Assembly (NCBI GenBank): GCA_016286785.1
Contig: JAEEUB010000001.1
Location: forward strand, 1 to 64,000
Source: Candidatus Saccharimonadota bacterium
GTDB lineage: Bacteria > Patescibacteriota > Saccharimonadia > Saccharimonadales > Saccharimonadaceae
DNA length: 64,000 nucleotides
Direction of reading: 5' to 3'
Part shown: positions 1 to 64,000 of the stretch, piece after piece
Numbering within the stretch: position 1 is the first letter of the stretch
How the letters are laid out: every line of letters starts with the position of its first letter
Translations under genes and position numbers: made by a program
Notes under the pieces: model-generated
Seen by the model: the letters and a program-made list of their open reading frames with translations, nothing else
Told to the model about the DNA's origin: nothing
The model's database searches: none

Positions 1-2126
1 TTATAATTTGTTTTTCCGTTTTCGTCAGAGGTTGCCGTTTTTTCCAAATAGCTTTTCATTCCACTCAAATCGCCAGCAGAAAATTCAAACTGCCAAAATT
101 CTGGTTTTGGACCTTTCTCGTCAAAATATTGCGCAATTTCTTGATTCGATAAACCTAAAACCTTTTTAGGCGTGTCAGTCTTGCGTAAAGTATCTAAATA
201 TCTTTGTTGAATCGGTGATAAAGTAGCATATATTTCAGGGCAAGAACATAAAAACCCTCTATTATTGCCGTAATAGCCGTCAGCAAACAAATCTTCTGCC
301 AATTTAGGTGTCAAATCACCATCCTCGTCAAAGTATTGTGCAAGGTCGGTAGTCCTAAGTGAACCAAGCTGATTACCTGGATGCTTTGCTATTAACTCTA
401 CTAGACTTCTTCTTCTTGGAGTTAATTCGCCCAATAAATCTGGATGCTCTAGCAGATAACTCTCCGTTTGGTAAGAATCTATGGCTTCCTGCATGCCGCT
501 AGAGAAATGACTTTTCCATATTGGGTCGAATTTTTCTATAATACTTCTAACACCATAATCAAAAATCGCCATTTCTCTTGCCGTATCAGATATCCCATCC
601 TCGTCAAATAATAGTCTGTATCCATCTCTATTTTGATATTGGAATCGGAGAACACTATTAACCGCTTCTTTCACGGAACGTCGTTTATCTTGCTCTTTAA
701 TGTCTCTATAGGATGAGTCATTCTCATCATAGAATGGATCTTCTGTCCACTGTAAGCCATTGGATGCTTCTGCTATAACTGAATTAAGCCCAATAACAAA
801 ACCTCTGTCTGGCCCACTTAGTAGGTCTGGATTATTGAGAATGAAATTTAGAGGATTATTTTCTTGGTCATCAGATTCACTATAGTCTCTGGCCATTTCC
901 GCAATCATAGAACCAGAAGAATGCTTATCCGCTTTCTTTGCTAGAGCACTTAATTCGTCTTCACCAGTTTCGCGTGAACGCTGTTCCCAAAATAGCGCAA
1001 AGGCATCTTTCCCGCTGCACCTTAAACTTCCTAATATTGGCATATCTTTACTGTATCTATGGTTGCTGATGGCATTGTTTAAGGCTTGGAATTTATATTG
1101 ATACATAGAATCGACAGTATCCTCACTTATCAAAGAGAACTTTTCCGCTATGCTTTGTTTTGTAATACAGTCATAATCTGAGAATAAAGAATCTACGCCG
1201 TTTCTAAACGGCTCGTACCCCATTTTACGCAAAAAATCAATCCCTCTTCTCGATTGTTCTATCTGTTTAGCCACAGAAGCAGATTCCTCCTCTATTTTAT
1301 AGTGGGACCATTCGAGGGCATAATCTATAGCCTTATCACCAAAAGACTGCACGTCAACGTTTTGCCGAATAATATCGCAAACTTCAGGGATATTATATCT
1401 TTCTACTATCTCAGACATCTCAGCCAAGGATGCTACATCGTCGCTTGAAGAAAATTTGTGGCGTCCTACTGCAAATTGTCGGTCGTAATAGCTGCTATTT
1501 TCTTTGTTTAGCGAATCATTCATCTTTGCAACGATACTCTCAGCAATTAGCAAAGCAGGTCTTTCTGGCTCTATACCAACCCTGGCCATGTCTTCTATTT
1601 TTTCTAAAGATGTCTTATATCTACGTTGACCACCTTCAGTAACAATATATTCTGGCTGTGACAGTTTTACTCTCATGTAGTTATTTGCGATACTAGGATT
1701 ATCTAGATTGACTTTTCCGCTCTCTACAAGGCTGATGACTTTTAACCTGTCTTTCCATTGACTGCGGCCAATCCCCCTATGGTTACCATTCACTAATTTA
1801 TCTATTTGTCTCACCTGCCTGTCTGATAGAAATCTTCTGATTATGCTACCTAGTATTGGCGCCGATGTCGCTGGAGTAGTTTCGGTACCGTAAATCTGAG
1901 AGACGGGCTGTTCTTTTTGCGCTTCTGTCCTACTGGCGAAGGATTCTCGCACCTTTGCTGCAGCCAATTGTAATTCTACTTCTTTTTGCTCAGGTGACTT
2001 TTGTTCGGAATTATTCGCTGGTTCTTTCTTGCCACGAAAACCTTCTTCACCTATTTTTTCTAAATCACTCCATTGGGTCTCTACGGTTGAATCTGGTATA
2101 TCATTCGATAATTCGTGGTTTTTCAT
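1..2126 (-). CDS. Large hypothetical protein, 3' part beyond the window start (partial)
   Basis: Open minus-strand frame read from ATG at 2126 (MKNHELSNDIPDSTVETQWSDLEKIGEEGFRG...) towards position 1. Missing from the ORF track because it has no stop in the window. I checked the first ~900 bases and the 5' end codon by codon for stops; the middle was read less carefully. Confidence 0.75.
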   Translation of the reverse strand, partial: MKNHELSNDIPDSTVETQWSDLEKIGEEGFRGKKEPANNSEQKSPEQKEVELQLAAAKVRESFASRTEAQKEQPVSQIYGTETTPATSAPILGSIIRRFLSDRQVRQIDKLVNGNHRGIGRSQWKDRLKVISLVESGKVNLDNPSIANNYMRVKLSQPEYIVTEGGQRRYKTSLEKIEDMARVGIEPERPALLIAESIVAKMNDSLNKENSSYYDRQFAVGRHKFSSSDDVASLAEMSEIVERYNIPEVCDIIRQNVDVQSFGDKAIDYALEWSHYKIEEESASVAKQIEQSRRGIDFLRKMGYEPFRNGVDSLFSDYDCITKQSIAEKFSLISEDTVDSMYQYKFQALNNAISNHRYSKDMPILGSLRCSGKDAFALFWEQRSRETGEDELSALAKKADKHSSGSMIAEMARDYSESDDQENNPLNFILNNPDLLSGPDRGFVIGLNSVIAEASNGLQWTEDPFYDENDSSYRDIKEQDKRRSVKEAVNSVLRFQYQNRDGYRLLFDEDGISDTAREMAIFDYGVRSIIEKFDPIWKSHFSSGMQEAIDSYQTESYLLEHPDLLGELTPRRRSLVELIAKHPGNQLGSLRTTDLAQYFDEDGDLTPKLAEDLFADGYYGNNRGFLCSCPEIYATLSPIQQRYLDTLRKTDTPKKVLGLSNQEIAQYFDEKGPKPEFWQFEFSAGDLSGMKSYLEKTATSDENGKTNY

Positions 2127-2363
2127 ATAAATATTCTCGGAAACTTTGCTGCCTCATAGCCGAGTGGAACATTCGCTATGAAGTGTTCTTAACTTCATTT
2201 TCTGCAGTAAGCGATTAAATCAACTGGAGCGAGTGCTCCACGCAGGGTTTAATTCTTTACTTGCCTTGTTTAGAGGCAACTTACAATAAAATTGAAATTC
2301 AGAACAACACAATTATACCATGAAGGCGAGGTTATATACATAAACATAATAAAATGTGACGCT

Positions 2364-2633
2364 TTAAATCTCACACCAGATACTTTTTAGTTCTTCGAGC
2401 TTTTTAATCCTAGCCTCAAACTCGTCTTTCATTAACTGCTTATACTCTTTTTCGTTTAAGCTTTTAATCCAGAGTTTTTCTTCCATATCACCTGCAAAGA
2501 GCATTTCTTCAGCTTCTAGCTCCATCAAATCTATACGGGCTTCTTCGACTCCGGGAGCTTCGTCCTCAGTTATGCGGCTATAGCAAGGATGGTCTTTGCT
2601 ATTTAAGTATTTCATTAGAACTAGTTTTTTCAT
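2364..2633 (-). CDS. Small charged hypothetical protein (89 aa)
   Basis: ORF track; acidic/basic composition; same strand as neighbours. Confidence 0.5.
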   Translation of the reverse strand: MKKLVLMKYLNSKDHPCYSRITEDEAPGVEEARIDLMELEAEEMLFAGDMEEKLWIKSLNEKEYKQLMKDEFEARIKKLEELKSIWCEI

Positions 2634-2666
2634 AAACTATTTTTTGTTCTATTGTAATTTTGATTG

Positions 2667-2771
2667 TTAGACGAGGCCCGGTAGCATATCAGGAGTTAGC
2701 TTCGCAATCGTTCCATCGCAAAGCTCTGCTTCACCATCAATCTCGCACAACTCGCATTCCATATTCAACAT
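2667..2771 (-). CDS. Possible 34-aa Cys-containing peptide MLNMECELCEIDGEAELCDGTIAKLTPDMLPGLV
   Basis: Manual translation; purine-rich GGGAGATAAGTGAGG upstream; below the ORF-track length cutoff. Confidence 0.3.
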   Translation of the reverse strand: MLNMECELCEIDGEAELCDGTIAKLTPDMLPGLV

Positions 2772-3117
2772 AGTAAATTAATTATGCCTCACTTATCTCC
2801 CTTAATATATCGGGCAAACGCTAAAGCGACAAAACGGCACAGATAGGATACTTTTGCCTGTATGATATAACATGGGATAGCCAGCTACTCTTCGTATATA
2901 CGACGTCGGAGTTTTTCCTCTATGTCCTCTTTATACGCGAGTAAAACCTGGTTAATTAAGCCCCACCATTCGGGGGTTGTAAATATTTTTCGGTTATTTT
3001 GTTACGCTATTAATATAAGATTTAATGATGGGCATTCTTAGTTTGTCTTTCCCTCTATTGCTAGCATTTAGATAATTTAACGATATAAAAACCGTCGCCT
3101 TTAGGATGCAGATAATA

Positions 3118-5088
3118 CTACCAGCCGCCCCCTCCGCCTCCGCCGCCCCCTCCGCCGGAGAATCCACCACCGCCAGATGATCCGCCTCCGCCGCCGCTGC
3201 TAGAAGAAGACCAACTCCCACTACCGCTGCTGATGTTGACTGGCTCATGGTAGTTCGTAGAAGACACTATTGCCCTGCTAACCTCACGAGAAATATCTAA
3301 TAATACCACACTGCGCAATATATCGGAGTTTATGGTTTCATCAATATTCTCGATTTGATAGTACTTCTCCAGCTCCTCCATCCAGCTTTCTTCCGCGCCA
3401 AACAAGCTTGCCCATGGCAACAATTTCTCGTACAATTTTATGATTCCTTCGCTAGATGTGTCCGCCCCCTTCACCGATTGCAAAAATTTTAGTCTGTCTG
3501 CTTCTGCCATCTTAATATACAGTTCCAACCCCTCCAGGTATTTTGCTAACTTAATACCTTTTTCGGTGTATCGTTTGTACTTATTTGTTTGCCGTTTCAA
3601 TACGCTAGATGTTATACAAGAAGCAATGAATACTATGAGTATCGCCAATAATGCATTATTGCCACCCACGATGATTGCATTTCTGCTCTGCACCGACAAA
3701 ACATTCGCAATACTCATCAAAGCTCCTACTTCCCTAAACACCATAAACAAATAGGGCCCCACTATAATCAATAAATAACCCCCCATTATAACTGCCAAAA
3801 TCGGATGCATTGCTGTGAATTTGTTCTTAGTTCCGCTCTTCTCTCTTATAAGATATCCATGCCCCTCTAATTTCCTTATAGCATCCTTTTTATAATCTTC
3901 TGCGCATGATGCTAAATATCTTGATGCTTTATGTTTTTGAATTGGGTATTCCTCCCCTTTGGCCAGCTCGCCATTTCCGGCTATGATGTTCAGCATTTCT
4001 CTTTGTGAACCGCTCAGCTCTTCTGGCGCTACATTTAGTGTCGCCGCCCAATTGTATTTTTTGTTATCTTCGATTTTTCTAATGGTTATGGCTTTATTAA
4101 CTGCCAGCTCTAGCAATGTTGCCACATACGACGATTGTGTCTTTTTTAGATATATCTGTTCGCCATCTGCTACATATATATTATCTGGCGGCAGATATTG
4201 TGGTGCTACAAATGTATTATTATATAAATCATGCTGCGCCTTCGCAGTCTTTCGCCACTTGTAATATTTTTTGATTAAAAATATCGCAGCCAACGCTATT
4301 TCACCAACCAGCAAAATTATTAATATATAATTTTTTTCCAATACTACTCTGAACGTATCTGGCTGGAACTGTGTGACGAAAGTTAGATTTTCCCCAGCTT
4401 TCAAATTTACCGCCTCAAAACTATAGCCATCTTCAGTAGGTGTAATTGCACACCTGTCTTTGCCTTGCTCGCCGTAACGCCCCACGTAGCACCAGGCTTG
4501 ATCAAACATATTTTTATGAATATCTTCTGGCATGTGTAGCCTAGCTGTCACTTGACCGAAACCCTGTTTCCATCCTGTACCATTAGTGTCCCAATACAAC
4601 TCTTGAAAAGCCTTTTTTGCATTATCTATTCCACTCACATTTTCGCCATCCGCTGTAAATTCTGTAATTACATCGGTATAATCATACTCTAGGGTGTAAA
4701 CTTGTTTATCATGCACATATTCGCTCGCGCTGCCTATATACACCGTAAAATACCCGTCATCCTCTACAATTTTGTTTATGTTTTCTGGTTTGCCGTTGCG
4801 GAGCACTGTTAAATTCAGAGCACTCCTGCTCGTTACGGTCCTGTTTTTCCCGCCTTGATTAGTGTAGGGTATCATCCGCGTAATGCCGTGGTTTTGGTTC
4901 GTCTCCGGAAATATCGCGGTCAGCACTTCCTTTACATGCAAGTTGCTCGTCCCGTCTTCTAGTTTTGTCAGATAATAGTCTGCTGTAAAATCTTCAAAAT
5001 AAAAACTCTGGGCGTCTGCAAAAGTGTTATGAATTGGCGTCAAAATCAGTGCAAGTACTACGCCTAGAAACAAGTGTTTTATTTTCAT
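3118..5088 (-). CDS. DUF2207-type predicted membrane protein with Ser/Gly-rich C-terminal tail
   Basis: Signal peptide, N-terminal DUF2207-like region, TM segments, C-terminus SSGGGGFSGGGGGGGGGGGW. TATGAT box 6 nt before the ATG. Confidence 0.8.
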   Translation of the reverse strand: MKIKHLFLGVVLALILTPIHNTFADAQSFYFEDFTADYYLTKLEDGTSNLHVKEVLTAIFPETNQNHGITRMIPYTNQGGKNRTVTSRSALNLTVLRNGKPENINKIVEDDGYFTVYIGSASEYVHDKQVYTLEYDYTDVITEFTADGENVSGIDNAKKAFQELYWDTNGTGWKQGFGQVTARLHMPEDIHKNMFDQAWCYVGRYGEQGKDRCAITPTEDGYSFEAVNLKAGENLTFVTQFQPDTFRVVLEKNYILIILLVGEIALAAIFLIKKYYKWRKTAKAQHDLYNNTFVAPQYLPPDNIYVADGEQIYLKKTQSSYVATLLELAVNKAITIRKIEDNKKYNWAATLNVAPEELSGSQREMLNIIAGNGELAKGEEYPIQKHKASRYLASCAEDYKKDAIRKLEGHGYLIREKSGTKNKFTAMHPILAVIMGGYLLIIVGPYLFMVFREVGALMSIANVLSVQSRNAIIVGGNNALLAILIVFIASCITSSVLKRQTNKYKRYTEKGIKLAKYLEGLELYIKMAEADRLKFLQSVKGADTSSEGIIKLYEKLLPWASLFGAEESWMEELEKYYQIENIDETINSDILRSVVLLDISREVSRAIVSSTNYHEPVNISSGSGSWSSSSSGGGGGSSGGGGFSGGGGGGGGGGGW

Positions 5089-5129
5089 ATTTCTATCATA
5101 CCATATTCAAAAAAGTGCGGGCTCCGAAC

Positions 5130-5580
5130 TCATTTCTTTTTGATGGCTGTCACTTCGATTTCGATTTTCGCACCTTTTCTTGTCATGCCGTTCACTTCGA
5201 TCATTGTCGAGACTGGCACGGATTTTTTGAAGTATTTGTCTCGTATCGGCGATACTACAGAAAAATCATTCATGTCAGTTAAATATATGACTGCCTTGAC
5301 GACATCATCTAGGCTCGCTCCGGCTTGCTCCAATACGCGCTCGATTTCTCCAAATACTAGTTCCGTCTGTTCAGCTATATCACTCGTGATAATTTCGTCA
5401 TTGTCGTTTTTTTGGCGCCTGAAAGCCTGAAACGAATACGAGATAAGAATCTCCAAGCGTATTGCTTGACACGAAATCTCCAGAAAAAGAAATCGTAAAG
5501 TTAGTTAAATATATTTTGAAGTATTTGAAGCTAAAAGGCGGACTCTGGAAGCATACGCTGTTTTTAACTTCCGTCTTCAA
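5130..5580 (-). pseudogene. RidA/YjgF-family protein split by a frameshift at an A7 run
   Basis: N-terminal piece ...LGDSYLVFVSGFQAPKKRQ* lies in one frame and C-terminal piece NDNDEIITSDIAEQTELVFGEIERVLEQAGASLDDVVKAVIYLTDMNDF... in another. Removing one A from the homopolymer (T7 on + strand, 5407-5413) restores QAPKNDNDEIITSDIAEQT. Exact start uncertain. Confidence 0.7.
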
Positions 5581-6643
5581 TTCGCTCTTTTATTACTACT
5601 ATTCCATCTTGGCCTAGTATAGCTATAAGGTTTTTAACAAATTCTTCTTCAGTAGAACTCGCTTCCTTTACGATTCGCAATTTATCTTCGTAATTGCCTA
5701 GATATTTTGTGATTCGTTCTCCAACTTCTCCAGTTTTAAAGAAAGATTTTACTTCTTCGAGAAGGGCGCTTCTTTCTTGTTTTATTCGTCCGGAAACAGG
5801 GTTGTCTCTATTTGCCCAAAATTCTTTAACATTTTCAGAAACTTCTCTGTCGTCATGTCTATCGGTGGGTTCGCCATAAATATCTGTTCGAATCAAATAA
5901 ATCGGCGCTCCAAAAAACTCTGCTGCTTTTTTAGCCTCATCACTTATTGCATCTCGTGAGTCTCCAAAAATGATTATTGAATCTGGTCTTGTTCTGCCAT
6001 TTATCTCTACTTCATTCCAGGGGGTTAAGCTATCCATAGTGCCAGTAGATTCTAACAATTCATCTGGGCTCATCACTTGGTCTTTGTATTGTCCCATTTT
6101 GCCAATATCCCTCAATATCCCATGGTCAACTGGTGCTGCACTCAAAAAATCACCATCATTTAGGTTATTAAAGCCGAATATCAGACCGCTTTTATTAAAC
6201 AAATTCATCTTTTTATCCGAGATTAAAGATGTTGAAATACAATCTCTAGATGCATTAGTCCACCGCTCTAAATCAATATTTTTTGGCTGATTTCCAAGCG
6301 ATTGCCCTACTGCTCCAATAACAGAAACAAGCATTTTAAAGTCTGAGCCAACAAATTCATATCCGTCAATTGTCTTACCGTCAACTTCGATAGGAAATTT
6401 TATCACGCCTTCTTTATCGGTTTCGTATGCTCTAGTCAATTCACTCTGGTATTGTTTTTCTGCCTTCGATCTAGCAACCTCTCTATTATTATTTTTGATA
6501 TTCTTATCTGCCTCTAAATGCATAACTTCTCCCCTGAAATTAGGGAACTCACCTGGATTTTGCCATAACGCGCCTTCAGGCGGCAAAGGCTCAACATTGT
6601 CTGTTTGCTCAGATCGATCAATCGTTCCCTCGGAATTGTTCAT
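5564..6643 (-). CDS. Hypothetical protein (start probably MNNSEG at 6643 rather than 6718)
   Basis: Long ORF 5564..6718; TATAAT just upstream of the internal ATG; no domain recognised. Confidence 0.65.
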   Translation of the reverse strand: MNNSEGTIDRSEQTDNVEPLPPEGALWQNPGEFPNFRGEVMHLEADKNIKNNNREVARSKAEKQYQSELTRAYETDKEGVIKFPIEVDGKTIDGYEFVGSDFKMLVSVIGAVGQSLGNQPKNIDLERWTNASRDCISTSLISDKKMNLFNKSGLIFGFNNLNDGDFLSAAPVDHGILRDIGKMGQYKDQVMSPDELLESTGTMDSLTPWNEVEINGRTRPDSIIIFGDSRDAISDEAKKAAEFFGAPIYLIRTDIYGEPTDRHDDREVSENVKEFWANRDNPVSGRIKQERSALLEEVKSFFKTGEVGERITKYLGNYEDKLRIVKEASSTEEEFVKNLIAILGQDGIVVIKERIEDGS

Positions 6644-7027
6644 ATCATTTATATTATATAATACTTTTAGCTTCTCTTGCCGACCTTCTCTATATATTTT
6701 TAAAACCTGGCTTAACAAGCCCTACCAAAATACCTCGAACTTAACATTTCTCACCTAATAGTGTGGCCATTCAAAATCCTTGTAAATATGCCGCAATAAA
6801 ACAATGAGCACACTCTCTCTATGATCGTCTGACGCTATCATCGCTAATACGCTCTAGTAACCACATCGCCATCATTATCGCTATTGGTTCTATGCTCATT
6901 ATCGCTAGCCTCGTCGCATCTTTCATCTACTGGAATCATTTACTCATCCACTCCCATATTTTGCCTCTTTAAACCCACGTAATACTAGGAGGTTATTATT
7001 TTTTACGTCAAAACAGACATCAAAAAC

Positions 7028-7055
7028 TTGACATTTTGGCAAAATAATTTATAAT
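7028..7055 (+). promoter_or_regulatory. Consensus sigma70-type promoter TTGACA-N16-TATAAT
   Basis: TTGACA 7028-7033, TATAAT 7050-7055, upstream of the beta-helix gene. Confidence 0.8.
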
Positions 7056-7104
7056 ATAAAACCAATAGTCCTACATATCTAAAAAAAGATTGGAGGAGAG
7101 TACA

Positions 7105-7836
7105 TTGGCAAAAAAGTACATCTTACTAAAAGATGAAAGGATAACGTTTACGATTGACAGCGAGCGCATCATCGTGTACAGAATTCAGTCCCTGATTGAC
7201 ATACCAAAGCATGGCATAGAGAAGGGCCAGAAAGGAGGCTTCATCAGTAGCGAAGATAACCTCCCCAACACGAGCGAGAATAGCGCTTGGGTCGGCGATC
7301 TCGCAGTGGTCTGCGAGCGAGCAAAAGTCGAAGGCGATGCACTCGCTGCTGGAAAATCGTTCATTCGTGGCAAAGTTACAATCAAAGACAGCGCAAGGAT
7401 AACGGATAATGCCCAAGCCCGTGGCGAAGTCATAATCGAAGGCAATGCCATCGTAGGAGGCAACGTCAGATTGTCTAACAAAGTAGTAGTCTCTGGCAAC
7501 ACTCATCTTTCTGGCGATGCCGAGTTGTGGGATCATGCCGAAATCGGAGGGTCTTCGTCAATCGGCAAAAAAGCCAAAATCCACGGCTTTGCCAGAGTTA
7601 TTAACGCTCTGGTCCGAGGCAACGCAGAAGTATCTGGCAATGCCGAGGTACTGGATGGAGATGTTGGCGAAAACGCAGTCGTCACTGGCCACGCCGTGGT
7701 AGAAGAGAATGCGGCGATCGGCGGCGGCATTAGGCTTAAAGGCAAGGTAAAAGCCAGCGGTGCCAAGTTATTTGGCAAAGGCATCTTCACTCGTGGGGTC
7801 TTCACCAGACACCAATCGCTCCAACACCATCAGTAA
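7105..7836 (+). CDS. Left-handed beta-helix (hexapeptide-like repeat) protein, YdcK-like
   Basis: N-terminal GGFISSEDNLPNTSENSAWVGDLAVVCERAKVEGDA followed by G-N-A-x-V/I repeats. TTG start at 7105 preceded by GGAGGAG; the ORF track begins in the SD at 7090. Confidence 0.7.
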   Translation: MAKKYILLKDERITFTIDSERIIVYRIQSLIDIPKHGIEKGQKGGFISSEDNLPNTSENSAWVGDLAVVCERAKVEGDALAAGKSFIRGKVTIKDSARITDNAQARGEVIIEGNAIVGGNVRLSNKVVVSGNTHLSGDAELWDHAEIGGSSSIGKKAKIHGFARVINALVRGNAEVSGNAEVLDGDVGENAVVTGHAVVEENAAIGGGIRLKGKVKASGAKLFGKGIFTRGVFTRHQSLQHHQ

Positions 7837-7846
7837 GATAAAAGTT

Positions 7847-7875
7847 ACGCCCGCAGGAATCCTGCGGGCGTTTCT
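7847..7875 (+). terminator. Rho-independent terminator
   Basis: ACGCCCGCAGG-AAT-CCTGCGGGCGT followed by TTTCTT. Confidence 0.85.
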
Positions 7876-7893
7876 TATGTTATAATATAAGAT

Positions 7894-8931
7894 ATGAATT
7901 TGGAGCAATATGAAAAAGAGCTAAAACAAATTGATGATTTTTTGGCACGGCCAGACTCATATACCGACCCCGATTTTGCGAGCAAAAATAAGCGCGCCGT
8001 CACCATACGCGAAATTCTTGAACTGAACAAAAAAATTGAACATTTTTCCACAAGCCTAACAGAGGCCGAAAGCTTAGTAAATGATCCCGAGCTAGGCGAA
8101 ATAGCAAAAGAAGACGTAATAAATCTTAAATCAGAAATTGAAGCAGCTAAGGCCCGTCTCGAAGAGCTTCTTATCCCACGTGACCCAGCCGATGATAAAC
8201 CGGCCATTATCGAAATTCGTGCTGGCGCCGGTGGTGACGAAGCTTCCCTGTTTGCTGGTGAGTTATATCGCATGTATCTTAAATATGCCGAATCTCACAA
8301 TCTAAAACCAGAACTTATTTCCGAAAACCTTAACGAAGCCGGCGGCACCAAAGAAGTAATCTTTAAACTATCCGGCGAAGATGCCTATGGTCAGCTTAAA
8401 TTTGAAGGTGGCGTTCACAGGGTTCAACGCGTTCCAGTTACCGAATCGCAAGGCCGCATTCATACCTCCACCGTAACAGTAGCAGTACTACCAGAAGCCT
8501 CTGAGCAAGAACTCGAAATCAATCCAGAAGATTTGCGTATCGATATTTATCGCTCAGGCGGCCATGGCGGCCAAGGAGTTAATACTACCGATTCCGCAGT
8601 CCGAATCACGCATCTACCAACCGGCATAGTAGTAGCAATGCAAGATGAAAGAAGCCAACAACAAAACCGCATCAAAGCCATGAATATTTTGCGCTCTCGT
8701 CTTCTAGAAAAGAAAAAGGAAGAAGAAATCAAAAATGCCTCCGAGGCGCGCAAATCTCTAATCGGTACTGGTGATCGTTCCGAAAAAATCCGCACTTATA
8801 ACTTTCCCCAAGATCGCGTCACCGACCATCGTATTCATTATTCCCGCTCGAATATTCCAGCTGTAATGAACGGCGACATCGAAGACATTATAAAAGAATT
8901 AGTAAAGCATGAACGAGGGCTCCAAAATTAA
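7894..8931 (+). CDS. prfA: Peptide chain release factor 1
   Basis: [26 protein letters not shown] (GGQ motif); RF1-type [21 protein letters not shown] 7 nt before ATG. Confidence 0.95.
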
Positions 8932-9574
8932 TTTTTACGGACGTGATTTTATCATTACACCCGACGTTTTAATTCCCCGCCCCGAAACCGAAATGATAGT
9001 AGATGCGGTGCTAAATTTAGCGGGCAAATCCTATCTTCCGGGCGTAAAACCAGGACCCAAAATACTACCCAATAATCCACAAATCCTCGATGTTGGCACA
9101 GGCTCTGGATGCATTGCGATTACTTTAGCCCTAGAACTACCAGAAGCAAGCATCACCGCTTCCGACATTTCTGAATCCGCTCTAGCAGTTGCTCAGCAAA
9201 ATGCCGAGACTCTAAATGCAAAAATCGACTTTACCCAGTCAGACCTACTAGATAATATCTCTACCGATTACGATTTAATTGTCGCCAATCTTCCCTACGT
9301 AGACGAAAACTGGGATTGGGTAGACAAAGATGCTTTGGCGCGCGAGCCTGCGATTGCCTTGTACGCGAAAGATGGTGGGCTAGCAATAATCAAAAAACTA
9401 GTCAACCAAGCAAGCAAGCGCAAAATCAAATATCTCATCCTAGAAGCAGATCCCTGCCAACATAAACAAATAATAGAATGTGCATCAAATAATCACTATT
9501 TCCTGCGGGAAACCCGAGGATTCGTTCTAGTCTTAAAACAATCTATCGAGACGGACGCTGATAATTCCAATTAG
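8909..9574 (+). CDS. prmC: Release factor glutamine methyltransferase, HemK/PrmC family (short form)
   Basis: [22 protein letters not shown] motifs; overlaps the prfA 3' end. Confidence 0.88.
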
Positions 9575-10817
9575 GTGAATCTTCCTTCTTCCCTGTAAAA
9601 TGCTGCGCCACATCAATCACATAAACATCGTCACTAGACTCTGGTTGAAATGTCGCCCATTCATGCCCACCACCACCTTTATCATCTGGTCTAATATTCC
9701 TTTCTACATGAATAATACCATTCAAAACTCCATCGTCTTTTAGTTTTTCTAAAAGACAAGCTGACAATAATGCCTGCTCGCGACAAACTCCCGTCCTGTA
9801 ACGCACAAAAGCGCTCAAATCAGTCAATGACCTGCCAGTTGGTCCATCAAAATCAGATTCCAAATCGAAAACCCGTTTTTCGCCATCTCTACTGTAGCTG
9901 AGTGCTAAACCAACAGCTTTTTCTACCTCCTTTAATACAGACTCCGTATCGGCTCTCCCTAAAAATCGCATCCAATCCGTCTGCCTTTTTAATCTATTGT
10001 ATATGCTCGATATTTCAACAGATTCGCCATCAACACGAATAGTGCGCGGAGAAGCATATAAGTCTACTTTACCATTAAAAGACTCTGAGTCTCGATCCAG
10101 ACATTCATATTTGTTACCCAGTATCACAATATAAGTTTTTCCATTTTCTTCGAACAAGCCGTTTCTGTGAAAATTATCTGGTTTTAAAGTGTAATTCCAG
10201 AAAAAAGTCGATTCGGATTCTTCAGCCGGTGCGCCAATCGTTATTATTGTGCCGTTAGTAGAGTTAAGATCAGTTACCGCTAGTCCCATATTTTCATCAC
10301 ACGAAATTCGAAAGTGATTCCTAGAAACACGAAGAGGAAACGAAAACCTTCCATAATTACTGCTTCTACCAAAATCCAATGAATCACCCGGACGAATACC
10401 CTTAAATCCAATATCGTTCACGTCGTGGGCCGGATCGTATAAAACATACGCAGCGCCATCCCTCTGGAATCGATCCTCATCGCGCATATCCAAAACCCAT
10501 AGCTCTTTGCTTTGTCCCACATTAATCGTAGCCAGAATCCTGTGCTGCGTCGTAAACTCCGAAAACCACGGCTTCCCCTGACTATGTAAAAAACTTCGCA
10601 ATTTAGCGTCCGCAATAGCATTTGGAATAATAGAATCATGTGGTATCTTATATGGCTCACCCGGACGCAATACATGTTCAACCAGTGATTCTACCCGTGG
10701 AATCTCTTGCTTCGACTGCACCGACGCTGATTCAGCTATCTTTTCTCCGCGCCTCTTCATTATCTTCCTATCAGCATCTAAGTCCAGGTTTAATCTTTCA
10801 CGATTGCTCATCATCAT
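9543..10817 (-). CDS. FHA-domain protein with C-terminal transglutaminase-like Cys-His-Asp domain
   Basis: FHA core RVSRNHFRISCDENMGLAVTDLNSTNGTII. C-terminal GVCREQA ... GGHEWATF ... YVIDVAQ. Confidence 0.7.
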   Translation of the reverse strand: MMMSNRERLNLDLDADRKIMKRRGEKIAESASVQSKQEIPRVESLVEHVLRPGEPYKIPHDSIIPNAIADAKLRSFLHSQGKPWFSEFTTQHRILATINVGQSKELWVLDMRDEDRFQRDGAAYVLYDPAHDVNDIGFKGIRPGDSLDFGRSSNYGRFSFPLRVSRNHFRISCDENMGLAVTDLNSTNGTIITIGAPAEESESTFFWNYTLKPDNFHRNGLFEENGKTYIVILGNKYECLDRDSESFNGKVDLYASPRTIRVDGESVEISSIYNRLKRQTDWMRFLGRADTESVLKEVEKAVGLALSYSRDGEKRVFDLESDFDGPTGRSLTDLSAFVRYRTGVCREQALLSACLLEKLKDDGVLNGIIHVERNIRPDDKGGGGHEWATFQPESSDDVYVIDVAQHFTGKKEDSPNWNYQRPSR

Positions 10818-10844
10818 CCTCCCTATAGAAACATATCTATTAAG

Positions 10845-12029
10845 CTAATCTGGATACCCTTCAAGTGTTGCATTCACCGCAATCTCATTGCCTTCACGCA
10901 CCACGGTAAGCTGCACTGTATCTCCAGGCTTATATTCGCCAATCAAACTAGCAAGTGAACCGGCCGCTCCAACTTCTACTCCATTAATCTTTGTAATAAT
11001 ATCCTTGTCTTTTAATCCTGCCTTTGCTGCTGGACTGTCTTTTACAATTGCCGAATAACTAGACGCACTATAAAGATACGCACCAGTATCTACTGGTAAA
11101 TTATACGCCTTAGCAACTTCTGGCGTAATTTCCACGCTATAAATGCCAAGATACGTCCGCTCCGCCTTACCAGTTTCGATTAGTTGAGAAAGCATTCCTT
11201 TAACACTCGAAATAGGAATTGCAAATCCCATATTTTCGGCCGAAGTAGAAGTTGCAGTATTAATGCCAATTACCTCACCCGCAGCATTAACTAGAGGCCC
11301 GCCAGAATTACCGGAGTTAATTGCCGCATCAGTTTGAATCATGTCTGTAAGTTTTTCGGCATTAGCACCAGTGCCGTCCGAAGCGGTCACGGCGCGACCA
11401 GTCCCAGAAATAATACCAGAAGTTACAGTATTCTGATATTCGCCAAGTGCATTACCAATTGCGATTACTTGCTGTCCCACATTAATAGTCTTTGAATCAC
11501 CAAGCGTAGCCGCCGGCAAATCAGAAACATCTTTTATTTTTAAAAACGCCACGTCATTTAGCGGATCAGTTGTTACGACTTCAACATCCTCATAGGTAGT
11601 TCCATCATATAAAACAACCGTAACTTTATTAGCACCATTAATTACATGCTTATTCGTTACAATATACCCATCGCTAGTTGCAATAATGCCAGTCCCAGCA
11701 GCAGAAGCATCGTAACTTTGTCCAAAAAAGTTCGTAGCCTTAGTAGAAGTAATAATTGATACCACGCTTTTACTTACTTTACTTGCAATGTCCGCAATTG
11801 AACCTTCAACAAAATTTGCTGAATTCCCATCATTGCCACTATTTAAAAATGTAATTGGAGTGCTAGATTTGTCATACCCCATCCAACCGAGCACTAACCC
11901 ACTACCCCCTAAAACAACCGCAATCGCCGAAAGAATAATCGCTAAACTGTTACTACTAGACGTTTTATTCTCCCGCTCTTTAGGCGTAGCTTCCTGTACT
12001 TTTACTTCATTTTTTTCTTCTTCTTTCAT
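10845..12029 (-). CDS. htrA: Membrane-anchored HtrA/DegP trypsin-like serine protease with PDZ domain
   Basis: NKHVINGA, DPLNDVAFLKI, GNSGGPLVNAAGEVIGINT; C-terminal PDZ. AGGAGG SD. Confidence 0.93.
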   Translation of the reverse strand: MKEEEKNEVKVQEATPKERENKTSSSNSLAIILSAIAVVLGGSGLVLGWMGYDKSSTPITFLNSGNDGNSANFVEGSIADIASKVSKSVVSIITSTKATNFFGQSYDASAAGTGIIATSDGYIVTNKHVINGANKVTVVLYDGTTYEDVEVVTTDPLNDVAFLKIKDVSDLPAATLGDSKTINVGQQVIAIGNALGEYQNTVTSGIISGTGRAVTASDGTGANAEKLTDMIQTDAAINSGNSGGPLVNAAGEVIGINTATSTSAENMGFAIPISSVKGMLSQLIETGKAERTYLGIYSVEITPEVAKAYNLPVDTGAYLYSASSYSAIVKDSPAAKAGLKDKDIITKINGVEVGAAGSLASLIGEYKPGDTVQLTVVREGNEIAVNATLEGYPD

Positions 12030-12041
12030 TATTTACCTCCT

Positions 12042-12827
12042 TTAATGAATATTAAAAATCGGATCACTAAAACATAAAACAATAATGCCAATTAACGCAA
12101 CACCAAAAACCACCGGCACCAAAATATGTTTAAATCTAAAATCTTCTTGATACCTAATCATAGCCTGACGCGCATAGTTATAAACAAACGCAAAAATCGT
12201 CAAGATTATTGAAAGCTGCGGAATACGAATGCCAGCGGCTTCAAAAGGATAAATTATTTCCCAAGCATAACAAAGCCACGAAACTTCTGCAAACACAAGC
12301 CCACACACTAATGTAGTCAGTGTATAGTCCTTATCATCGCTCTGCGATAAAACGTGTCTACTAGCAGCGTACCCAATCAAAAACGCAAGAATCACAAGCA
12401 AGGTTACGCCAACACTTGCAGACATAATAGTAGCTGCCGACATCCCAAGAAACACCGCAATTAGAGACTGAGCCAAGGTAGCTCGCTCCGACGACATTGG
12501 CTTAATAATAATCAACCAAACAGAATAAAAAACCATTAAAAGAAAATGTACGGCAAGAAAAGATGATCCAGCGTAGTAAGACAAAAGCACCACACTAACA
12601 CCAACAATAATATCGACAAGGTTAGACTTGATATTTAACCAAAGATACCGCGCCCTTACCGCAAAAATGCGCCATTTGGAGATAAAGACCAACAAAAGCC
12701 CAAGAACCGGACCACCAGACAAAACCGTTACTAAAACCGCGCCTACTCCAAGCAACAAGTTTAAAAACACGTGCACAGCCGAGCTGGCAATATTGCGAGA
12801 TTTCCTCGCCAAAATATAATCAGCCAT
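12042..12827 (-). CDS. Multi-pass membrane protein, function unknown
   Basis: Several hydrophobic segments; TATAAT 8 nt before ATG. Confidence 0.6.
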   Translation of the reverse strand: MADYILARKSRNIASSAVHVFLNLLLGVGAVLVTVLSGGPVLGLLLVFISKWRIFAVRARYLWLNIKSNLVDIIVGVSVVLLSYYAGSSFLAVHFLLMVFYSVWLIIIKPMSSERATLAQSLIAVFLGMSAATIMSASVGVTLLVILAFLIGYAASRHVLSQSDDKDYTLTTLVCGLVFAEVSWLCYAWEIIYPFEAAGIRIPQLSIILTIFAFVYNYARQAMIRYQEDFRFKHILVPVVFGVALIGIIVLCFSDPIFNIH

Positions 12828-12886
12828 ATGTATATATTATAGCAAATATTTCAAATTAAGCTTAAAATAATGATATAATATCCGAT

Positions 12887-13555
12887 ATGGAGGCAACTTT
12901 TTTCCAGAAACATCCCCTGTTAAAAGATTTGCTCAGCCTTGCTTTATTTATTCTAGCAATCGTACTGGGTACTTTATTTTTAAATACATATATATATCGT
13001 TCTTACAATGTTGTTGGTGGCAGTATGGAAAACACCCTTCACGGGGATGATCGCGTCATCGTCAACCGAGCAGCGGTATCCTGGTCACATTTTATTGGCC
13101 AAGAATATATTCCAGAACGCGGCCAAATAATTGTTTTTCTGAACGAAGACGAAGCTAAAGTCGCCGAATATAAGGCCCAGGGAGTCTCTAACCCAATGAC
13201 TTGTACCGTTCCCTCCGGAGTCAGCGATCAATACATTATCAAAAGAGTCATTGCCTTCCCAGGAGAACGCGTCGTAGTTAAAGATGGCACCATGACAATC
13301 TATAACGAAGAACACCCAGATGGCTTCGTCTATGACGATGGCTGGCGCACGTCCGAAACAGATGGCCCCAAAGAACACACTTCTGGAGAAGTTGACCTAG
13401 TTGTACCAAAAGGCGAACTTTTTGTATCTGGAGATAACCGCGAAGGCTCCAACTCTTGGGACTCCCGCAACGGCCTCGGCACCATTCCGTTTTGTCGCGT
13501 AATCGGTCCGGTAATCCTTAGAATCTTCCCATTCGATCACATCAAAATATTCTAA
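12887..13555 (+). CDS. lepB: Signal peptidase I
   Basis: GGSMENTLHGDDRVIVNR; IIKRVIAFPGERV; SGDNREGSNSWDSRNGLGTIP. TATAAT 7 nt before ATG. Confidence 0.93.
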   Translation: MEATFFQKHPLLKDLLSLALFILAIVLGTLFLNTYIYRSYNVVGGSMENTLHGDDRVIVNRAAVSWSHFIGQEYIPERGQIIVFLNEDEAKVAEYKAQGVSNPMTCTVPSGVSDQYIIKRVIAFPGERVVVKDGTMTIYNEEHPDGFVYDDGWRTSETDGPKEHTSGEVDLVVPKGELFVSGDNREGSNSWDSRNGLGTIPFCRVIGPVILRIFPFDHIKIF

Positions 13556-13574
13556 ACTTAGTAGTTATTTAGAA
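13548..13574. terminator. Short convergent hairpin between lepB and parB
   Basis: ATTCTAAA-cttagtagtta-TTTAGAAT overlapping both gene ends. Confidence 0.5.
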
Positions 13575-14413
13575 TCGTTCAATCTTTTTATTAATTCTTT
13601 CAAATCTTTTTCACTTTTGCATTTAAAAGTTAAGCTACGCCCACTAATTCGCGCCACTACGTCATATTTATTGCTCAAAGCATCCTCGTCTTTACGATAA
13701 AGATCTCTCTTTATTAAAGCCGTAGACGATTTTTTCTTGTGTTCCGCAAAATAACGTTCAACCTTGCGCGCCGTCCAACCCTCTTTGATTATTTTCGGCA
13801 AGACTTTTTTAATAGTAGTTTCGTCTCTGGATACAAGTGGCCGCATCACCCCCTCAGAAAGCTTTTCTTTAACCATAGTCTTTTTCACGTCATCAGGCAA
13901 ATTTAAAAGCCTCATCGTACTTTGAACCGAACCTTCGCTTTTTCCTACTTTTGCTGCAATATCTTTAGGACTAAGATTGAATTGGTTCTTGAGTTTTGCA
14001 TAAGCCGTAGCAAGCTCAATTGCATTTAAGTCTTCCCTCTGGGCATTTTCAATGATAGAAAGTTCCAAACGATTTTGCGAATCCAAAGTCCTCACTATTG
14101 CCGGCATCTTGTCTAATCCCGCAATTTTAGAAGCTCGCCAACGGCGTTCTCCAGCTACAATCTTATATTTACCATCCTCTTTCGTAACCACAATCGGCTG
14201 CAAAACGCCGTGCTCTTTGATTGACTGAGCCAACGCATTTATCGCGTCCTCATCAAATTCGCGACGCGGTTGTTCTTCATCGCGCACAATTTCGGATATT
14301 TTAATCTGTTTCAATTCACTGGTTTTCTTATCCTCGGCCGCCGTCGGATCAAATTCATCGTCAATTAGTTCAGTCGGAATCAAACTCTCAAATCCCCTAC
14401 CTAATCCTTTCAT
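13565..14413 (-). CDS. parB: Chromosome partitioning protein ParB/Spo0J
   Basis: VAGERRWRASKIAGLDKMPAIVR; GRGFESLIPTEL N-terminus; adjacent parA. Confidence 0.95.
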   Translation of the reverse strand: MKGLGRGFESLIPTELIDDEFDPTAAEDKKTSELKQIKISEIVRDEEQPRREFDEDAINALAQSIKEHGVLQPIVVTKEDGKYKIVAGERRWRASKIAGLDKMPAIVRTLDSQNRLELSIIENAQREDLNAIELATAYAKLKNQFNLSPKDIAAKVGKSEGSVQSTMRLLNLPDDVKKTMVKEKLSEGVMRPLVSRDETTIKKVLPKIIKEGWTARKVERYFAEHKKKSSTALIKRDLYRKDEDALSNKYDVVARISGRSLTFKCKSEKDLKELIKRLNDSK

Positions 14414-15180
14414 TTTGTCCTCCCTTCAACTTCTCTAGTAAAACTTTTGTACGCTTTCGCTCCCTTAGAAAACTTATCATAATCGCCCACCGGCACTCCA
14501 TGACTCGGCGCTTCGGCCACTCGTACATTTCGAGGAATCGTAGTTTTAAAAGTTAGATTCTTAAAGTATTTTTTAATCTCAGCATAAACTTGCGCCGAAA
14601 GACTAGTCCTTTTATCGTACATCGTCGCCAAAACCCCAAGCAATTTTAGCCCAGGATTAGCTTGCTTCATCACTAATTTCATTGATTCAAGTAATTGCGC
14701 TACACCCTCCAAAGCATAAAACTCAGTCTGTACGGGAAGTAAAAGGTAATTAGAGGCAATCATACCATTCACCGTGAGGAGCGAAAGTGACGGTGGCAAA
14801 TCAATAATTATATAGTCGTAATTTTCTTCCACCAAACGAATAGCATCTCTAAGGCGCGTAAATTTTCGCGGCTGATTTACTAGTTCCACTTCAGCATTAG
14901 CAAGCTCCGGCGTAGTTGGCGCCAAATCAAGATTTTTATACTTAGTAGACCTAATAACATCAGCTAGAGGCGAATTTTCGTTAATCACGTCTGTCATAGT
15001 CAGTCCAAGCGAATCGTCGTTTTTATCCACACCTAGTCCACTAGTCGCATTACCTTGTGGATCAAAATCAATCAGTAGAGTCTTATATTTGTCCTTTGCG
15101 AGATAATACCCCATGTTCACGGCCGTCGTAGTCTTCCCTACGCCGCCCTTCTGATTTGTAACACATATTACCTTCGCCAT
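14410..15180 (-). CDS. parA: Chromosome partitioning ATPase ParA/Soj
   Basis: NQKGGVGKTTTAVNMGYYLA; DFDPQGNATSGLG. Confidence 0.96.
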   Translation of the reverse strand: MAKVICVTNQKGGVGKTTTAVNMGYYLAKDKYKTLLIDFDPQGNATSGLGVDKNDDSLGLTMTDVINENSPLADVIRSTKYKNLDLAPTTPELANAEVELVNQPRKFTRLRDAIRLVEENYDYIIIDLPPSLSLLTVNGMIASNYLLLPVQTEFYALEGVAQLLESMKLVMKQANPGLKLLGVLATMYDKRTSLSAQVYAEIKKYFKNLTFKTTIPRNVRVAEAPSHGVPVGDYDKFSKGAKAYKSFTREVEGRTK

Positions 15181-15240
15181 AACACTTACGATTATAACAT
15201 AAATTGGCTAAAAGCAAAAACAATTTAAAATCCTCTGCAC

Positions 15241-15270
15241 AAAAAATCCGCAACTGATATTGCGGATTTT
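15241..15270 (-). terminator. Terminator downstream of rplU
   Basis: AAAATCCGCAA-...-TTGCGGATTTT inverted repeat. Confidence 0.7.
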
Positions 15271-15274
15271 AAGT

Positions 15275-15583
15275 TTAGGCGATCTTAGTAATTTCAATTT
15301 CGCTATATTTCTGGCGATGACCAGTTTCGGTATGCTCGCGTACCTTGGGTTTGTAATGGATTACGCGAATTTTATCACCCTTAACCTCGGGCGTTTTTAC
15401 CTTAGCTAAAACTTTTACGCCCTTTACCGTAGGTGTACCAACTTGCGTATTATCGCCGTCGATTACTAGTAAAGCGTCAAGTTCGAGCTCTTTGGTTCCT
15501 GCCGGGAGGAGGTCCACCCGTAGGGTCTCTTTTTCGGCAACGAGATATTGTTTCCCGCCAACCAGAATGACTGCTTTCTTCAT
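15275..15583 (-). CDS. rplU: 50S ribosomal protein L21
   Basis: GGKQYLV, HYKPKVREHTETGHRQKYSEIEI. Confidence 0.93.
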   Translation of the reverse strand: MKKAVILVGGKQYLVAEKETLRVDLLPAGTKELELDALLVIDGDNTQVGTPTVKGVKVLAKVKTPEVKGDKIRVIHYKPKVREHTETGHRQKYSEIEITKIA

Positions 15584-15660
15584 ATTATTCCTTTATTAAC
15601 TTACTTATTTTATCATATATTTAGGTTTTTGAAAAGACCAAACAGCGCCGCACAGACTGC

Positions 15661-15697
15661 ATCAAAAAAACCGAACGCTCTGTTCGGTTTTTTTGAT
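15661..15697 (-). terminator. Perfect hairpin terminator of the two-peptide operon
   Basis: ATCAAAAAAACCGAAC-GCTCT-GTTCGGTTTTTTTGAT. Confidence 0.88.
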
Positions 15698-15698
15698 A

Positions 15699-15812
15699 TT
15701 AAAGCAAACTGATGAACATTATGGCTAGTTCGTAAATTGTTTGATAGTTAGAGATACCTATAGAACTTACATTGGCAATCCTTTCCGTTAAAGCTAACGT
15801 TTGTTTACTCAT
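15699..15812 (-). CDS. Putative 37-aa peptide MSKQTLALTERIANVSSIGISNYQTIYELAIMFISLL
   Basis: ATG preceded by AAAAGGAG; stop just before the terminator; below the ORF-track cutoff. Confidence 0.6.
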   Translation of the reverse strand: MSKQTLALTERIANVSSIGISNYQTIYELAIMFISLL

Positions 15813-15844
15813 CTTTTAATATACTCCTTTTGGATTTGATACAT

Positions 15845-15958
15845 TTATGTGATGTTATTCTTTCCAAACAACGCGCCATGCCCTAGCTTTCTTATAGTAC
15901 CTTGTTTGGCCGATTCATTAGAATAACCGGACTCATCGTCAAATGTCTCAAACTCCAT
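15845..15958 (-). CDS. Putative 37-aa peptide MEFETFDDESGYSNESAKQGTIRKLGHGALFGKNNIT
   Basis: ATG preceded by AAAGGA; lies between a strong promoter and the second peptide ORF. Confidence 0.6.
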   Translation of the reverse strand: MEFETFDDESGYSNESAKQGTIRKLGHGALFGKNNIT

Positions 15959-16027
15959 TTTTATTTTTCCTTTGTTTATTTTTGTTATTTGTCAGAATTT
16001 TTATTTTATTTTCTAACTTAATTTAAG

Positions 16028-16056
16028 TCTAGCACACTTTGACGATTTTGTCAATA
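16028..16056 (-). promoter_or_regulatory. Sigma70-type promoter TTGACA-N17-TAGACT of the two-peptide operon; -35 lies in a TTGAC-AAAATC-GTCAA dyad
   Basis: Minus-strand sequence attgacaaaatcgtcaaagtgtgctagacttaaat. Confidence 0.65.
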
Positions 16057-16171
16057 GTGTTTATGCTTATTTTTCTTAATTCTGTCAAGTTAACAGATAA
16101 GAAATATGTAATTTTGGCCATCAAAAAATCACAGACCCCATCAAAAATAAAACTAAATTAGCCTAAAAACC

Positions 16172-19100
16172 CTACTGCTTTTCTAACGAAATAGTTACAA
16201 CTTCGCCGTTTAATTTAGCATCTTCCTTAAAAGAATAAACCTCTTTTTTGCTAACAGATTCCGCCCCAACCTCAGACTTTATTAGTCCCGTGTAATCCTT
16301 TGGTAAATCTATAGACACTGATAGTTTAATCTTATCTCCAGGAGCCAGTCCAGCGTGTTTGCGCGCCGATTGCACGGCACGAATCAGCTCGCGAGCCATT
16401 CCCTCTTCCCTAAGCTCCGGAGTCAAAGTCTTATCAAGTGCAAATTCTTTACCATTTTCAACTCTTTTAACGTTAACTTCCTCGGCAATAATTTGTTCAT
16501 AGAAACAATTTAATTTATCACCATCATAAATAAGTTTAGAAAGTGGCTGACGAATTTTAATCTGCTCTTCCTTCTCAGACTTCTGCATACGTAGAGCCAA
16601 AGCATCTGTAATAATCTGGCGAGTACGCGCCATATCAGACAAAACATCATCATGAGCCACCTCACCCGCCTCTGGCCAAGAAAGAAGATGTACGGACTCC
16701 CTACTCCCGGTTATCTTTTGGTATAGTTCCTCAGACAAAAACGGAGTAAATGGTGCTAGCAAGATAGCGGTCTTCTCAAGCATAAAGTAAAGCACACTAA
16801 AGGCCGCCTTTTTATCTACTAGGTCGTCATTCTTACTAAAACGTCGGCGTGAACGTCGTACATACCAGTTAGATAAATCATCAATAAACAAAATCACACC
16901 CTGAAGAGCTTTAGGAATATTATATTCTTCCATGCCAATCGTGATTTCATCGCGTAGTTGATAAAATCGATCAATAATCCATTCATCAAGCGGAGATTTA
17001 ATCTGAACCGAACCGTCAAAATCAGCAGAATCAAACCCTTCGACTTCGGCATAAGTAGTAAAGAAATCATATATATTCCAAAGCATCCCTAACTTTCGAC
17101 TAACATCAGATACATCCTTATCTAAAAGTGCAAAATCCTCACCCGAAAGCACCGGGCTAGAAAGCAGCAAAAAACGCAAAGCATCAGCAGAATATCGATC
17201 CATTAATTCATTAGGATCGGTAAAATTACCAAGAGATTTGCTCATCTTGCGACCATCATTCCCTGCCAAAGTTCCAGTCGTAATCACGTTCTTATATGCA
17301 TTTTTGTGGCCTTTTTTAGCCTCCGGGCCAAAAGCCCCAATATCCGCCAATGCCGTATTAACTGCGTGTAGATAATAGAACCACGCTCTTACTTGCCCCA
17401 CGTACTCCACAATAAAGTCAGCCGGATAATTAGCTTCAAACTTCTCTTTATTCTCAAACGGATAGTGTAGCTCGGCAAAAGGCATTGAGCCAGACTCAAA
17501 CCAGCAATCCAAAACTTTTTCAATGCGCGTAAAATGCTCGCCATTAATATCAAAGGTGATATCATCTACCCACGGCCGGTGATAATCCTCTAATTCCTTG
17601 CCTGATAATTCCTTTAATTCTGCATAACTTCCTACAACCTTAACCGACCCTTGGTCACCTTTCCAAACTGGCATCGCAGTAGCCCAAAACCTATCGCGTG
17701 AAAGGTTCCAATCTGGAGCAGCCTCAATATTATTTGCAAAGCGCCCATGTTTTAAATACTTTGGGAACCAGTTAATATTCTCGTTTTCACTTAGCATCAG
17801 CTGCTTTTGTCCCGCAACATCAAAGAACCAGCTCGGAAAAGCCCGATAAATAATGCGTTCCTTACTACGAGGGTTGAACGGATATTCGTGCTCAATGTAT
17901 TCAATCTTATAGATAATCCCCTTTTCCTCTAGGCATTTAGCGATAAACTTATTCCCCGCCCAAACTTGAATTCCGTTTTCATCCGTATCCCTAATTCCAA
18001 GCTCGTAAAGCTCTTTTGTCATCTCTGGAAGATAATAGCCATTTTCATCGAGACAATCCACAAAATCAACCTCATATTTTTGCACCAAATCGTAATCGTC
18101 TTCGCCATAAGCCGGCGCAATATGAACAATACCAGTGCCATCTTCGGCCGAAACAAAATCTCCAGGTAAAACCGTATAAGTGTCTTTACGGGCCACCGTC
18201 CCTTTATCACCACGCAGTCCAAGATCAAACAAACCATCAGCAACCTTGATAATGGGTTCATATTTTTCGCCAACCAAAGTCTTACCTTTAAAAGTTTTGA
18301 GTGGCTTTTTATCTTCAAACAATACTTTAGCTCGGTCCACAGCTAAGATATATTTTTCACCATTAACATCATATAGACCATATTTAAGCTCTGGACTAAC
18401 CGCGAGGCACATATTAGCAGGTAAAGTCCAAGGCGTAGTTGTCCAAGCCAAGAGATAAATATCTGAAGCTGGTAAATCTTTTTCTTCGGACCATAAGCCT
18501 GGGCGAGCGCCCTTGAGCGTGTCCGAAGAAAAATGATTCACGGCATCAGATAACTTAAACTTGACATATGCTGACGGATCCGTAACTTTCTGATAAGCAT
18601 CATTGTCCATCGTCACCTCAGCCTTAGAAACAGGAGTAGCAAATTTAGTATCATACATCAAAACCTTGCGACCTTCATAAATCTTACCCGCATCATAAAG
18701 CTGCTTAAATGCCCACCAAACCGATTCCATGTAATCTTTATTCATGGTGCGATAAGCATTATCAAAATCTACCCAACGCCCCACTCGGTCAATCGTATCG
18801 CGCCAGGTTTCCGAATTCGCCACCATCGATTCGCGCGCCTTTATAATATAATCTTCAAGACTCCATTTAGTGCCAATCTCGCGACGATCCGTAATACCAA
18901 GTTGTTTTTCCACAAAATTTTCAGCCGGTAGACCATGGCAATCCCAACCCCAACGCCGCTCTACCCTGTAGCCATTCATAGTCCAGTAACGTGGCACTGC
19001 ATCTTTTACGATAGAGCTAAGCAAAGTACCATGATGAGGATTCCCAGTAATAAATGGTGGCCCATCATAAAAAACATAAGATTTATCAATCGGTCTTAAT

Positions 19101-19198
19101 TCTACAGACTTCTCAAAAGTTTTATTCTTTTTCCACCACTTGCTGATGGCTTTTTCATATTCTACGGCCTTTCGCCGCTCTCCAGCTCTATATTTCAT
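16172..19198 (-). CDS. ileS: Isoleucyl-tRNA synthetase
   Basis: DGPPFITGNPHHGTLLS, WTTTPWTLPANM, KMSKSLGNFTDP; 1008 aa. TATAAT 6 nt before ATG. Confidence 0.96.
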   Translation of the reverse strand: MKYRAGERRKAVEYEKAISKWWKKNKTFEKSVELRPIDKSYVFYDGPPFITGNPHHGTLLSSIVKDAVPRYWTMNGYRVERRWGWDCHGLPAENFVEKQLGITDRREIGTKWSLEDYIIKARESMVANSETWRDTIDRVGRWVDFDNAYRTMNKDYMESVWWAFKQLYDAGKIYEGRKVLMYDTKFATPVSKAEVTMDNDAYQKVTDPSAYVKFKLSDAVNHFSSDTLKGARPGLWSEEKDLPASDIYLLAWTTTPWTLPANMCLAVSPELKYGLYDVNGEKYILAVDRAKVLFEDKKPLKTFKGKTLVGEKYEPIIKVADGLFDLGLRGDKGTVARKDTYTVLPGDFVSAEDGTGIVHIAPAYGEDDYDLVQKYEVDFVDCLDENGYYLPEMTKELYELGIRDTDENGIQVWAGNKFIAKCLEEKGIIYKIEYIEHEYPFNPRSKERIIYRAFPSWFFDVAGQKQLMLSENENINWFPKYLKHGRFANNIEAAPDWNLSRDRFWATAMPVWKGDQGSVKVVGSYAELKELSGKELEDYHRPWVDDITFDINGEHFTRIEKVLDCWFESGSMPFAELHYPFENKEKFEANYPADFIVEYVGQVRAWFYYLHAVNTALADIGAFGPEAKKGHKNAYKNVITTGTLAGNDGRKMSKSLGNFTDPNELMDRYSADALRFLLLSSPVLSGEDFALLDKDVSDVSRKLGMLWNIYDFFTTYAEVEGFDSADFDGSVQIKSPLDEWIIDRFYQLRDEITIGMEEYNIPKALQGVILFIDDLSNWYVRRSRRRFSKNDDLVDKKAAFSVLYFMLEKTAILLAPFTPFLSEELYQKITGSRESVHLLSWPEAGEVAHDDVLSDMARTRQIITDALALRMQKSEKEEQIKIRQPLSKLIYDGDKLNCFYEQIIAEEVNVKRVENGKEFALDKTLTPELREEGMARELIRAVQSARKHAGLAPGDKIKLSVSIDLPKDYTGLIKSEVGAESVSKKEVYSFKEDAKLNGEVVTISLEKQ
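18479..18533. repeat. Nested palindromic element, copy A (inside ileS)
   Basis: Perfect 13-bp arms TTTTTCTTCGGAC/GTCCGAAGAAAAA around the 29-nt core cataagcctgggcgagcgcccttgagcgt. Confidence 0.75.
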
Positions 19199-19353
19199 AG
19201 ATAAATTATAACAGATTTACAAGAAATATCCAGCAATCAATGTCATCCCGTGTCAACAACTATTTTTAATTTGCAAGCGTAAAGAACCTACCTGAATCTG
19301 GAGTTGCAGTAACCGAAGTACTTTCGCCGTAGAGATTTGAAGAAATAACAATT

Positions 19354-22233
19354 TTACAAATATTTCCTTAAATATTCTCCAGTAGGAGTTTTGGCGGATT
19401 TCGCCAGATCCTCAGGCGTGCCCTCGGCGCAAACTAATCCACCTTTTAGCCCCCCTTCTGGCCCCATGTCAATAATCCAGTCCGCAGATTTAATTACGTG
19501 AAGATTGTGTTCGATAATAATCATCGAATTTCCACCATCTACTAACCGATTCAAAATCGCAAGCAACCTCTTTACATCATCCGAGTGTAGCCCCGTCGTT
19601 GGCTCGTCCAAAATATACAGGGTCTTACCCGTAGATCTTCTAGCTAGCTCAGTCGCAAGCTTAATCCTCTGTGCCTCCCCGCCCGAAAAAGTTGTCGCTG
19701 GTTGTCCTAGCTTAATATACCCAAGCCCCACTTCCTGGATAGTCTTTAGTTTGTTACTAATCGAAGGAATATTGGCAAAAAACTCCGTCGCCTCATCAAT
19801 TGTCATGTCTAGCACTTCGGAAATATCTTTGCCTTTATATTTCACTTCCAAAGCCTCAGCATTGTACCTTTTACCGTGGCATTTGGGGCACGTTACATAA
19901 ACATCTGGCAAAAAATGCATCTCTATTTTATTTACACCATCACCTTGGCAATGCTCACATCTTCCGCCTTTTACATTAAACGAAAACCTACCTGCCTTAT
20001 ACCCACGCACCTCTGCTTCCGGCTGCCCCGCAAATAGTTCTCTAATCGCCGTAAACACACCCGTGTAAGTCGCTGGATTAGAACGTGGCGTCCGCCCAAT
20101 TGGTGACTGATCAATTACAATCGCTTTATTAATATTTTCTATTCCATCAATTCGCTCATGTGTACCAGATACTGTCTGTGCCCGATGCAACCTCGCTAGT
20201 AGCTCGTTAGCTAAAATCGTATTAACTAGCGTAGATTTCCCGCTTCCGGACACCCCACTCACTACTGTCATTACACCAAGCGGAAAGTGTACGTCAATAT
20301 TCTTTAAATTATTTTCGCGCGCACCTACCACTACTAACTCAGCCCCCTTCTTGGCTTTTCGCCTTTTTTTAGGCGTCGGAATCTTCATCTCGCCAGACAA
20401 ATATTTACCAGTGATTGAATTTGGATTCTTCATTACTTCATCCGGAGTTCCAGCGGCCACTAACCTTCCGCCTTGTTTCCCTGCCCCAGGTCCAATATCA
20501 ATAATATAATCAGATTCCAGCATAGTATCTTCGTCATGTTCTACTACTAATACTGTATTTTTTAAATCTCTTAGATGCTTTAAGGTTGCAATCAACTTAT
20601 TATTGTCTCTCTGATGTAAGCCAATCGAAGGCTCGTCTAGAACATAAAGCACGCCCGTAAGCCCCTAACCAAGCTGAGTAGCCAAACGAATCCTCTGCGC
20701 CTCGCCACCAGAAAGCGTATTTGCTGCTCTTCCTAACTCCAAATACCCAAGCCCCACGTCTTGCATAAATTTCACTCGTTCGCGAATTTCTTTTAATATT
20801 GGAGCCGCAATCAAATTTTCAGCCTCCGAAAACCCTAAATCCTGCGACAAAACTTCAAGCGTAGCATCTACGTCCAAATTACACATATCCACGATATTTA
20901 AATCGTGTATTGTTACGGCTAGTACCGCCGGCTTTAATCTCGCACCATGACACTCTTGACACTCATGCACCCGCATAAAACGTTCAATATCTTTTTTCAT
21001 GAATTCAGAAATCTTCGGATCGTTGTATCTACGCTCCAGTGTCGGGATCACCCCCTCATACGTAGTTTCATACACAGTACCATCTGCAAATCTTCCCGAA
21101 CCACTAATCCTCATTTCATACTTTTCGTCGCCCGTACCATACATTATTAATTGCCGCTGTTCTTCCGTTAATTCGCCAATTGGTACATGTACCGAAAATC
21201 CATGTTTTTGCGCTACCTGCATCAGCCTTTTCATCCACCAAGAGTCCTGTTGTACCCTATTAAATGGTCGAATTCCACCTTCTGCTATCGTTAAATTTTT
21301 GTTAAACACTAGTCCCGGATCAATCTCCATTCTCGACCCAAGCCCCGTACATACCGGGCAAGCCCCCTCTGGCGCATTAAAACTAAAGAGTCTAGGAGTT
21401 AATTCTGGAATTAACTCATCAGGATGATCAGGGCAAGCATAACGCTGTGAATAAGTTAATACTTCAGTATTCTCTGCCGAAATTCTAGATTCCCCCACCG
21501 CAGTAGAATTATCTACTACGCGAAGTAGCTGAATAATTCCCTGTCCCATCTCAAGAGCCTGCTCGATCGAGCTAGTAATTCGACTTCTCAGCTCCGGATT
21601 TAGCACGAATCTGTCCACCACTATTTCTATATCATGACGTTCATTTTTGTTTAATTCCGGAAATTCGTCTAAAGCATAAATAATTCCATCCACCCTAACT
21701 CTTGAATAACCCTTAGCTGTGTATTGCTCTGGAATATGTAAAAACTCACCTTTTTTCGCCGATACAACTGGAGCAAGTAACATCAGTTTAGCTCCAAATG
21801 GCAATTTCATTACCTCATTTACGATATCCTCCACACTACGCCGACTCACCTCTTTATGACAAATTGGACAATGCGGCACCCCAACCCTCGCAAAAAGAAG
21901 CCTCAGATAATCATATACTTCCGTCACCGTAGCCACCGTAGAACGCGGATTTCTAGAAGTTGATTTCTGATCAATCGAAATCGCCGGGCTAAGCCCCGTA
22001 ATAGAATCCACCTCAGGCTTATCCATCACCCCAAGAAACATCCTCGCGTACGAGCTTAGTGATTCTACATACCGTCTCTGACCTTCGGCATAGATAGTAT
22101 CAAAAGCAAGGGACGATTTCCCCGACCCAGATAGTCCAGTAATAATTACTAGCTTATCTCGCGGAATATCCACATTAAGATCAGCTAAATTATTCTGCCT
22201 TGCTCCTCTTACTTTTATATAATTGTCATTCAT
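19354..22233 (-). pseudogene. uvrA: Excinuclease ABC subunit A, interrupted by an in-frame TAG at 20665-20667
   Basis: Two ORFs in the same frame: ...GGEAQRIRLATQLG* and [21 protein letters not shown]... Walker [13 protein letters not shown] and [12 protein letters not shown] both present. Confidence 0.92.
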
Positions 22234-22322
22234 ATATCGTCCTTTTTAGCTAACTACCCGTTTTTAAACGCGTATATTATATCAAAAAACTTAAGAGTTG
22301 TCCATATGATATAATAATGGAA

Positions 22323-23792
22323 ATGAAGAGAGAGGAATCAAAAACGGCCAAATCCGACATCAAAACTTCTAGACACGCCACTAGATATTTTTTCGTCGGC
22401 ATCGGCATTACGGCTTTCAACTATATTCTCTACGCTATCATCGCTAATCTTATTATTAAAAATAATGATCTTCTTTGGCTCTCCAATCTCATCGCCACCA
22501 CAATCACCGTCATCGTCGCTTATATCGCTCATTCAAAAATCACTTGGAAAGAGCGTAACGTCACCAAAGCATCTATTATCAGATTCTTCATCTGGAACGC
22601 TATGCTCGCCATCATAATTAGCCCTTCCCTCACGCAATTTTTTAGTATTTTTACACCACTCTACGAATTTGTCTACAACATCGCTTCAGCCATTCATCTC
22701 CCATTTTCTTACGAATTCGTACTCACCACTGGCGCCTTCGTTCTAACTTCAGTCGTTATTATGATTCTTAATTTCCTCTTCTATGATAAATTCGTTTTTC
22801 AAAAAGATGCTTCCGCCAAATTCGAAACCTACACCCCTAAACCCCAAAAATCCAAAGTCTCCGTCATTGTCCCTATCTATAATTCCGAAAAATATCTAAA
22901 AGATTGCCTTGATTCCATTATTAATCAATCTCACAAAAATCTCGATATCATCCTCGTAGACGATGGCTCTACTGATAATTCTGGCAAAATCGCCGACGAA
23001 TACGCCAAAAAGGATCCTCGCATTAAAGTTATTCACCAAAAAAATACCGGCCTTTCCGGTGCGCGCAATACCGGCCTAAAAAAGGCAACCGGCAAATATA
23101 TTACTTTTGTCGACGGCGATGATACCATAGAGCATTTCATGATCCAACACCTTCTTGACGCGACCACCTCAACCAAATCAGATATTGCCGCTTGTTCTTT
23201 CAAGGAGGTTTATCCAAATGGTAAAATCACCCACTTTAATCAAAGTTACCCAGAGAAAATCTTTACCACAGAGGAGGCCCTAAAAGCCATGCTAAAAGAA
23301 GAGGGCTTTATGGTCTCTTCTACTATGAAGCTATTCCCAAAAACCTATTTTAATAATATTAAATTCCCAATCAGCAAACTCCACGAAGACGTGAATACTA
23401 CGTATAAACTATTCCTAAAAGCCAAAAAAATAGTCTTTATCCCTCAAGAGTACTACAATTATTTGCAGCACAAAAGCAGTATCACCGCTAAAGCATTTAA
23501 TTCAAAAAAACTAGTTTTGATCACTTTTACTAACCAAATGTGTGATGACATCAATAAACTCTATCCCGATCTTAAAAATACTACAAACAAAAGACGTATG
23601 CGCGCAAGATTTTCAATTTTACGCCAGATTCCTCTTAGCCACAAAGAAGCCAAAGTCATTACAAATTACCTCAAAACCCACCAAGATTACATTACTAAAA
23701 ACCCCGAGGCTACCGCCAGAGACAAGCTCGCTCTACGCCTCGCACTATTTAGCCCTAAACTCTTCCAACTTGCTTATAAACTATTTAAGTAG
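22323..23792 (+). CDS. GtrA-like membrane domain fused to family 2 glycosyltransferase
   Basis: N-terminal GtrA-type TM domain (RYFFVGIGITAFNYILYAI); GT2 core VSVIVPIYNSEKYLKDCLDSIINQ. TATAAT 7 nt before the ATG at 22323 favours that start over 22317. Confidence 0.82.
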   Translation: MKREESKTAKSDIKTSRHATRYFFVGIGITAFNYILYAIIANLIIKNNDLLWLSNLIATTITVIVAYIAHSKITWKERNVTKASIIRFFIWNAMLAIIISPSLTQFFSIFTPLYEFVYNIASAIHLPFSYEFVLTTGAFVLTSVVIMILNFLFYDKFVFQKDASAKFETYTPKPQKSKVSVIVPIYNSEKYLKDCLDSIINQSHKNLDIILVDDGSTDNSGKIADEYAKKDPRIKVIHQKNTGLSGARNTGLKKATGKYITFVDGDDTIEHFMIQHLLDATTSTKSDIAACSFKEVYPNGKITHFNQSYPEKIFTTEEALKAMLKEEGFMVSSTMKLFPKTYFNNIKFPISKLHEDVNTTYKLFLKAKKIVFIPQEYYNYLQHKSSITAKAFNSKKLVLITFTNQMCDDINKLYPDLKNTTNKRRMRARFSILRQIPLSHKEAKVITNYLKTHQDYITKNPEATARDKLALRLALFSPKLFQLAYKLFK

Positions 23793-24596
23793 TTTTGCCC
23801 TCATCCAAGAGTAACGCCACCTCAGATAAATCATCATTAATAAACGTTTCTGATGCAGGTCGCCTGAATCAATCCATCTTTGCAAATTCTTATAGCTTTT
23901 TCTCCAATTATCCCAATTTCCCTCTAATCTTTTGGCCGTACTTGTGCTCGTCCCTACATTATATATGTAGAGTGGCTCCAAAATCTGCACAATTTCTCCG
24001 TTCATTTTACTGATATAATCTAGCACAAATTTTGTATCTTCGCCAAAACTCATCGTCTCATCAAATCTTATTCTATATCTTTTTATAATATCCATTTTAA
24101 ACATTTTATTAAAAGCCGGATACATTCTTCCGTCACTCAGCATACTCCGCAGCGCAAAAGATTTTATTTTTTCATTTTTCTCACGTTTAAACTCATCCAA
24201 AAATTCATCTTTTTTCATCCTTCCATTATCTCTAATAAACTTAACTCCACTCATTGCTAAATCTATACCGGGTTTACAAATCGCATCAACCATTTTGGAT
24301 ACAAAATCATCTTTTACGTCGTCGTCAGAATCCACAAATAATATATATTTTCCCTTAGCAACATTAACTCCGTAATTTCGCGCCGAACTTGGGCCACCAT
24401 TTTCTTTACCAAATAATCTCAATTTTTTCGATTTTATTTGTTTTAGCAATTCAAGAGAATTATCCTTTGAGCCATCATCCACCACAACCAATTCAATATT
24501 CTCATATTTATCATTCAAAAATTTATTGATTAATTTACTCGCGGTTTCACCAGTATTATAAACCGGTATCACAATACTTACTAAGGGCAAGTTCAT
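23781..24596 (-). CDS. Family 2 glycosyltransferase
   Basis: VSIVIPVYNTGETASKLINKFL; VDSDDDV. TATAAT lies inside the ORF-track start region, 6 nt before ATG 24596. Confidence 0.85.
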   Translation of the reverse strand: MNLPLVSIVIPVYNTGETASKLINKFLNDKYENIELVVVDDGSKDNSLELLKQIKSKKLRLFGKENGGPSSARNYGVNVAKGKYILFVDSDDDVKDDFVSKMVDAICKPGIDLAMSGVKFIRDNGRMKKDEFLDEFKREKNEKIKSFALRSMLSDGRMYPAFNKMFKMDIIKRYRIRFDETMSFGEDTKFVLDYISKMNGEIVQILEPLYIYNVGTSTSTAKRLEGNWDNWRKSYKNLQRWIDSGDLHQKRLLMMIYLRWRYSWMRAKLLK

Positions 24597-24643
24597 ATCC
24601 TCATTATACAATAATAACTGTTTTTATGATAAAATAGCATGGT

Positions 24644-25456
24644 ATGGGTATACCAAAAGTTCTTAATCGTAAAAATCGCATCCTACTAAAAGAGCTTACT
24701 AAAACAGATTTTAAGTTAAGGTATCAGGGCTCTGTCTTAGGCTATCTTTGGGCTCTACTTCGCCCACTTTTAATGTTTGCGATTCTCTACGTTGTATTTG
24801 CAAAACTCCTTCGCATTGGCGGTGACATTCCCCATTATTCTGTCTATCTCTTATGCGGAACCTCAATGTGGAGCTTTTTTACCGAATGTACTTCCCAAGG
24901 CATTCAGGCAATAGTTAACCGCGGCGACTTATTGCGTAAAGTTAGTTTTCCAAAATACATAGTCGTTGTTTCAGCCACTCTTACAGCAGTTATTAATATG
25001 CTTATCAATCTAGCGGTTATTATAATCTTTGCCCTTATTAATGGCGTAGAATTTAACCTTTCTTGGTTTTTGGCCATCCCGGCAATTCTCGAATTATATC
25101 TCTTATCACTAGGCCTTGCTTTCTTCCTAGGAGCAATCAACGTTAAATATCGCGACATCACCTCTATTTGGGATGTCCTCACTCAAGCCCTATTCTATGC
25201 CGTCCCAATTATTTATCCAATCTCAATGGTAGCTTCCACAAGTGCTTTAGCGGCTAAAGTCATCCTTCTTAACCCAATCTCGCAAGCAATTCAAGACATA
25301 CGCTTTGGCCTCATCACTCACGAAACCATTACTACCTGGAATTATCTCGGCAACCCCTTCTTATCACTTATCCCAATCACTCTAGTACTTATAATACTTA
25401 TTATTGGAGCCATTTCTTTTCGTCGCAAATCTAAATTCTTCGCGGAGGAAGTATAA
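24644..25456 (+). CDS. ABC-2 polysaccharide/teichoic-acid export permease (TagG/Wzm-like)
   Basis: DFKLRYQGSVLGYLWALLRPLLMF; adjacent ATPase. Confidence 0.87.
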   Translation: MGIPKVLNRKNRILLKELTKTDFKLRYQGSVLGYLWALLRPLLMFAILYVVFAKLLRIGGDIPHYSVYLLCGTSMWSFFTECTSQGIQAIVNRGDLLRKVSFPKYIVVVSATLTAVINMLINLAVIIIFALINGVEFNLSWFLAIPAILELYLLSLGLAFFLGAINVKYRDITSIWDVLTQALFYAVPIIYPISMVASTSALAAKVILLNPISQAIQDIRFGLITHETITTWNYLGNPFLSLIPITLVLIILIIGAISFRRKSKFFAEEV

Positions 25457-26232
25457 TGAAAAGACAAATCGGTACTCGCACAGAAATCAACGACGATTCA
25501 GATTTAGCAATTAAAGTTAAGAATCTCCATAAGAGTTTTAAACTGCCAACCGAGCAAGCTTTCGGCCTAAAACAAGCTTTCTTTAATCGCCTACGTGGCA
25601 TCAAGGGATATAAAGAACAAAAAGTTCTAAAAGGTATAGATTTCGAAGTTAAAAAAGGAGAATTCCTAGGTATCGTCGGCCGCAATGGCTCCGGTAAATC
25701 TACCCTTCTTAAAATTCTAGCCGGCATCTATTATCCAGAAAAAGGCGAAATCACAATTAATGGCACCTTAGTTCCCTTTATCGAATTAGGCGTAGGCTTT
25801 AATCCGGAGCTCACTGGTCGCGAAAACGTTTACATGAATGGTGCTCTACTTGGCTTCTCCAACGAAGAAATGGACAAAATGTATGATGATATTTGGGATT
25901 TTGCCGAACTTAAAGATTTTCAGGATCAAAAACTCAAAAACTACTCATCTGGCATGCAAGTCCGTCTTGCCTTCTCTATCGCTATTCGCGCTAAGGGCGA
26001 CATCCTTCTCTTAGACGAAGTCCTTGCCGTCGGCGATGCCGCTTTCCAGCAAAAATGTTCAGACTATTTTAATTCCTTAAAAGACAGAAATCAAACCGTT
26101 ATCCTTGTTACCCACTCAATGGAAAACGTTCGCAAATTCTGTACCCGCGCCATCCTTATCGATAACGGTCTCATAGTTAAAGAAGGTGACCCCAACAAAA
26201 TCGCCGACGCCTACACTAAATTGTGGCAATAG
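25456..26232 (+). CDS. Polysaccharide ABC transporter ATP-binding protein (TagH/Wzt-like)
   Basis: GIVGRNGSGKSTLLKILAGIYYPEKG; LTGRENVYMNG. Confidence 0.9.
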   Translation: MKRQIGTRTEINDDSDLAIKVKNLHKSFKLPTEQAFGLKQAFFNRLRGIKGYKEQKVLKGIDFEVKKGEFLGIVGRNGSGKSTLLKILAGIYYPEKGEITINGTLVPFIELGVGFNPELTGRENVYMNGALLGFSNEEMDKMYDDIWDFAELKDFQDQKLKNYSSGMQVRLAFSIAIRAKGDILLLDEVLAVGDAAFQQKCSDYFNSLKDRNQTVILVTHSMENVRKFCTRAILIDNGLIVKEGDPNKIADAYTKLWQ

Positions 26233-26240
26233 TTATAAAA

Positions 26241-27170
26241 CTATATTTTACGAAATATCTTATACAATAATCCACCAAACCTAGTGCTCATTAGATTATA
26301 GGTTTTTAATTTAGCCGTCATATATTTATTGTTCTTATAATTAGCCACATTCTGCTTAAACCAAACTAAAGTTTCTTTTTCATATTTTTCATCAATTTCT
26401 TTTTTTAGAGCATAATTCAAAAAATTGTATTTTGCCCAAAGCAGACCCACCTCCGCCGCTGCTTTCAGATCTTTATCGTTTCCCAAATATTCCACCGCCT
26501 CTTTTGCCGCTTTTTCTCTCATTAATAAACGTTCTTCAATTTTTTCGCTAGCAGTTATACTTCCCTTTCTCTCAACATATATATATAAAGATTCGTCTAT
26601 GTAGGTAACCTTTTTCGCTTTTGACATCAATTTATAAGTCGTTAAGGTATCCTCATGCTTCTTTCCTTCCGGAAAGATAATATTATTATCGGTAAACAAT
26701 TTCTTTTTATATAACTTATTCCAACTAATGATGTCGATATTTTCTTGCTTCGTTAACAAACGAATTGTGGCTTCTTTCCCACTTATTGTTTCGTTTTTCG
26801 GTTTTTCATTATTGTAACCACATATCACAATATCCGCATTACCAGCCTGCATTCCTCTGTATAAATCTAAAACAAAACCATCCTTCACATAATCATCCGA
26901 ATCAACAAACGCAATAATATCGCCCTTCGCCTTCTTTATTCCATAGTTTCTCGCACTAGATAATCCACCGTTTTTTTTATGAAAAACTCTTATTCTATCG
27001 TCTTTTTCTTTAAACTCATCGCAAATCTTCCCAGATTCATCGGTCGATCCATCATCCACTAATATTATTTCAATTTGCTTATAATTCTGTTTAATTAAAG
27101 AGTTTAAACATTTCAAAATATAATTTTCTACATTATAAACTGGTACAACGATAGATATTAAAGGCTTCAT
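26241..27170 (-). CDS. Family 2 glycosyltransferase
   Basis: ISIVVPVYNVENYILKCLNSLIKQ; VDDGSTDESG. Confidence 0.88.
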   Translation of the reverse strand: MKPLISIVVPVYNVENYILKCLNSLIKQNYKQIEIILVDDGSTDESGKICDEFKEKDDRIRVFHKKNGGLSSARNYGIKKAKGDIIAFVDSDDYVKDGFVLDLYRGMQAGNADIVICGYNNEKPKNETISGKEATIRLLTKQENIDIISWNKLYKKKLFTDNNIIFPEGKKHEDTLTTYKLMSKAKKVTYIDESLYIYVERKGSITASEKIEERLLMREKAAKEAVEYLGNDKDLKAAAEVGLLWAKYNFLNYALKKEIDEKYEKETLVWFKQNVANYKNNKYMTAKLKTYNLMSTRFGGLLYKIFRKI

Positions 27171-28171
27171 TTTTCTTCAAGGCAATTTAGGTAATTTATA
27201 GTATCATTCATCGCATCTTCAATTGTTAATTCAGCCGTCCAACCTAAATCCTTCTTCGCTTTATCAGGATTAGCATACACCTCTGCCAAATCACCAGCTC
27301 TTCGCCCTACAATCTCATATGGTAATTTTTTGCCGCTCGCCTTTTCAAAAGCCGTCACCATTTCAAGCACCGAAGTTCCCTTTCCGGTCCCTAGATTATA
27401 GATCGAAACGCCAGGCTTCATTTTGTTTACGGCCGCCACATGACCCTTAGCAAGATCCACTACGTGAATATAATCTCTCACACCAGTCCCATCGACCGTA
27501 TCGTAGTCGTCGCCAAAAATCCTTAATTTTTCAATCTCTCCAGTCGACACTTTCATGATGATTGGCATTAAGTTATTAGGGATATCGTTTGGATCTTCAC
27601 CAATCAGCCCAGACGGATGCGAACCTACCGGATTAAAGTATCTTAAAATCGTCACCTCAAATTCCGGCTCCGCCTCTGCTACATCTTTCAAGATTTCTTC
27701 AATTATATGCTTTGTTTCACCATATGGATTCGTAATCCCTACGCCAGTTTGCATATCCTCCGTAAGTTCCGCAACCCCCTGGTCGCCATACACCGTCGCC
27801 GAGGATGAAAAGATAATTTTCTTAACACCATGCTTTTTCATGCACTCTAGCAGATTAATCGTTCCACAAACATTGTTTTCATAGTACTTTAAAGGCTTTT
27901 CTACCGACTCACCCACAGCCTTTAGGCCAGCGAAGTGAATTACCAAATCATATTGACCTTCAGAAAACACATCGTCCATTCCTTCCTTATCAAGCAAATC
28001 CACTTTATAAAACTTAGGCTTCACACCAGAGATTTTTTCGATTTTATCGAGCACCGTAATTTTGCTATTAAACAAATTATCCATTATCTCCACTTCATAA
28101 CCAAGCTTGATTAGCTCGATAGCAGTATGAGATCCAATAAATCCAGTCCCTCCAGTTAGTAAAATTTTCAT
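27167..28171 (-). CDS. galE: UDP-glucose 4-epimerase
   Basis: LTGGTGFIGSHTAIELI; SSSATVYGD; NPYGETK; RYFNPVGSHPSG. Confidence 0.92.
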   Translation of the reverse strand: MKILLTGGTGFIGSHTAIELIKLGYEVEIMDNLFNSKITVLDKIEKISGVKPKFYKVDLLDKEGMDDVFSEGQYDLVIHFAGLKAVGESVEKPLKYYENNVCGTINLLECMKKHGVKKIIFSSSATVYGDQGVAELTEDMQTGVGITNPYGETKHIIEEILKDVAEAEPEFEVTILRYFNPVGSHPSGLIGEDPNDIPNNLMPIIMKVSTGEIEKLRIFGDDYDTVDGTGVRDYIHVVDLAKGHVAAVNKMKPGVSIYNLGTGKGTSVLEMVTAFEKASGKKLPYEIVGRRAGDLAEVYANPDKAKKDLGWTAELTIEDAMNDTINYLNCLEEK

Positions 28172-28201
28172 TGTTTTTCCTCCTTTTTCTTATATAAACA
28201 A

Positions 28202-29389
28202 TCAAGATAATTCACCGACTAAATCCATAGCGTTCTTTATCGCTTTGTCCATATCCCAGTATTGGTAAGCTCCAAGCCTCCCGCCCAGAATCATATTTGG
28301 ATATTTTTTATTACACAACTTAACATATTCATCGTACAGTTTTCTTGATTCTTCATTGTTCACTGGATAATATGCTTCTCCGCCCTTACTAAAATCAGTT
28401 GGATACTCTCGCGATATATAAGAAATCTTTTGTTTCACAATCTCAGGTTGATGAATCTGATAATACTTATAATCGTGCGTTCTAGTATAAGGAACATCAC
28501 TATCAGCTTCATTTATTACCGCTTCTCCAAGTCCGTTTTCCGTCTTCTCACTCTCAAATCTTAACGACCTCCACGGCAAAACACCCAATTCATAATCTAG
28601 TAATTCATCCACCTGACCACAATAAATAATCGTTATTTCGTCAGGCAAAGTTTCCTTGATATCCTTAAAATCTATGCCTAGTTTTACATCGATATTCCTA
28701 GACTCTAACATCTTTTCAACCATTCTAGTATATCCCCCTTTCGGGATTCCTTGATATTTAGCCGTCATAAAATACCTATTATTATGCGAAAATCTTACCG
28801 GTATTCTACTGAGTATTTCTGCCGACAGATTAATTGCTGAAGTATTCCACTGTTTTTCCGTATAGTTTTTCAAAAAGGCTTTATAAAGTTTTTCACCAAC
28901 TAAACTAATTCCCTTCTCCTCAAAATTTCGCGGCTCAACTATTCCATATTTTTTCTTACCATCTTCCGCTTCTTTAGTTACAAATTCTTCAGCCTCATCT
29001 GCCGTCATGTTTGTTTCGTATAATAAATTTATCGTATCAAGATTAATCGGTATAGGATAAAGTTTTCCTTTGTGTCGGGTATTTACTGTATGAACATAAT
29101 CATTAAACTCAGCAAATTGAGTAATATATTTCCAGACTTCATCTATTTCCGTATGAAAAATATGAGATCCATATTTATGCACTTCTACTCCAGTTTCTTC
29201 ATCTGTATATGAATATATATTTCCTGCTAAATGTGGACGCCGATCAATTATTAACACCTTTTTGCCAGCACTAGACAATCTTTCCGCTACCGTAGCACCA
29301 AAAATCCCTGTTCCCACTACTAAATAATCATATTTTTTAATCATTACTCTCCCTCCTCTTGCTATGTTTTGCCATTTTCCTGCAAGCAT
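28202..29389 (-). CDS. glf: UDP-galactopyranose mutase
   Basis: DYLVVGTGIFGATVAERL; HLAGNIYS; KYGSHIFHT; GRLGAYQYWDMD. Start probably internal (MIKKYDY). Confidence 0.93.
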   Translation of the reverse strand: MLAGKWQNIARGGRVMIKKYDYLVVGTGIFGATVAERLSSAGKKVLIIDRRPHLAGNIYSYTDEETGVEVHKYGSHIFHTEIDEVWKYITQFAEFNDYVHTVNTRHKGKLYPIPINLDTINLLYETNMTADEAEEFVTKEAEDGKKKYGIVEPRNFEEKGISLVGEKLYKAFLKNYTEKQWNTSAINLSAEILSRIPVRFSHNNRYFMTAKYQGIPKGGYTRMVEKMLESRNIDVKLGIDFKDIKETLPDEITIIYCGQVDELLDYELGVLPWRSLRFESEKTENGLGEAVINEADSDVPYTRTHDYKYYQIHQPEIVKQKISYISREYPTDFSKGGEAYYPVNNEESRKLYDEYVKLCNKKYPNMILGGRLGAYQYWDMDKAIKNAMDLVGELS

Positions 29390-30416
29390 TTAGCAACTTC
29401 GTCTTTACTTTATCGTTTAATTCATATAAAGATCTTATCTTTATAAACTTTTCTGGATTCACAACTGCTAAATTGTTTACAATAAATTCTGCATCTTTTT
29501 CTAATCCTTTTACATCTAAGTATCCAGCCTTCTTATATCTAGAATAATCTTCCTTAACTACGCTACTAAACTCTAAGGCCGCTTCCTTTGTTAATCTTCG
29601 CATATTCCAAATATATCCACTCATCCTCACAATCGCAAGCGTTGTTCCATATTCATCCATCAAATCTCGTTCTTTCAAATAATCTTCTACCTCATCATAT
29701 TCATCTTTCACTGCATATATTTTTCCTGCAGATTTCACGGATGAATTCGGATTATCTTGTCGATAAAACAAAAATGCTTCGTCCATAAAAAAGACTCTTT
29801 TCGCCATAGCAAATACTTTAAAATTGAACCCAGCATCCTGATACGATGCTCCAGCCGAAGGCAAAAATCTTATTTTGTTATTGTTTAAAAAAGTACGCCG
29901 ATAAATCGCACTCCAAATACTTGGCTGCTGATAAAAAATATGACGATATTCCCTAGGATTAACTATCCTCCCAATTTCGTTCTTTAAAAAAAGTTCACTT
30001 GTCCCAGTGCTACCACCTTTTTTTGTTACATATTTATGAAAATTCGCTTTAACTACATCAACGTCATTTTCTTTAGCGATTTTGTACATCTCATAAAATG
30101 CATTTTGCGCTATAAAATCATCCGATTCCACAATTCCAACATACTCGCCCGTCGCTTTATCTAGCCCCATATTCATACTTTTACCATAACCAGAATTTTC
30201 TTTATCAATTATTACTATTCGTTTGTCCTTTTTGGCAAAACTCTTAATGATTTCCAAAGAATTATCTGTTGAACCATCATTTATGCATATTATTTCAATC
30301 TCTTTCAAAGTTTGCCCAACCAAACTGCTCAAGCATTCATCTAAGTATTTTTCCACATTGTATATTGGCACCAATACCGATATTTTTGGTCTTAATGCTT
30401 TAGAATGTTTTACCAC
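29337..30416 (-). CDS. Family 2 glycosyltransferase
   Basis: ISVLVPIYNVEKYLDECLSSLVGQTLKEIEIICINDGSTDNS. Confidence 0.88.
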   Translation of the reverse strand: MVKHSKALRPKISVLVPIYNVEKYLDECLSSLVGQTLKEIEIICINDGSTDNSLEIIKSFAKKDKRIVIIDKENSGYGKSMNMGLDKATGEYVGIVESDDFIAQNAFYEMYKIAKENDVDVVKANFHKYVTKKGGSTGTSELFLKNEIGRIVNPREYRHIFYQQPSIWSAIYRRTFLNNNKIRFLPSAGASYQDAGFNFKVFAMAKRVFFMDEAFLFYRQDNPNSSVKSAGKIYAVKDEYDEVEDYLKERDLMDEYGTTLAIVRMSGYIWNMRRLTKEAALEFSSVVKEDYSRYKKAGYLDVKGLEKDAEFIVNNLAVVNPEKFIKIRSLYELNDKVKTKLLNACRKMAKHSKRRESND

Positions 30417-32280
30417 GCAATCTCCTTAGTGTTCGCCACCTTTTTGATCCATAAGGGATAACTGCAAAATAAGCTTTTACCGCTTTTTCCTTCATTTTAC
30501 CCTTAATCCCTCGCCGCATCATTTTACTATTCATCCCCTCCATCTTTAACCAAAACTTCGTAATATGCTGCAGAAGTTCTTCATAGTAAACCGTCTTCCT
30601 CGCATATTTCCAGAATTCCTGCGCGTAATCTTCAGTCGGGTCATACCATGGCTTTTTGAAGCCAGCATAGTGAATAATCATTGGATTAGTATGAGCTATC
30701 GCATATTCTTTCTGAACTTTATCCGGCGCATAACTAATAACATCCCTAACTCTACTATGATCATGGTCGACAATCATCCCCCACTTCATATCAATATATT
30801 TTACTTCACCCTCACACTCCAAATTCAATACATCCTGGTCGTTATATAGATGCGGTATTGAAGCAAGATCCAGCCACTCCGCCAAAGAATGCTTTTTGCG
30901 CATTCTATCTTCATTGAATAACAAGACGCCAGCCTGGAAATAATTATATGGATCTTTCATCTTAAAATCAGTTTTAACATATTCCATCGTTTCTCGATTG
31001 GCGTCATTTATTTGACCCAGAAAATCAGGATCACGAGTCGCCGCCAATATATAATCGCTAATATCGGTTTCATATAAGTCTGCGATGTCACCATTTATCA
31101 CTAAATCGCTGTCTAGATATAATACCTTCTCATAATCTGGCAACACCTCTTGAATCAAGAATCTGTAATATGTCTCTTCACTAATATGCGCATTTGCCTT
31201 TAGTTTGTATCCAGACAGTAAGCATGCCGCGTCGAAAAATCTAAGCGACAAATTATTGTATGATCCACACATACTTTGTAGAATCTTTTTATTATCATCA
31301 CTTACATCTGTCTGAATCAAAACTACATCATAGTTATAATTTTTATTCAAATGGTCAATTAACGACTGCAAGCAAGTCGCAAAAATCGCCATATAATTAT
31401 TACCAGCTGCAAAAACTATCGGAATCGTTTTCTTTTTGTCATCAAAAGCTGGAGCCAATACTTCTTGCGGTTCTGTTTTTTCAAAATAAACAGTCTGTAG
31501 CTCGAGTACTTTCAAATCATGATCATCTTTCTCGAGCTTCAAAAGAAAGATATTAAATAGTCTTTCCGCCAAATGACCTGGTGTCCTTAAAGCTTCAGTG
31601 TCATATCGTTCCATATTGGCGCGTTCGCAAAACTCTTTTAAAACACCAAACACAAACTCTGAGTATTTAAAGAATAATTCTTTCTTTAAAATATACATAT
31701 TGCAAAAACACATTGTGTGCCCATCTGCAAAATCATGCGCAACTTTACTATACTCTGGATATTTCTTATCAATAATATCAAGCATTAAATCAAAATCCTC
31801 AACATGAAGATGCGGCGCTGTCTTATAATGCTCTCGAACAGAATTCCATCGTCCTTCTAATCTTTGCAGATTCTTTCTTTCCGGTATCACTACGTCATAT
31901 CTCTTCACTAATGATTCAATTATCTTCTCATCGAAACCATATTTTTTTATCATGGCATCACTTGGGTAAGCTTCTATCACATTTCCAAATTCATCTTCTA
32001 TAAATCTCTTCCTATTAAAGCTAAGATACCGCCTGTAATGGAAGAAACCATAATAATCTAAATCAACATTTTTCCATGCATAATACTGCGCCGTCATTTC
32101 ACAATACATAGAATTTAACTCTGAAATATTATCTCCCGCATCATCCTGAATCATGCCTTTAATTTTCGTTTTAGCCTCTGAAGCCCCCAGTTGTATTGGG
32201 ATAAGATGTTTATTTGAAATTATCTTTGCAGGCTTGTGGCATGAAACAAAGATTTTTAGCTTAAACTCACTCTCACTCAT
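30400..32280 (-). CDS. DUF4422 domain fused to family 8 glycosyltransferase
   Basis: KIFVSCHKP ... YYGFFHYRRYLSF (DUF4422-like); IVFAAGNNYMAIFATCLQSL, VLYLDSDLVINGDI (GT8). TATAAT 7 nt before ATG 32280. Confidence 0.82.
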   Translation of the reverse strand: MSESEFKLKIFVSCHKPAKIISNKHLIPIQLGASEAKTKIKGMIQDDAGDNISELNSMYCEMTAQYYAWKNVDLDYYGFFHYRRYLSFNRKRFIEDEFGNVIEAYPSDAMIKKYGFDEKIIESLVKRYDVVIPERKNLQRLEGRWNSVREHYKTAPHLHVEDFDLMLDIIDKKYPEYSKVAHDFADGHTMCFCNMYILKKELFFKYSEFVFGVLKEFCERANMERYDTEALRTPGHLAERLFNIFLLKLEKDDHDLKVLELQTVYFEKTEPQEVLAPAFDDKKKTIPIVFAAGNNYMAIFATCLQSLIDHLNKNYNYDVVLIQTDVSDDNKKILQSMCGSYNNLSLRFFDAACLLSGYKLKANAHISEETYYRFLIQEVLPDYEKVLYLDSDLVINGDIADLYETDISDYILAATRDPDFLGQINDANRETMEYVKTDFKMKDPYNYFQAGVLLFNEDRMRKKHSLAEWLDLASIPHLYNDQDVLNLECEGEVKYIDMKWGMIVDHDHSRVRDVISYAPDKVQKEYAIAHTNPMIIHYAGFKKPWYDPTEDYAQEFWKYARKTVYYEELLQHITKFWLKMEGMNSKMMRRGIKGKMKEKAVKAYFAVIPYGSKRWRTLRRLRGKTF

Positions 32281-32412
32281 GCTTTTCATTATACCATACA
32301 CACAAATACTTTATATACCCTATTGCTGCCCTACCCTAGTCATACCGCTCATTACAACACAAATAAATTTTTGGTAAACTAATCCACTAAAGTATGGTAC
32401 AATCTAATTCAT

Positions 32413-34056
32413 ATGAAGGGAGTTATAAAAACAAAAGAACTTATTTATGCATGCCTAATATCGTGTGCTATCGGCTTTATGCTATTTATAAATGAGCCAA
32501 TAACACTATATGCAAACAATATAAACGATTTCTGGTTCGACTTCTACGTGCTTATATTTCCATCATTATTATTTTTTTCATTAACCACCATAATACTTTT
32601 CATTATATTTACTGCATTTTTCTTTCTGTCAAAAAAAACAGCTCTTAAAAAGACGTATTATTGGGCTATCATTTTTGCAATATTTTGCTTTCTATGTGCA
32701 TATATTCACAGCAATTTCCTTGCTGGATTTTTGCCACCTTTAGACGGCACTAATCCAGACTGGAGTAGTAAAACTGCAAATATAATTTCAATAGCAACCT
32801 GTGCCATAATTGCTATCGCACTAATTGTTTCAATAAAAAAAGCTGGCTATCATAAAACTATCAAATACGCGTCCACTTTAGTTGCGGCCATCGTCTTTAT
32901 TCTATTCTTATCACTGGCTTCCACCGCAATGACAACCGACGTTTTTAAGCCAAAAGAATTCATTGCTACTTCTACCACAAAAAATATTAATCTTATTTCC
33001 AATAGAAATAACTTCGTCATATTACTTCTTGACGCTGTTGATTCTGTACAATTCGATAAAGTAGTTTCAGCTAATGAATCCTACCAACAAGCATTAAAGG
33101 ATTTTTCCTATTACCCAGATACCGTATCGGCATACTCCTATACAAGAGATTCAATTCCGTTTATTTTTTCGAATACTTGGAATGAAAATCAAACATCTTT
33201 TGCCGAATACTCGACTAATGCTTATAATAATTCCGAGTTTTTCAAAAAGCTCTCAGAAAAAGGATATAACAAAAATTTTTACGAATATGAACTGACTTGG
33301 AATAATCAAAAAGCTACAGAGTTCAACAATATAGAAAGTCCGTCAAGCGGAAGTATTAAAAAGAAAGCATTACTAAAACAAGAAATTAAATATATTCTTT
33401 ATAAATCACTGCCTTTTCCACTTAAATATCTTTCCAAAATTGAAACCTTAGACTTCTCAGAAACAAAACCGATTAATGACGTTTTTCAATGGGATAACTT
33501 GATTTTTTATAATGACTACCTCAGACGACCCACAGAAAAAACCGACCAAAACTACTTCAGTTTTATACATATCGAAGGCGGCCATACGCCATTTAATGTC
33601 ACCGAGAATCTCGAACCCATCCCAGAAAATGATGGCACCTACGAACAAAAACTTGAAGCAAATATGAAAATAATCGAAAATTATCTAAACAGACTAAAAA
33701 ACAATAACGCGTATAATAATTCCACTATCATCATTATGGCCGATCACGGGTTTTGGTATGGAACAAGTAGCCGTGCCAATCCAATTCTCTACATTAAGGG
33801 AACCAATGAAAAACACAACAAAATGACAGTCTCTCAAAAACAAATATCCTTCGAAGATCTCAGCGATGCATTTATAGAGCTACTTAACAATAAAAAAAGC
33901 GATGAAATATTTGAAAACATACCAACCTCAGGTCGGATTCGACGCCACATATATAATGGATTTGGCGAAGAAGATAGATTAATCGAATATAATCAAACTG
34001 GTAACGCTTGGGAAGACAAAAAGCTACAACCAACTGGAAGGGAGTATAATCTATGA
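32413..34056 (+). CDS. Membrane-anchored sulfatase / LTA-synthase-like phosphotransferase
   Basis: N-terminal TM bundle; NFVILLLDAVDSVQFD; HIEGGHTPF; IIIMADHGFWYG. Confidence 0.75.
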   Translation: MKGVIKTKELIYACLISCAIGFMLFINEPITLYANNINDFWFDFYVLIFPSLLFFSLTTIILFIIFTAFFFLSKKTALKKTYYWAIIFAIFCFLCAYIHSNFLAGFLPPLDGTNPDWSSKTANIISIATCAIIAIALIVSIKKAGYHKTIKYASTLVAAIVFILFLSLASTAMTTDVFKPKEFIATSTTKNINLISNRNNFVILLLDAVDSVQFDKVVSANESYQQALKDFSYYPDTVSAYSYTRDSIPFIFSNTWNENQTSFAEYSTNAYNNSEFFKKLSEKGYNKNFYEYELTWNNQKATEFNNIESPSSGSIKKKALLKQEIKYILYKSLPFPLKYLSKIETLDFSETKPINDVFQWDNLIFYNDYLRRPTEKTDQNYFSFIHIEGGHTPFNVTENLEPIPENDGTYEQKLEANMKIIENYLNRLKNNNAYNNSTIIIMADHGFWYGTSSRANPILYIKGTNEKHNKMTVSQKQISFEDLSDAFIELLNNKKSDEIFENIPTSGRIRRHIYNGFGEEDRLIEYNQTGNAWEDKKLQPTGREYNL

Positions 34057-35951
34057 TTTTCGTTGATTTTCTCGGCTGGATTATGAAATTATGCTACAGT
34101 GTCGTAAGTAATTATGGCGCAGCAATTATCTTATTCACTTTAATTAGCAAAATAATCCTTCTACCAATTTCGATTTGGGTTCAAAAGAACTCTATCAAAA
34201 TGGTAAAAATGCAACCCGAAATCAATCTCCTCAAAGTAAAATATTTTGGCGACAAAGATACTATCGCAGAGGAAGAATCAAAAATATACAAAAAATATAA
34301 ATATAATCCCTTAGCCTCCCTCGTGCCGCTTATCGCGCAAATCGTTCTACTCCTGAGTATAGTAGAAATCGTTAAAAACCCTACTCTATATATTGGAGTT
34401 GAGAATCTCGACTATTATTTCCTTGGCTTTAACCTACGCTGGATTGCCTCCGAAAATGGTGGAACTGCTATCTGGATTCCTATTATTGCCGGTCTTTCTG
34501 CCCTCGCACTTTGTATTAGCCAAAATATCATGAATGTTCTTCAAGCCGAACAATCTAAATGGAATAAATACGGCATGCTTGTTTTATCGGTCGGATTGTC
34601 GGTTTATCTAGGCACATTTGTTACAGCAGGAGTAGCCCTCTATTGGACTGCCAGCAATCTCATGGCTATCTTCCAACAATGGATTCTTAACATTTTCATT
34701 AATCCTAAAAAGCATGTCGACTATAAAGCGCTAGACAAATCACGCCAGGAATTAAAAGAACTCGAAAACATCGCAAAATCCCACAAACGTACCAAGGAAC
34801 AGATAAAAAAAGAAAAAGATGATTATAAAAGATTCTTTTCTATCGCCAATAAAAAACTTGTTTTCTATTCTGAAAGTAACGGTTTTTATAAGTATTACAA
34901 AGGTATAATAGAATACATCCTCAACAATACCAATCTTACAATTCACTATATTACTAGCGATTACAACGATCAAATCTTTGAGCTCGCCAAAACCGAAAAA
35001 CACATCAAACCATATTATATCGAAGAGAAAAAACTTATTACCCTAATGATGAAAATGGATGCTGATGTTGTCGTAATGACTATGCCAGATATTAATAATT
35101 ATCACATCAAACGCAGTTATATCCGAAAAGATATCGAATATATTTATGTGCCTCACGGAATTGATAGTCTAAATCTCACCATGCGTAAAGGGTCAATGGA
35201 TAATTATGATTCCATTCTTGTAACCGGTAAACATCAACGCGAGGAATGCGAAAAGACCAATGAAGTCTACAATTTAAAAAATCGCAAAATTATAGACTGG
35301 GGTTATTCACTACTAGACGACATGATCTCAGAATATAAGAAAACCAAGAAAAAATCCAGCAAAGAGAAAACCGTCATGATTGCTCCATCGTGGCAAAAAG
35401 ATAATATTATCGACTTATGTTTGGATAAAATATTAAAATCCGTCAAAGGTAAAAAATATAAAGTCATTGTAAGACCACACCCTCAACAAGTTCGCCATAT
35501 GAAAGATCTATTTGAAAAGATGAAAGAGAAATACAATAATACTAATATCGTCATTCAGACAGATTTTTCCAATACGGATTCAGTGTTTAATGCAGACTTA
35601 TTAATTACGGATTGGTCTAGTATTGGATACGAATATGCCTTCACTACCAAAAAGCCGGTTATATCTATAGATACGCCCATGAAAGTCATGAACCCTGAAT
35701 ACGAAAAAATCAAGGTTGAACCATTCAATATCTGGGCGCGAGAACAAATCGGCGAAGTCATCAAGGTCAAGGACGCTAAGAATATTGACTCTATTATTAA
35801 AAAAATACTCAAAGATCCCACAAAATATCAGAAAAAAATATCCGCCCTTAGGAAGAATTCGGTATATAATATAGGGAATAGTGCGGAAATAGGCGCTGAA
35901 TATATTATCAAATGCGTGCAAGCTAAAGTTAAAGAAAGGAAGAAAAAATGA
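34053..35951 (+). CDS. YidC/Oxa1-like membrane domain fused to CDP-glycerol glycerophosphotransferase-like domain
   Basis: N-term NYGAAIILFTLISKIILLPISIWVQKNSIKMVKMQPEI...YKKYKYNPLASLVPLIAQIVLL (YidC signature). C-term VMIAPSWQ, VIVRPHPQQ, LLITDWSSIGYEYAFTTKKPVISID (Glyphos_transf-type). Confidence 0.82.
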   Translation: MIFVDFLGWIMKLCYSVVSNYGAAIILFTLISKIILLPISIWVQKNSIKMVKMQPEINLLKVKYFGDKDTIAEEESKIYKKYKYNPLASLVPLIAQIVLLLSIVEIVKNPTLYIGVENLDYYFLGFNLRWIASENGGTAIWIPIIAGLSALALCISQNIMNVLQAEQSKWNKYGMLVLSVGLSVYLGTFVTAGVALYWTASNLMAIFQQWILNIFINPKKHVDYKALDKSRQELKELENIAKSHKRTKEQIKKEKDDYKRFFSIANKKLVFYSESNGFYKYYKGIIEYILNNTNLTIHYITSDYNDQIFELAKTEKHIKPYYIEEKKLITLMMKMDADVVVMTMPDINNYHIKRSYIRKDIEYIYVPHGIDSLNLTMRKGSMDNYDSILVTGKHQREECEKTNEVYNLKNRKIIDWGYSLLDDMISEYKKTKKKSSKEKTVMIAPSWQKDNIIDLCLDKILKSVKGKKYKVIVRPHPQQVRHMKDLFEKMKEKYNNTNIVIQTDFSNTDSVFNADLLITDWSSIGYEYAFTTKKPVISIDTPMKVMNPEYEKIKVEPFNIWAREQIGEVIKVKDAKNIDSIIKKILKDPTKYQKKISALRKNSVYNIGNSAEIGAEYIIKCVQAKVKERKKK

Positions 35952-36154
35952 ATATAATATCAACTTTTGGCTATATCGATCCATCAGTTATGACCTATGC
36001 CATTCAAGCTGGGGCCGGCATCATTATCGCAGTTGGCGCATTCGTTGGTCTCTACTTTAGAAAGGCAAAGAAGAAAGTCAACAAAAAACTTGGCGTCGAC
36101 GAAAACAAGAAAAAGGAAGTCGAATCCGACGATATCGAAATTAAAAAAAGGTAA
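35948..36154 (+). CDS. Small single-TM protein (68 aa)
   Basis: YIDPSVMTYAIQAGAGIIIAVGAFVGLYF then Lys-rich tail; overlaps the upstream stop. Confidence 0.7.
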   Translation: MNIISTFGYIDPSVMTYAIQAGAGIIIAVGAFVGLYFRKAKKKVNKKLGVDENKKKEVESDDIEIKKR

Positions 36155-36160
36155 ATTACT

Positions 36161-37993
36161 ATGCAAGCGTTAATTCTAGCCGCCGGCATGGGCAAGCGTC
36201 TCGGCAAGTATACGTCCGACAACACAAAATGCATGTTGAAAGTAAACGGTAAAACACTAATCGAACGCGCAATTGAAGCTCTGGTGGGCGCCGGAATTAA
36301 TAAATTAATTTTAGTCCTAGGATATAAAGGTGAAAACGTCAAGCAATTCCTTTTGCATGACTGCGATAATCCAGCAGTTAAGCAAATAAAATTAGTTTTC
36401 ATCGATAACCCTATTTATGATAAAACTAACAATATTTGCTCATTATTCTTAGCAATTGATGAATTCAAAAAAGAAGACACTATCCTCCTAGAATCTGACT
36501 TAATTTACGAACCAGAGCTAATCAAAAGAATTGTCGAAGATGAAGAACCAAATCTGGTTTCTGTGGCCAAATATGAACAGTGGATGGATGGAACCGTCGT
36601 AAAGCTCAACCAAGACACCAATAGTATTGTAGAATTTATTGAGAAAAAAGATTTCAACTATCGTGATATTGAAAAATATTATAAAACCGTCAATATCTAC
36701 AAATTTAGCAAACATTTTATCAACAAGGAATTCGTTCCTTTTCTTAAAGCCTATATTGAAGCGTATGGCGAAAACGAATATTACGAATTAATCCTTAAAA
36801 TCATTGCACATCTATCCAGAAGTAGCCTAAAAGCATTGGATGTTTCCGACTTAAAATGGTATGAAATTGACGATTCTCAAGACCTAGATATTAGTACCTG
36901 TCTCTTTTCGGAAGGCGAAACCAAACTTAATAATCTTCAAAAACGTTTTGGTGGTTATTGGCGTTTCGACGAGCTACTAGACTATTGTTATTTGGTTAAC
37001 CCATATTTCCCTACCAAAGGTTTACTTAATAAAATCAATTATTTCTCCCAAACTCTCATTTCAGAGTATCCTTCTGGGCAAAAAGTGAATTGCATTTGCG
37101 CAAGCCGTCTATTTAATGACGTAGATACTAACCACCTCGTGGTTGGTAACGGCGCCGCAGAATTAATATCAACCCTCGGTAATATTCTTACTGGTAAAAT
37201 GCTCCTTTCAAAGTCCGTCTTTAATGAATATGCTCGTTGTTTTAATAAGTGTAAACTACATAAATTAAACTTAGCGAAGACTAATTATTCATATGATATT
37301 GACGCCCTAAAAGAAGCTCTTCAAAACCATGATTGTTTGTGCATTGTAAATCCAGATAATCCTACTGGAGCTTTCATAAAAGAAAAAGATATGCTTTCTC
37401 TTTTAAACCAAGCTAAACTCCAAAACAAAACCATCATTTTCGATGAATCGTTTATTGATTTTTCCGAACCCGACAAACGCTATACTTTCATTACCGACGA
37501 TATTCTCAATTCATTCCCCAACCTAATCGTTATTAAGAGTATCAGCAAATCTTACGGAGTACCAGGTATCCGTTTGGGTGTTTTAGCTTCTAGCAACGAA
37601 GCTCTCATCCAAGAAATTAAACAGAAAATACCAGTCTGGAACATCAATTCTTACGGCGAATACTTCCTACAAATCGCCAATCTATACAAAAATGATTACA
37701 TTCTATCCTGCGATAAAATCGCCGAAGAACGAAAGCGCATGATAAAAAAGCTACAAGAAGCGCTCCCTAAAAAATGTCATGTTTACTCATCAGAAGCTAA
37801 CTTCCTAATGGTAGACCTAGGCAATATCGATTCCACAAAGTTAGCCATCGAGCTGCTAAACAAGAAGATATTCATTAAAGATCTCAAAACTAAAGATGCA
37901 TTTAAAAACAAAAACTTTATTCGCCTCGCAGTCAGAACCGATAAAGAAAACGATAAACTAATTCATGATATCGTATCAACTTTAAATATATAA
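36161..37993 (+). CDS. Nucleotidyltransferase (LicC/PntC-type cytidylyltransferase-like) fused to fold-type I PLP aminotransferase
   Basis: N-term LILAAGMGKRLGKYTSDNTKCMLKVNGKTLIERAIEAL. C-term NPDNPTGAF, IFDESFIDFS, SISKSYGVPGIRLG (PLP-Lys motif). Confidence 0.82.
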   Translation: MQALILAAGMGKRLGKYTSDNTKCMLKVNGKTLIERAIEALVGAGINKLILVLGYKGENVKQFLLHDCDNPAVKQIKLVFIDNPIYDKTNNICSLFLAIDEFKKEDTILLESDLIYEPELIKRIVEDEEPNLVSVAKYEQWMDGTVVKLNQDTNSIVEFIEKKDFNYRDIEKYYKTVNIYKFSKHFINKEFVPFLKAYIEAYGENEYYELILKIIAHLSRSSLKALDVSDLKWYEIDDSQDLDISTCLFSEGETKLNNLQKRFGGYWRFDELLDYCYLVNPYFPTKGLLNKINYFSQTLISEYPSGQKVNCICASRLFNDVDTNHLVVGNGAAELISTLGNILTGKMLLSKSVFNEYARCFNKCKLHKLNLAKTNYSYDIDALKEALQNHDCLCIVNPDNPTGAFIKEKDMLSLLNQAKLQNKTIIFDESFIDFSEPDKRYTFITDDILNSFPNLIVIKSISKSYGVPGIRLGVLASSNEALIQEIKQKIPVWNINSYGEYFLQIANLYKNDYILSCDKIAEERKRMIKKLQEALPKKCHVYSSEANFLMVDLGNIDSTKLAIELLNKKIFIKDLKTKDAFKNKNFIRLAVRTDKENDKLIHDIVSTLNI

Positions 37994-38015
37994 ATACAAC
38001 TTAGACTAAACAAGC

Positions 38016-40211
38016 TTAATCTATAATTATGTCAAGGAATGCTTGCCATGAGTGACGTTTATTCAGAAGCCTCTGTGCTGATTTTGCTAGTTTACTTAGT
38101 TTTTTAGGATTCTTCGAGATCTCATTAATACGCTCAATATATTCTTTAGGATTCTTATAATCCTCCACTAAGATCCCGGTCTTTTCGTTCTGCACAAACT
38201 CACCCACTCCCCCATCGTTACTTGCCAAAATTGGTATTCCAGCCGCTGCCGCTTCCAAAACAACATTTGGCATACCATCAGATAACGAAGTATATAATAA
38301 TAAATCATATTCAAAAATCGGAAGTGACTCAAATCCATTATATACTCCACAATATTTTAATGCCGGAATATCATCAAATATATCTTTATTGACAGTTTTA
38401 TCAATTTCACCATAGACGTCTATTGTTACCTTATTTTCGTCCAAACGCTTTCCTATTTCTGCCACCAATTCCGGCATTTTCACCGAAGTTACACGACCAG
38501 CCCAAAGAATCTTAATCTTTCCTTCTTCTACCAATTCTTCGTGCGGAGAGACAACTTCCATGTCTTTAATTGGTTGATATAGTACTTTTATCTTCTTTTC
38601 ATCAAAAGCATTTACATCTATCAAATAATCCTTCATATTCTGATTGTCAGTAAAAATATATCTAACCGCCGAATAAATATCAAATAAACGAGGATTAGCA
38701 TACGATTCTACAGCCTCAAAATTACTTCCCTCAATATATCCCCATGCAAAAATTGATACATCTAAACGATATTCCGCTTCAATCAGCTTTTTATGCTTCT
38801 TAATCCATAGATATCCAAAATCAGAATTTATTATATGTAATTTATTGCATTGCAGTTGGACTATCAGTCTTGACATTAATTCATCTCTCGCTTCATCAGA
38901 CCAAAGCTCGGCGGCCACATTTCCATAATCAATGAAATCGACACAATCCGGAAGTTTATCGGCCCAAGTGTTTTTTACTGGCAACGTAGAAATAACCGCA
39001 AAATGCCATTCGGGATGCTTTTCTTTTAGAGCTTCAATATAATTGAATAATACTTTATCCGCACCACCACGCACTACCCATGGCACAATAAAAACATAAT
39101 CCGGTTTCTTTTTAACCATTTTTGCCAATCTGCAAAAAGCTTCACCAATTAATGATTGTGCGTCTGCTTCGTATAAAGTAGCATCTATAAGCAATTGCTT
39201 ATATGGATATAATAGAGGTTCGGTATGGTTTGCAGCTACCCACTCCTTTATCACCCAGTCCGGCACTATCGTTTTAAAGCTGCCTATTTGCGAATCGTCT
39301 TTCGGCAAACGACCCATCGTCCACAACGTAAACTTTGCTACGGGCGTAATGAAAAAATTCAGATATTTATTATTTCTAATTCCCTTGTATACCCTTCTCG
39401 CCGTCCATTTCTTTTTAGCTTGATCTTCGTCTTGCTCCGCTTCTGCACGTTTTAGTCTCTCATCCATTTCCGGTGTCGGCACAGTAGCCATCTGCTTCAA
39501 ATCAAACAAATCCATGGCGGGTATCACTACCCCATCATTATTTCCAGACGATAATCTCGAGTTTTCCGAACGACGATAAAAAAGTACCGTATTACCCGCA
39601 ATTCTATGCGGGATATTCTTTTGAATAGTATCGATATTAAAAATCCAATCCTCATGACCATAACCAATACCTAACCTTCTATATGGAGTCGAAATAAAAA
39701 CACTGCGCCTCGCAAGTGAGACAGAGCACCATAAATTTCCACTAGCCAGTATAGTAGCTTCTTCTTTAGGTAATCTTGAGTTGCGTTGAATTGTTAAAAT
39801 GTTAGGCTGATCCATCCCAAATGTTAAAATTGCTTCCGGATGCACGATAATATCTTTTTTTGATTTCTTCACTAGTTTTAAAGCTTCCAAGAACCAATTT
39901 GGAGAAATCAAATCATCCCCATCCATAAACGCAATCATATCGCCCCGTGCTTTATTGGCGGCGAAGTTCCTGGAAGAACCAGTATCACCAAAACTATTCT
40001 GAAAAATCCTAATTCTTTTATCACTCTTATATCTATCCAAATAGTTAATCGTTGCATTATCCCCATTATCAACATGGATAACAATCTCATAACCATATCC
40101 AGATTTTTCTACCCTATCCAACGCTTCAAAAATACTCATCATTGTTTTGTGTAATATTAGGCCCTCAGTATGTGTAGTTATCGCAACGGTTAAATCAATC
40201 TTTTTCTTCAT
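38016..40211 (-). CDS. Bifunctional glycosyltransferase: GT2 N-terminus, GT4 C-terminus
   Basis: DLTVAITTHTEGLILHKTMMSIFEAL (GT2); KILWAGRVTSVKMPELVAEIGKRL ... SLSDGMPNVVLEAAAAGIPILASNDGGVGEFV (GT4). Confidence 0.85.
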   Translation of the reverse strand: MKKKIDLTVAITTHTEGLILHKTMMSIFEALDRVEKSGYGYEIVIHVDNGDNATINYLDRYKSDKRIRIFQNSFGDTGSSRNFAANKARGDMIAFMDGDDLISPNWFLEALKLVKKSKKDIIVHPEAILTFGMDQPNILTIQRNSRLPKEEATILASGNLWCSVSLARRSVFISTPYRRLGIGYGHEDWIFNIDTIQKNIPHRIAGNTVLFYRRSENSRLSSGNNDGVVIPAMDLFDLKQMATVPTPEMDERLKRAEAEQDEDQAKKKWTARRVYKGIRNNKYLNFFITPVAKFTLWTMGRLPKDDSQIGSFKTIVPDWVIKEWVAANHTEPLLYPYKQLLIDATLYEADAQSLIGEAFCRLAKMVKKKPDYVFIVPWVVRGGADKVLFNYIEALKEKHPEWHFAVISTLPVKNTWADKLPDCVDFIDYGNVAAELWSDEARDELMSRLIVQLQCNKLHIINSDFGYLWIKKHKKLIEAEYRLDVSIFAWGYIEGSNFEAVESYANPRLFDIYSAVRYIFTDNQNMKDYLIDVNAFDEKKIKVLYQPIKDMEVVSPHEELVEEGKIKILWAGRVTSVKMPELVAEIGKRLDENKVTIDVYGEIDKTVNKDIFDDIPALKYCGVYNGFESLPIFEYDLLLYTSLSDGMPNVVLEAAAAGIPILASNDGGVGEFVQNEKTGILVEDYKNPKEYIERINEISKNPKKLSKLAKSAQRLLNKRHSWQAFLDIIID

Positions 40212-41158
40212 TTCAGTTTCTCCATCATTCTCTTAAGTTTCCTTCTTATTTTACTTCGCCTCGTTTCACTTAAGATTGCAATCTCAGTTTTCAGCTTTTC
40301 ATTATCCGCCATTAAGTCTTCATTATACTTCGTTAATCTTTCTATTTCCTCATTCAAACTATAATATTGTTTATCTAGCCAATCCTTCCCCTCTTGTAGC
40401 TCTGCTAGTACCTCGAATAACTGCCGAATAATATCCATATGATATTCATCAAACACCCCACCATACCGTTTTATTAATTCTTCCCTAAAAATTTTATCGT
40501 CTTCTTTTTTACCAATATGCGACAATGATGTTTCAACTTGCCTATAATAGAACAAAGGTTCTTCGACTAATCCCAATTTCCAATTATTCTTCAACATAGC
40601 ATTCCATCTATTCCAATCGTATCGAGTCCTCATCGGCCAATTTAGATTTAAGCCTTCCAAAGCCTCTCGTCGCATCAAAGAAGACCCTAACATATTGCAA
40701 GATACAAGCATATATGGGAATTTCATAGTATTTTTGTCGTACTTTTTCTCGTAATAATAATCGCTTGGATTATCGCGAAACAATCGCAAATTTGTGCACA
40801 CAGCGCCATATGAAGGATGCTTATCTAAAAACTTTACTGTTTTTTCAAGAAAAGTCGGGTCCAAAACATCGTCACCACAAAAATCTATTATATACTTATT
40901 TTTCATCAGTTCATCACACTGCCTACGACGTTTCGGACTTCCAAGATTCGTTTTGTATAAACGTTTTTCTGAAATTTTGTCATATTCTATCGACTGTAAC
41001 TTTTCTCTCGTAAATCCATCATTAGAACCATCGTCAATCAATATAACTTCAAAATCTTGAAAAGTTTGTTTTCTTAATGACTCAATAGCGTCGTCAACAA
41101 ACTCTCCCTGGTTATAGGCAAGTAAAGCAACACCAACCTTTGGTTTTTTCTTCTCCAT
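40208..41158 (-). CDS. Family 2 glycosyltransferase with C-terminal coiled coil
   Basis: VGVALLAYNQGEFVDDAIESLRKQTFQDFEVILIDDGSND. TATAAT 7 nt before ATG. Confidence 0.85.
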   Translation of the reverse strand: MEKKKPKVGVALLAYNQGEFVDDAIESLRKQTFQDFEVILIDDGSNDGFTREKLQSIEYDKISEKRLYKTNLGSPKRRRQCDELMKNKYIIDFCGDDVLDPTFLEKTVKFLDKHPSYGAVCTNLRLFRDNPSDYYYEKKYDKNTMKFPYMLVSCNMLGSSLMRREALEGLNLNWPMRTRYDWNRWNAMLKNNWKLGLVEEPLFYYRQVETSLSHIGKKEDDKIFREELIKRYGGVFDEYHMDIIRQLFEVLAELQEGKDWLDKQYYSLNEEIERLTKYNEDLMADNEKLKTEIAILSETRRSKIRRKLKRMMEKLK

Positions 41159-41197
41159 TGTTTACATTATAACACACCAATATGATATAATTACGTA

Positions 41198-41737
41198 ATG
41201 GAAAATGATATATATCAAGAAAGATATTTAAAACATCAACTAGATAAAAAAGAAGAACTCATAAAGATTATGAAGGAACGTCACTCGAATCGTCGTTTTG
41301 ATGATAAGCCAATACCACAAGAAATAATCGATGAGTTAATTTCCGTCGTAGAATTGGCCCCTTCAAGTTGTGATCGTAAAGCAATCAAAGTCGAAGTTAT
41401 AACCGATCGAGACAAAAAAGCACTTCTTGGAGGAATTCTAGTTGGTGGAGTAGGTTGGATTCATAGAGCACCAGCCATCTTGCTAATTACGGCAGATCCC
41501 AAAGCTTACAAAGCCGAAGGTGAAATAAAGTTTATGCCTTATCTAGATGGCGGAGTCGTTTCTCAGCAACTTGCACTTACTGCCACTTCACTCGGAATTC
41601 ACGGCTGTTTTGCCAATCCGAATATTAGAGATTTTAATGTAGATCATTACCACAAAATTTTTGGTCCAAATATCCTTACGATGGCATTCGCTATCGGATA
41701 TCCTATCGAAGAAGACTCATCCGATAAAGAAAAATAG
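41198..41737 (+). CDS. Nitroreductase family protein
   Basis: MKERHSNRRFDDKPIPQEIIDELISVVELAPSSCDRKAIKVEVI. TATAAT 6 nt before ATG. Confidence 0.85.
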   Translation: MENDIYQERYLKHQLDKKEELIKIMKERHSNRRFDDKPIPQEIIDELISVVELAPSSCDRKAIKVEVITDRDKKALLGGILVGGVGWIHRAPAILLITADPKAYKAEGEIKFMPYLDGGVVSQQLALTATSLGIHGCFANPNIRDFNVDHYHKIFGPNILTMAFAIGYPIEEDSSDKEK

Positions 41738-43412
41738 CAATCTGTCGTCTTGTAATTATTACACCGTCTGCAAATTCACCTTCTCTGGCGTAATACTTTG
41801 TTATTCCTTTAGTGTAAGCCCAGTTTATAGCATTCGCCATTTCAATATTGCTTGGTAAATCTTCCAAATTACTATCATAAGCCAACGGTTCATCTTCGTA
41901 TCTCCATAAGAATATCGCAACTTCTCTTCTAGTTATCTGCATATATGGTGCATATTCACCAGGCGAACTATAGTATTTTGTAGTACCGTTGTTGTAAGCC
42001 CAAATAATAGCCTTTGTTCCCAACTCATCATTAACTGATAAATCTTCAAATATTTCACTAGCATTTGAAATATCAACATCTGGTGAACCAGCAAGTCTCC
42101 ATAAGAATATCGCAACTTCTCTTCTAGTTATCTGCATATATGGTGCATATTCACCAGGCGAACTATAGTATTTTGTAATACCGTTGTTGTAAGCCCAATC
42201 AATCGCTAACCGGCCATAGTAGTCATCTGGTAAATCATTAAAAGTCTCATCAGCATCAACTGGTATATCATTTAATAAATACAATGCCAAGGCCGTCTCA
42301 CCTCTCGATAATAATCCTGGCGTTTCCTTATCGACAGTTTCTAATATATTATCAATATCATCAACCTTCTTATCGGGATATTTATTTTGAAATCTAATTA
42401 AGAATTTGTTTAATTGTGCAGTGTCAACTTTTGTATCGGGAGAAAACTCACCCCTTTTGGAATAATAATTCGTTATACCATTTTCATACATCCATCTTAT
42501 AGCTTCAGCACTAAGATTGTCTTCTGGCATATCACAAAAGATATCACAACCAGAAAGTTCATCCTCGTCGGTTATTCCACCAAACCAATCCTCAAATAGC
42601 TTATAAAAATTCAAGTTTCCATACGCATTACAACCATCACTCCATCCACTAAGTGTTGCTGCATTTGGCTGATAAGGCGTATAACGATACAATGCAGAAG
42701 TCGCCAAATTTCTAATATTCACCACCGAACCACCACAAGAAGCTGACGGATTATATTGTACATAGTTGTTTCCAAGCGGATAATTTGTCCATCCTCCATT
42801 AAGTACGGTTCTAAATAGTGCAGCTGCATTTCGAATCTGATTTTTTAATCCATAATACTCCGATGAGCATGCCGCCGTATCAGGACATCCGTAACCAGTA
42901 GCCGATCTATACTGCTGACTATGCGGGAAAGTGTCTGTTACTAAACTTTGCTCTTTTTCAAGCAGTACCAATAAAACCTGCGGATTAATTCGATAATCCT
43001 GCGCCGCTTGATAAATTATATGAGCAGCCGTCCCACCATCAAATACTTCATCTGCCATACATACGAAATGACCATCTCTTACGTGCCAAGTTCTAGGTGG
43101 AGATATCTCCGAGAAATAAGAGACCTTATCTCCAGCCGTATATCTTCCAAGACTCGTATCCCAACAAGAATTCTTAGATTCGAGAAAAGACTGAATCTGA
43201 GATTCACTCATTGAATCATAATTACTCATCTGAAAATCCGAAATAATATAACCCGGATCAAATGCAGATACATTTGCCGCACCTGCATCATTATTTAATA
43301 TTTCGTGTTTTTGCGCCAAAATAGTAAAACTAAATACAGCAACAAAAACCCCACCCACTAGATACCATATTCTTTTATCTCGTCGCTTTATTATACTATG
43401 CTTTATACTCAT
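41703..43412 (-). CDS. Secreted/surface protein with C-terminal SLH-like repeats
   Basis: N-terminal TM; repeats AINWAYxxGITKYYxxxGEYAPYMQITRREVAIFLWR; SLH-like. Confidence 0.78.
   Translation of the reverse strand: MSIKHSIIKRRDKRIWYLVGGVFVAVFSFTILAQKHEILNNDAGAANVSAFDPGYIISDFQMSNYDSMSESQIQSFLESKNSCWDTSLGRYTAGDKVSYFSEISPPRTWHVRDGHFVCMADEVFDGGTAAHIIYQAAQDYRINPQVLLVLLEKEQSLVTDTFPHSQQYRSATGYGCPDTAACSSEYYGLKNQIRNAAALFRTVLNGGWTNYPLGNNYVQYNPSASCGGSVVNIRNLATSALYRYTPYQPNAATLSGWSDGCNAYGNLNFYKLFEDWFGGITDEDELSGCDIFCDMPEDNLSAEAIRWMYENGITNYYSKRGEFSPDTKVDTAQLNKFLIRFQNKYPDKKVDDIDNILETVDKETPGLLSRGETALALYLLNDIPVDADETFNDLPDDYYGRLAIDWAYNNGITKYYSSPGEYAPYMQITRREVAIFLWRLAGSPDVDISNASEIFEDLSVNDELGTKAIIWAYNNGTTKYYSSPGEYAPYMQITRREVAIFLWRYEDEPLAYDSNLEDLPSNIEMANAINWAYTKGITKYYAREGEFADGVIITRRQIAIFLYRMSLLR
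41901..42002. repeat. Direct repeat copy 1 within the SLH region
   Basis: ~102 bp, one mismatch relative to 42096-42197 (tgtagtacc versus tgtaatacc). Confidence 0.85.
42096..42197. repeat. Direct repeat copy 2 within the SLH region
   Basis: See 41901-42002. Confidence 0.85.
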
Positions 43413-43969
43413 TAGATTTCAACCTCACCTTTTATAATTCCGCTCTTTTCACCCGACGTTATTCTTATTTCAATCCCATAAGCCCCAGTTCCAACATTCG
43501 AAACAGGAACATCAAATCCTTCACAAGTAGCCGTAGAAGCTGAGTTTACAATATTAGCACTCTCATCATAAACTGTATCCCCATTACTCATTAAATTTAA
43601 AACACAAATACCATCACTTAAATATTGATCAATATTTACTCTAATAGCAATTTTGTCATTTAAAACCCCAGCATAAGTCACCGATCCAGATAATTCTTCA
43701 CTTAGATTTGGATCATCACCTTCATATTGTATTACTTTCTTGTCATCAACCTCATCATTGTTTTCTTCCGTAATATTATCTATTACTTCTTCTTTTTCTT
43801 TCTTCTTTTCTTCGCTAATAGTCTGTTCCTGTTCTTCTTGCTCATTGGGCTTATTATTAAAATAATTATCCCAAACTAAATAACAAACTATAGAAGCAGC
43901 AATTAGAAGTATTAAAATAATTAACCATGAAATCCATTTTTTACTGCGTCTACGTTTTTTTGATATCAT
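43412..43969 (-). CDS. Membrane-anchored hypothetical protein with acidic linker
   Basis: Basic N-terminus, single TM, Glu-rich linker, extracellular beta-type domain. Confidence 0.6.
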   Translation of the reverse strand: MISKKRRRSKKWISWLIILILLIAASIVCYLVWDNYFNNKPNEQEEQEQTISEEKKKEKEEVIDNITEENNDEVDDKKVIQYEGDDPNLSEELSGSVTYAGVLNDKIAIRVNIDQYLSDGICVLNLMSNGDTVYDESANIVNSASTATCEGFDVPVSNVGTGAYGIEIRITSGEKSGIIKGEVEI

Positions 43970-44019
43970 TACAAAATTCCTATTATTATCATACCATAAC
44001 CCTTATAAAAGAAAAGATA

Positions 44020-45345
44020 TTATAAGAAGTTTACGGAGTTTTCTAAACCCACACCATATTCTCGTTCAAAGAAATCATACCTCTTCATTATCCATTCAAT
44101 CATCTCATTTACCTCCTTATAATAATCACCTTTATCCCACTTTTCATTATCTATCTCTGCAACTTTAGCTATTTCTTCTGCTTGCTTCCTCACACGAGTT
44201 ACATATTCCACTTTGCGGCCAGACATTTTTCGTTGAAACTCTGCTTTAATCACGTCAATAAACTCAGGTATTTCCGTTAATCTAAACATTATCTCAGAAA
44301 GAAAACCACTTCCACTAGTTACATCATCGCTTGATTCTCTTTCATATTCTTCTCTTAATGGCAATTCTCGTTTTCTTACCATAGTTTCTTCCGTAGAATA
44401 AAAAACCACTCCAATCCAATTACCCCAATTCTTATTACAAAAAGCCAAATCAAAATCCCATCCGGGACCAACGTGAATTTTATCATTAAATCCATCTTTA
44501 TAAAAATAAAAACTAGTCCAGTAAGCATCTGGATTAACCGAAAATTCAGAAAGTAAATAATAATCAGCCCATGAATTAACATCAATTAGCTTTTCAATCT
44601 CTGTGTAATCTTTTTTCGAAACAGCATCTTCAAGCTTGTTATATGTGACCATAAAATCGCTTACCGCTATTTCTCTTTTATCCTCATCTAACACATCTTT
44701 TACTACTAATATATCGCCATTACTAGTTACATAATAATCTTCCCCAAGACCATAAATATTATCAAGTTCCACTAATATACCCATGGAATCTTTTAGATTA
44801 ACAGAGTTTTTACTGATTTCAATTGCATTAGTTAAAAAATATAGCCCCTCATATTCTCCATTTATATATAGCTCCGTAAAGCTACCCCTAAAAGAATAAT
44901 CAATCTCAAGCATTGTTTCCAAATCAAAAGCTATTGCATTTCTAATATACGCATCGTCTAACTCATTGTTTAATAGATACCACTTCCTCGCCTCCCCCAT
45001 CCCAAACATATCCACTTTATTCTCAAACTTTATCTGAAAAGGTTTTTTCTCTTGTACCCAAGTACCATTCCCCCTCCCCTTCACCTCCACTCCACCATAT
45101 TCCAAAATTTCACCACCATTATATATTTGTAAATCATTCCCCTCATACTTCGTTTCTTTAGAACCACTCTTGATTTCATCCAGGCTCACCCCATTTAAAT
45201 CAATATTAATCCTTGGTACCCCTCTGTCTGGAAATCTATTGTATAAAGCATTGTCTATAATTCCCTTAATCAAAAACCCGACCGCCGTCGAAATCACCAA
45301 AAAAAACCCAATCCAAACAGCCACCCACCTTCCCTTATTATTCAT
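44020..45345 (-). CDS. CotH kinase family protein
   Basis: VEVKGRGNGTWVQEKKPFQIKFENKVDMFGMGEARKWYLLNNELDDAYIRNAIAFDLE; CotH-like core. Confidence 0.82.
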   Translation of the reverse strand: MNNKGRWVAVWIGFFLVISTAVGFLIKGIIDNALYNRFPDRGVPRINIDLNGVSLDEIKSGSKETKYEGNDLQIYNGGEILEYGGVEVKGRGNGTWVQEKKPFQIKFENKVDMFGMGEARKWYLLNNELDDAYIRNAIAFDLETMLEIDYSFRGSFTELYINGEYEGLYFLTNAIEISKNSVNLKDSMGILVELDNIYGLGEDYYVTSNGDILVVKDVLDEDKREIAVSDFMVTYNKLEDAVSKKDYTEIEKLIDVNSWADYYLLSEFSVNPDAYWTSFYFYKDGFNDKIHVGPGWDFDLAFCNKNWGNWIGVVFYSTEETMVRKRELPLREEYERESSDDVTSGSGFLSEIMFRLTEIPEFIDVIKAEFQRKMSGRKVEYVTRVRKQAEEIAKVAEIDNEKWDKGDYYKEVNEMIEWIMKRYDFFEREYGVGLENSVNFL

Positions 45346-45459
45346 GTCTATATTTTACCATATTATCTTAGATCAAAATCAACCACTAGAAACCAAAAAT
45401 CAAACATAATCAACCAGTTAGCCTACCATGTGCCAAGTTCTAATCCCAAACCAGTTGGT

Positions 45460-45792
45460 TTATTCCCCTTCAAGCTCCAACCCTAAAATATCCGCAGCCT
45501 TCTCTAAAACCTTCTTTTGCTCCTCCGTACACCCAATCATTCGCTCTTTAAACAGTTTTACGGTTTCCTCGTGTTTATAATCTAGAATTTCTAGAGACCT
45601 CGCCGCACCTGGCACCTTTCTCAATGCTCCCTTAGCCACTAAATTATCTACATGCTCAGCCACCGCCGACACAGACGATAGTCCAAGTCCAGCCATAATT
45701 TCACGATAAGATGGCGAATAATCGTTTGTCTCTGTAAATTCCTGCAAAAAGTTTAATACCGCTAATTGTTTTTTTGTTAACTTTAAACCCAT
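45460..45792 (-). CDS. LexA-like winged-helix protein without an S24 peptidase domain (110 aa)
   Basis: LTKKQLAVLNFLQEFTETNDYSPSYREIMAGLGLSSVSAVAEHVDNLVAKGALRK; ends before any autoprotease domain. Confidence 0.75.
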   Translation of the reverse strand: MGLKLTKKQLAVLNFLQEFTETNDYSPSYREIMAGLGLSSVSAVAEHVDNLVAKGALRKVPGAARSLEILDYKHEETVKLFKERMIGCTEEQKKVLEKAADILGLELEGE

Positions 45793-45796
45793 ATGC

Positions 45797-45806
45797 TATA
45801 ATTATA
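45797..45806. promoter_or_regulatory. Palindromic bidirectional -10 element TATAATTATA between divergent genes
   Basis: TATAAT on + (45797-45802) and on - (45806-45801), each 8 nt from its start codon. Confidence 0.65.
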
Positions 45807-45810
45807 AACA

Positions 45811-47553
45811 ATGGAAAAAAATAAATCAATTGATGGACTACGTCCTCGTCGTGTCTCAAAAAATACGGCCACCCCTAATAGTTCTGTAAAAAAGGTCGTA
45901 AAAAAATCCTCGCCTAGTAAAAAAACCACCGTTAAAACTGCACTAAAAACCAAGAGTTCTGCAAAAACTACAAAACCCCGCAAAACCACATCAATCAAAG
46001 TTCAGTCCAAAACTCCTAAGTCAACTAAAACTAAACCAGAAGAATCAACTAATTTAATCGAGACCGAATCTTTAAATACTATAAAAGAATCAGAAGCCGT
46101 AGAAGATTTTTTAAAACCAGTACAAGCATTTGACTTTAATAGCGAAAACGGCAAACTAGAAGTCGCCGAAAATAATCCAAAAAACAATCTGGTCCAGAAA
46201 AAACAACTAGAAAAAAATAAAAAACAGAAAAAACCTATGTCTAAAAAACGTAAAATTACCCTTTCGATCATCCTAATTATTCTACTCCTAGTCCTTGGCG
46301 CCGGCATCGCGTTTATCATTTGGGGTAACGATATTATCGCTAAAATCACTGGCGGCCAAGGCAATATCCTAGATTTAGTCTTCCAGGAAGAAAAATACGA
46401 ACCCCTAAAAACCGACGAAAACGGCCGCACCAATATTCTAGCATTTGGTACAAGCGGCTATAATATGGACGGCGAAGAAGGTAACGGCACCCATGACGGA
46501 GCCCAACTTACCGACTCCATTATGGTAATCAGTCTAGATCAAGAAACTGGCGATCTCGCCATGCTTTCCCTTCCCCGCGATCTTAAAGCTTCCCCCACTT
46601 GCACCGCTACTGGCAAAATCAACGAAGTTTACTGGTGTAATAATATGAATAACGACAACGAACAAGCCGGCGCCGAAGCTCTCATGGAAGAAGTAAGCCG
46701 AATCTTAGGAATCGATTTCCAATATTACGCTCACCTTAACTGGGGTGCTCTCGTACAAATCGTAAACACACTAGGCGGCATTAATGTTACTCTAGACGAA
46801 GACATCGCTGACTACGGTTGGACAAATGCCGTATTCGAAGCCGGCAAAGAATACACAATCGACGGAGAACAAGCCCTTGGTCTTGCCCGTGCTCGCCACG
46901 GAACCGCTTCTGGCGATTTTACCCGTGGTGCCTCTCAGCAAAAAATTCTCATTGGTATCAAAGACAAGATTTTCGAAAATGGCCTCGCTATTACCGATAT
47001 TATTAATTTAGCCGGCACTCTAGGTGACAATCTACGCACCAACTTTTCTCTTGATGAAATGAGGACCCTTGCACACCTTATGTCGGATTTTGATTTTGAT
47101 TCCGCCCGCCAAGTTTCTCTTATCGAACCAGAAATGCTCATGACGACCGGTACAATCAATGGTATTTCTTACGTCCTACCTGCTGGCGGTGCCAACTATT
47201 ATACAAGGATTCAAAATCATGTTGCCAAAATGTTTAGTAGCAATCCAAGAGATTACGAAGATTATTCTATTCTAGTTCTTAACGCAACCGAAACTCCTGG
47301 TCTTGCTACAGCCGAAAAGAACAACCTAGAAGAAGACGAATACCAAAACATCTATATAGACGACGCCCCAGAAGGTGAATACGAAGGCGACTATATATTA
47401 TATATGGTTAAAGACACTGCCCCAGGCGTCAAAAAACTCCTCGAACAAAAATATAACACCACCGCCAAATCACTCGAAGAGCTTCCGACTAACATCAGTC
47501 AAGATTATCATTTCGTAATTATCATCAATAAAACAGAATCTGAAGCCAAATAA
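45811..47553 (+). CDS. LytR-CpsA-Psr (LCP) family cell-wall polymer ligase
   Basis: DSIMVISLDQETGDLAMLSLPRDLK; LGGINVTLDEDI; GEQALGLARARHG. Confidence 0.92.
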   Translation: MEKNKSIDGLRPRRVSKNTATPNSSVKKVVKKSSPSKKTTVKTALKTKSSAKTTKPRKTTSIKVQSKTPKSTKTKPEESTNLIETESLNTIKESEAVEDFLKPVQAFDFNSENGKLEVAENNPKNNLVQKKQLEKNKKQKKPMSKKRKITLSIILIILLLVLGAGIAFIIWGNDIIAKITGGQGNILDLVFQEEKYEPLKTDENGRTNILAFGTSGYNMDGEEGNGTHDGAQLTDSIMVISLDQETGDLAMLSLPRDLKASPTCTATGKINEVYWCNNMNNDNEQAGAEALMEEVSRILGIDFQYYAHLNWGALVQIVNTLGGINVTLDEDIADYGWTNAVFEAGKEYTIDGEQALGLARARHGTASGDFTRGASQQKILIGIKDKIFENGLAITDIINLAGTLGDNLRTNFSLDEMRTLAHLMSDFDFDSARQVSLIEPEMLMTTGTINGISYVLPAGGANYYTRIQNHVAKMFSSNPRDYEDYSILVLNATETPGLATAEKNNLEEDEYQNIYIDDAPEGEYEGDYILYMVKDTAPGVKKLLEQKYNTTAKSLEELPTNISQDYHFVIIINKTESEAK

Positions 47554-47616
47554 AATATATTTAACCAGCAATAAAACCCCATTCATTATAATTGAATTTC
47601 AATAAAGAAGTAGAAC

Positions 47617-47675
47617 AATACTTTTTGGAACCATAAGCTTGGCCGAACGGCCTTGAGTGTGTTCCAAAAAGTATT
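47617..47675. repeat. Nested palindromic element, copy B (convergent intergenic region)
   Basis: Perfect 15-bp arms AATACTTTTTGGAAC/GTTCCAAAAAGTATT around the 29-nt core cataagcttggccgaacggccttgagtgt. Confidence 0.78.
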
Positions 47676-47686
47676 ATTTACTTCGC

Positions 47687-48151
47687 TTATTCAACATCCA
47701 CCTTACTAATAATAAGCTTTCTTTCTCTTCCCTCCCCTTCCGAATGAGTCTCAATATCCGAATAATCCTGTGCTACCTTATGTACAATCCTTCTATCCGC
47801 CGCATTAAGATCGAGTATCATATTTTCACCGGTCTTACGTACTTTCGCAATCCACCCTTCTGCTTTTTCCGCAATCCTGTCAGCCCTCTGCTTCTTGTAG
47901 TTTGCTACATCTACATTTACCCTCGTAATCTCAGCTTCTTTCGATACTAAAGCCATCGAAACAATATGCTGCAACGCTCTTAGATTATCCGCATTTCGCC
48001 CAATTAAGAGCGAATTAAGCGATGTAGACGGTACCGACAGTTGAATCACCTCATCGTCAATCGTAGAATACACTGCTACATTAATCCCAAAGAAACTAAG
48101 CAGGTCCTCCAGGTATTTTGCTGCAAATCTAATTGATTCGTCTTTATTCAT
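47687..48151 (-). CDS. jag: KH-R3H RNA-binding protein Jag/KhpB
   Basis: KH (LLIGRNADNLRALQHIVSMAL) and R3H (LDLNAADRRIVHKVAQDYSDIETHSEGEGRERKLIIS); next to yidC. Confidence 0.88.
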   Translation of the reverse strand: MNKDESIRFAAKYLEDLLSFFGINVAVYSTIDDEVIQLSVPSTSLNSLLIGRNADNLRALQHIVSMALVSKEAEITRVNVDVANYKKQRADRIAEKAEGWIAKVRKTGENMILDLNAADRRIVHKVAQDYSDIETHSEGEGRERKLIISKVDVE

Positions 48152-48154
48152 TTG

Positions 48155-49255
48155 TTATCTCCTTTTCTTTTTAATATCTTTTGCGGAGATTCTAGTTATT
48201 TTTGTTCCTGTTTTTTTATTTTCCACCACTTCAGCTTCTTGAATTTTTCTAAGCTCTTTTAATACAGCCTTATCAGTCATATCATCGATCTCTTTATCGA
48301 TGCTCTTTAAAATAATTCTCTGTTGCACTACAGTAATTATATTACTAAGGAAATAATAAAAAGCCAGAGCCCCATTTAGATTAAACATGATTACAAACAT
48401 CATTATTGGCATCATCATAGACATTTGTCCGGTAGCCATACTACTAATGTCCGAATCATCAATCTCTTTTCCATCTTTAGCTTCTTTTAAGAGTTCACGG
48501 AATTTCTTTTTCTTTTCCGACTTACCAGATGGCATTTGTTGTTTTGTGGCTATATATTGTATTACAGATGCCAGGATGGCACATACTAGTATAAATAGAG
48601 CACTCCACGAAAACTTACCAGTTAAAACATCGCTCGCTTTCACATCTAGATTAATTACACCTAGCAGTTGCGGGTGAAAATCGTAGGCTATCTTATCTTC
48701 TTTTGCAACTTCGTCATTAACTAAATCAGCAAGATAAACTTCTTGTTTTTCTTCTAATGCCCTAATTTCTGAACCTTCATAAGCTACAATATCATATGCA
48801 CGGTTCATTAGGTTATCAGTCGGAAGTGGTGTTGCTATCACCCGAATAGCCGAAAAAATTGCAATAAATATAGGTAATTGTATTAATATAGTCAATATCG
48901 AAGCAAAAGGCTTTACATTGTATCTCTTATAAAGATCCATGGTTTGCAAAGATTCTAACTGCTTATTTCCTTTACAATTCTTTTTTATCTCCGTTAATTG
49001 TGGCTGCAGCTTGCGCAGTAGTTTAGTTTGATTTAGTTGTTTTCTAGAAAGTGGCCACATGCAAAGCTTTACAATTAAAGTAAAGATTATAATAGCAAGC
49101 CCAAAATCATGCACCAGATTAAAGATTACAAACAGTATATTTACAATTGGTCTTACCACTATCAAATCAATAAAATTAAATGGCCCGCCAGTAATGATTG
49201 AGCCTACTACAAAAGCCACAAACAACGACCAGTAGATAAACTTTTTCACACTCAT
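48155..49255 (-). CDS. yidC: Membrane protein insertase YidC
   Basis: Oxa1/YidC topology; KLRKLQPQLTEIKK, DLYKRYNVKPFASIL; downstream of rnpA. Confidence 0.92.
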   Translation of the reverse strand: MSVKKFIYWSLFVAFVVGSIITGGPFNFIDLIVVRPIVNILFVIFNLVHDFGLAIIIFTLIVKLCMWPLSRKQLNQTKLLRKLQPQLTEIKKNCKGNKQLESLQTMDLYKRYNVKPFASILTILIQLPIFIAIFSAIRVIATPLPTDNLMNRAYDIVAYEGSEIRALEEKQEVYLADLVNDEVAKEDKIAYDFHPQLLGVINLDVKASDVLTGKFSWSALFILVCAILASVIQYIATKQQMPSGKSEKKKKFRELLKEAKDGKEIDDSDISSMATGQMSMMMPIMMFVIMFNLNGALAFYYFLSNIITVVQQRIILKSIDKEIDDMTDKAVLKELRKIQEAEVVENKKTGTKITRISAKDIKKKRR

Positions 49256-49271
49256 AATTAATCTAATTATA

Positions 49272-49610
49272 TCACAACTTACTCTGCTCTACTAGTAACC
49301 CCAATGTTTCCTCGAGTTCATTAAAAGGTATTTTGGCAAGTTTTTTCGAATAAACCACAAAAACATAGTCCGTCTTTTTAGGAAACTTATCGAAATTGAG
49401 CCTTACTGCTTCATAAATTCTTCGCCTAATTCTATTTCTACCTACCGCAGTTTTCTCCACTTTTTTTGACACTACGACACCCACCCTAGTAAAACCTCTT
49501 TCATTTTTCACAAAAACTAGAGACATCCTAGGCGTCCTTACTGTCTTTCCCTTTTGGTATACATACCTCACTCCCCCACGCGAATGAAACCGATACTTCT
49601 TACTCAGCAT
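49272..49610 (-). CDS. rnpA: Ribonuclease P protein component
   Basis: SRGGVRYVYQKGKTVRTPRMSLVFVKN; VGRNRIRRRIYEAVR. Confidence 0.92.
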   Translation of the reverse strand: MLSKKYRFHSRGGVRYVYQKGKTVRTPRMSLVFVKNERGFTRVGVVVSKKVEKTAVGRNRIRRRIYEAVRLNFDKFPKKTDYVFVVYSKKLAKIPFNELEETLGLLVEQSKL

Positions 49611-49644
49611 ATTATATATTATACATCAAAATAGAAAGTACATC

Positions 49645-51567
49645 TTAAGTACCGGCCGTACACCTAATACTGGAGCCGAGGTACTTATAGCCGCCACTGG
49701 TACCTGGGTACACGCTGGAACTACCCAGGTACAGGTAGTAGCTAGTGTCGCTATCGCTCGCAGTCGCAGTAGACGACCAATAGTCGCCGTAGCTACCTCT
49801 ACCGCGGGCGGACGACGTAGTGAAGCTGCCGGAATAGAGGAAATTATTAGGATAAGCTCTTATAGCTTTAGACATATCAGAAGCTTCAGGAGAACCAGTA
49901 TAGTAAGGTTGAGTACTACTTCCATAATTAGCTGGATTTGTTCCCCCATTAATTCCAGTAACTACTAGTGACCAGAAATCATTATTGGCTTCATTGGATT
50001 TATCACCTCCTTTTGGTAAGTACCAACCAGCTGGACAAAGTGAAGTATTTGATACACTACTATTATTGGTGCCATTGTAGGTGAGATCTGCTATGGCTGC
50101 GTGCCAGGTGTAGTAGTTGCCATAACTATACATACCTACCGTAGTGTTATTGTTTGTAAATGTATTGCTAGTAGGGTTCTGTGGTCTATTACTAGCATTA
50201 GCAGGAGTATTAAGGTTATTATAACGTGGTATACGATCACCTGGATTATTTGATGTGCCGATGTTTATACTAGCAGTACCTGACTGAGTACCACTGTAAT
50301 AGAGGGAGTTAGCGGTGGTGGAGTAGGTGAAGTTAGCTGATTCTGCATCAGCGAGACCGGAGAAGTTGCCATAAGTAGTACTAGTACCATAGCCTTGGGC
50401 TAGAGCAATATCTTCTGCACTAGTGGTGTCGTCTGCTTCTAGCCTTAAGTTTTCTATCATCCAGCATTTATCATCAGCTAGTTTAGCGATAGCATAGGTT
50501 TCATTGTCTCTGCTATCGGTTAAAGCAGATACAGATGCTAGATTTGCAGTACCATTAGTAGGAGCAGTGGTTAGGCTTCCGGCACCAGTACCACAAAGCT
50601 GTGCTACTTTAGTAGAATCTTGTAAGCTACCTTGTGATTTAATCCATACAGCATATAGGCTAAGTCCATTAGTAGTAGTTCCAGTAGGTACAGTAATGGT
50701 TTCTTGTGGACCATAAAAATGAGCATTCTGGTTGGTAGCATAATCAAAAGCATCAGACCATCCTGCAAAGCCATAACCTTCCCTACTGAAGTTGGAGGCA
50801 AGGAGAACTATATCATTACCATCAGACGCAGACTGACAGCCCATAGTACCTAGTACATTAGAGCCATTCGGGAAGTAGTTGATGCATCCTGCTGTAGCTG
50901 GTTGTGGCTGTAGTGGTGTTTCATTTGCTGGATGTACTAGTGTGTATTTAACTTTACCTTCATATGTATCAGCAGGTTGGGTTCTGGATACATAAGCTGC
51001 ATATGTAGTAGTAAGAGTTGAGCCTTCTGCATTAGTTCCTATATCAGTACCAGAATCTCTATGTGCTACTTTAGTATAAGTAGATGGTACTATACTATAG
51101 CTTCCATAGCCATTGTCTAGTGTAATAGGATATGTTGGTGTTGGAGATGATACTGCCGTTAGTTTCATAGCCCAGTTAGATGTGTCAGGATTTCCTGCAG
51201 ATGTAGCTGTTCCTGTAACTATAGTATTACTAGTACTTTGTCCTATTAGTGTAGTAGTACCATATGTATCATCAGTGTATCCTATAGTATATATAGAAAA
51301 ACCATTACTATCATTACAATAAGCTTTAAGTGTGGTAGTACCTATATCTGCAGTATATGTACCATTAGTAATTTCTGCAGTATGTGAGTTCATGCCAGTG
51401 CCGGTCATAGTACAAGATTCTGGCACATTGATGGTCACTTGGTCTACTATGGAGTCGTCAGCAGAGACGTTACTAGAATTAAGTATGATTCCGGAAAGAA
51501 ATGTAAAGCTAATTAAGACCACAAAAATATATAATGAAAAGTTAGTTTTACTGTATGACTTTAGCAT
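49645..51567 (-). CDS. Secreted FISUMP-type surface protein with InlB-like repeat
   Basis: Signal peptide; DDKCWMIENLRLEADDT, NYYTWHAAIADLTY, SLCPAGWYLPKGGD, YWSSTATASDSDTSYYLYLGSSSV. TATAAT 6 nt before ATG. Confidence 0.78.
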   Translation of the reverse strand: MLKSYSKTNFSLYIFVVLISFTFLSGIILNSSNVSADDSIVDQVTINVPESCTMTGTGMNSHTAEITNGTYTADIGTTTLKAYCNDSNGFSIYTIGYTDDTYGTTTLIGQSTSNTIVTGTATSAGNPDTSNWAMKLTAVSSPTPTYPITLDNGYGSYSIVPSTYTKVAHRDSGTDIGTNAEGSTLTTTYAAYVSRTQPADTYEGKVKYTLVHPANETPLQPQPATAGCINYFPNGSNVLGTMGCQSASDGNDIVLLASNFSREGYGFAGWSDAFDYATNQNAHFYGPQETITVPTGTTTNGLSLYAVWIKSQGSLQDSTKVAQLCGTGAGSLTTAPTNGTANLASVSALTDSRDNETYAIAKLADDKCWMIENLRLEADDTTSAEDIALAQGYGTSTTYGNFSGLADAESANFTYSTTANSLYYSGTQSGTASINIGTSNNPGDRIPRYNNLNTPANASNRPQNPTSNTFTNNNTTVGMYSYGNYYTWHAAIADLTYNGTNNSSVSNTSLCPAGWYLPKGGDKSNEANNDFWSLVVTGINGGTNPANYGSSTQPYYTGSPEASDMSKAIRAYPNNFLYSGSFTTSSARGRGSYGDYWSSTATASDSDTSYYLYLGSSSVYPGTSGGYKYLGSSIRCTAGT

Positions 51568-51642
51568 AAGCTAATTATATATAATATATTGTGGATGGTC
51601 AAGAAACTTTAATGGCATTGAAAAATATGAAAAATCATTATT

Positions 51643-51780
51643 TTACGCAGTAAGTCTCGCGCGTCCCTTAATGCGGCGACGTGCTAATACCTTGCGACCA
51701 CTTTTAGTCGCATTTCTTTTCATAAAACCATGTTCAACTTTACGTTGCTTTTTGTGGGGTTGGTATGTTCGCTTTGGCAT
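51643..51780 (-). CDS. rpmH: 50S ribosomal protein L34
   Basis: [45 protein letters not shown]; 45 aa, below the ORF-track cutoff. Confidence 0.97.
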
Positions 51781-51832
51781 ATTATTCCTTAAATTTTAAC
51801 TTATTTCAAAAACTTATTATAGTATACTCCAT

Positions 51833-51959
51833 TTTTCCACATTTTTCAATATCTTTTCCACACCTTTTATAGATATATATCAGTTTCTGTGGAAAACACT
51901 AACCTGTTTTATTAAAACCATATTTCAACATATTTTTCCAAAATAAAACCTGTGGAAAA
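51833..51959. promoter_or_regulatory. oriC: Putative oriC: DnaA-box-like cluster in the rpmH-dnaA intergenic region
   Basis: TTTTCCACA at 51833-51841 and 51854-51862; inverse TGTGGAAAA at 51888-51896 and 51951-51959; AT-rich; next to dnaA. Confidence 0.75.
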
Positions 51960-52006
51960 CTTCATTTTTTCATGCTATACTGTTTGCAGTAAGGAGGTTT
52001 ATATCA

Positions 52007-53362
52007 ATGTTTGACGTCTGGAAGAACGTTTTAGCTGAGATCGAACAGCAAATATCCCCAGCAAATTTTGCCACTTGGTTCCAAGATACTTCGCTTGTTA
52101 CCACTAAAGACGGCCATGTTATCGTCGGTGTTAAAAATTCCTTCTATGTCAAACAATTACGCGCCCGTTATTACGATCTAATCGAAAAATCCCTCAAAAA
52201 TAATGGCGTAGATGTAAAGGATATAGATTTTGAAGTTGTCTGTAAAACTAAAAACAGAGTCCGCTCCCGTGAAGTCACAACACCAAAACCAATCAAAGAA
52301 CAAATTAGGACCATTCGTGATAAAACCGAAACCAAGTCAAGAAGTGATGGCTTAAATCCAAAATACACTCTAGATAACTTTGTTGTGGGTTCCAACAATG
52401 AACTTGCCGTTGCAGCGGCTCGTAGTATTATCAGCTCTCCAGGTACCAGATACAATCCATTTTTCCTTTATGGCGGCCCAGGTCTTGGTAAAACCCACCT
52501 GGTTCAAGCCATCGGCAATGCCCTTCTAAAAGACAATCCAAATTACAAAATTTTTTACACTCCAATTTCCCACTTTTATTCTGACTTTATCGACGCCATT
52601 CAAAAAGGCAAAGGTAAAGAATTTAATCTTCGCTTCCAAAAATTAGACTGCCTCATAATCGATGATTTTCAATTCATCGTTAATAAGGAAAAATCCCAAG
52701 AAGAATTCTTTAATATTTTTAACGACCTCTACCAGCTTAATAAACAAATCATCATTACCTCAGATCGTCTGCCCTCCCAAATTAAAACCGTTGATGAACG
52801 TCTTGCTTCGCGCCTCACATGGGCCGGAGCCTTCGACCTTCAACTTCCAAAGTTCGAAGACAAATGCGCTATCCTTCGCGCCAAAGCCGAACTCATCGGT
52901 GCCGAAATCGAACCAGAAGCAATTGAATATATCGCCGAAAATGTTAACACAAATATTCGTGACCTAGAGGGTGAATTTTCTACTCTTCTTTTAATGTCCG
53001 AAGTTCGCGGGCTCACCCCATTACAGCTTATCGAAAACGGTTCCGTATCGGTTAATAAAACCTCAAAACATCGTCCCACCTCTCCTAAACAAGTCGTAGA
53101 TAAAATTGCAAAGTATTATCAACTTACTAGCAAAGAATTATGTAGCAAATCTCGTGTGTCCAACATCAAAAACGCTCGCCAAGTTGCCATGTTCATTCTA
53201 TCCGAAGAGCTAAACCTAAGCACCAATAAAATCGCCGCCGAAGTCGGAGTAAAAGATCACACCACAGTTATGCATGGAATAAAAAAGATCAAAAACGACC
53301 TCAAGCTCAACTTCCTCTTAAGGGAGCAAATCGATGAAATCAAGGAGAAAATTTATGGCTAA
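52007..53362 (+). CDS. dnaA: Chromosomal replication initiator protein DnaA
   Basis: NPFFLYGGPGLGKTHLVQAIGNALL; DHTTVMHGIKKI. AAGGAGG SD. Confidence 0.98.
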   Translation: MFDVWKNVLAEIEQQISPANFATWFQDTSLVTTKDGHVIVGVKNSFYVKQLRARYYDLIEKSLKNNGVDVKDIDFEVVCKTKNRVRSREVTTPKPIKEQIRTIRDKTETKSRSDGLNPKYTLDNFVVGSNNELAVAAARSIISSPGTRYNPFFLYGGPGLGKTHLVQAIGNALLKDNPNYKIFYTPISHFYSDFIDAIQKGKGKEFNLRFQKLDCLIIDDFQFIVNKEKSQEEFFNIFNDLYQLNKQIIITSDRLPSQIKTVDERLASRLTWAGAFDLQLPKFEDKCAILRAKAELIGAEIEPEAIEYIAENVNTNIRDLEGEFSTLLLMSEVRGLTPLQLIENGSVSVNKTSKHRPTSPKQVVDKIAKYYQLTSKELCSKSRVSNIKNARQVAMFILSEELNLSTNKIAAEVGVKDHTTVMHGIKKIKNDLKLNFLLREQIDEIKEKIYG

Positions 53363-53619
53363 AAAAAGAATAAAAAATGTGAACAACCTGTGTAAAAAGG
53401 TGTTAAAATCTTCGTGTAATATTAAAGCAAAACTTAGTGCAAAAAAAATATCACCAAAATATTTAGTGCAAAACTATAGTTTTCTACAAACTTTTTCAAC
53501 ATTTTCCACCCCGTTTCCCACCATTAGTCGCCCCCTGTTCTCTACCTTATTTTTCCACTATTCCACAGACCCTACTACTAATACAACTATAAATAATTTA
53601 ATAGAAAGGAGGAAGAAAA

Positions 53620-54720
53620 ATGAAAATTAAAGTTACACAAGAAAAACTTAGTAAAGCCCTAAATAATATTAGTAGGATAGCAATTAGCAAAGTTACTCTT
53701 CCAATATTAAACAACGTACTAATAAGAGTAGACCAAAAGAAAGTATCTCTAACCACCACTAATCTTGATATGGCTATAGTTGATTATTTACCAGTATCTA
53801 GTTCCGAAGATGGCGTAATCACTGTACCAGCTAAGCTATTAGCGGAATTTGTCTCTAATCTTCCAAAAGGCGAAAATACAGAAATTAGTTTAAAAAATAA
53901 CAAAGTAACCATTAAAGCTGGTGATTATTCTTCTATTATCAATGGTACTCCAGCCGATGACTTTCCAGAACTCCCAGAAATAGACGAGAAAAAAGCCGTT
54001 GTTTATAAAGTTGGAGTAGACGAATTTAAGACGAGTCTTGCTGAGGTAATCATTGCTACCTCAAACGACCTCACTCGCCCTGCCCTTACCGGAGTTTATT
54101 TTAATACAAGTGATAATATTTTAAGAATTGCTGCTACGGATGGTTACCGACTAGCCGAAAAAAAGCTAATCGATAAAGTAGAAAGTGAAGTCCAGGCCGT
54201 AGTTCCGGCTAGTTCCCTACAAGAGGTTCTTCGTTCAATAAGTGATGATGTGGAGGAAGTAGAAATATCTTTTAATGAAGATTTAGTTAGGTTCCGTCTT
54301 GGCGAAGTCGAGATAATCTCTAAATTAATTGACGCTAGCTTCCCTGATTATCAAAGATTAATTCCTAAAGATCCAGAAATCAAAATTAAACTAAGTCGCG
54401 AAGAGCTGGTCCGTGTTACGAAACTCGCAGCCCTCTTTTCTAAGTCTGTTGGCGGCTCCATTGTATGTGAAGCCATAGAACCAGATACTTTCTCTGTTAA
54501 ATCAATCGCAAACGAATTCGGCGAAAACGACTCTAAGATTAATACCAAGGTAGAAAAAAGCGGTAAAGTTAATCTAAACTCTAGATTTTTACTTGACGCC
54601 TTGAACGCCCTAGAAGAACCAACCATTAGTTTTGAGTTCTCTGGTCATGTTGCGCCAATTTTACTTAAAAACCAGAAGAAAAATAATTATATTCACATTG
54701 TAATGCCCCTAAATTCATGA
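53620..54720 (+). CDS. dnaN: DNA polymerase III beta subunit (sliding clamp)
   Basis: Beta-clamp architecture; RPALTGVYFN, ATDGYRLAEK, PDYQRLIP. AAAGGAGG SD. Confidence 0.96.
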   Translation: MKIKVTQEKLSKALNNISRIAISKVTLPILNNVLIRVDQKKVSLTTTNLDMAIVDYLPVSSSEDGVITVPAKLLAEFVSNLPKGENTEISLKNNKVTIKAGDYSSIINGTPADDFPELPEIDEKKAVVYKVGVDEFKTSLAEVIIATSNDLTRPALTGVYFNTSDNILRIAATDGYRLAEKKLIDKVESEVQAVVPASSLQEVLRSISDDVEEVEISFNEDLVRFRLGEVEIISKLIDASFPDYQRLIPKDPEIKIKLSREELVRVTKLAALFSKSVGGSIVCEAIEPDTFSVKSIANEFGENDSKINTKVEKSGKVNLNSRFLLDALNALEEPTISFEFSGHVAPILLKNQKKNNYIHIVMPLNS

Positions 54721-55703
54721 TTATAAAATCAATCGAACTCACTAATTTTCGTAATCATTCCGATTATAATTTGGAATGTAATGATGAAACTACCCTTATT
54801 ATCGGTAAAAACGGCTACGGTAAAACATCTGTCCTAGAAGCTATTTATATTTTAACTAGAGGTAAAAGCTTTCGCGCTACAGATAAAGAAATCATAAAAA
54901 GAGGAACATCGTTCTATCGTATCAAGTTAGATTTTATTGATGGTAAGACGAATGTTGCTACGTACGATAATAAAACTAAGACTTTTATTATTAATGAGAA
55001 AAAGAGCAAACGCCTCCCAGTTAAGAATAAATATCCCGTAGTTCTTTTCTTGCCATCCGATCTTAATCTAATCAGTAGTTCACCAACTCGTAGACGAGAC
55101 TATTTTGACCGTATTTTTAGCGAATTTAATGAAAAATACCATCAATCTCTCCTTAAATACAATAAAGCTCTAAAACAACGAAATGAAATCCTAAAAAAAG
55201 ATAATATTTCAAAGGATATGATTTTCTCTTGGAATCTAATTCTTGCCAAATATGGAGTAGAGCTATATAGTTACCGTTCTAGCTATATTGACGAAATTAA
55301 TCAAAGCTACAGCGACCTCTATTATTCGATTACAAATCATAGGGATGATATTGTGATTAATTATAAAACAGATTTAGCTCATACCTCAACCGAAGAATAT
55401 TTACGTAATTTAGAGCAAAACTTTACCAGGGATTCTTATCTGGGGCATACGAGTTTTGGCGTTCATCGTGATGACTATATTTTTATGTTTAATAACAAAA
55501 TAGCCGATGGCTCGGCCTCACGTGGAGAATCTCGTTCTATGATTTTAGCCTTAAAATTTATCGAAGCAAGCCTTATAGAACAAAAATTAAATCTAAAACC
55601 AATCATCTTGCTTGATGATGTTTTTTCTGAATTGGACGAGATGCATCGCGAAAGCCTAGTTAAAAATTTTAAAGACCACCAAATTATTATTACGAGCGTA
55701 TGA
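54717..55703 (+). CDS. recF: DNA replication/repair protein RecF
   Basis: LTNFRNHSDYNLE, IIGKNGYGKTSVLEAI, SRGESRSMILALKF, LLDDVFSELDE. Confidence 0.95.
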   Translation: MIIKSIELTNFRNHSDYNLECNDETTLIIGKNGYGKTSVLEAIYILTRGKSFRATDKEIIKRGTSFYRIKLDFIDGKTNVATYDNKTKTFIINEKKSKRLPVKNKYPVVLFLPSDLNLISSSPTRRRDYFDRIFSEFNEKYHQSLLKYNKALKQRNEILKKDNISKDMIFSWNLILAKYGVELYSYRSSYIDEINQSYSDLYYSITNHRDDIVINYKTDLAHTSTEEYLRNLEQNFTRDSYLGHTSFGVHRDDYIFMFNNKIADGSASRGESRSMILALKFIEASLIEQKLNLKPIILLDDVFSELDEMHRESLVKNFKDHQIIITSV

Positions 55704-55715
55704 TATAATCACAGA

Positions 55716-56954
55716 GTGATAAAAATAGAGAAAATTATACCAGGCGGACAAGCTCTTGGCACCATGGATAATGGACTAAAGGCTTTTTTTTGGAATGCTC
55801 TTCCTGGCGAAATAGTTACAGAATTCGAAATCACCAAAAAGAAATCTCATTATATAGAAGCAATAGCTACAAAAATAGATCAAAGTTCTAGATATCGCAT
55901 TAAGCCAAAAGATGATTGTTTTCTCTCTACATCGCCTTGGCAAATTATAGATTGGCAGTATGAAAATCAATTAAAAGCAGAGTTGGTAACCGAAATCTTT
56001 CGCGAACATCAAATTACGATTCCCTGTCCTCCCATTATTACAGATAATAAAGAATACTTCTATCGCAATAAAATGGAGTATGCTCTTTATTGGGATAACG
56101 AAGAATCAATTATCAAGCTAGCATTTCATAGTCGTGGCTCGCACCGTAAAATACCTGTTAATAGTTCTTCTATTGAGCGCCCAGAAATCTTTTCTGCGGC
56201 TAAAAATATCATATATGAGTTAAACAATGCGCATGATGAAGCTCGTAAGTATCAATCATTACTGTTACGATGTAACCGAAATGGTGAAGTTTCTGGTGGT
56301 CTCTACAAAAACAAAAAGCCTCATCCTCGCTTTAAAAATCTCAAAGATGATATATTAGGGTGCATGTATTCTTATTCACCTAATGGCTTTTTCCAAATAA
56401 ATTTGCCAGTTTACGAATTAGCCTTAAAGGAGATTAAAAAACATATCAATACTAATAATATTCTTGATCTCTATGCTGGTGTTGGTACTATAGGCCTCTC
56501 CGTCGCTAGCTCTAGTAATCTCACTTTGGTTGAATGTGATAAATTCGCTTTTTCTGAATTATCTAAAAATTGCAATGCGAATGGTTTTGAGGGGATCCAG
56601 AGCTACGGCGAGGATGAGTACGGCGGCCCCGCAGCTACAGGAGCTGTCGACGCGCCCCGAACAAAGCATCCGCGAGCAATCTTAGCTAAATCAGAAGAAG
56701 TAACTGATTATATTCAACCAGATCAAACCGTCATTTTAGATCCCCCTCGCGCTGGCTGCGATAAGAAACTAATAGAAAAGCTTCTAGAAACTCAACCAGA
56801 ATCAATCATCTATCTCTCGTGCAATCCCGCTACTCAAGCCCGAGATGTTAAAAATTTGCTAGAAAAATACTCGCTTATAGATATTAAAACCTTTAATTTC
56901 TTCCCCCGGACACCACATATCGAAAATCTAGTAATTTTAAAAAAATCATGCTAG
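55716..56954 (+). CDS. TrmA/RlmD-family RNA (uracil-5-)-methyltransferase
   Basis: ILDLYAGVGTIGLSVA; ILDPPRAGCDKKLIE; IYLSCNPATQARDVK. GTG start 6 nt after TATAAT. Confidence 0.9.
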   Translation: MIKIEKIIPGGQALGTMDNGLKAFFWNALPGEIVTEFEITKKKSHYIEAIATKIDQSSRYRIKPKDDCFLSTSPWQIIDWQYENQLKAELVTEIFREHQITIPCPPIITDNKEYFYRNKMEYALYWDNEESIIKLAFHSRGSHRKIPVNSSSIERPEIFSAAKNIIYELNNAHDEARKYQSLLLRCNRNGEVSGGLYKNKKPHPRFKNLKDDILGCMYSYSPNGFFQINLPVYELALKEIKKHINTNNILDLYAGVGTIGLSVASSSNLTLVECDKFAFSELSKNCNANGFEGIQSYGEDEYGGPAATGAVDAPRTKHPRAILAKSEEVTDYIQPDQTVILDPPRAGCDKKLIEKLLETQPESIIYLSCNPATQARDVKNLLEKYSLIDIKTFNFFPRTPHIENLVILKKSC

Positions 56955-56968
56955 AATGAATCAAAGAC

Positions 56969-57058
56969 GGAAGTGTGGCCGAGTGGTTGAAGGCGCACGC
57001 TTGGAAAGCGTGTAACGGTTTGCGCCGTTCGCAGGTTCGAATCCTGTCGCTTCCGCCA
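56969..57058 (+). tRNA. tRNA-Ser(GGA), CCA encoded
   Basis: Cloverleaf with long variable arm; anticodon loop CTTGGAAAG; GGTTCGAATCC T arm; acceptor GGAAG...CTTCC-G-CCA. Confidence 0.93.
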
Positions 57059-57059
57059 T

Positions 57060-57099
57060 AAAATAGACATAGAAGAGCTTGCTCTTCTAGGGCTATTTT
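57060..57099 (+). terminator. Hairpin directly after tRNA-Ser(GGA)
   Basis: AAAATAG..AGAAGAGC-TT-GCTCTTCT..CTATTTT. Confidence 0.6.
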
Positions 57100-57102
57100 C
57101 AA

Positions 57103-57138
57103 GGAAGCAAGGGGATGAATATCCTGTCGCTTCCGCCA
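57103..57138 (+). repeat. tRNA-Ser 3'-end duplicate forming a CCA-ended minihelix
   Basis: GGAAGCAAGGGGATGAATATCCTGTCGCTTCCGCCA. The 21-nt ATCCTGTCGCTTCCGCCATAA repeats the tRNA 3' end (57041-57061) at 57121-57141, exactly 80 bp downstream. Confidence 0.75.
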
Positions 57139-57167
57139 TAATAGATGTAAACACTTATGGAGAAAAG

Positions 57168-57923
57168 GTGGAAGAAAACTTAATCGAACTAAAGGGTTTG
57201 ACTAAAAGCTACGGCTATGGCGACGCCAAATATTTCGCTTTGAAAGATTTCGATCTCTCAATCAAGCGCGGCGAGTTCATCATGATTATGGGCCCATCCG
57301 GCTGCGGCAAAACTACCCTTCTAAATATTATTGGTCTATTAGACCGTGCCACAAGAGGCGAATATCTCTTAAACGGCGAAAATGTTATTAGTATTTCATC
57401 AAGGCGTCAGGCAAAACTGCGGGCCAAAAAAATTGGCTTTATCTTTCAAAATTTTAATCTTATAGAAGATTTGCCTGTAATCGAAAACGTTGCTCTTCCC
57501 CTTGTATATACTGGATATTCTAAAACCGCGCAGCTAAAAAACGCTTCATCAATTCTAAAACGATTCCATTTGCAAGAAAGAGAATATTATCTCCCCTATC
57601 AGTTATCCGGTGGTCAACAACAGCGTGTTGCGATAGCTCGCGCAATTGTTGGCGATCCAGAAATCATCCTAGCAGATGAGCCAACCGGTAACCTTGATTC
57701 ACGCTCTTCCCGAATTGTTATGGAAGAACTAAAAGCTATTCACGAAGAAGGCAATACTATCATTATGGTTACCCACAACCCGGCTCTAACCGTTTATGCT
57801 ACCCGTGTAATTAATATGCTTGATGGCCAAATCGATACCGACGTCAAAACTGTTGCAGATCAAAACTTACCTCAGCCAGTAAATGTCAAAATTAAAAAAC
57901 GCAAGAAAGCTCGGAGGAAATAA
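57168..57923 (+). CDS. MacB/LolD-type ABC transporter ATP-binding protein
   Basis: [62 protein letters not shown]. Confidence 0.92.
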
Positions 57924-57925
57924 TC

Positions 57926-59158
57926 GTGGCTTCATTATTAAGAACAAATCTTAGATTGGCTCGCATATCTATCAAAGAAAACCGTACGCGTTCATTCCTA
58001 ACATGTCTAGGCATAGCAATAGGTGTAGCGAGTATCGTTTTAATTTTATCCCTAATGGGCGGTATTTCTAACCTAGTAAAAAACGAAGTAAACGAAATAG
58101 GCTCAGATCTTATTGTGGTTAGACCAAACTCTAGTAAAGATTCTGTAACGAGTGTAATAGAAGAATTAACTTCGTCTAATTCATTCCAAAACAGTAGCTT
58201 AAATGTTTCAGATGTAGAAGCTATTTCAAAAATTGAAGGTGTAAATGCCGTTGCTCCAATTGCAATTTCAAGAAACATGATTAACTCAGAAAAAAACAAC
58301 TTACCTTCGACTCAGATTCTCGGCACAAACTTAGACTTTATTAAAATTGAACCCTTAGCGATGCACTACGGTTCATTTTTAAGTGAAAACAATGAAGAGA
58401 AATCAGTCGTTCTTGGCCGCACATTATCTCTTGCTTTATTTAATACAATCAATAGTACGATTGGTAAAACCATTGAGATAATGGGCGAAAAGTTTATGAT
58501 AGTTGGTGTGTTAGAAGAAGTTGATAAATCAATTAACTTCGATAATGTTGATTTTGATAACGCTGTCATTATGGATATTAAAAGCCTAAGCAAGATTACG
58601 GATTCTGTTCAAATTCAGCAGATTAATATTAAAGCTGCTAACACCGATGTTTTAGGTCAAGTTTCAAACGAAATATCGGATGCTTTAGTAAAACAAAAAT
58701 TAGGAGACCGAAATTTTACAGTTTCCTACGGCGATCAAATTTCGCATCCGGCTAGTTCACTCTTTACGATTATTTCTGGTATGCTTACCTTAGTGGCGGC
58801 CATTTCCTTAGTAGTTGGAGGCATTGGAGTTATGAATATTATGCTAGTTTCGGTAGCCGAACGTTCTCACGAAATAGGCGTTAGAAAGGCTGTGGGCGCA
58901 TCGTCTCGCAATATCTTAATGCAATTCTTATTTGAAGCACTGATTCTTTCAATCTTGGGCGGATTATTTGGCCTAATATTAGGATATATTCTAGCATTTA
59001 TAATCTCCACGATTACTCCATTTGCTCCATATATTAGCTGGTCTATTATTGCGCTGACTTTTTTAACTACACTAGCTGTCGGTATTATCTTTGGTATTTA
59101 TCCAGCCCTTAAAGCCGCCTCCAAAAACCCTATCGATTCCCTCAAACATTACAGATAG
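57926..59158 (+). CDS. MacB/FtsX-type ABC transporter permease
   Basis: MacB periplasmic core; VGGIGVMNIMLVSVAERSHEIGVRKAVGA. Confidence 0.92.
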   Translation: MASLLRTNLRLARISIKENRTRSFLTCLGIAIGVASIVLILSLMGGISNLVKNEVNEIGSDLIVVRPNSSKDSVTSVIEELTSSNSFQNSSLNVSDVEAISKIEGVNAVAPIAISRNMINSEKNNLPSTQILGTNLDFIKIEPLAMHYGSFLSENNEEKSVVLGRTLSLALFNTINSTIGKTIEIMGEKFMIVGVLEEVDKSINFDNVDFDNAVIMDIKSLSKITDSVQIQQINIKAANTDVLGQVSNEISDALVKQKLGDRNFTVSYGDQISHPASSLFTIISGMLTLVAAISLVVGGIGVMNIMLVSVAERSHEIGVRKAVGASSRNILMQFLFEALILSILGGLFGLILGYILAFIISTITPFAPYISWSIIALTFLTTLAVGIIFGIYPALKAASKNPIDSLKHYR

Positions 59159-59199
59159 AACTTTTTAGAACAGTTCGCTAGCGTGCTATAATATTTGAT

Positions 59200-60441
59200 A
59201 TGAAGAAATTACTACAGAAATTACCTTTTTATAATAAACTTGTTCTTCCCTACCACTTTAGTCAATCGGTAGCAGCAAATATTAAATATCGTTCACCTAG
59301 CAAGAATTTACATATTATTGGTGTTACTGGCACTAACGGCAAAACAACTACTTGTTTCATGATTTGGCATATGCTAAATCAAGCCGGCATTAAAACCGGC
59401 CTTATGACTACCGTAGCTTGGGGCGTAGATAAGCTTACGCCAGAGTTAAACCACATGACTACCGTCGATGCTTTTACCCTTAATGAGCGTATTTCTAAAA
59501 TCAAAAACCAAGGCGCAACTTACCTGGTTTTAGAAGTCACCTCTCATGCACTTGCCGAATATCGTACTCGCGGTATAAAATTTGATATTGCAGTTTTCAC
59601 TAATCTTACTCACGACCACCTAGATTACCATAAAACTATGGAAAACTACCGCGCTGCTAAAGGTAAACTCTTTAAAAAAGCCAAGTTTTCTATTTTTAAT
59701 GCAGACGACTCGGCTACTACTTATTACAAGAAACTTTCCCAAAAATATACCACATATGGTATAAAACGTGGAGAAAACCGCGCAAAAAACATAAAACTCT
59801 CAACTTGTGGCGTAAAATATTCGTATGATGATATAAATATTGAAACAAGAATCCCAGGCGAATTTAATGTTTATAATTCCCTGGCTGCTGCAGTTGTAGG
59901 CAAAAAGCTAGGCTTATCAAAAAAGCAAATAGAAGAAGGTATAAAAAGTCTCGATTCTGTTGAAGGTCGTATGAATATAATAGACGAGGGACAGCCTTTT
60001 ACTGTTATTGTAGATTATGCTCATGCCCCAGACGCTATAGAAAAAGTCTTTGATTCTGTAAAAAACCACAAAGGCAGAGTGATATCTGTCCACGGTGGTG
60101 CTGGTCGCCGCGACCCATCAACGCGTTCTATTCGTGGCGAAATCCTAGCTAAAAACTCCGATATTGTGATTATTACCGAGGATGATTCTCGTGACGAAGA
60201 TCCAGAAATTATCGCCTCCGAATTTATTAAGGGCGCAATTAAAGGTGGTAAAAAACTAGATAAGGACTTATTTAAAGAACTAGATCGAGAAAAAGCGATT
60301 AAGTTTGCCATCGATACGGCAAAAAAAGGCGACCTTGTATTAATACTAGGCAAAGGTCACGAGAAAACCATTCTTCGTGCCGACGGCCCTCACGAGTTTG
60401 AAGATATTAAAGTTGCAAGAAGAATTCTTAAATCTAAATAA
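59200..60441 (+). CDS. murE: Mur ligase, MurE-like
   Basis: GVTGTNGKTTTCFMIWHML; EVTSHALAEYR; TNLTHDHLDYH; VDYAHAPDAIEKV. TATAAT 7 nt before ATG. Confidence 0.85.
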   Translation: MKKLLQKLPFYNKLVLPYHFSQSVAANIKYRSPSKNLHIIGVTGTNGKTTTCFMIWHMLNQAGIKTGLMTTVAWGVDKLTPELNHMTTVDAFTLNERISKIKNQGATYLVLEVTSHALAEYRTRGIKFDIAVFTNLTHDHLDYHKTMENYRAAKGKLFKKAKFSIFNADDSATTYYKKLSQKYTTYGIKRGENRAKNIKLSTCGVKYSYDDINIETRIPGEFNVYNSLAAAVVGKKLGLSKKQIEEGIKSLDSVEGRMNIIDEGQPFTVIVDYAHAPDAIEKVFDSVKNHKGRVISVHGGAGRRDPSTRSIRGEILAKNSDIVIITEDDSRDEDPEIIASEFIKGAIKGGKKLDKDLFKELDREKAIKFAIDTAKKGDLVLILGKGHEKTILRADGPHEFEDIKVARRILKSK

Positions 60442-60448
60442 TTTCTAG

Positions 60449-61186
60449 CTACTCTGGCATATATTCAGCAATACCGTCAACAATCTTATCGTTTTTAATT
60501 CCAAGTGAAGCAGCTATCGCCGCGGCGCAAGCCATGTAGGATACTGCAGTTTCCCCTGGAATAAATGTAGCCACGTTAACCACCTCAGACATAACAGAAA
60601 GCTTGGCTTCCGCACCTTTGTTATATAGCTTAGAACTTAAGATTTTAACGTCATTACTTGCTTGTCCAAAAGTAATAGTCTTTTCTTTTCCCTTAAACTC
60701 TGTAAAAGTATCGTAATTTGCATCATCCTGATTAAGTATAACGATTTTGGGGTTCATATCAAAGAGGGTTTTTTCGTTATCAAGGTATTCTTTTGGCTCC
60801 ATATCGTTTAAACCGGTAGTTAGAAAATTAGTCATGGCCGCTACAGTGACGGGAAGTCCATAAAACACATTATCTCTTAAACTTTCTGCCGGAACAGTTA
60901 ACACTATATAATTAGCGCCAGCTTTCCATGCATCACTTAAAAATTTATGGAGCATTCCAACTTTAAAAGGTTTATCCGAAGCAAGTACCGCTACTTTTTC
61001 ATTAGCGGCGCGCAGTATCTCATGCACATAGTGTGCCACTGTTGTTTTGCCAGTCGTCCCTGTAACGGCAATCAACTTCATATCGCGCATTGGATTGCCG
61101 TAGTAAGTTTTAAGTATCTTTGCGTGTAGTTTTTGTCGTTTTGCTTTTAGCCCACCGTTCTTCTTTGATAATTCCCTCTTTTCCAT
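60449..61186 (-). CDS. Short Mur-ligase-like protein (ATP-binding middle domain only)
   Basis: LIAVTGTTGKTTVAHYVHEILRAAN; ILNQDDANYDTF; ends before the C-terminal ligase domain. Confidence 0.75.
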   Translation of the reverse strand: MEKRELSKKNGGLKAKRQKLHAKILKTYYGNPMRDMKLIAVTGTTGKTTVAHYVHEILRAANEKVAVLASDKPFKVGMLHKFLSDAWKAGANYIVLTVPAESLRDNVFYGLPVTVAAMTNFLTTGLNDMEPKEYLDNEKTLFDMNPKIVILNQDDANYDTFTEFKGKEKTITFGQASNDVKILSSKLYNKGAEAKLSVMSEVVNVATFIPGETAVSYMACAAAIAASLGIKNDKIVDGIAEYMPE

Positions 61187-61223
61187 AGCTTAATTCTATC
61201 ACCTTTCCTTAATTTTAAAAACA

Positions 61224-62267
61224 TTACTCAAGAAGCTTACAGACCAAGCTTACGATTAAATCTTTTTCTTTTGGCTCGCTCTCTGCAATTAAAAGCGCAA
61301 TAGCTGTTAAAGCTTGGTCCGAAATCTTAGTTTCTCCATTAGAAGTTAAATGATAGTTATTTAACGTCAAAAAAAGCACAAAAAGTAGCGCCCCAATTCT
61401 CTTATTTCCATCGTAGAACGGATGATCTTTAATAATGAAATATAAAAGATTGGCTGCCTTTTGCGGAATGTTTGGATAAAGTTCCTTCCCGTCAAAACTC
61501 TGAAAAATCGCCGTCAAACTTCCGTCAAAAATCTCACCCCTCTTCTTACCAAACAACTCACCCCCCTTAACGCTAGTTTTTAATTGTTCTACCGCTGATG
61601 CACAGTATTCAATCGTTAATTCCTTAATTCCCTTTTCTTTATTTAAAAAACTTAAATCAATCCGCCGACTATCAAATTCTTCTAGTGTTTCAAAACTTCC
61701 AGCATATCTAGAAATTACCTCTAGTACACCAGTTGCCTCTCCTGCATTTAGTACGTTTTGCATGGTTAACCTGCGCACAATTGCCATCATATTTTCTACA
61801 TCATGTAGCTTCTTTAGTTCTTTCCTTTCGCGCATTGCCTCCAGTCGGGGCCGATTTATTGCCACACCGTCAGTTACATACCTCTTTAAAACGGAGGTAG
61901 CCCAAATTCTAAAATTAGTTGCTTTTTTAGAATTCACACGGTAACCAACAGAGATAATCATGTCTAGATTATAAACTTTTACTTTACGTGAAATACTCCG
62001 ACCGCCCTCGTTTTGCACCTGCACTATCTCTTTGCAAGTTGTATTTTGAACTCGTGCATTTTTTACACTAGTTGCTCGCAATACTTCTTTTAATTCGCCC
62101 TCAGCATAAATATTTCGTATATGTCTAGAGACAACAGTCCTGTCGACTTCAAAAAGTTTAGCCATCTGCGCCTGAGTAGCCCAAATTGTTTCTTCTTCCG
62201 TATCTATATCAAAAATCACTTCGCCAGTTAGTCCTTTATATATCTCGATACTCTTCTTCTCGCTCAT
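61224..62267 (-). CDS. RhuM-like DNA-binding domain fused to Fic/DOC domain
   Basis: TIWATQAQMAKLFEVDRTVVSRHIRNIYAEGEL...VYNLDMIISVGYRVNSKKATNFRIWAT (RhuM); HPFYDGNKRIGALLF (Fic/Doc motif). Confidence 0.87.
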   Translation of the reverse strand: MSEKKSIEIYKGLTGEVIFDIDTEEETIWATQAQMAKLFEVDRTVVSRHIRNIYAEGELKEVLRATSVKNARVQNTTCKEIVQVQNEGGRSISRKVKVYNLDMIISVGYRVNSKKATNFRIWATSVLKRYVTDGVAINRPRLEAMRERKELKKLHDVENMMAIVRRLTMQNVLNAGEATGVLEVISRYAGSFETLEEFDSRRIDLSFLNKEKGIKELTIEYCASAVEQLKTSVKGGELFGKKRGEIFDGSLTAIFQSFDGKELYPNIPQKAANLLYFIIKDHPFYDGNKRIGALLFVLFLTLNNYHLTSNGETKISDQALTAIALLIAESEPKEKDLIVSLVCKLLE

Positions 62268-62411
62268 TACCTCTCCTATAGCTTTATTATATCAAAGATT
62301 TAAAGAGAAAAATATTGTACTTCCCTTTAGGAAATGCTAAAATCTCAACAAGTGGAGCACGTTAAGAAAGGAGCAAATAGTTTGTTGGCCAATTCCTGCT
62401 AAGGAGGAAAA

Positions 62412-63200
62412 ATGTCAATTGTAAGACTCAGTAACCCTGGAGCAAAACAAGAGGTACATAGTATCTTCCACGACCTAGACAGTATTAAGTCTCAACACCA
62501 AAAGGTTCGAACCCTTAATGGCTCTGTAGAAAACCGTTTGCATATCGACAACGGCAGTCAATCGGTTGACTATTGTTGCGATGGCGAAACTCCTGAAGAA
62601 AAAGCTAAGGAGATAATTCAGGCGATTCCATGGTTCATTGGCGACCTTATCGGTCGTCCAATTAAATTAACCGTCGAAAAAGAATCCGAGTTTATCATCG
62701 TGGAGAAACCTGAACACGCCAGCGTAGCAGCTTTCCTGCTCTCGGAGTTTCTGGAGGAAGGCTATTATTCCCCAAGCAATAAGGATGGAGAAACTGTGCA
62801 GGCCTTCAAGTTGCCAAATCCCAACCTCGAGAAGTACCAAGCAATAGACATAGAAAAGAAGCATCCCAACTTCTTTTCATATGCTACTCGCATTCTGGAG
62901 CAACTTGATACCGAGAAGCCTTGCCTAGCTTACGACTGGAGCTGGAATTCGGAGGGGATTCTGTTTCGAAATTTGGGATATCAATTACAAATCCCGCTCA
63001 TTTTTAATATGAGCCTTGCTATTCAGAAAGAACCACCGAACAACGCTATCTGCTATCTAGACTACCAGCAGGAAGGTAGTCCTTATTCGTTCATCAATAG
63101 CATGTATGGCTACCGCATGTATATGCTACCAGATCCAGGTAAAATCATTTCCTGGGACCATCTAATGGAATGCGTTCAAGGGGCTAGTAACCTTGAGTAG
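62412..63200 (+). CDS. Hypothetical protein (262 aa)
   Basis: AAGGAGG SD 5 nt before ATG; no family recognised; hairpin downstream. Confidence 0.7.
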   Translation: MSIVRLSNPGAKQEVHSIFHDLDSIKSQHQKVRTLNGSVENRLHIDNGSQSVDYCCDGETPEEKAKEIIQAIPWFIGDLIGRPIKLTVEKESEFIIVEKPEHASVAAFLLSEFLEEGYYSPSNKDGETVQAFKLPNPNLEKYQAIDIEKKHPNFFSYATRILEQLDTEKPCLAYDWSWNSEGILFRNLGYQLQIPLIFNMSLAIQKEPPNNAICYLDYQQEGSPYSFINSMYGYRMYMLPDPGKIISWDHLMECVQGASNLE

Positions 63201-63230
63201 TTCGCCGATGTCGTAGTTTCACTAGTACCT

Positions 63231-63261
63231 TAAGTCCCCACAGTTTATCTGTGGGGACTTA
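63231..63261 (+). terminator. Perfect hairpin after the 262-aa gene (no clear T tract)
   Basis: TAAGTCCCCACAG-TTTAT-CTGTGGGGACTTA. Confidence 0.6.
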
Positions 63262-63424
63262 CCGTTCTTTAGAAAGGTAGGTAGAACTAGAGACCGGCGT
63301 AAAAGTTCCCGAAATAAAACTCGGGAAAAACGAAAGAATAGAGATTGCGGATAGACCTTGGTGGATTAAGGAATACCTACAGTACGTTATGGCGCTTTAG
63401 TAGCCACCGCTATTGCGCCCCCAC

Positions 63425-63450
63425 AAAACCACCCCGCAAGGGGTGGTTTT
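63425..63450. terminator. Bidirectional terminator ending the tRNA-Ser(CGA) repeat array
   Basis: AAAACCACCCC-GCAA-GGGGTGGTTTT. Confidence 0.85.
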
Positions 63451-63461
63451 CAAATGCAACT

Positions 63462-63628
63462 TGGCGGAAGAGAGAGGATTCGCACCAAAGGTCCGAATCC
63501 GTATACTTTTTTCAAATGAAATTTGGCGGAAGAGAGAGGACTCGCACCGAAGGTCCGAATCCGTATCTTTTTCATCTTGTTATATCTAGCGGAAGAGAGA
63601 GGATTCGCACCAAAGGTCCGAATCCGTA
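63462..63628 (-). repeat. Three tandem tRNA-Ser 3'-end-derived hairpin units
   Basis: Minus-strand unit TACGGATTCGGACCTTYGGTGCGARTCCTCTCTCTTCCGCYA; unit starts at 63462, 63524, 63587, then the tRNA at 63650 (62-63 bp period). Confidence 0.88.
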
Positions 63629-63649
63629 CTTTTTTCATCTTGTTATATC

Positions 63650-63740
63650 TGGCGGAAGAGAGAGGATTCGAACCTCCGAACGGGTCAACCCCGTCACACG
63701 ATTTCGAGTCGTGCGCCTTCAACCACTCGGCCACTCTTCC
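63650..63740 (-). tRNA. tRNA-Ser(CGA), CCA encoded
   Basis: GGAAGAGTGGCCGAGTGGTTGAAGGCGCACGACTCGAAATCGTGTGACGGGGTTGACCCGTTCGGAGGTTCGAATCCTCTCTCTTCCGCCA; anticodon CGA; long variable arm. Confidence 0.93.
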
Positions 63741-63845
63741 ATACCTAATTCTAGCATAATCTACCCCTTTCTTCAACTTCACTCCTTTAAGTAAGAAATA
63801 ATTATACTGAGTATTTTAACAAGCCATCAATGATATAATCTAACT

Positions 63846-64000
63846 ATGCTAATAAATTTTGAAACTATTAAAACACGAGTCATTCATCCACCAAAGGATA
63901 GTATTACAGATATTCTTGATAATTTAAAAATAAAAGACGGCGACATTATTTTTATTACTTCTAAAATCTTAGGCATCGCAGAAGGGCGCACCGCAAAAAT
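63846..64000 (+). CDS. CofE/F420-0:gamma-glutamyl ligase-like protein, N-terminal part (partial)
   Basis: MLINFETIKTRVIHPPKDSITDILDNLKIKDGDIIFITSKILGIAEGRTAK... resembles the CofE N-terminus (DGDI..I.SKI.. AEGR). TATAAT 6 nt before ATG. Confidence 0.6.
   Translation, partial: MLINFETIKTRVIHPPKDSITDILDNLKIKDGDIIFITSKILGIAEGRTAK

Follow-up and report, generated by a model that had tools for sequence, protein, structure and literature searches.

The closest relatives of IleS from one Saccharibacteria MAG are found mostly in ruminant guts, and the coding sequence of its ileS gene carries a nested hairpin. This raises the question of whether the segment belongs to the synthetase, acts as an RNA or entered the gene as an element.

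A palindrome inside ileS and its intergenic counterpart

The hairpin was studied in a stretch of 64,000 nt (the window) that includes the whole gene (Table 1). As the first-pass annotation described, TTTTTCTTCGGAC and GTCCGAAGAAAAA form a perfect 13-bp inverted repeat around CATAAGCCTGGGCGAGCGCCCTTGAGCGT, with an inner GGGC/GCCC stem inside, and translation of the (-) strand of ileS gives SSDTLKGARPGLWSEEK, between YVKFKL and YLLAWTTTPWTLPAN. The annotation's 55-nt extent (18479-18533) placed this hairpin correctly, but the unit is larger: 69 nt according to the covariance model, with a weaker repeat reaching 18460-18552. The reported resemblance to an intergenic sequence is real, since 24 of the 29 nt in the core of the ileS copy (copy A) are identical in a second copy (copy B), located between ORFs 45811-47553 (+) and 47687-48151 (-). 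Of the five mismatches, four form two compensated pairs, at tip positions 12/19 and 16/27, which makes the copies equivalent in structure. Compared to shuffled sequences, folding of the coding strand gives z = -6.5 for copy A, with none of 200 shuffles reaching so low a value, and the better strand of copy B gives z = -6.4.

Table 1 Location of the ileS gene, the two T element copies and their parts in the window
Feature	Position	Strand	Evidence
ileS, isoleucyl-tRNA synthetase, 1008 aa, insertion host	16172..19198	(-)	ORF and translation; IleRS structure matches, E down to 1.8e-168
T element copy A, 69-nt unit, tip orientation + (antisense to ileS)	18472..18540	(+)	Covariance model, own genome, 75.5 bits, E 1.1e-16
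Copy A, left arm, perfect 13 bp, TTTTTCTTCGGAC	18479..18491	(+)	Sequence; hairpin scan
Copy A, conserved 29-nt tip, CATAAGCCTGGGCGAGCGCCCTTGAGCGT	18492..18520	(+)	Pattern search; conservation over 138 copies
Copy A, right arm, perfect 13 bp, GTCCGAAGAAAAA	18521..18533	(+)	Sequence; hairpin scan
Extended imperfect palindrome, 32-nt arms, 78% complementary	18460..18552	(.)	Repeat search
T element copy B, 69-nt unit, intergenic	47612..47680	(+)	Covariance model, 79.1 bits, E 1.2e-17; ORF list
Copy B, tip, CATAAGCTTGGCCGAACGGCCTTGAGTGT	47632..47660	(+)	Pattern search

The insertion lies in frame in a loop directly ahead of the editing-domain motif WTTTPWTLPAN. In 80 related ileS loci, DPSAY and WTTTPW are mostly 23-29 residues apart, with 51 in the window and as many as 80 in some loci; most congeneric IleS (23-25 aa) have no counterpart of the segment, and its conservation across homologues is not borne out. 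The excess in length of the window stretch over element-free congeners ranges from +57 to +84 nt, every value being a multiple of 3, and pairs of filled and unfilled loci differ by 69 nt (L077/L079) and 78 nt (window/L054). Structure comparison revealed no counterpart of IleRS residues ~222-246 in solved IleRS chains. The AlphaFold model of the whole protein is poor overall (mean pLDDT 62) and leaves the insert disordered between strands 203-216 and 247-253; for the surface loop expected by the first-pass annotation, it thus lends weak support to residues 217-246 being a loop between two strands. The insertion occupies a loop that tolerates it, ahead of the CP1 editing domain, and adds ~26 residues with the frame kept; the inserted peptide probably has no function of its own. 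A second insertion hotspot is found around codon 700 of ileS: L206 has a T element there, and many relatives have inserts that differ in length.

The neighbourhood has other peculiarities. The uvrA gene is broken by an in-frame TAG at 20665-20667 (-) into ORFs 20665-22233 and 19354-20652; the break reads LG*GLTG, where serine is usual, and could be a nonsense mutation or an assembly error. Elsewhere in the window, three tandem partial copies of ~63 nt resembling the 3' part of tRNA-Ser occupy 63459-63740, beside tRNA-Ser(cga) (63650-63740), and a 111-nt direct duplication (96% identical; 41901-42011 and 42096-42206) lies within ORF 41703-43412 (-).

Distribution and anatomy of the T element

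The core pattern has exactly two matches in the window and none in 100 shuffles of it. The scan of the genome proposed in the first-pass annotation retrieved further copies: six exact tips in the 767 kb (none with a reversed-pattern control), which the covariance model raised to nine by adding three diverged ones. Copies also exist elsewhere in the genus, the exact-type tip being present in 55 of 147 congeneric genomes and in none of 182 genomes from the family's other genera. Only the exact tip is strictly confined to one genus, as the covariance model also matches related tips in a few of those genera (e.g., G148 and G198). A subfamily, T-prime (TAAGACTTGG...CCCGGAGCG), is common in the genus, and T-prime-like hairpins with long perfect arms were detected in two distant families of the phylum (L287:1474-1543 and L288:1475-1543). 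The tips and hairpins outside the genus may be ancient relatives or horizontal arrivals. No viral contig carried the tip with the two patterns searched, and the open-access papers searched contained no account of such elements from Saccharibacteria or Patescibacteria.

The tip hardly varies over the 145 distinct copies (CRTAAGCYTGGSCGARCGSCCTTGAGYGT), and its covarying positions keep Watson-Crick pairs in 138/138 (c12-c19) and 132/138 (c16-c27) copies. Where they join the tip, the arms have GGAC/GTCC; two Watson-Crick pairs or a tandem GA/GA mismatch come next. A weak consensus covers their inner ~18 nt (a pyrimidine run from -7 to -12 and AA at -17/-18), and the copy alignment gives none beyond ~20 nt. 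Conservation is limited to the tip and a short consensus of the inner arm, and the arms as such do not form a conserved repeat.

Although the arms (~20 bp) differ from copy to copy, their complementarity is kept. A pairing score of at least 10 was reached by 137 of the 145 copies with their own arms, but only by 18 when arms were swapped among copies. Outer arms past 20 nt pair too in nearly all copies (median score 8 versus 2 swapped). In a gapless alignment of 49 copies, two-sided changes fill 278 cells against 87 in shuffled data, any slid register gives far fewer, and compensatory two-sided change affects all 16 arm pairs; these 49 copies were selected for good pairing, and the unselected set of 138 agrees. 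In that larger set, 83 copies (~60%) lie inside ORFs of at least 150 aa, 35 in sense and 48 in antisense orientation. A subset of copies (L117, L124, L127, L129, L028 and L033) has, outside the arms, a further conserved internal-loop motif (GGGTGGYYGAAA ... TTCRGMCAGGACCC) and perhaps represents the fuller ancestral element.

Turnover at orthologous sites

An orthologous site could be found for 68 T copies by matching only the flanks in the fetched sequences. The same tip was present in 39 cases, an inverted tip in 13, another insert in 21 and a short or empty site in 38; these categories overlap, since a copy may be compared with more than one relative. The other inserts are in many cases palindromes that have conserved tips of their own, chiefly from a family that we call Z. 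The clearest tip replacement opposes L125 and L151, whose arms are homologous and differ by about four compensated changes, while their tips are the 29-nt T tip and a ~70-nt Z tip, respectively. No target-site duplication was seen between filled and empty sites, the closest empty sites being only ~75-85% identical, a divergence that also leaves the exact element boundaries uncertain. The idea that the flank is copied in inverted orientation upon insertion, hinted at by L118/L142 and L064/L078, was abandoned because L070/L075 keeps the opposite arm; deletion relics better explain these cases.

Across the genus, the ileS loop itself has hosted at least five tip families. Filled loci carry T (in antisense in the window and in sense in L077), a T-like insert (L083) or the unrelated X, Y, Z and W; the window and L083 were assigned to T by eye, their automatic labels on the tree being "other". 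On the tree of the remaining IleS sequence, filled and unfilled loci are intermixed in an apparently random way: the no-insert label requires 17 changes, the mean for shuffled labels being 17.3, and strongly supported branches force at least 10 of the changes in insert state.

Hairpins of this kind are not limited to T. A scan of 397 kb of another genome (G084) plus the window revealed 55 strong hairpins, and 200 kb of the same genome contained 25 against two in the shuffled control. They group into several families, in each of which the tip is conserved and the arms vary. Members of other families occur throughout L136-L155 of G084 (e.g., L138:19199-19364, L151:18170-18271, L136:16740-16911 and L141:567-630), and the Z tip is also found in ileS of relatives.

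Origin, maintenance and relation to known elements

Several scenarios may explain these observations. We favor, with a probability of roughly 0.7, that copy A is a small non-autonomous palindromic DNA element (the T element) of ~69 nt, made up of a conserved 29-nt tip and ~20-nt variable complementary arms and maintained at the DNA level. That IleS simply has a native variable loop, palindromic by chance, would agree with the variation of its length across the genus, but it is refuted by the further copies, the identical 29-nt tip being found at unrelated sites in many genes, and the fold goes far beyond that of shuffled sequence; we give this reading practically no credence. A structured RNA, either a regulatory element or ribozyme-like, conserved for its function in the transcript, has more in its favor: the conserved unpaired tip bases, the two-sided R-Y contact c16-c27 and the compensatory stems all resemble an RNA family. 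Nevertheless, Rfam offers no family to explain it, as none of the elements had a match at the gathering threshold; the chance matches that did appear were of microRNA type and far below it. G-U pairs are not in significant excess over A-C in well-registered stems (42 versus 30, p = 0.2), while the ratio in tRNA stems from the same genomes is 54:0, although this control has a partial bias, since its predictor gives scores to standard pairs alone. Since G-U is not favored, genes contain copies in both orientations and the tip can be inverted at the same site, maintenance at the DNA rather than the RNA level is indicated; this is evidence and not proof, and it makes the RNA reading improbable.

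Alternatively, the mobile unit could be the tip alone, inserted into or exchanged on existing hairpins whose arms belong to the site. The homologous arms of L125/L151 under different tips, the 21 T copies facing a different insert and the pairing of arms past 20 nt, where consensus is lacking, would all fit. Yet, the weak consensus of the inner ~18 nt implies that some arm travels with the tip, the inner arms are missing at the empty site of L118/L142, and arm identity at inverted sites barely exceeds the null (6.5 versus 5.0 of 12). We consider this alternative unlikely, although clearly less so than the RNA. A broader reading, a class of selfish DNA in which unrelated tip families would be inserted, inverted and swapped on persistent variable arms, essential genes included, through single-stranded hairpins and a putative enzyme, seems equally doubtful.

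The hairpin would be maintained by a DNA-level process. One possibility is that an enzyme acting in trans recognizes the tip of the hairpin, once this is extruded as a single strand, and then copies or inserts the hairpin; another is that strand switching during replication corrects imperfect arms to perfect ones, and both may combine. The arms would accordingly stay complementary either because mobility needs the hairpin or through this correction. Transposition as such is inferred, near-identical strains having offered no case of a new insertion. The host protein would survive because the length of the unit is a multiple of 3, stops are absent from four of its six reading frames and only insertions in loops pass selection. 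Two candidate drivers were rejected. The Y1 transposase of RAYT/IS200 (PF01797) does not track the T copies, being absent from the own genome and from 139 of 144 congeners, copy-rich ones included, and present in the other five. Reverse transcriptase (PF00078) is absent from the own genome and showed no association among congeners (Fisher p = 0.30).

The combination of a constant tip with a stem that is site-specific yet self-complementary suggests a little-known kind of selfish DNA. Protein-coding palindromes have so far been regarded as a Rickettsia peculiarity; Saccharibacteria provide a rich parallel, in which there are several families, the copies number in the hundreds and an essential gene serves as recurrent landing pad. 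Their variable arms and constant tips are natural replicates to separate selection on the hairpin from strand-switch correction, the tip is a concrete target in the search for the mobilizing protein, and odd insertions of 20-60 residues in housekeeping proteins of these genomes find an explanation useful to annotation.

Among known systems, REP/REPIN-RAYT elements are also short, dispersed, non-autonomous hairpins plausibly handled as single-stranded DNA. REPs are mostly extragenic and have conserved stems. No cognate Y1 transposase (TnpA_REP) tracks the T copies, unlike in that system. MITEs are likewise small, non-autonomous and palindromic and can create in-frame fusions, but the T element is conserved at its center instead of its ends, its arms are not conserved terminal repeats, no parental transposase was found in the searches for PF01797 and PF00078, and no target duplication was seen at the diverged empty sites. 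The coding palindromes of Nematomorpha mitochondria are similar in that arms within protein genes stay complementary and gains and losses are frequent; their arms encode conserved protein and active arm conversion has been proposed (PMC6649704). No shared tip appears to be described for them, whereas the T element has a conserved tip and occupies dispensable loops.

The closest likeness is to the Rickettsia palindromic elements (RPEs), palindromic repeats of ~150 bp from several families, inserted in frame in unrelated protein genes (review PMC10969869) and reported, in the discussion of PMC6649704, to lose repeat identity over time. Both are selfish palindromes of several families, in frame in unrelated protein genes of a host-dependent bacterium with a reduced genome. 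The resemblance proposed in the first-pass annotation thus stands for the frame-keeping insertion into genes (83 of 138 copies) but not for being an RPE: the T element has 69 nt (covariance model and ileS comparison) instead of ~150 bp, its arms are kept paired by two-sided change where PMC6649704 reports decay, and its tips are inverted or replaced at orthologous sites. The best reading, from a comparison with RPEs by description, is that the T element is RPE-like, a variant of the protein-coding palindromic elements that should not be filed as an RPE.

Follow-up and report, generated by a model that had tools for sequence, protein, structure and literature searches.

The stretch of DNA analysed here (64,000 nucleotides, referred to as the window) belongs to a member of the Saccharibacteria that is a tiny epibiont of the gut. 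It contains four genes, A to D, on the plus strand (Table 1), in which A overlaps B and B overlaps C by 4 bp each, and C is separated from D by 6 bp. The initial annotation had described this cassette as tightly packed and flanked by minus-strand glycosyltransferases, and both statements hold; genes of glycosyltransferase Pfam families are found on the minus strand on either side. It had also called the cassette divergent, which is true relative to the neighbours but not among the four genes, as these are co-directional. At the level of protein families, the sulfatase/LTA-synthase-like nature of A, the YidC-glycerophosphotransferase fusion in B and the 68 amino acid long single-TM protein C were borne out, A and B by Pfam scores above the cut-offs and by fold matches. 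The description of D as a PntC-like fusion stands for its NTP half, which is PntC/LicC-like, but not for its PLP half, which resembles CobD and is not a class-V aminoethylphosphonate (AEP) transaminase.

Table 1. Features of the cassette and its surroundings (positions within the window).
Feature	Position	Strand	Assignment	Family or match
Gene A	32413-34056	+	Membrane-anchored AlkP-superfamily protein, candidate phospho-headgroup transferase	PF00884
Gene B, whole	34053-35951	+	YidC–TagF-like fusion	PF02096 + PF04464
Gene B, N-terminal part (residues 1-215)	34053-34697	+	YidC/Oxa1-like insertase domain	PF02096, TIGR03592
Gene B, C-terminal part (residues 257-632)	34821-35951	+	TagF/TagB-like CDP-alcohol phosphotransferase domain	PF04464
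Gene C	35948-36154	+	68-aa single-TM protein	No Pfam family
Gene D, whole	36161-37993	+	Cytidylyltransferase–PLP enzyme fusion	NTP_transf_3 + Aminotran_1_2
Gene D, N-terminal part	36161-36895	+	LicC/PntC-like cytidylyltransferase	6pd1, 1jyk
Gene D, C-terminal part	36896-37993	+	PLP enzyme resembling CobD, candidate decarboxylase of O-phospho-L-serine (or -threonine)	
Polysaccharide ABC exporter	24644-26232	+	Wzm/Wzt type	PF01061
galE + glf	27167-29389	-	galE and UDP-galactopyranose mutase	TIGR01179 (410 bits), TIGR00031 (341.7 bits), both above cut-off
Glycosyltransferases adjoining the cassette	30400-32301	-	DUF4422 + GT8	PF14393, PF01501
Two glycosyltransferases downstream	38016-41158	-	GT2+GT4; GT2	PF00534/PF00535
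Canonical yidC, separate from B	48155-49255	-		

The surroundings are best read as a Wzm/Wzt–Galf polysaccharide locus in which the cassette is embedded. The exporter is closest to teichoic-acid and galactan export subunits among the NCBIfam models, with scores below the equivalog cut-offs, and the presence of galE and glf implies a galactofuranose-containing glycan as a possible acceptor. RNA elements across the 64-kb window were restricted to two tRNAs, and a promoter and terminator scan gave no clear excess over shuffled sequences. A role in anti-phage defence was dropped, because PADLOC gave no match.

Gene A matches the Sulfatase family (33.7 bits, cut-off 25) and encodes five TM helices, as judged by hydropathy, followed by a domain that is predicted to be extracytoplasmic. 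Fold searches place this domain in the AlkP superfamily, with PbgA/YejM, LtaP, MCR-1 and sulfatases as matches, and the Z-scores for PbgA, LtaP and sulfatases are almost tied. The residues Thr244, Asp207, Asp444, His445, His386 and His391 are invariant in 55/55 homologues. Thr244 is the likely nucleophile position and replaces the C/SxPxR nucleophile motif, which rules out a formylglycine-dependent sulfatase. EptA, MCR, PptA and LtaS transfer phospho-headgroups and combine TM helices with an extracytoplasmic AlkP domain whose nucleophile is a Thr. Gene A shares this architecture, including the metal ligands, but differs from these enzymes by an identity of about 10-15% in the fold matches and by its linkage to a dedicated YidC-TagF fusion.

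This fusion is encoded by gene B, which scores 107.9 bits against 60KD_IMP and 52.7 bits against Glyphos_transf (cut-off 22.1). Its N-terminal part also exceeds the cut-off of the YidC/Oxa1-like NCBIfam model (98.7 versus 84.3 bits) and, in an AlphaFold model with a pLDDT of 89, matches the YidC structure of B. halodurans (3wo7, TMt 0.70). This model contains the complete YidC fold, and much of its core consists of residues that are invariant or almost invariant. The match to TagF (3l7l, E 1.3e-10) is limited to the C-terminal part of B, and H368, P445-S-W-Q448, R474-P-H-P-Q478 and D520-W-S522 are invariant in all B homologues. Since the genome contains a separate canonical yidC, B is a paralogue that probably has a role other than that of the main membrane-protein insertase. 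A lysine in the groove (Lys33) was considered as a B-specific feature and discarded, since a Lys occupies this position in the canonical YidC of this genome as well.

The small protein C has the layout YIDPSV...TM...RKAKKK...VDENKKKEVESDDI and is strongly conserved at both ends. It adjoins B in 60 of 62 loci with full context, and B and C occur in identical genomes, both among 200 Lachnospiraceae-family genomes (8/8) and among 199 Saccharibacteria genomes (4/4). When the seed genome is excluded and common descent is not taken into account, the probabilities of this co-occurrence by chance are ~5e-13 and ~8e-7, respectively. Gene fusions connect the membrane components further: A and B are fused in three fetched proteins of 1180-1200 amino acids (L081, L107 and L115), and C and A in nine, including those of Solobacterium/Erysipelotrichaceae loci. 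The C part of a C–A fusion model is of low confidence, so that the docking of C is not readable from it. The fusions are consistent with a topology in which the catalytic domain of A would be outside, YidC N-out, and the TagF domain in the cytosol together with its CDP donor. As a side observation, a pairing of signal peptide and lepB was seen in 27/33 versus 0/23 cases; it is strong by counts and is kept as a lead, because only three pairs on the tree are independent.

Gene D combines matches to NTP_transf_3 (48.8 bits) and Aminotran_1_2 (104.1 bits). The best solved relatives of its N-terminal half are the PntC domain of the PntC-AEPT structure 6pd1, of which residues 4-228 align to residues 2-243 of D (E 4.2e-13), and LicC (1jyk, 2.3e-9); the 6pd1 match covers only residues 2-245 of D, and thus the NTP half alone. 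Residues 270-606 match CobD/HisC enzymes of class I/II rather than the class-V AEP transaminases, for which the PhnW of locus L116 served as a true example. The PLP half is closer to CobD than to HisC, both by NCBIfam scores (170.6 bits for CobD, TIGR01140, versus 142.5 bits for HisC) and by solved structures (CobD 1lc5, 1.9e-26; best clear HisC set, 3.7e-15), and a CobD-type C-terminal xRxAxR motif and the PLP-lysine motif SISKSYG are present in nearly all D homologues. Its nearest solved relatives, C-terminal Arg motif and PLP lysine thus place D in the wider CobD-like family. Both NCBIfam scores are below the equivalog cut-offs (290.55 bits for CobD), so that Ser-P, Thr-P or another compound are all candidate substrates. 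A PhnW-like class-V transaminase was not found in this genome and no PEP mutase is present among the scanned neighbours of the cassette. Because the PLP half is CobD-like, an amino-alcohol phosphate is likelier than a phosphonate in this genome; phosphonate synthesis is not the leading reading here. On the best reading, the product of D is CDP-ethanolamine or the corresponding derivative of a closely related amino-alcohol.

D could also be a transaminase or another PLP enzyme and provide, e.g., CDP-serinol or a CDP-amino acid like CDP-threonine to what would still be a decoration system. We regard this as unlikely, although several points favour it. The HisC-like score is not far below that of CobD, Cj1437 makes serinol phosphate (PMC12409886), and the model put forward for the type A glycan of C. 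difficile involves CDP-threonine (PMC10714395). In addition, this genome has three class-V aminotransferases, all of them cysteine-desulfurase-like, and hence no SerC is seen; this counts against D as a phosphoserine decarboxylase, because the source of phosphoserine is left unexplained, whereas DHAP is present in any glycolytic cell. On the other hand, D homologues have the CobD-type C-terminal Arg motif IRLAVR, in contrast to LRISIG in the HisC-like PLP enzyme of the sister module, and the closest solved relatives of D are threonine-phosphate decarboxylases or similar enzymes.

Across genomes, the cassette genes are linked far beyond chance, but the conserved unit consists of B and C, with A, while D is exchangeable. 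Independent occurrence without conserved linkage, which would have contradicted the initial annotation, was not seen for A, B and C. The B–C membrane core is also found in gut Firmicutes, where the headgroup-making part has been swapped repeatedly. D is the headgroup module in 23 loci. Seven loci contain PEP mutase, Ppd or both, in most cases alongside PhnW and an NTP transferase; the AEP set comprises PEP mutase, phosphonopyruvate decarboxylase, PhnW-type transaminase and cytidylyltransferase. Representatives of these PEP mutase/Ppd modules pass the equivalog cut-offs. In eight loci, D is replaced by a CTase–dehydrogenase and an aminotransferase, and 34/79 loci have no recognised headgroup module nearby. 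At least nine module changes map onto the B tree. In the unbiased set of 200 genomes, 7/8 B-positive genomes contain D or PEP mutase and none contains both; the background is 40/200 (p = 2e-4 for the enrichment), and 19 of 22 D-carrying genomes lack B. Replacement of the AEP set by a CobD–CTase fusion points to ethanolamine phosphate as the headgroup, because it is a near-isostere of AEP. The phosphonate option of the initial annotation thus applies to the sister Firmicutes loci and is less likely here.

These observations suggest, with a probability of roughly 0.55, that the cassette serves to decorate the cell surface with a phospho-headgroup, and that a constant membrane core (B and C, with A) is supplied by an exchangeable cytosolic module for the activated headgroup. 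By decarboxylation, the CobD-like half of D would form phosphoethanolamine from O-phosphoserine (or aminopropanol phosphate from phosphothreonine), and its LicC/PntC-like half would join phosphoethanolamine and CMP to CDP-ethanolamine. At the cytosolic face, the TagF-like half of B would transfer the phospho-headgroup to a membrane-embedded acceptor, possibly a lipid or lipid-linked sugar held by the YidC-like half, with C as a dedicated small membrane partner. The flow would be outward, where the AlkP-fold domain of A would transfer the headgroup to, or trim it on, a surface glycan, plausibly the Galf-containing polysaccharide encoded around the cassette. In this scheme, the families of the proteins, their conserved active-site residues, the linkage, the fusions and the module swapping are observed, whereas substrate and acceptor, the outward flow and what the YidC half does are inferred. 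The earlier proposal of a CDP-linked headgroup, transfer at the membrane and finishing outside fits everything found. It had left the choice between polymerisation and transfer; decoration is better supported, and nothing was found that shows a headgroup polymer.

A teichoic-acid-like system appears improbable, in which B would build an amino-polyol phosphate chain in the way TagF uses CDP-glycerol, A would be a polymerase of the LtaS type, and the product would be a backbone and not a decoration. It agrees with the PF04464 domain of B, the AlkP/LtaP-like folds of A and the nearby Wzm/Wzt exporter, and a Saccharibacteria sister module has a glycerol-3-phosphate-cytidylyltransferase-like domain (TIGR01518, 110 bits, below cut-off). 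But a chain could not be extended from ethanolamine phosphate or AEP, which lack a free hydroxyl and could only form side groups or ends, and the same core goes with both the AEP and the D modules. Up to three A homologues accompany one B per locus, which fits several acceptors better than one polymerase. The swapping of headgroup modules argues for CDP/CMP donors of B other than CDP-glycerol. Similarly doubtful is the view that A is a loosely tied hydrolase that removes headgroups or recycles lipids, and that the YidC half of B, which could be a mere anchor, has no role in transport or loading. The AlkP superfamily does include phosphodiesterases and phosphonate monoester hydrolases of the same fold, and A is not near B in 17/62 loci with full context, although one such genome (G035) has an A homologue elsewhere. 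The A–B and C–A fusions speak against a loose tie, and the complete modelled YidC fold with its conserved core residues exceeds the needs of an anchor.

Parts of the proposed decoration system have known counterparts. PntC makes CMP-AEP, and in Treponema denticola it is fused to AEPT (TDE1415) within phosphonyl tailoring (Pnt) loci (PMC6697681). D resembles this protein in fusing an N-terminal LicC/PntC-like cytidylyltransferase to a PLP enzyme, and the proposed function of the cassette resembles that of the Pnt loci, the decoration of surfaces with aminoethyl headgroups; the sister Firmicutes loci carry the PEP mutase/Ppd/AEPT/NTP set. However, the PLP half of D is of class I/II, no PEP mutase is among the scanned neighbours, and the PntC paper names LicD-like transferases and no YidC-TagF fusion (PMC6697681). 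For the C. difficile type A flagellin glycan, it has been proposed that CD0242 and CD0244 together attach a phospho-amino acid to GlcNAc, with the TagF-like CD0244 transferring phosphothreonine from CDP-threonine (PMC10714395). B shares the PF04464 fold and invariant His residues with TagF/TagB and CD0244, but these lack a YidC domain, the donor of the cassette is predicted to be an amino-alcohol derivative, and A and C are additional. The Lic-1 phosphocholine pathway (LicA-LicD, PMC10434233, which also covers PptA) likewise uses a LicC-like enzyme to make a CDP-headgroup for a surface glycan. It takes up choline and uses LicD, whereas the cassette would obtain its headgroup from a fused PLP enzyme and has a TagF-like transferase and the extracytoplasmic A. 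Cj1436 of C. jejuni decarboxylates serine phosphate to ethanolamine phosphate and, together with the serinol-phosphate-forming Cj1437, serves capsule headgroups (PMC12409886); these are stand-alone genes whose products are amidated to glucuronate and not activated as CDP esters. In the open-licence literature searched, we found no description of the B–C core, of a YidC-glycerophosphotransferase fusion or of CobD-type CDP-ethanolamine synthesis.

More tentatively, the decoration system may work as a three-step relay. A cytosolic CDP/CMP-headgroup module would be plugged into the YidC-TagF fusion, which would load a membrane carrier; the loaded carrier would be flipped or presented via the insertase-derived groove of B, and one or more extracytoplasmic AlkP-fold transferases would decorate surface glycans. 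The small YIDPS protein C would be an indispensable subunit that is processed by a dedicated signal peptidase in many Firmicutes. One core could thus serve phosphoethanolamine, AEP and other headgroups, and may have crossed phyla between gut Firmicutes and neighbouring Saccharibacteria.

Surface zwitterions such as phosphocholine, phosphoethanolamine and AEP influence how bacteria are recognised by the immune system, how phages bind and how peptides are resisted. Phosphonyl tailoring after C-P bond formation has been called enigmatic (PMC6697681); PntC has since been identified for activation but no enzyme for the transfer. In gut Firmicutes, the YidC-TagF fusion together with C is a concrete candidate for this missing transferase and, if this is true, the YidC fold would have a newly recognised function beyond protein insertion. 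In Saccharibacteria, the core could provide a route by which these epibionts adapt their surface chemistry to that of neighbouring cells.

Genes A (AlkP-superfamily membrane protein), B (YidC-TagF-like fusion), C (68-residue single-TM protein) and D (cytidylyltransferase-PLP enzyme fusion) are co-directional, and their packing leaves no space for promoters between them. The coordinates agree with the initial annotation, which described four tightly packed plus-strand genes amid minus-strand glycosyltransferases; the interrupted glycosyltransferase cluster includes galE and UDP-galactopyranose mutase, both above cut-off. G+C content is low in this stretch, 33-36% versus about 40% at the left end of the window. 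The host genome is 0.77 Mb in size and 97% complete, and its closest relatives in the GTDB scan are MAGs of Saccharibacteria that were recovered from the gut of ruminants and other hosts or sources. The GtrA-GT2 fusion is a possible lipid-linked sugar flippase/transferase.

Features of the cassette and its surroundings
Feature	Position	Strand	Remark
Gene A	32413-34056	+	
Gene B	34053-35951	+	
Gene C	35948-36154	+	
Gene D	36161-37993	+	
Wzm/Wzt exporter	24644-26232		adjoins glycosyltransferase cluster
GtrA-GT2 fusion (GtrA-like membrane domain and GT2 glycosyltransferase)	22317-23792	+	adjoins glycosyltransferase cluster
Canonical yidC	48155-49255		separate from B, same genome
uvrA	19354-22233	-	two ORFs
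CotH kinase-like protein (PF08757)	44020-45345	-	near SLH-like repeat protein
SLH-like repeat protein	41703-43412		

A GTDB scan with B yielded 221 related stretches, 80 of which were kept; they belong to Saccharibacteria of the rumen or gut and to many Firmicutes (Lachnospiraceae, Erysipelotrichaceae, Oscillospiraceae, Bacilli). C lies beside B in 60 of the 62 loci with enough context (52 by ORF calling, eight by motif). Because these loci had been chosen by B, co-occurrence was tested separately in genome samples not selected that way. In a sample of 200 genomes from one Lachnospiraceae-centred family, C (E < 1e-7) and B (E < 1e-40) were found in the identical eight genomes, two more C-like matches being weak (E > 1e-5); in 199 genomes from the family to which the window belongs, they were found in the identical four. 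With seeds left out and shared ancestry ignored, such identical sets are expected by chance at 5e-13 and 8e-7, respectively. A is located at most six genes from B in 45 of the 62 loci, is fused to B in three (L081, L107, L115) and carries C at its N-terminus in nine Erysipelotrichaceae-type proteins; a locus with a single B can have as many as three A homologues. Independent occurrence of the genes, which would have spoken against the proposal of the initial annotation, is therefore not seen for A, B and C, whereas full-length D occurs without B in 19 of 22 genomes of the 200-genome sample and is not B-specific. Three short human-faecal 'Bacteriophage sp.' records (MT838376.1, MT836777.1, MT836947.1) also encode B with 45-55% identity and are probably mislabelled bacterial contigs. 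In locus L129, a 147-residue protein of tandem YTGPGGGL repeats is encoded two genes upstream of B.

The headgroup supplier varies beside this constant core. The D module is present in 23 loci, while seven contain PEP mutase and/or phosphonopyruvate decarboxylase (Ppd), mostly with a LicC/PntC-like NTP transferase and a transaminase of the PhnW type, acting on 2-aminoethylphosphonate (AEP); curated cut-offs are exceeded by representatives of PEP mutase, Ppd and PhnW. In eight loci, an aminotransferase, HisC-like or class-V-like, accompanies a fusion of a Gfo/Idh dehydrogenase with a glycerol-3-phosphate-cytidylyltransferase-like domain. A methyltransferase is present in five, a stand-alone PLP and NTP pair in two, and 34 have no recognised module near B. 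The three main types require at least nine changes on the B tree, likewise when well-supported branches alone are counted. In the unbiased 200 genomes, D or PEP mutase is present in seven of the eight genomes with B, never both together, against a background of 40/200 (p = 2e-4). The sister Saccharibacteria loci L061-L064 and L140 carry the dehydrogenase fusion with the HisC-like PLP enzyme, possibly producing CDP-serinol out of CDP-glycerol. In Firmicutes loci L079, L092, L094, L110 and L136, a small SAM methyltransferase directly follows C and possibly N-methylates the headgroup.

A comprises five hydrophobic helices and a PF00884 domain. All 55 homologues compared share its Asp/His metal ligands and a Thr at the probable nucleophile position; by its AlphaFold model, a C-A fusion belongs to the AlkP superfamily, where PbgA, LtaP and sulfatases match almost equally well. 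In B, a YidC/Oxa1 domain precedes a TagF-like phosphotransferase domain, and the model (pLDDT 89) matches B. halodurans YidC in its first half and TagF, a polymerase of wall teichoic acid, in its second; the catalytic-type residues His368 and RPHPQ never vary. A single TM helix of C separates two near-invariant ends, a YIDPSV end and a basic-then-acidic tail, which the signal peptide and the positive-inside rule would place outside and inside, respectively. The initial annotation of D as a PntC-like fusion holds for the LicC/PntC-like cytidylyltransferase half, but the PLP half is CobD-like; the CobD-type C-terminal arginine motif is kept in D homologues and missing from the HisC-like enzyme of the alternative module.

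Since modules are swapped around a constant core, they should share a type of product, namely a small headgroup activated as a CDP or CMP derivative, which in at least two modules would have a terminal amine. AEP and ethanolamine phosphate are one oxygen apart, so a CobD-cytidylyltransferase fusion in place of the AEP-cytidylyltransferase set points to CDP-ethanolamine, which D would make from O-phosphoserine; aminopropanol from O-phosphothreonine is the next candidate. The proposed decarboxylation has a counterpart in Cj1436, a serine-phosphate decarboxylase serving a capsule (PMC12409886), and PntC, which the cytidylyltransferase half resembles, makes CMP-AEP (PMC6697681). All three class-V aminotransferases of the window's genome are desulfurase-like, and no SerC that would supply phosphoserine was seen among them. 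The TagF half of B would act inside with the CDP donor and the catalytic domain of A outside, a topology with which the A-B and C-A fusions are consistent. For a TagF-like protein of C. difficile, transfer of phosphothreonine from CDP-threonine to GlcNAc has been proposed (PMC10714395). The YidC half would load or flip a carrier, but it may also be an anchor. A may be acceptor-specific, which would fit its multiple homologues per single B.

An N-terminal, signal-peptide-like extension of C, Ala-ended just before YIDPS, is present in 33 of the 56 loci where C was called. Of these 33, 27 have a gene for signal peptidase I (lepB, family assignment above its cut-off) near C, including L098, L119 and L139, versus 0 of the 23 without extension (Fisher p = 2e-10). 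Shared lineages reduce the support for this pairing to three independent contrasts on the tree, and a dedicated peptidase that may expose the N-terminal YIDPS remains a lead.

The B proteins of Saccharibacteria (15 rows) group in a single supported clade that lies within the Firmicutes sequences, and identity across phyla reaches 68%. Together with the rarity of B in the window's family (just 4/199 members), this suggests transfer between gut Firmicutes and Saccharibacteria, in either direction, as the simplest reading.

Elsewhere in the window, uvrA is split at about 20665-20667, where an in-frame TAG replaces the Ser of relatives (L062; QIGSGLQG), reflecting mutation, assembly error or readthrough. 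A CotH kinase-like protein is encoded near an SLH-like repeat protein.

Follow-up and report, generated by a model that had tools for sequence, protein, structure and literature searches.

A hairpin with a conserved core and variable paired arms, probably mobile, found between and within genes of Saccharibacteria

Introduction

In integron attC sites, the stems are free in sequence and recognition presumably depends on the folded shape and the unpaired bases. To our knowledge, Rickettsia and Wolbachia are the main known sources of palindromes that code for protein in frame; the Rickettsia palindromic elements (RPE) comprise several families in one genus. RPE are mobile palindromes of 105 to 146 bp that occur in intergenic DNA and in frame within protein genes (PMC2229807), and Wolbachia counterparts have been mentioned (PMC3767692). 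Another translated form is PARCEL, the palindromic amphipathic repeat coding elements, which make up tandem 25-residue domains (PMC2996958). The open-access literature that we searched, with subscription journals and bioRxiv mostly outside it, contained no description of elements of this kind from Saccharibacteria.

Here we describe a hairpin first noticed in a 64,000-nt stretch of a Candidatus Saccharimonadota genome (JAEEUB010000001.1, positions 1 to 64,000), hereafter the window. By sequence comparison, we establish its copy number, core conservation, covariation, insertion as a whole hairpin, in-frame residence in open reading frames (ORFs), and the occupation of its sites by further hairpin families. 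Numbers with L and G are our labels for loci and genomes.

Results

The hairpin, copy B, occupies positions 47617 to 47675 on the plus strand of the window and reads AATACTTTTTGGAAC, then CATAAGCTTGGCCGAACGGCCTTGAGTGT, then GTTCCAAAAAGTATT; its sequence, fold, and covariance model match agree exactly with the layout of 15-bp arms around a 29-nt core given in a first-pass annotation. The left arm (47617 to 47631) is of the kind that varies among copies, with related arms at L037 and L088; the conserved core spans 47632 to 47660, and the right arm (47661 to 47675) pairs with the left. Arm pairing reaches 47614 to 47678, where 18 nt are paired at 94%. Core positions 10 to 21 (47641 to 47652) form an inner stem, GGCC/GGCC, around a GAAC loop, of which A16 and C17 (47647 to 47648) would provide the 5′ side, and G26 and T27 (47657 to 47658) the 3′ side, of a 2-bp pseudoknot. 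The single-strand fold has an energy of −29.7 kcal/mol (z = −7.8), equaled by none of 200 shuffles, and on either strand the fold is far better than those of shuffled sequences.

A sister, copy A, lies at 18460 to 18552 on the plus strand (core, 18492 to 18520; hairpin also given as 18482 to 18530), inside the isoleucine-tRNA ligase gene ileS (16172 to 19198, minus strand), which it interrupts in frame. It is translated as the peptide SSDTLKGARPGLWSEE, directly ahead of YLLAWTTTPW. Its arms are perfect for 13 bp and then imperfectly paired out to 32 nt (78% complementary). The two copies have the 29-nt core in common and unrelated paired arms, and at core positions 12 and 19, copy A has G12/C19 where copy B has C12/G19. 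The first-pass annotation thus saw the sister copy, the shared core, and the swap, but overlooked both the in-frame position in ileS and the probable nature of the pair as mobile hairpins. Elsewhere in the window, at 63459 to 63674, tandem 62- to 63-nt repeats copy the end of an adjacent tRNA gene (63653 to 63740) and may be relics of a tRNA 3′ part that was duplicated.

The core pattern matched twice in the window, against 0.00 matches expected, and the covariance model search that had been proposed at the outset returned exactly copies A and B (E ~5e-20). In the host genome, the model found 8 copies and an open pattern found 5 exact and 2 degenerate ones. Across the genus, 69 of 174 draft genomes carried 1 to 15 copies each, as judged by a pattern with positions 8, 12, 16, 19, and 27 unspecified; the reversed-pattern control gave none. 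The initial proposal had been staked on the existence of further copies, and these are present in both the host genome and the genus. A strict pattern had no match in 182 genomes from 60 other genera of the family, and a scan of 393 genomes of the class with it gave a single match outside the genus (G175). By covariance model, other genera of the family yielded further, weaker relatives, with six in G175 and six in G238 the most notable, and one match (G716, E 3e-4), with the same fold plan, came from a different class within the phylum.

Flanked by perfect arms of 30 bp, the core is also present at L219:9080-9132, directly after trxB, in a record labelled Bacteriophage sp. (MT837054.1). With its DUF6049-murJ-trxB genes, the record looks chromosomal rather than phage, and we take this one unverified contig to be actinobacterial and Bifidobacterium-like. 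The related cores in another class and on this contig possibly reflect exchange with hosts. A phage vehicle was rejected, since the sole strong match in the phage collection is this mislabelled chromosomal contig, and a plasmid vehicle was rejected because there was no real plasmid match. Dense arrangements also occur: three tandem cores at ~75-nt spacing, two of them degenerate, at L022/L256 (G025:C3, ~7.9 to 8.1 kb), and, in a different genus, a 650-bp stretch at L252:7196-7860 (G175:C28) with four copies, which are spread over both strands and occupy the gaps among dnaJ, a small ribosomal-protein-like gene, and ssb.

The consensus of 79 copies is arm-GA-GGAC-CRTARGCTYGGSCGARCGSCCTYGAGYGT-GTCC-GA-arm, whose core conservation is partly ascertained because the copies were collected via the core, although positions 12, 16, 19, and 27 were left open. 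The plan has a GARC loop on a 4-bp inner stem, then two conserved internal-loop strands and a 4-bp collar, GGAC/GTCC. Beyond the collar there is usually a GA/GA mismatch; at this step toward the arm, only ~42% of copies are paired. The inner pair 12-19 is G-C in 40 copies and C-G in 39, which makes the compensatory change first noticed between copies A and B a case of real covariation. A second covarying pair, missed at that stage, links loop position 16 to position 27 of the 3′ internal strand (A-T in 45 copies, G-C in 32, and G-T in 2). As C17 and G26 beside it are invariant, we infer that the core loop and the 3′ internal strand probably form a 2-bp pseudoknot. Each of the four possible combinations of these pairs is present (32, 27, 13, and 7 copies), and the swaps are therefore not one inherited event, even if, with related rows in the alignment, these counts are not of independent events. 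In an ungapped alignment of 55 rows, 97.5% of pair cells are paired, compared to 79.3% when shuffled and 27 to 54% when slid; the constrained structure suspected from two copies is thus a conserved fold.

Two copies in one genome, L084 and L086, have a ~91-nt hairpin in common at unrelated sites and then diverge abruptly, with flanks that are 21% and 33 to 42% identical or less, and in G175, two near-identical units lie inside one intergenic cluster. Moreover, when empty, a loop of queA measures 39 to 51 nt in most species, and most filled loops span 126 to 168 nt; the difference matches the core plus both arms, and the loops of murB and ileS give the same filled/empty picture. Therefore, the mobile unit is the whole hairpin, with insertion boundaries that are approximate, as there is one genome per species and aligning stretches are ~75 to 84% identical. 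With regard to target-site duplication, element borders differ by site; the sole bordered class, a second hairpin family, has inverted rather than direct repeats. Taken together, copy B is probably a member of a non-autonomous family of mobile hairpins of ~60 to 95 nt, which move whole.

Almost every locus has arms of its own sequence and length, so that the distinct outer stem originally remarked on in copy B is the rule across the family. The two arms of a copy pair at 13.1 of 18 bp with each other but at 6.6 with the arms of other copies (shuffle maximum, 7.3), and they are 73 to 96% paired out to 18 bp and above background farther out. Orthologues L011 and L028 are identical at all 24 paired arm positions, L086 and L096 differ by a paired double change (AT,AT to CG,GC), and L074 and L111, both in murB, differ by three such changes, while the arms of non-orthologous copies are mostly unrelated. 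This stability between some orthologues, set against unrelated arms elsewhere, is not explained by simple carriage of the arms; either their sequences drift apart under retained pairing, or they are rewritten by fold-back synthesis.

Fold-back synthesis is also the main rival to movement of the whole hairpin. The arms would be made at each site when synthesis primed by the core (template switch, quasipalindrome) copies one flank onto the other. Such an origin would suit arms that are unlike between most loci and yet, in several, perfect over 25 to 30 bp, as well as arm mismatches of 76 G.T and 68 A.C, as in decaying DNA palindromes. It would also suit the second family (family-5 shell, GGGTGRC...CAGGACCC), which at 34 sites has locus-specific inverted repeats on its borders, with a mean of 4.6 bp against 0.33 by chance. 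Nonetheless, the excess length of filled queA loops is roughly that of the core together with two arms rather than one; entire arms are common to some non-orthologous copies; and orthologous arms are not fast-evolving. We consider fold-back synthesis possible but doubtful. The idea that the arms arose solely by inverted duplication of the target is likewise weakened by the queA lengths and the shared arms, and is kept as a rival. Among arm variants, a subtype (L075, L077, L080, L095, and L011/L028), several members of which lie in divergent gene pairs, has a right arm ending like an extended −10 element (CGTGTTATAAT or similar) and may, judging from this motif, carry an outward promoter.

With respect to genes, 48 of the 79 copies lie inside ORFs of conserved genes (ileS, murB, queA, pyrG, trmD, tgt, ligA, and others). 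At a slightly different cutoff from this count, the core is in sense orientation in 19 ORFs and antisense in 27. The plus strand of the core is open in one frame, the others being closed by TAA and TGA, and the minus strand is open in three; these open frames are the ones that the copies in ORFs use. The hairpins appear often to sit inside essential genes without breaking them. The queA loop holds several hairpin families at one site, species by species, and at least five further families, some nested in one another, occur in the same loops of queA, murB, and ileS in other species of the genus (L039-L067, L108-L137, and L168-L197). Together, the families may be a major source of the insert loops in these three proteins. 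At loci around ileS in two relatives, L066:833-994 and L049:2525-2682, there are T-box leader matches of 46 and 32 bits, below the gathering score of 93.

The remaining 31 copies are intergenic, 16 between codirectional genes, 6 between divergent genes, and 9 between convergent genes. Copy B fills one such convergent junction. As the first-pass annotation had correctly stated, its neighbors are an LCP-family gene (LytR_cpsA_psr; 45811 to 47553, plus strand) and a jag/khpB-like gene with an R3H domain (47687 to 48151, minus strand), both with their 3′ ends toward the hairpin and the latter with its stop ~11 nt away. Intergenic copies from other species (L037 and L088) also have arms that, as in copy B, are A/T-rich and fully paired. 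Most convergent copies nearly fill the stop-to-stop gap, and their arms end in A/T-rich tracts. This placement, together with that of the L219 copy after trxB, would fit a plain bidirectional transcription terminator, copied around. However, termination would be lethal within essential genes, and most copies are in ORFs; moreover, a conserved, covarying core would be superfluous. A terminator scan of 47400 to 47900, whose 3- to 8-nt loop limit leaves the copy B hairpin out, gave no canonical hairpin plus U-run. We find it unlikely that the family consists of terminators. At the LCP/jag junction itself, copy B appears to be tolerated and may serve as a bidirectional terminator.

An equally improbable account is that of a structured RNA, either a cis-regulator or a small RNA, under selection at the RNA level. 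The pseudoknot covariation in the core, the conserved internal loops, and the strong folding are in its favor. Conversely, the sites are scattered across unrelated genes, the element occurs in both orientations inside genes, and the arms have no excess of G.U over A.C; the mismatch counts carry no RNA-strand bias, which argues against RNA-level selection of the arms and for pairing at the DNA level or decay of a DNA palindrome. A structured RNA motif acting in cis on mRNA, one of the interpretations first offered, is not supported by the ORF orientations and these counts. Rfam searches gave no gathering-level match at the element, the microRNA, CRISPR, and sRNA matches being below threshold and at chance level, and a known RNA family was rejected for want of a credible match. 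A hammerhead-like match at L076 (E 0.77, below threshold) was dismissed as chance.

The many copies of an imperfect hairpin with internal loops also recall REP-type elements moved by a RAYT/IS200-like Y1 transposase, but we judge this origin very improbable. The Y1 transposase domain (Y1_Tnp, PF01797) was absent from the copy-rich genomes checked (G000, G001, G004, G005, and G034) and matched in only 8 of 174 genomes, and the feet of the stems vary and carry no fixed tetranucleotide tag. On these grounds, RAYT/IS200 mobilization was rejected, and the term REP-like element, used in the first-pass annotation, is not supported in its strict sense. A requirement for reverse transcriptase was rejected as well: such genes were present in 7 of 12 copy-bearing genomes and were not found in G000, G005, G152, G137, and G098, all counts being from incomplete assemblies. 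G001, G004, G034, G025, G148, and G072 each encode two or three reverse transcriptases of ~355 to 450 aa, which are perhaps those of diversity-generating retroelements. Finally, a DNA uptake signal for natural transformation is scarcely credible, for although a short conserved core recurs at many sites, there are at most 15 pattern copies per genome, and the paired variable arms and in-frame placement would go unexplained.

Discussion

Movement of the whole hairpin, which we favor, could proceed as follows. The element would move as a folded single strand, the shape of the core serving as its recognition feature, and an enzyme supplied in trans would drive the movement; insertions would survive where they fall between genes or in frame within tolerant protein loops. 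Recognition of the folded strand is suggested because the fold of the core is conserved and the stems are free.

More speculatively, the family might be a class of mobile nucleic acid of its own within Patescibacteria, with a pseudoknotted core read in folded form by a trans-acting enzyme and with arms that are free or rewritten at each site. Such a class would seed in-frame peptides into essential genes and, with its sister families, be a major source of loop variation; its members in another class and on one actinobacterial contig would possibly have been exchanged with hosts.

The presence of several families in very small genomes, in ileS, murB, pyrG, and queA, would mean that coding mobile hairpins recur in reduced genomes. 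The inserts would also account for unusual insert loops that occur in annotated proteins of this group of ultra-small bacteria. Furthermore, a constant core with free paired arms separates the features that the mobility machinery would recognize from those that it would ignore, and this split opens to testing a long-standing question, namely by what means such elements move.

Among described systems, several share single traits with the family. REP/BIME elements with RAYT (PMC3733652) are also short, imperfect hairpins with internal loops and many copies, whereas the family lacks Y1 in copy-rich genomes and a foot tag and lies mostly in ORFs. Bacterial MITEs (PMC10969869, PMC2229807) are likewise small, non-autonomous, bounded by inverted repeats, and presumably moved in trans; in contrast to theirs, the terminal inverted repeats here vary in sequence and length, and no autonomous partner was found for the family. 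PARCEL (PMC2996958) shares the translation of palindromic DNA, but the hairpins are single inserts in several frames and both orientations. The resemblance to attC sites, purely one of analogy, lies in free stems and presumed recognition by shape and unpaired bases; unlike attC sites, the hairpins appear to have no adjoining gene cassettes and no R/L-box layout, and they occur inside essential genes. The closest parallel is RPE, likewise a non-autonomous palindrome with both in-ORF and intergenic copies (48 and 31 here) and several families per genus. The hairpins differ from RPE in size (~60 to 95 nt versus 105 to 146 bp), in residing in an unrelated phylum, in limiting conservation to the core and collar, with free arms, in having a covarying putative pseudoknot, and in the use of one loop of one gene by different sister families. 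By analogy, then, the family seems to work as RPE do without being one of them, set apart by its size and its free arms.
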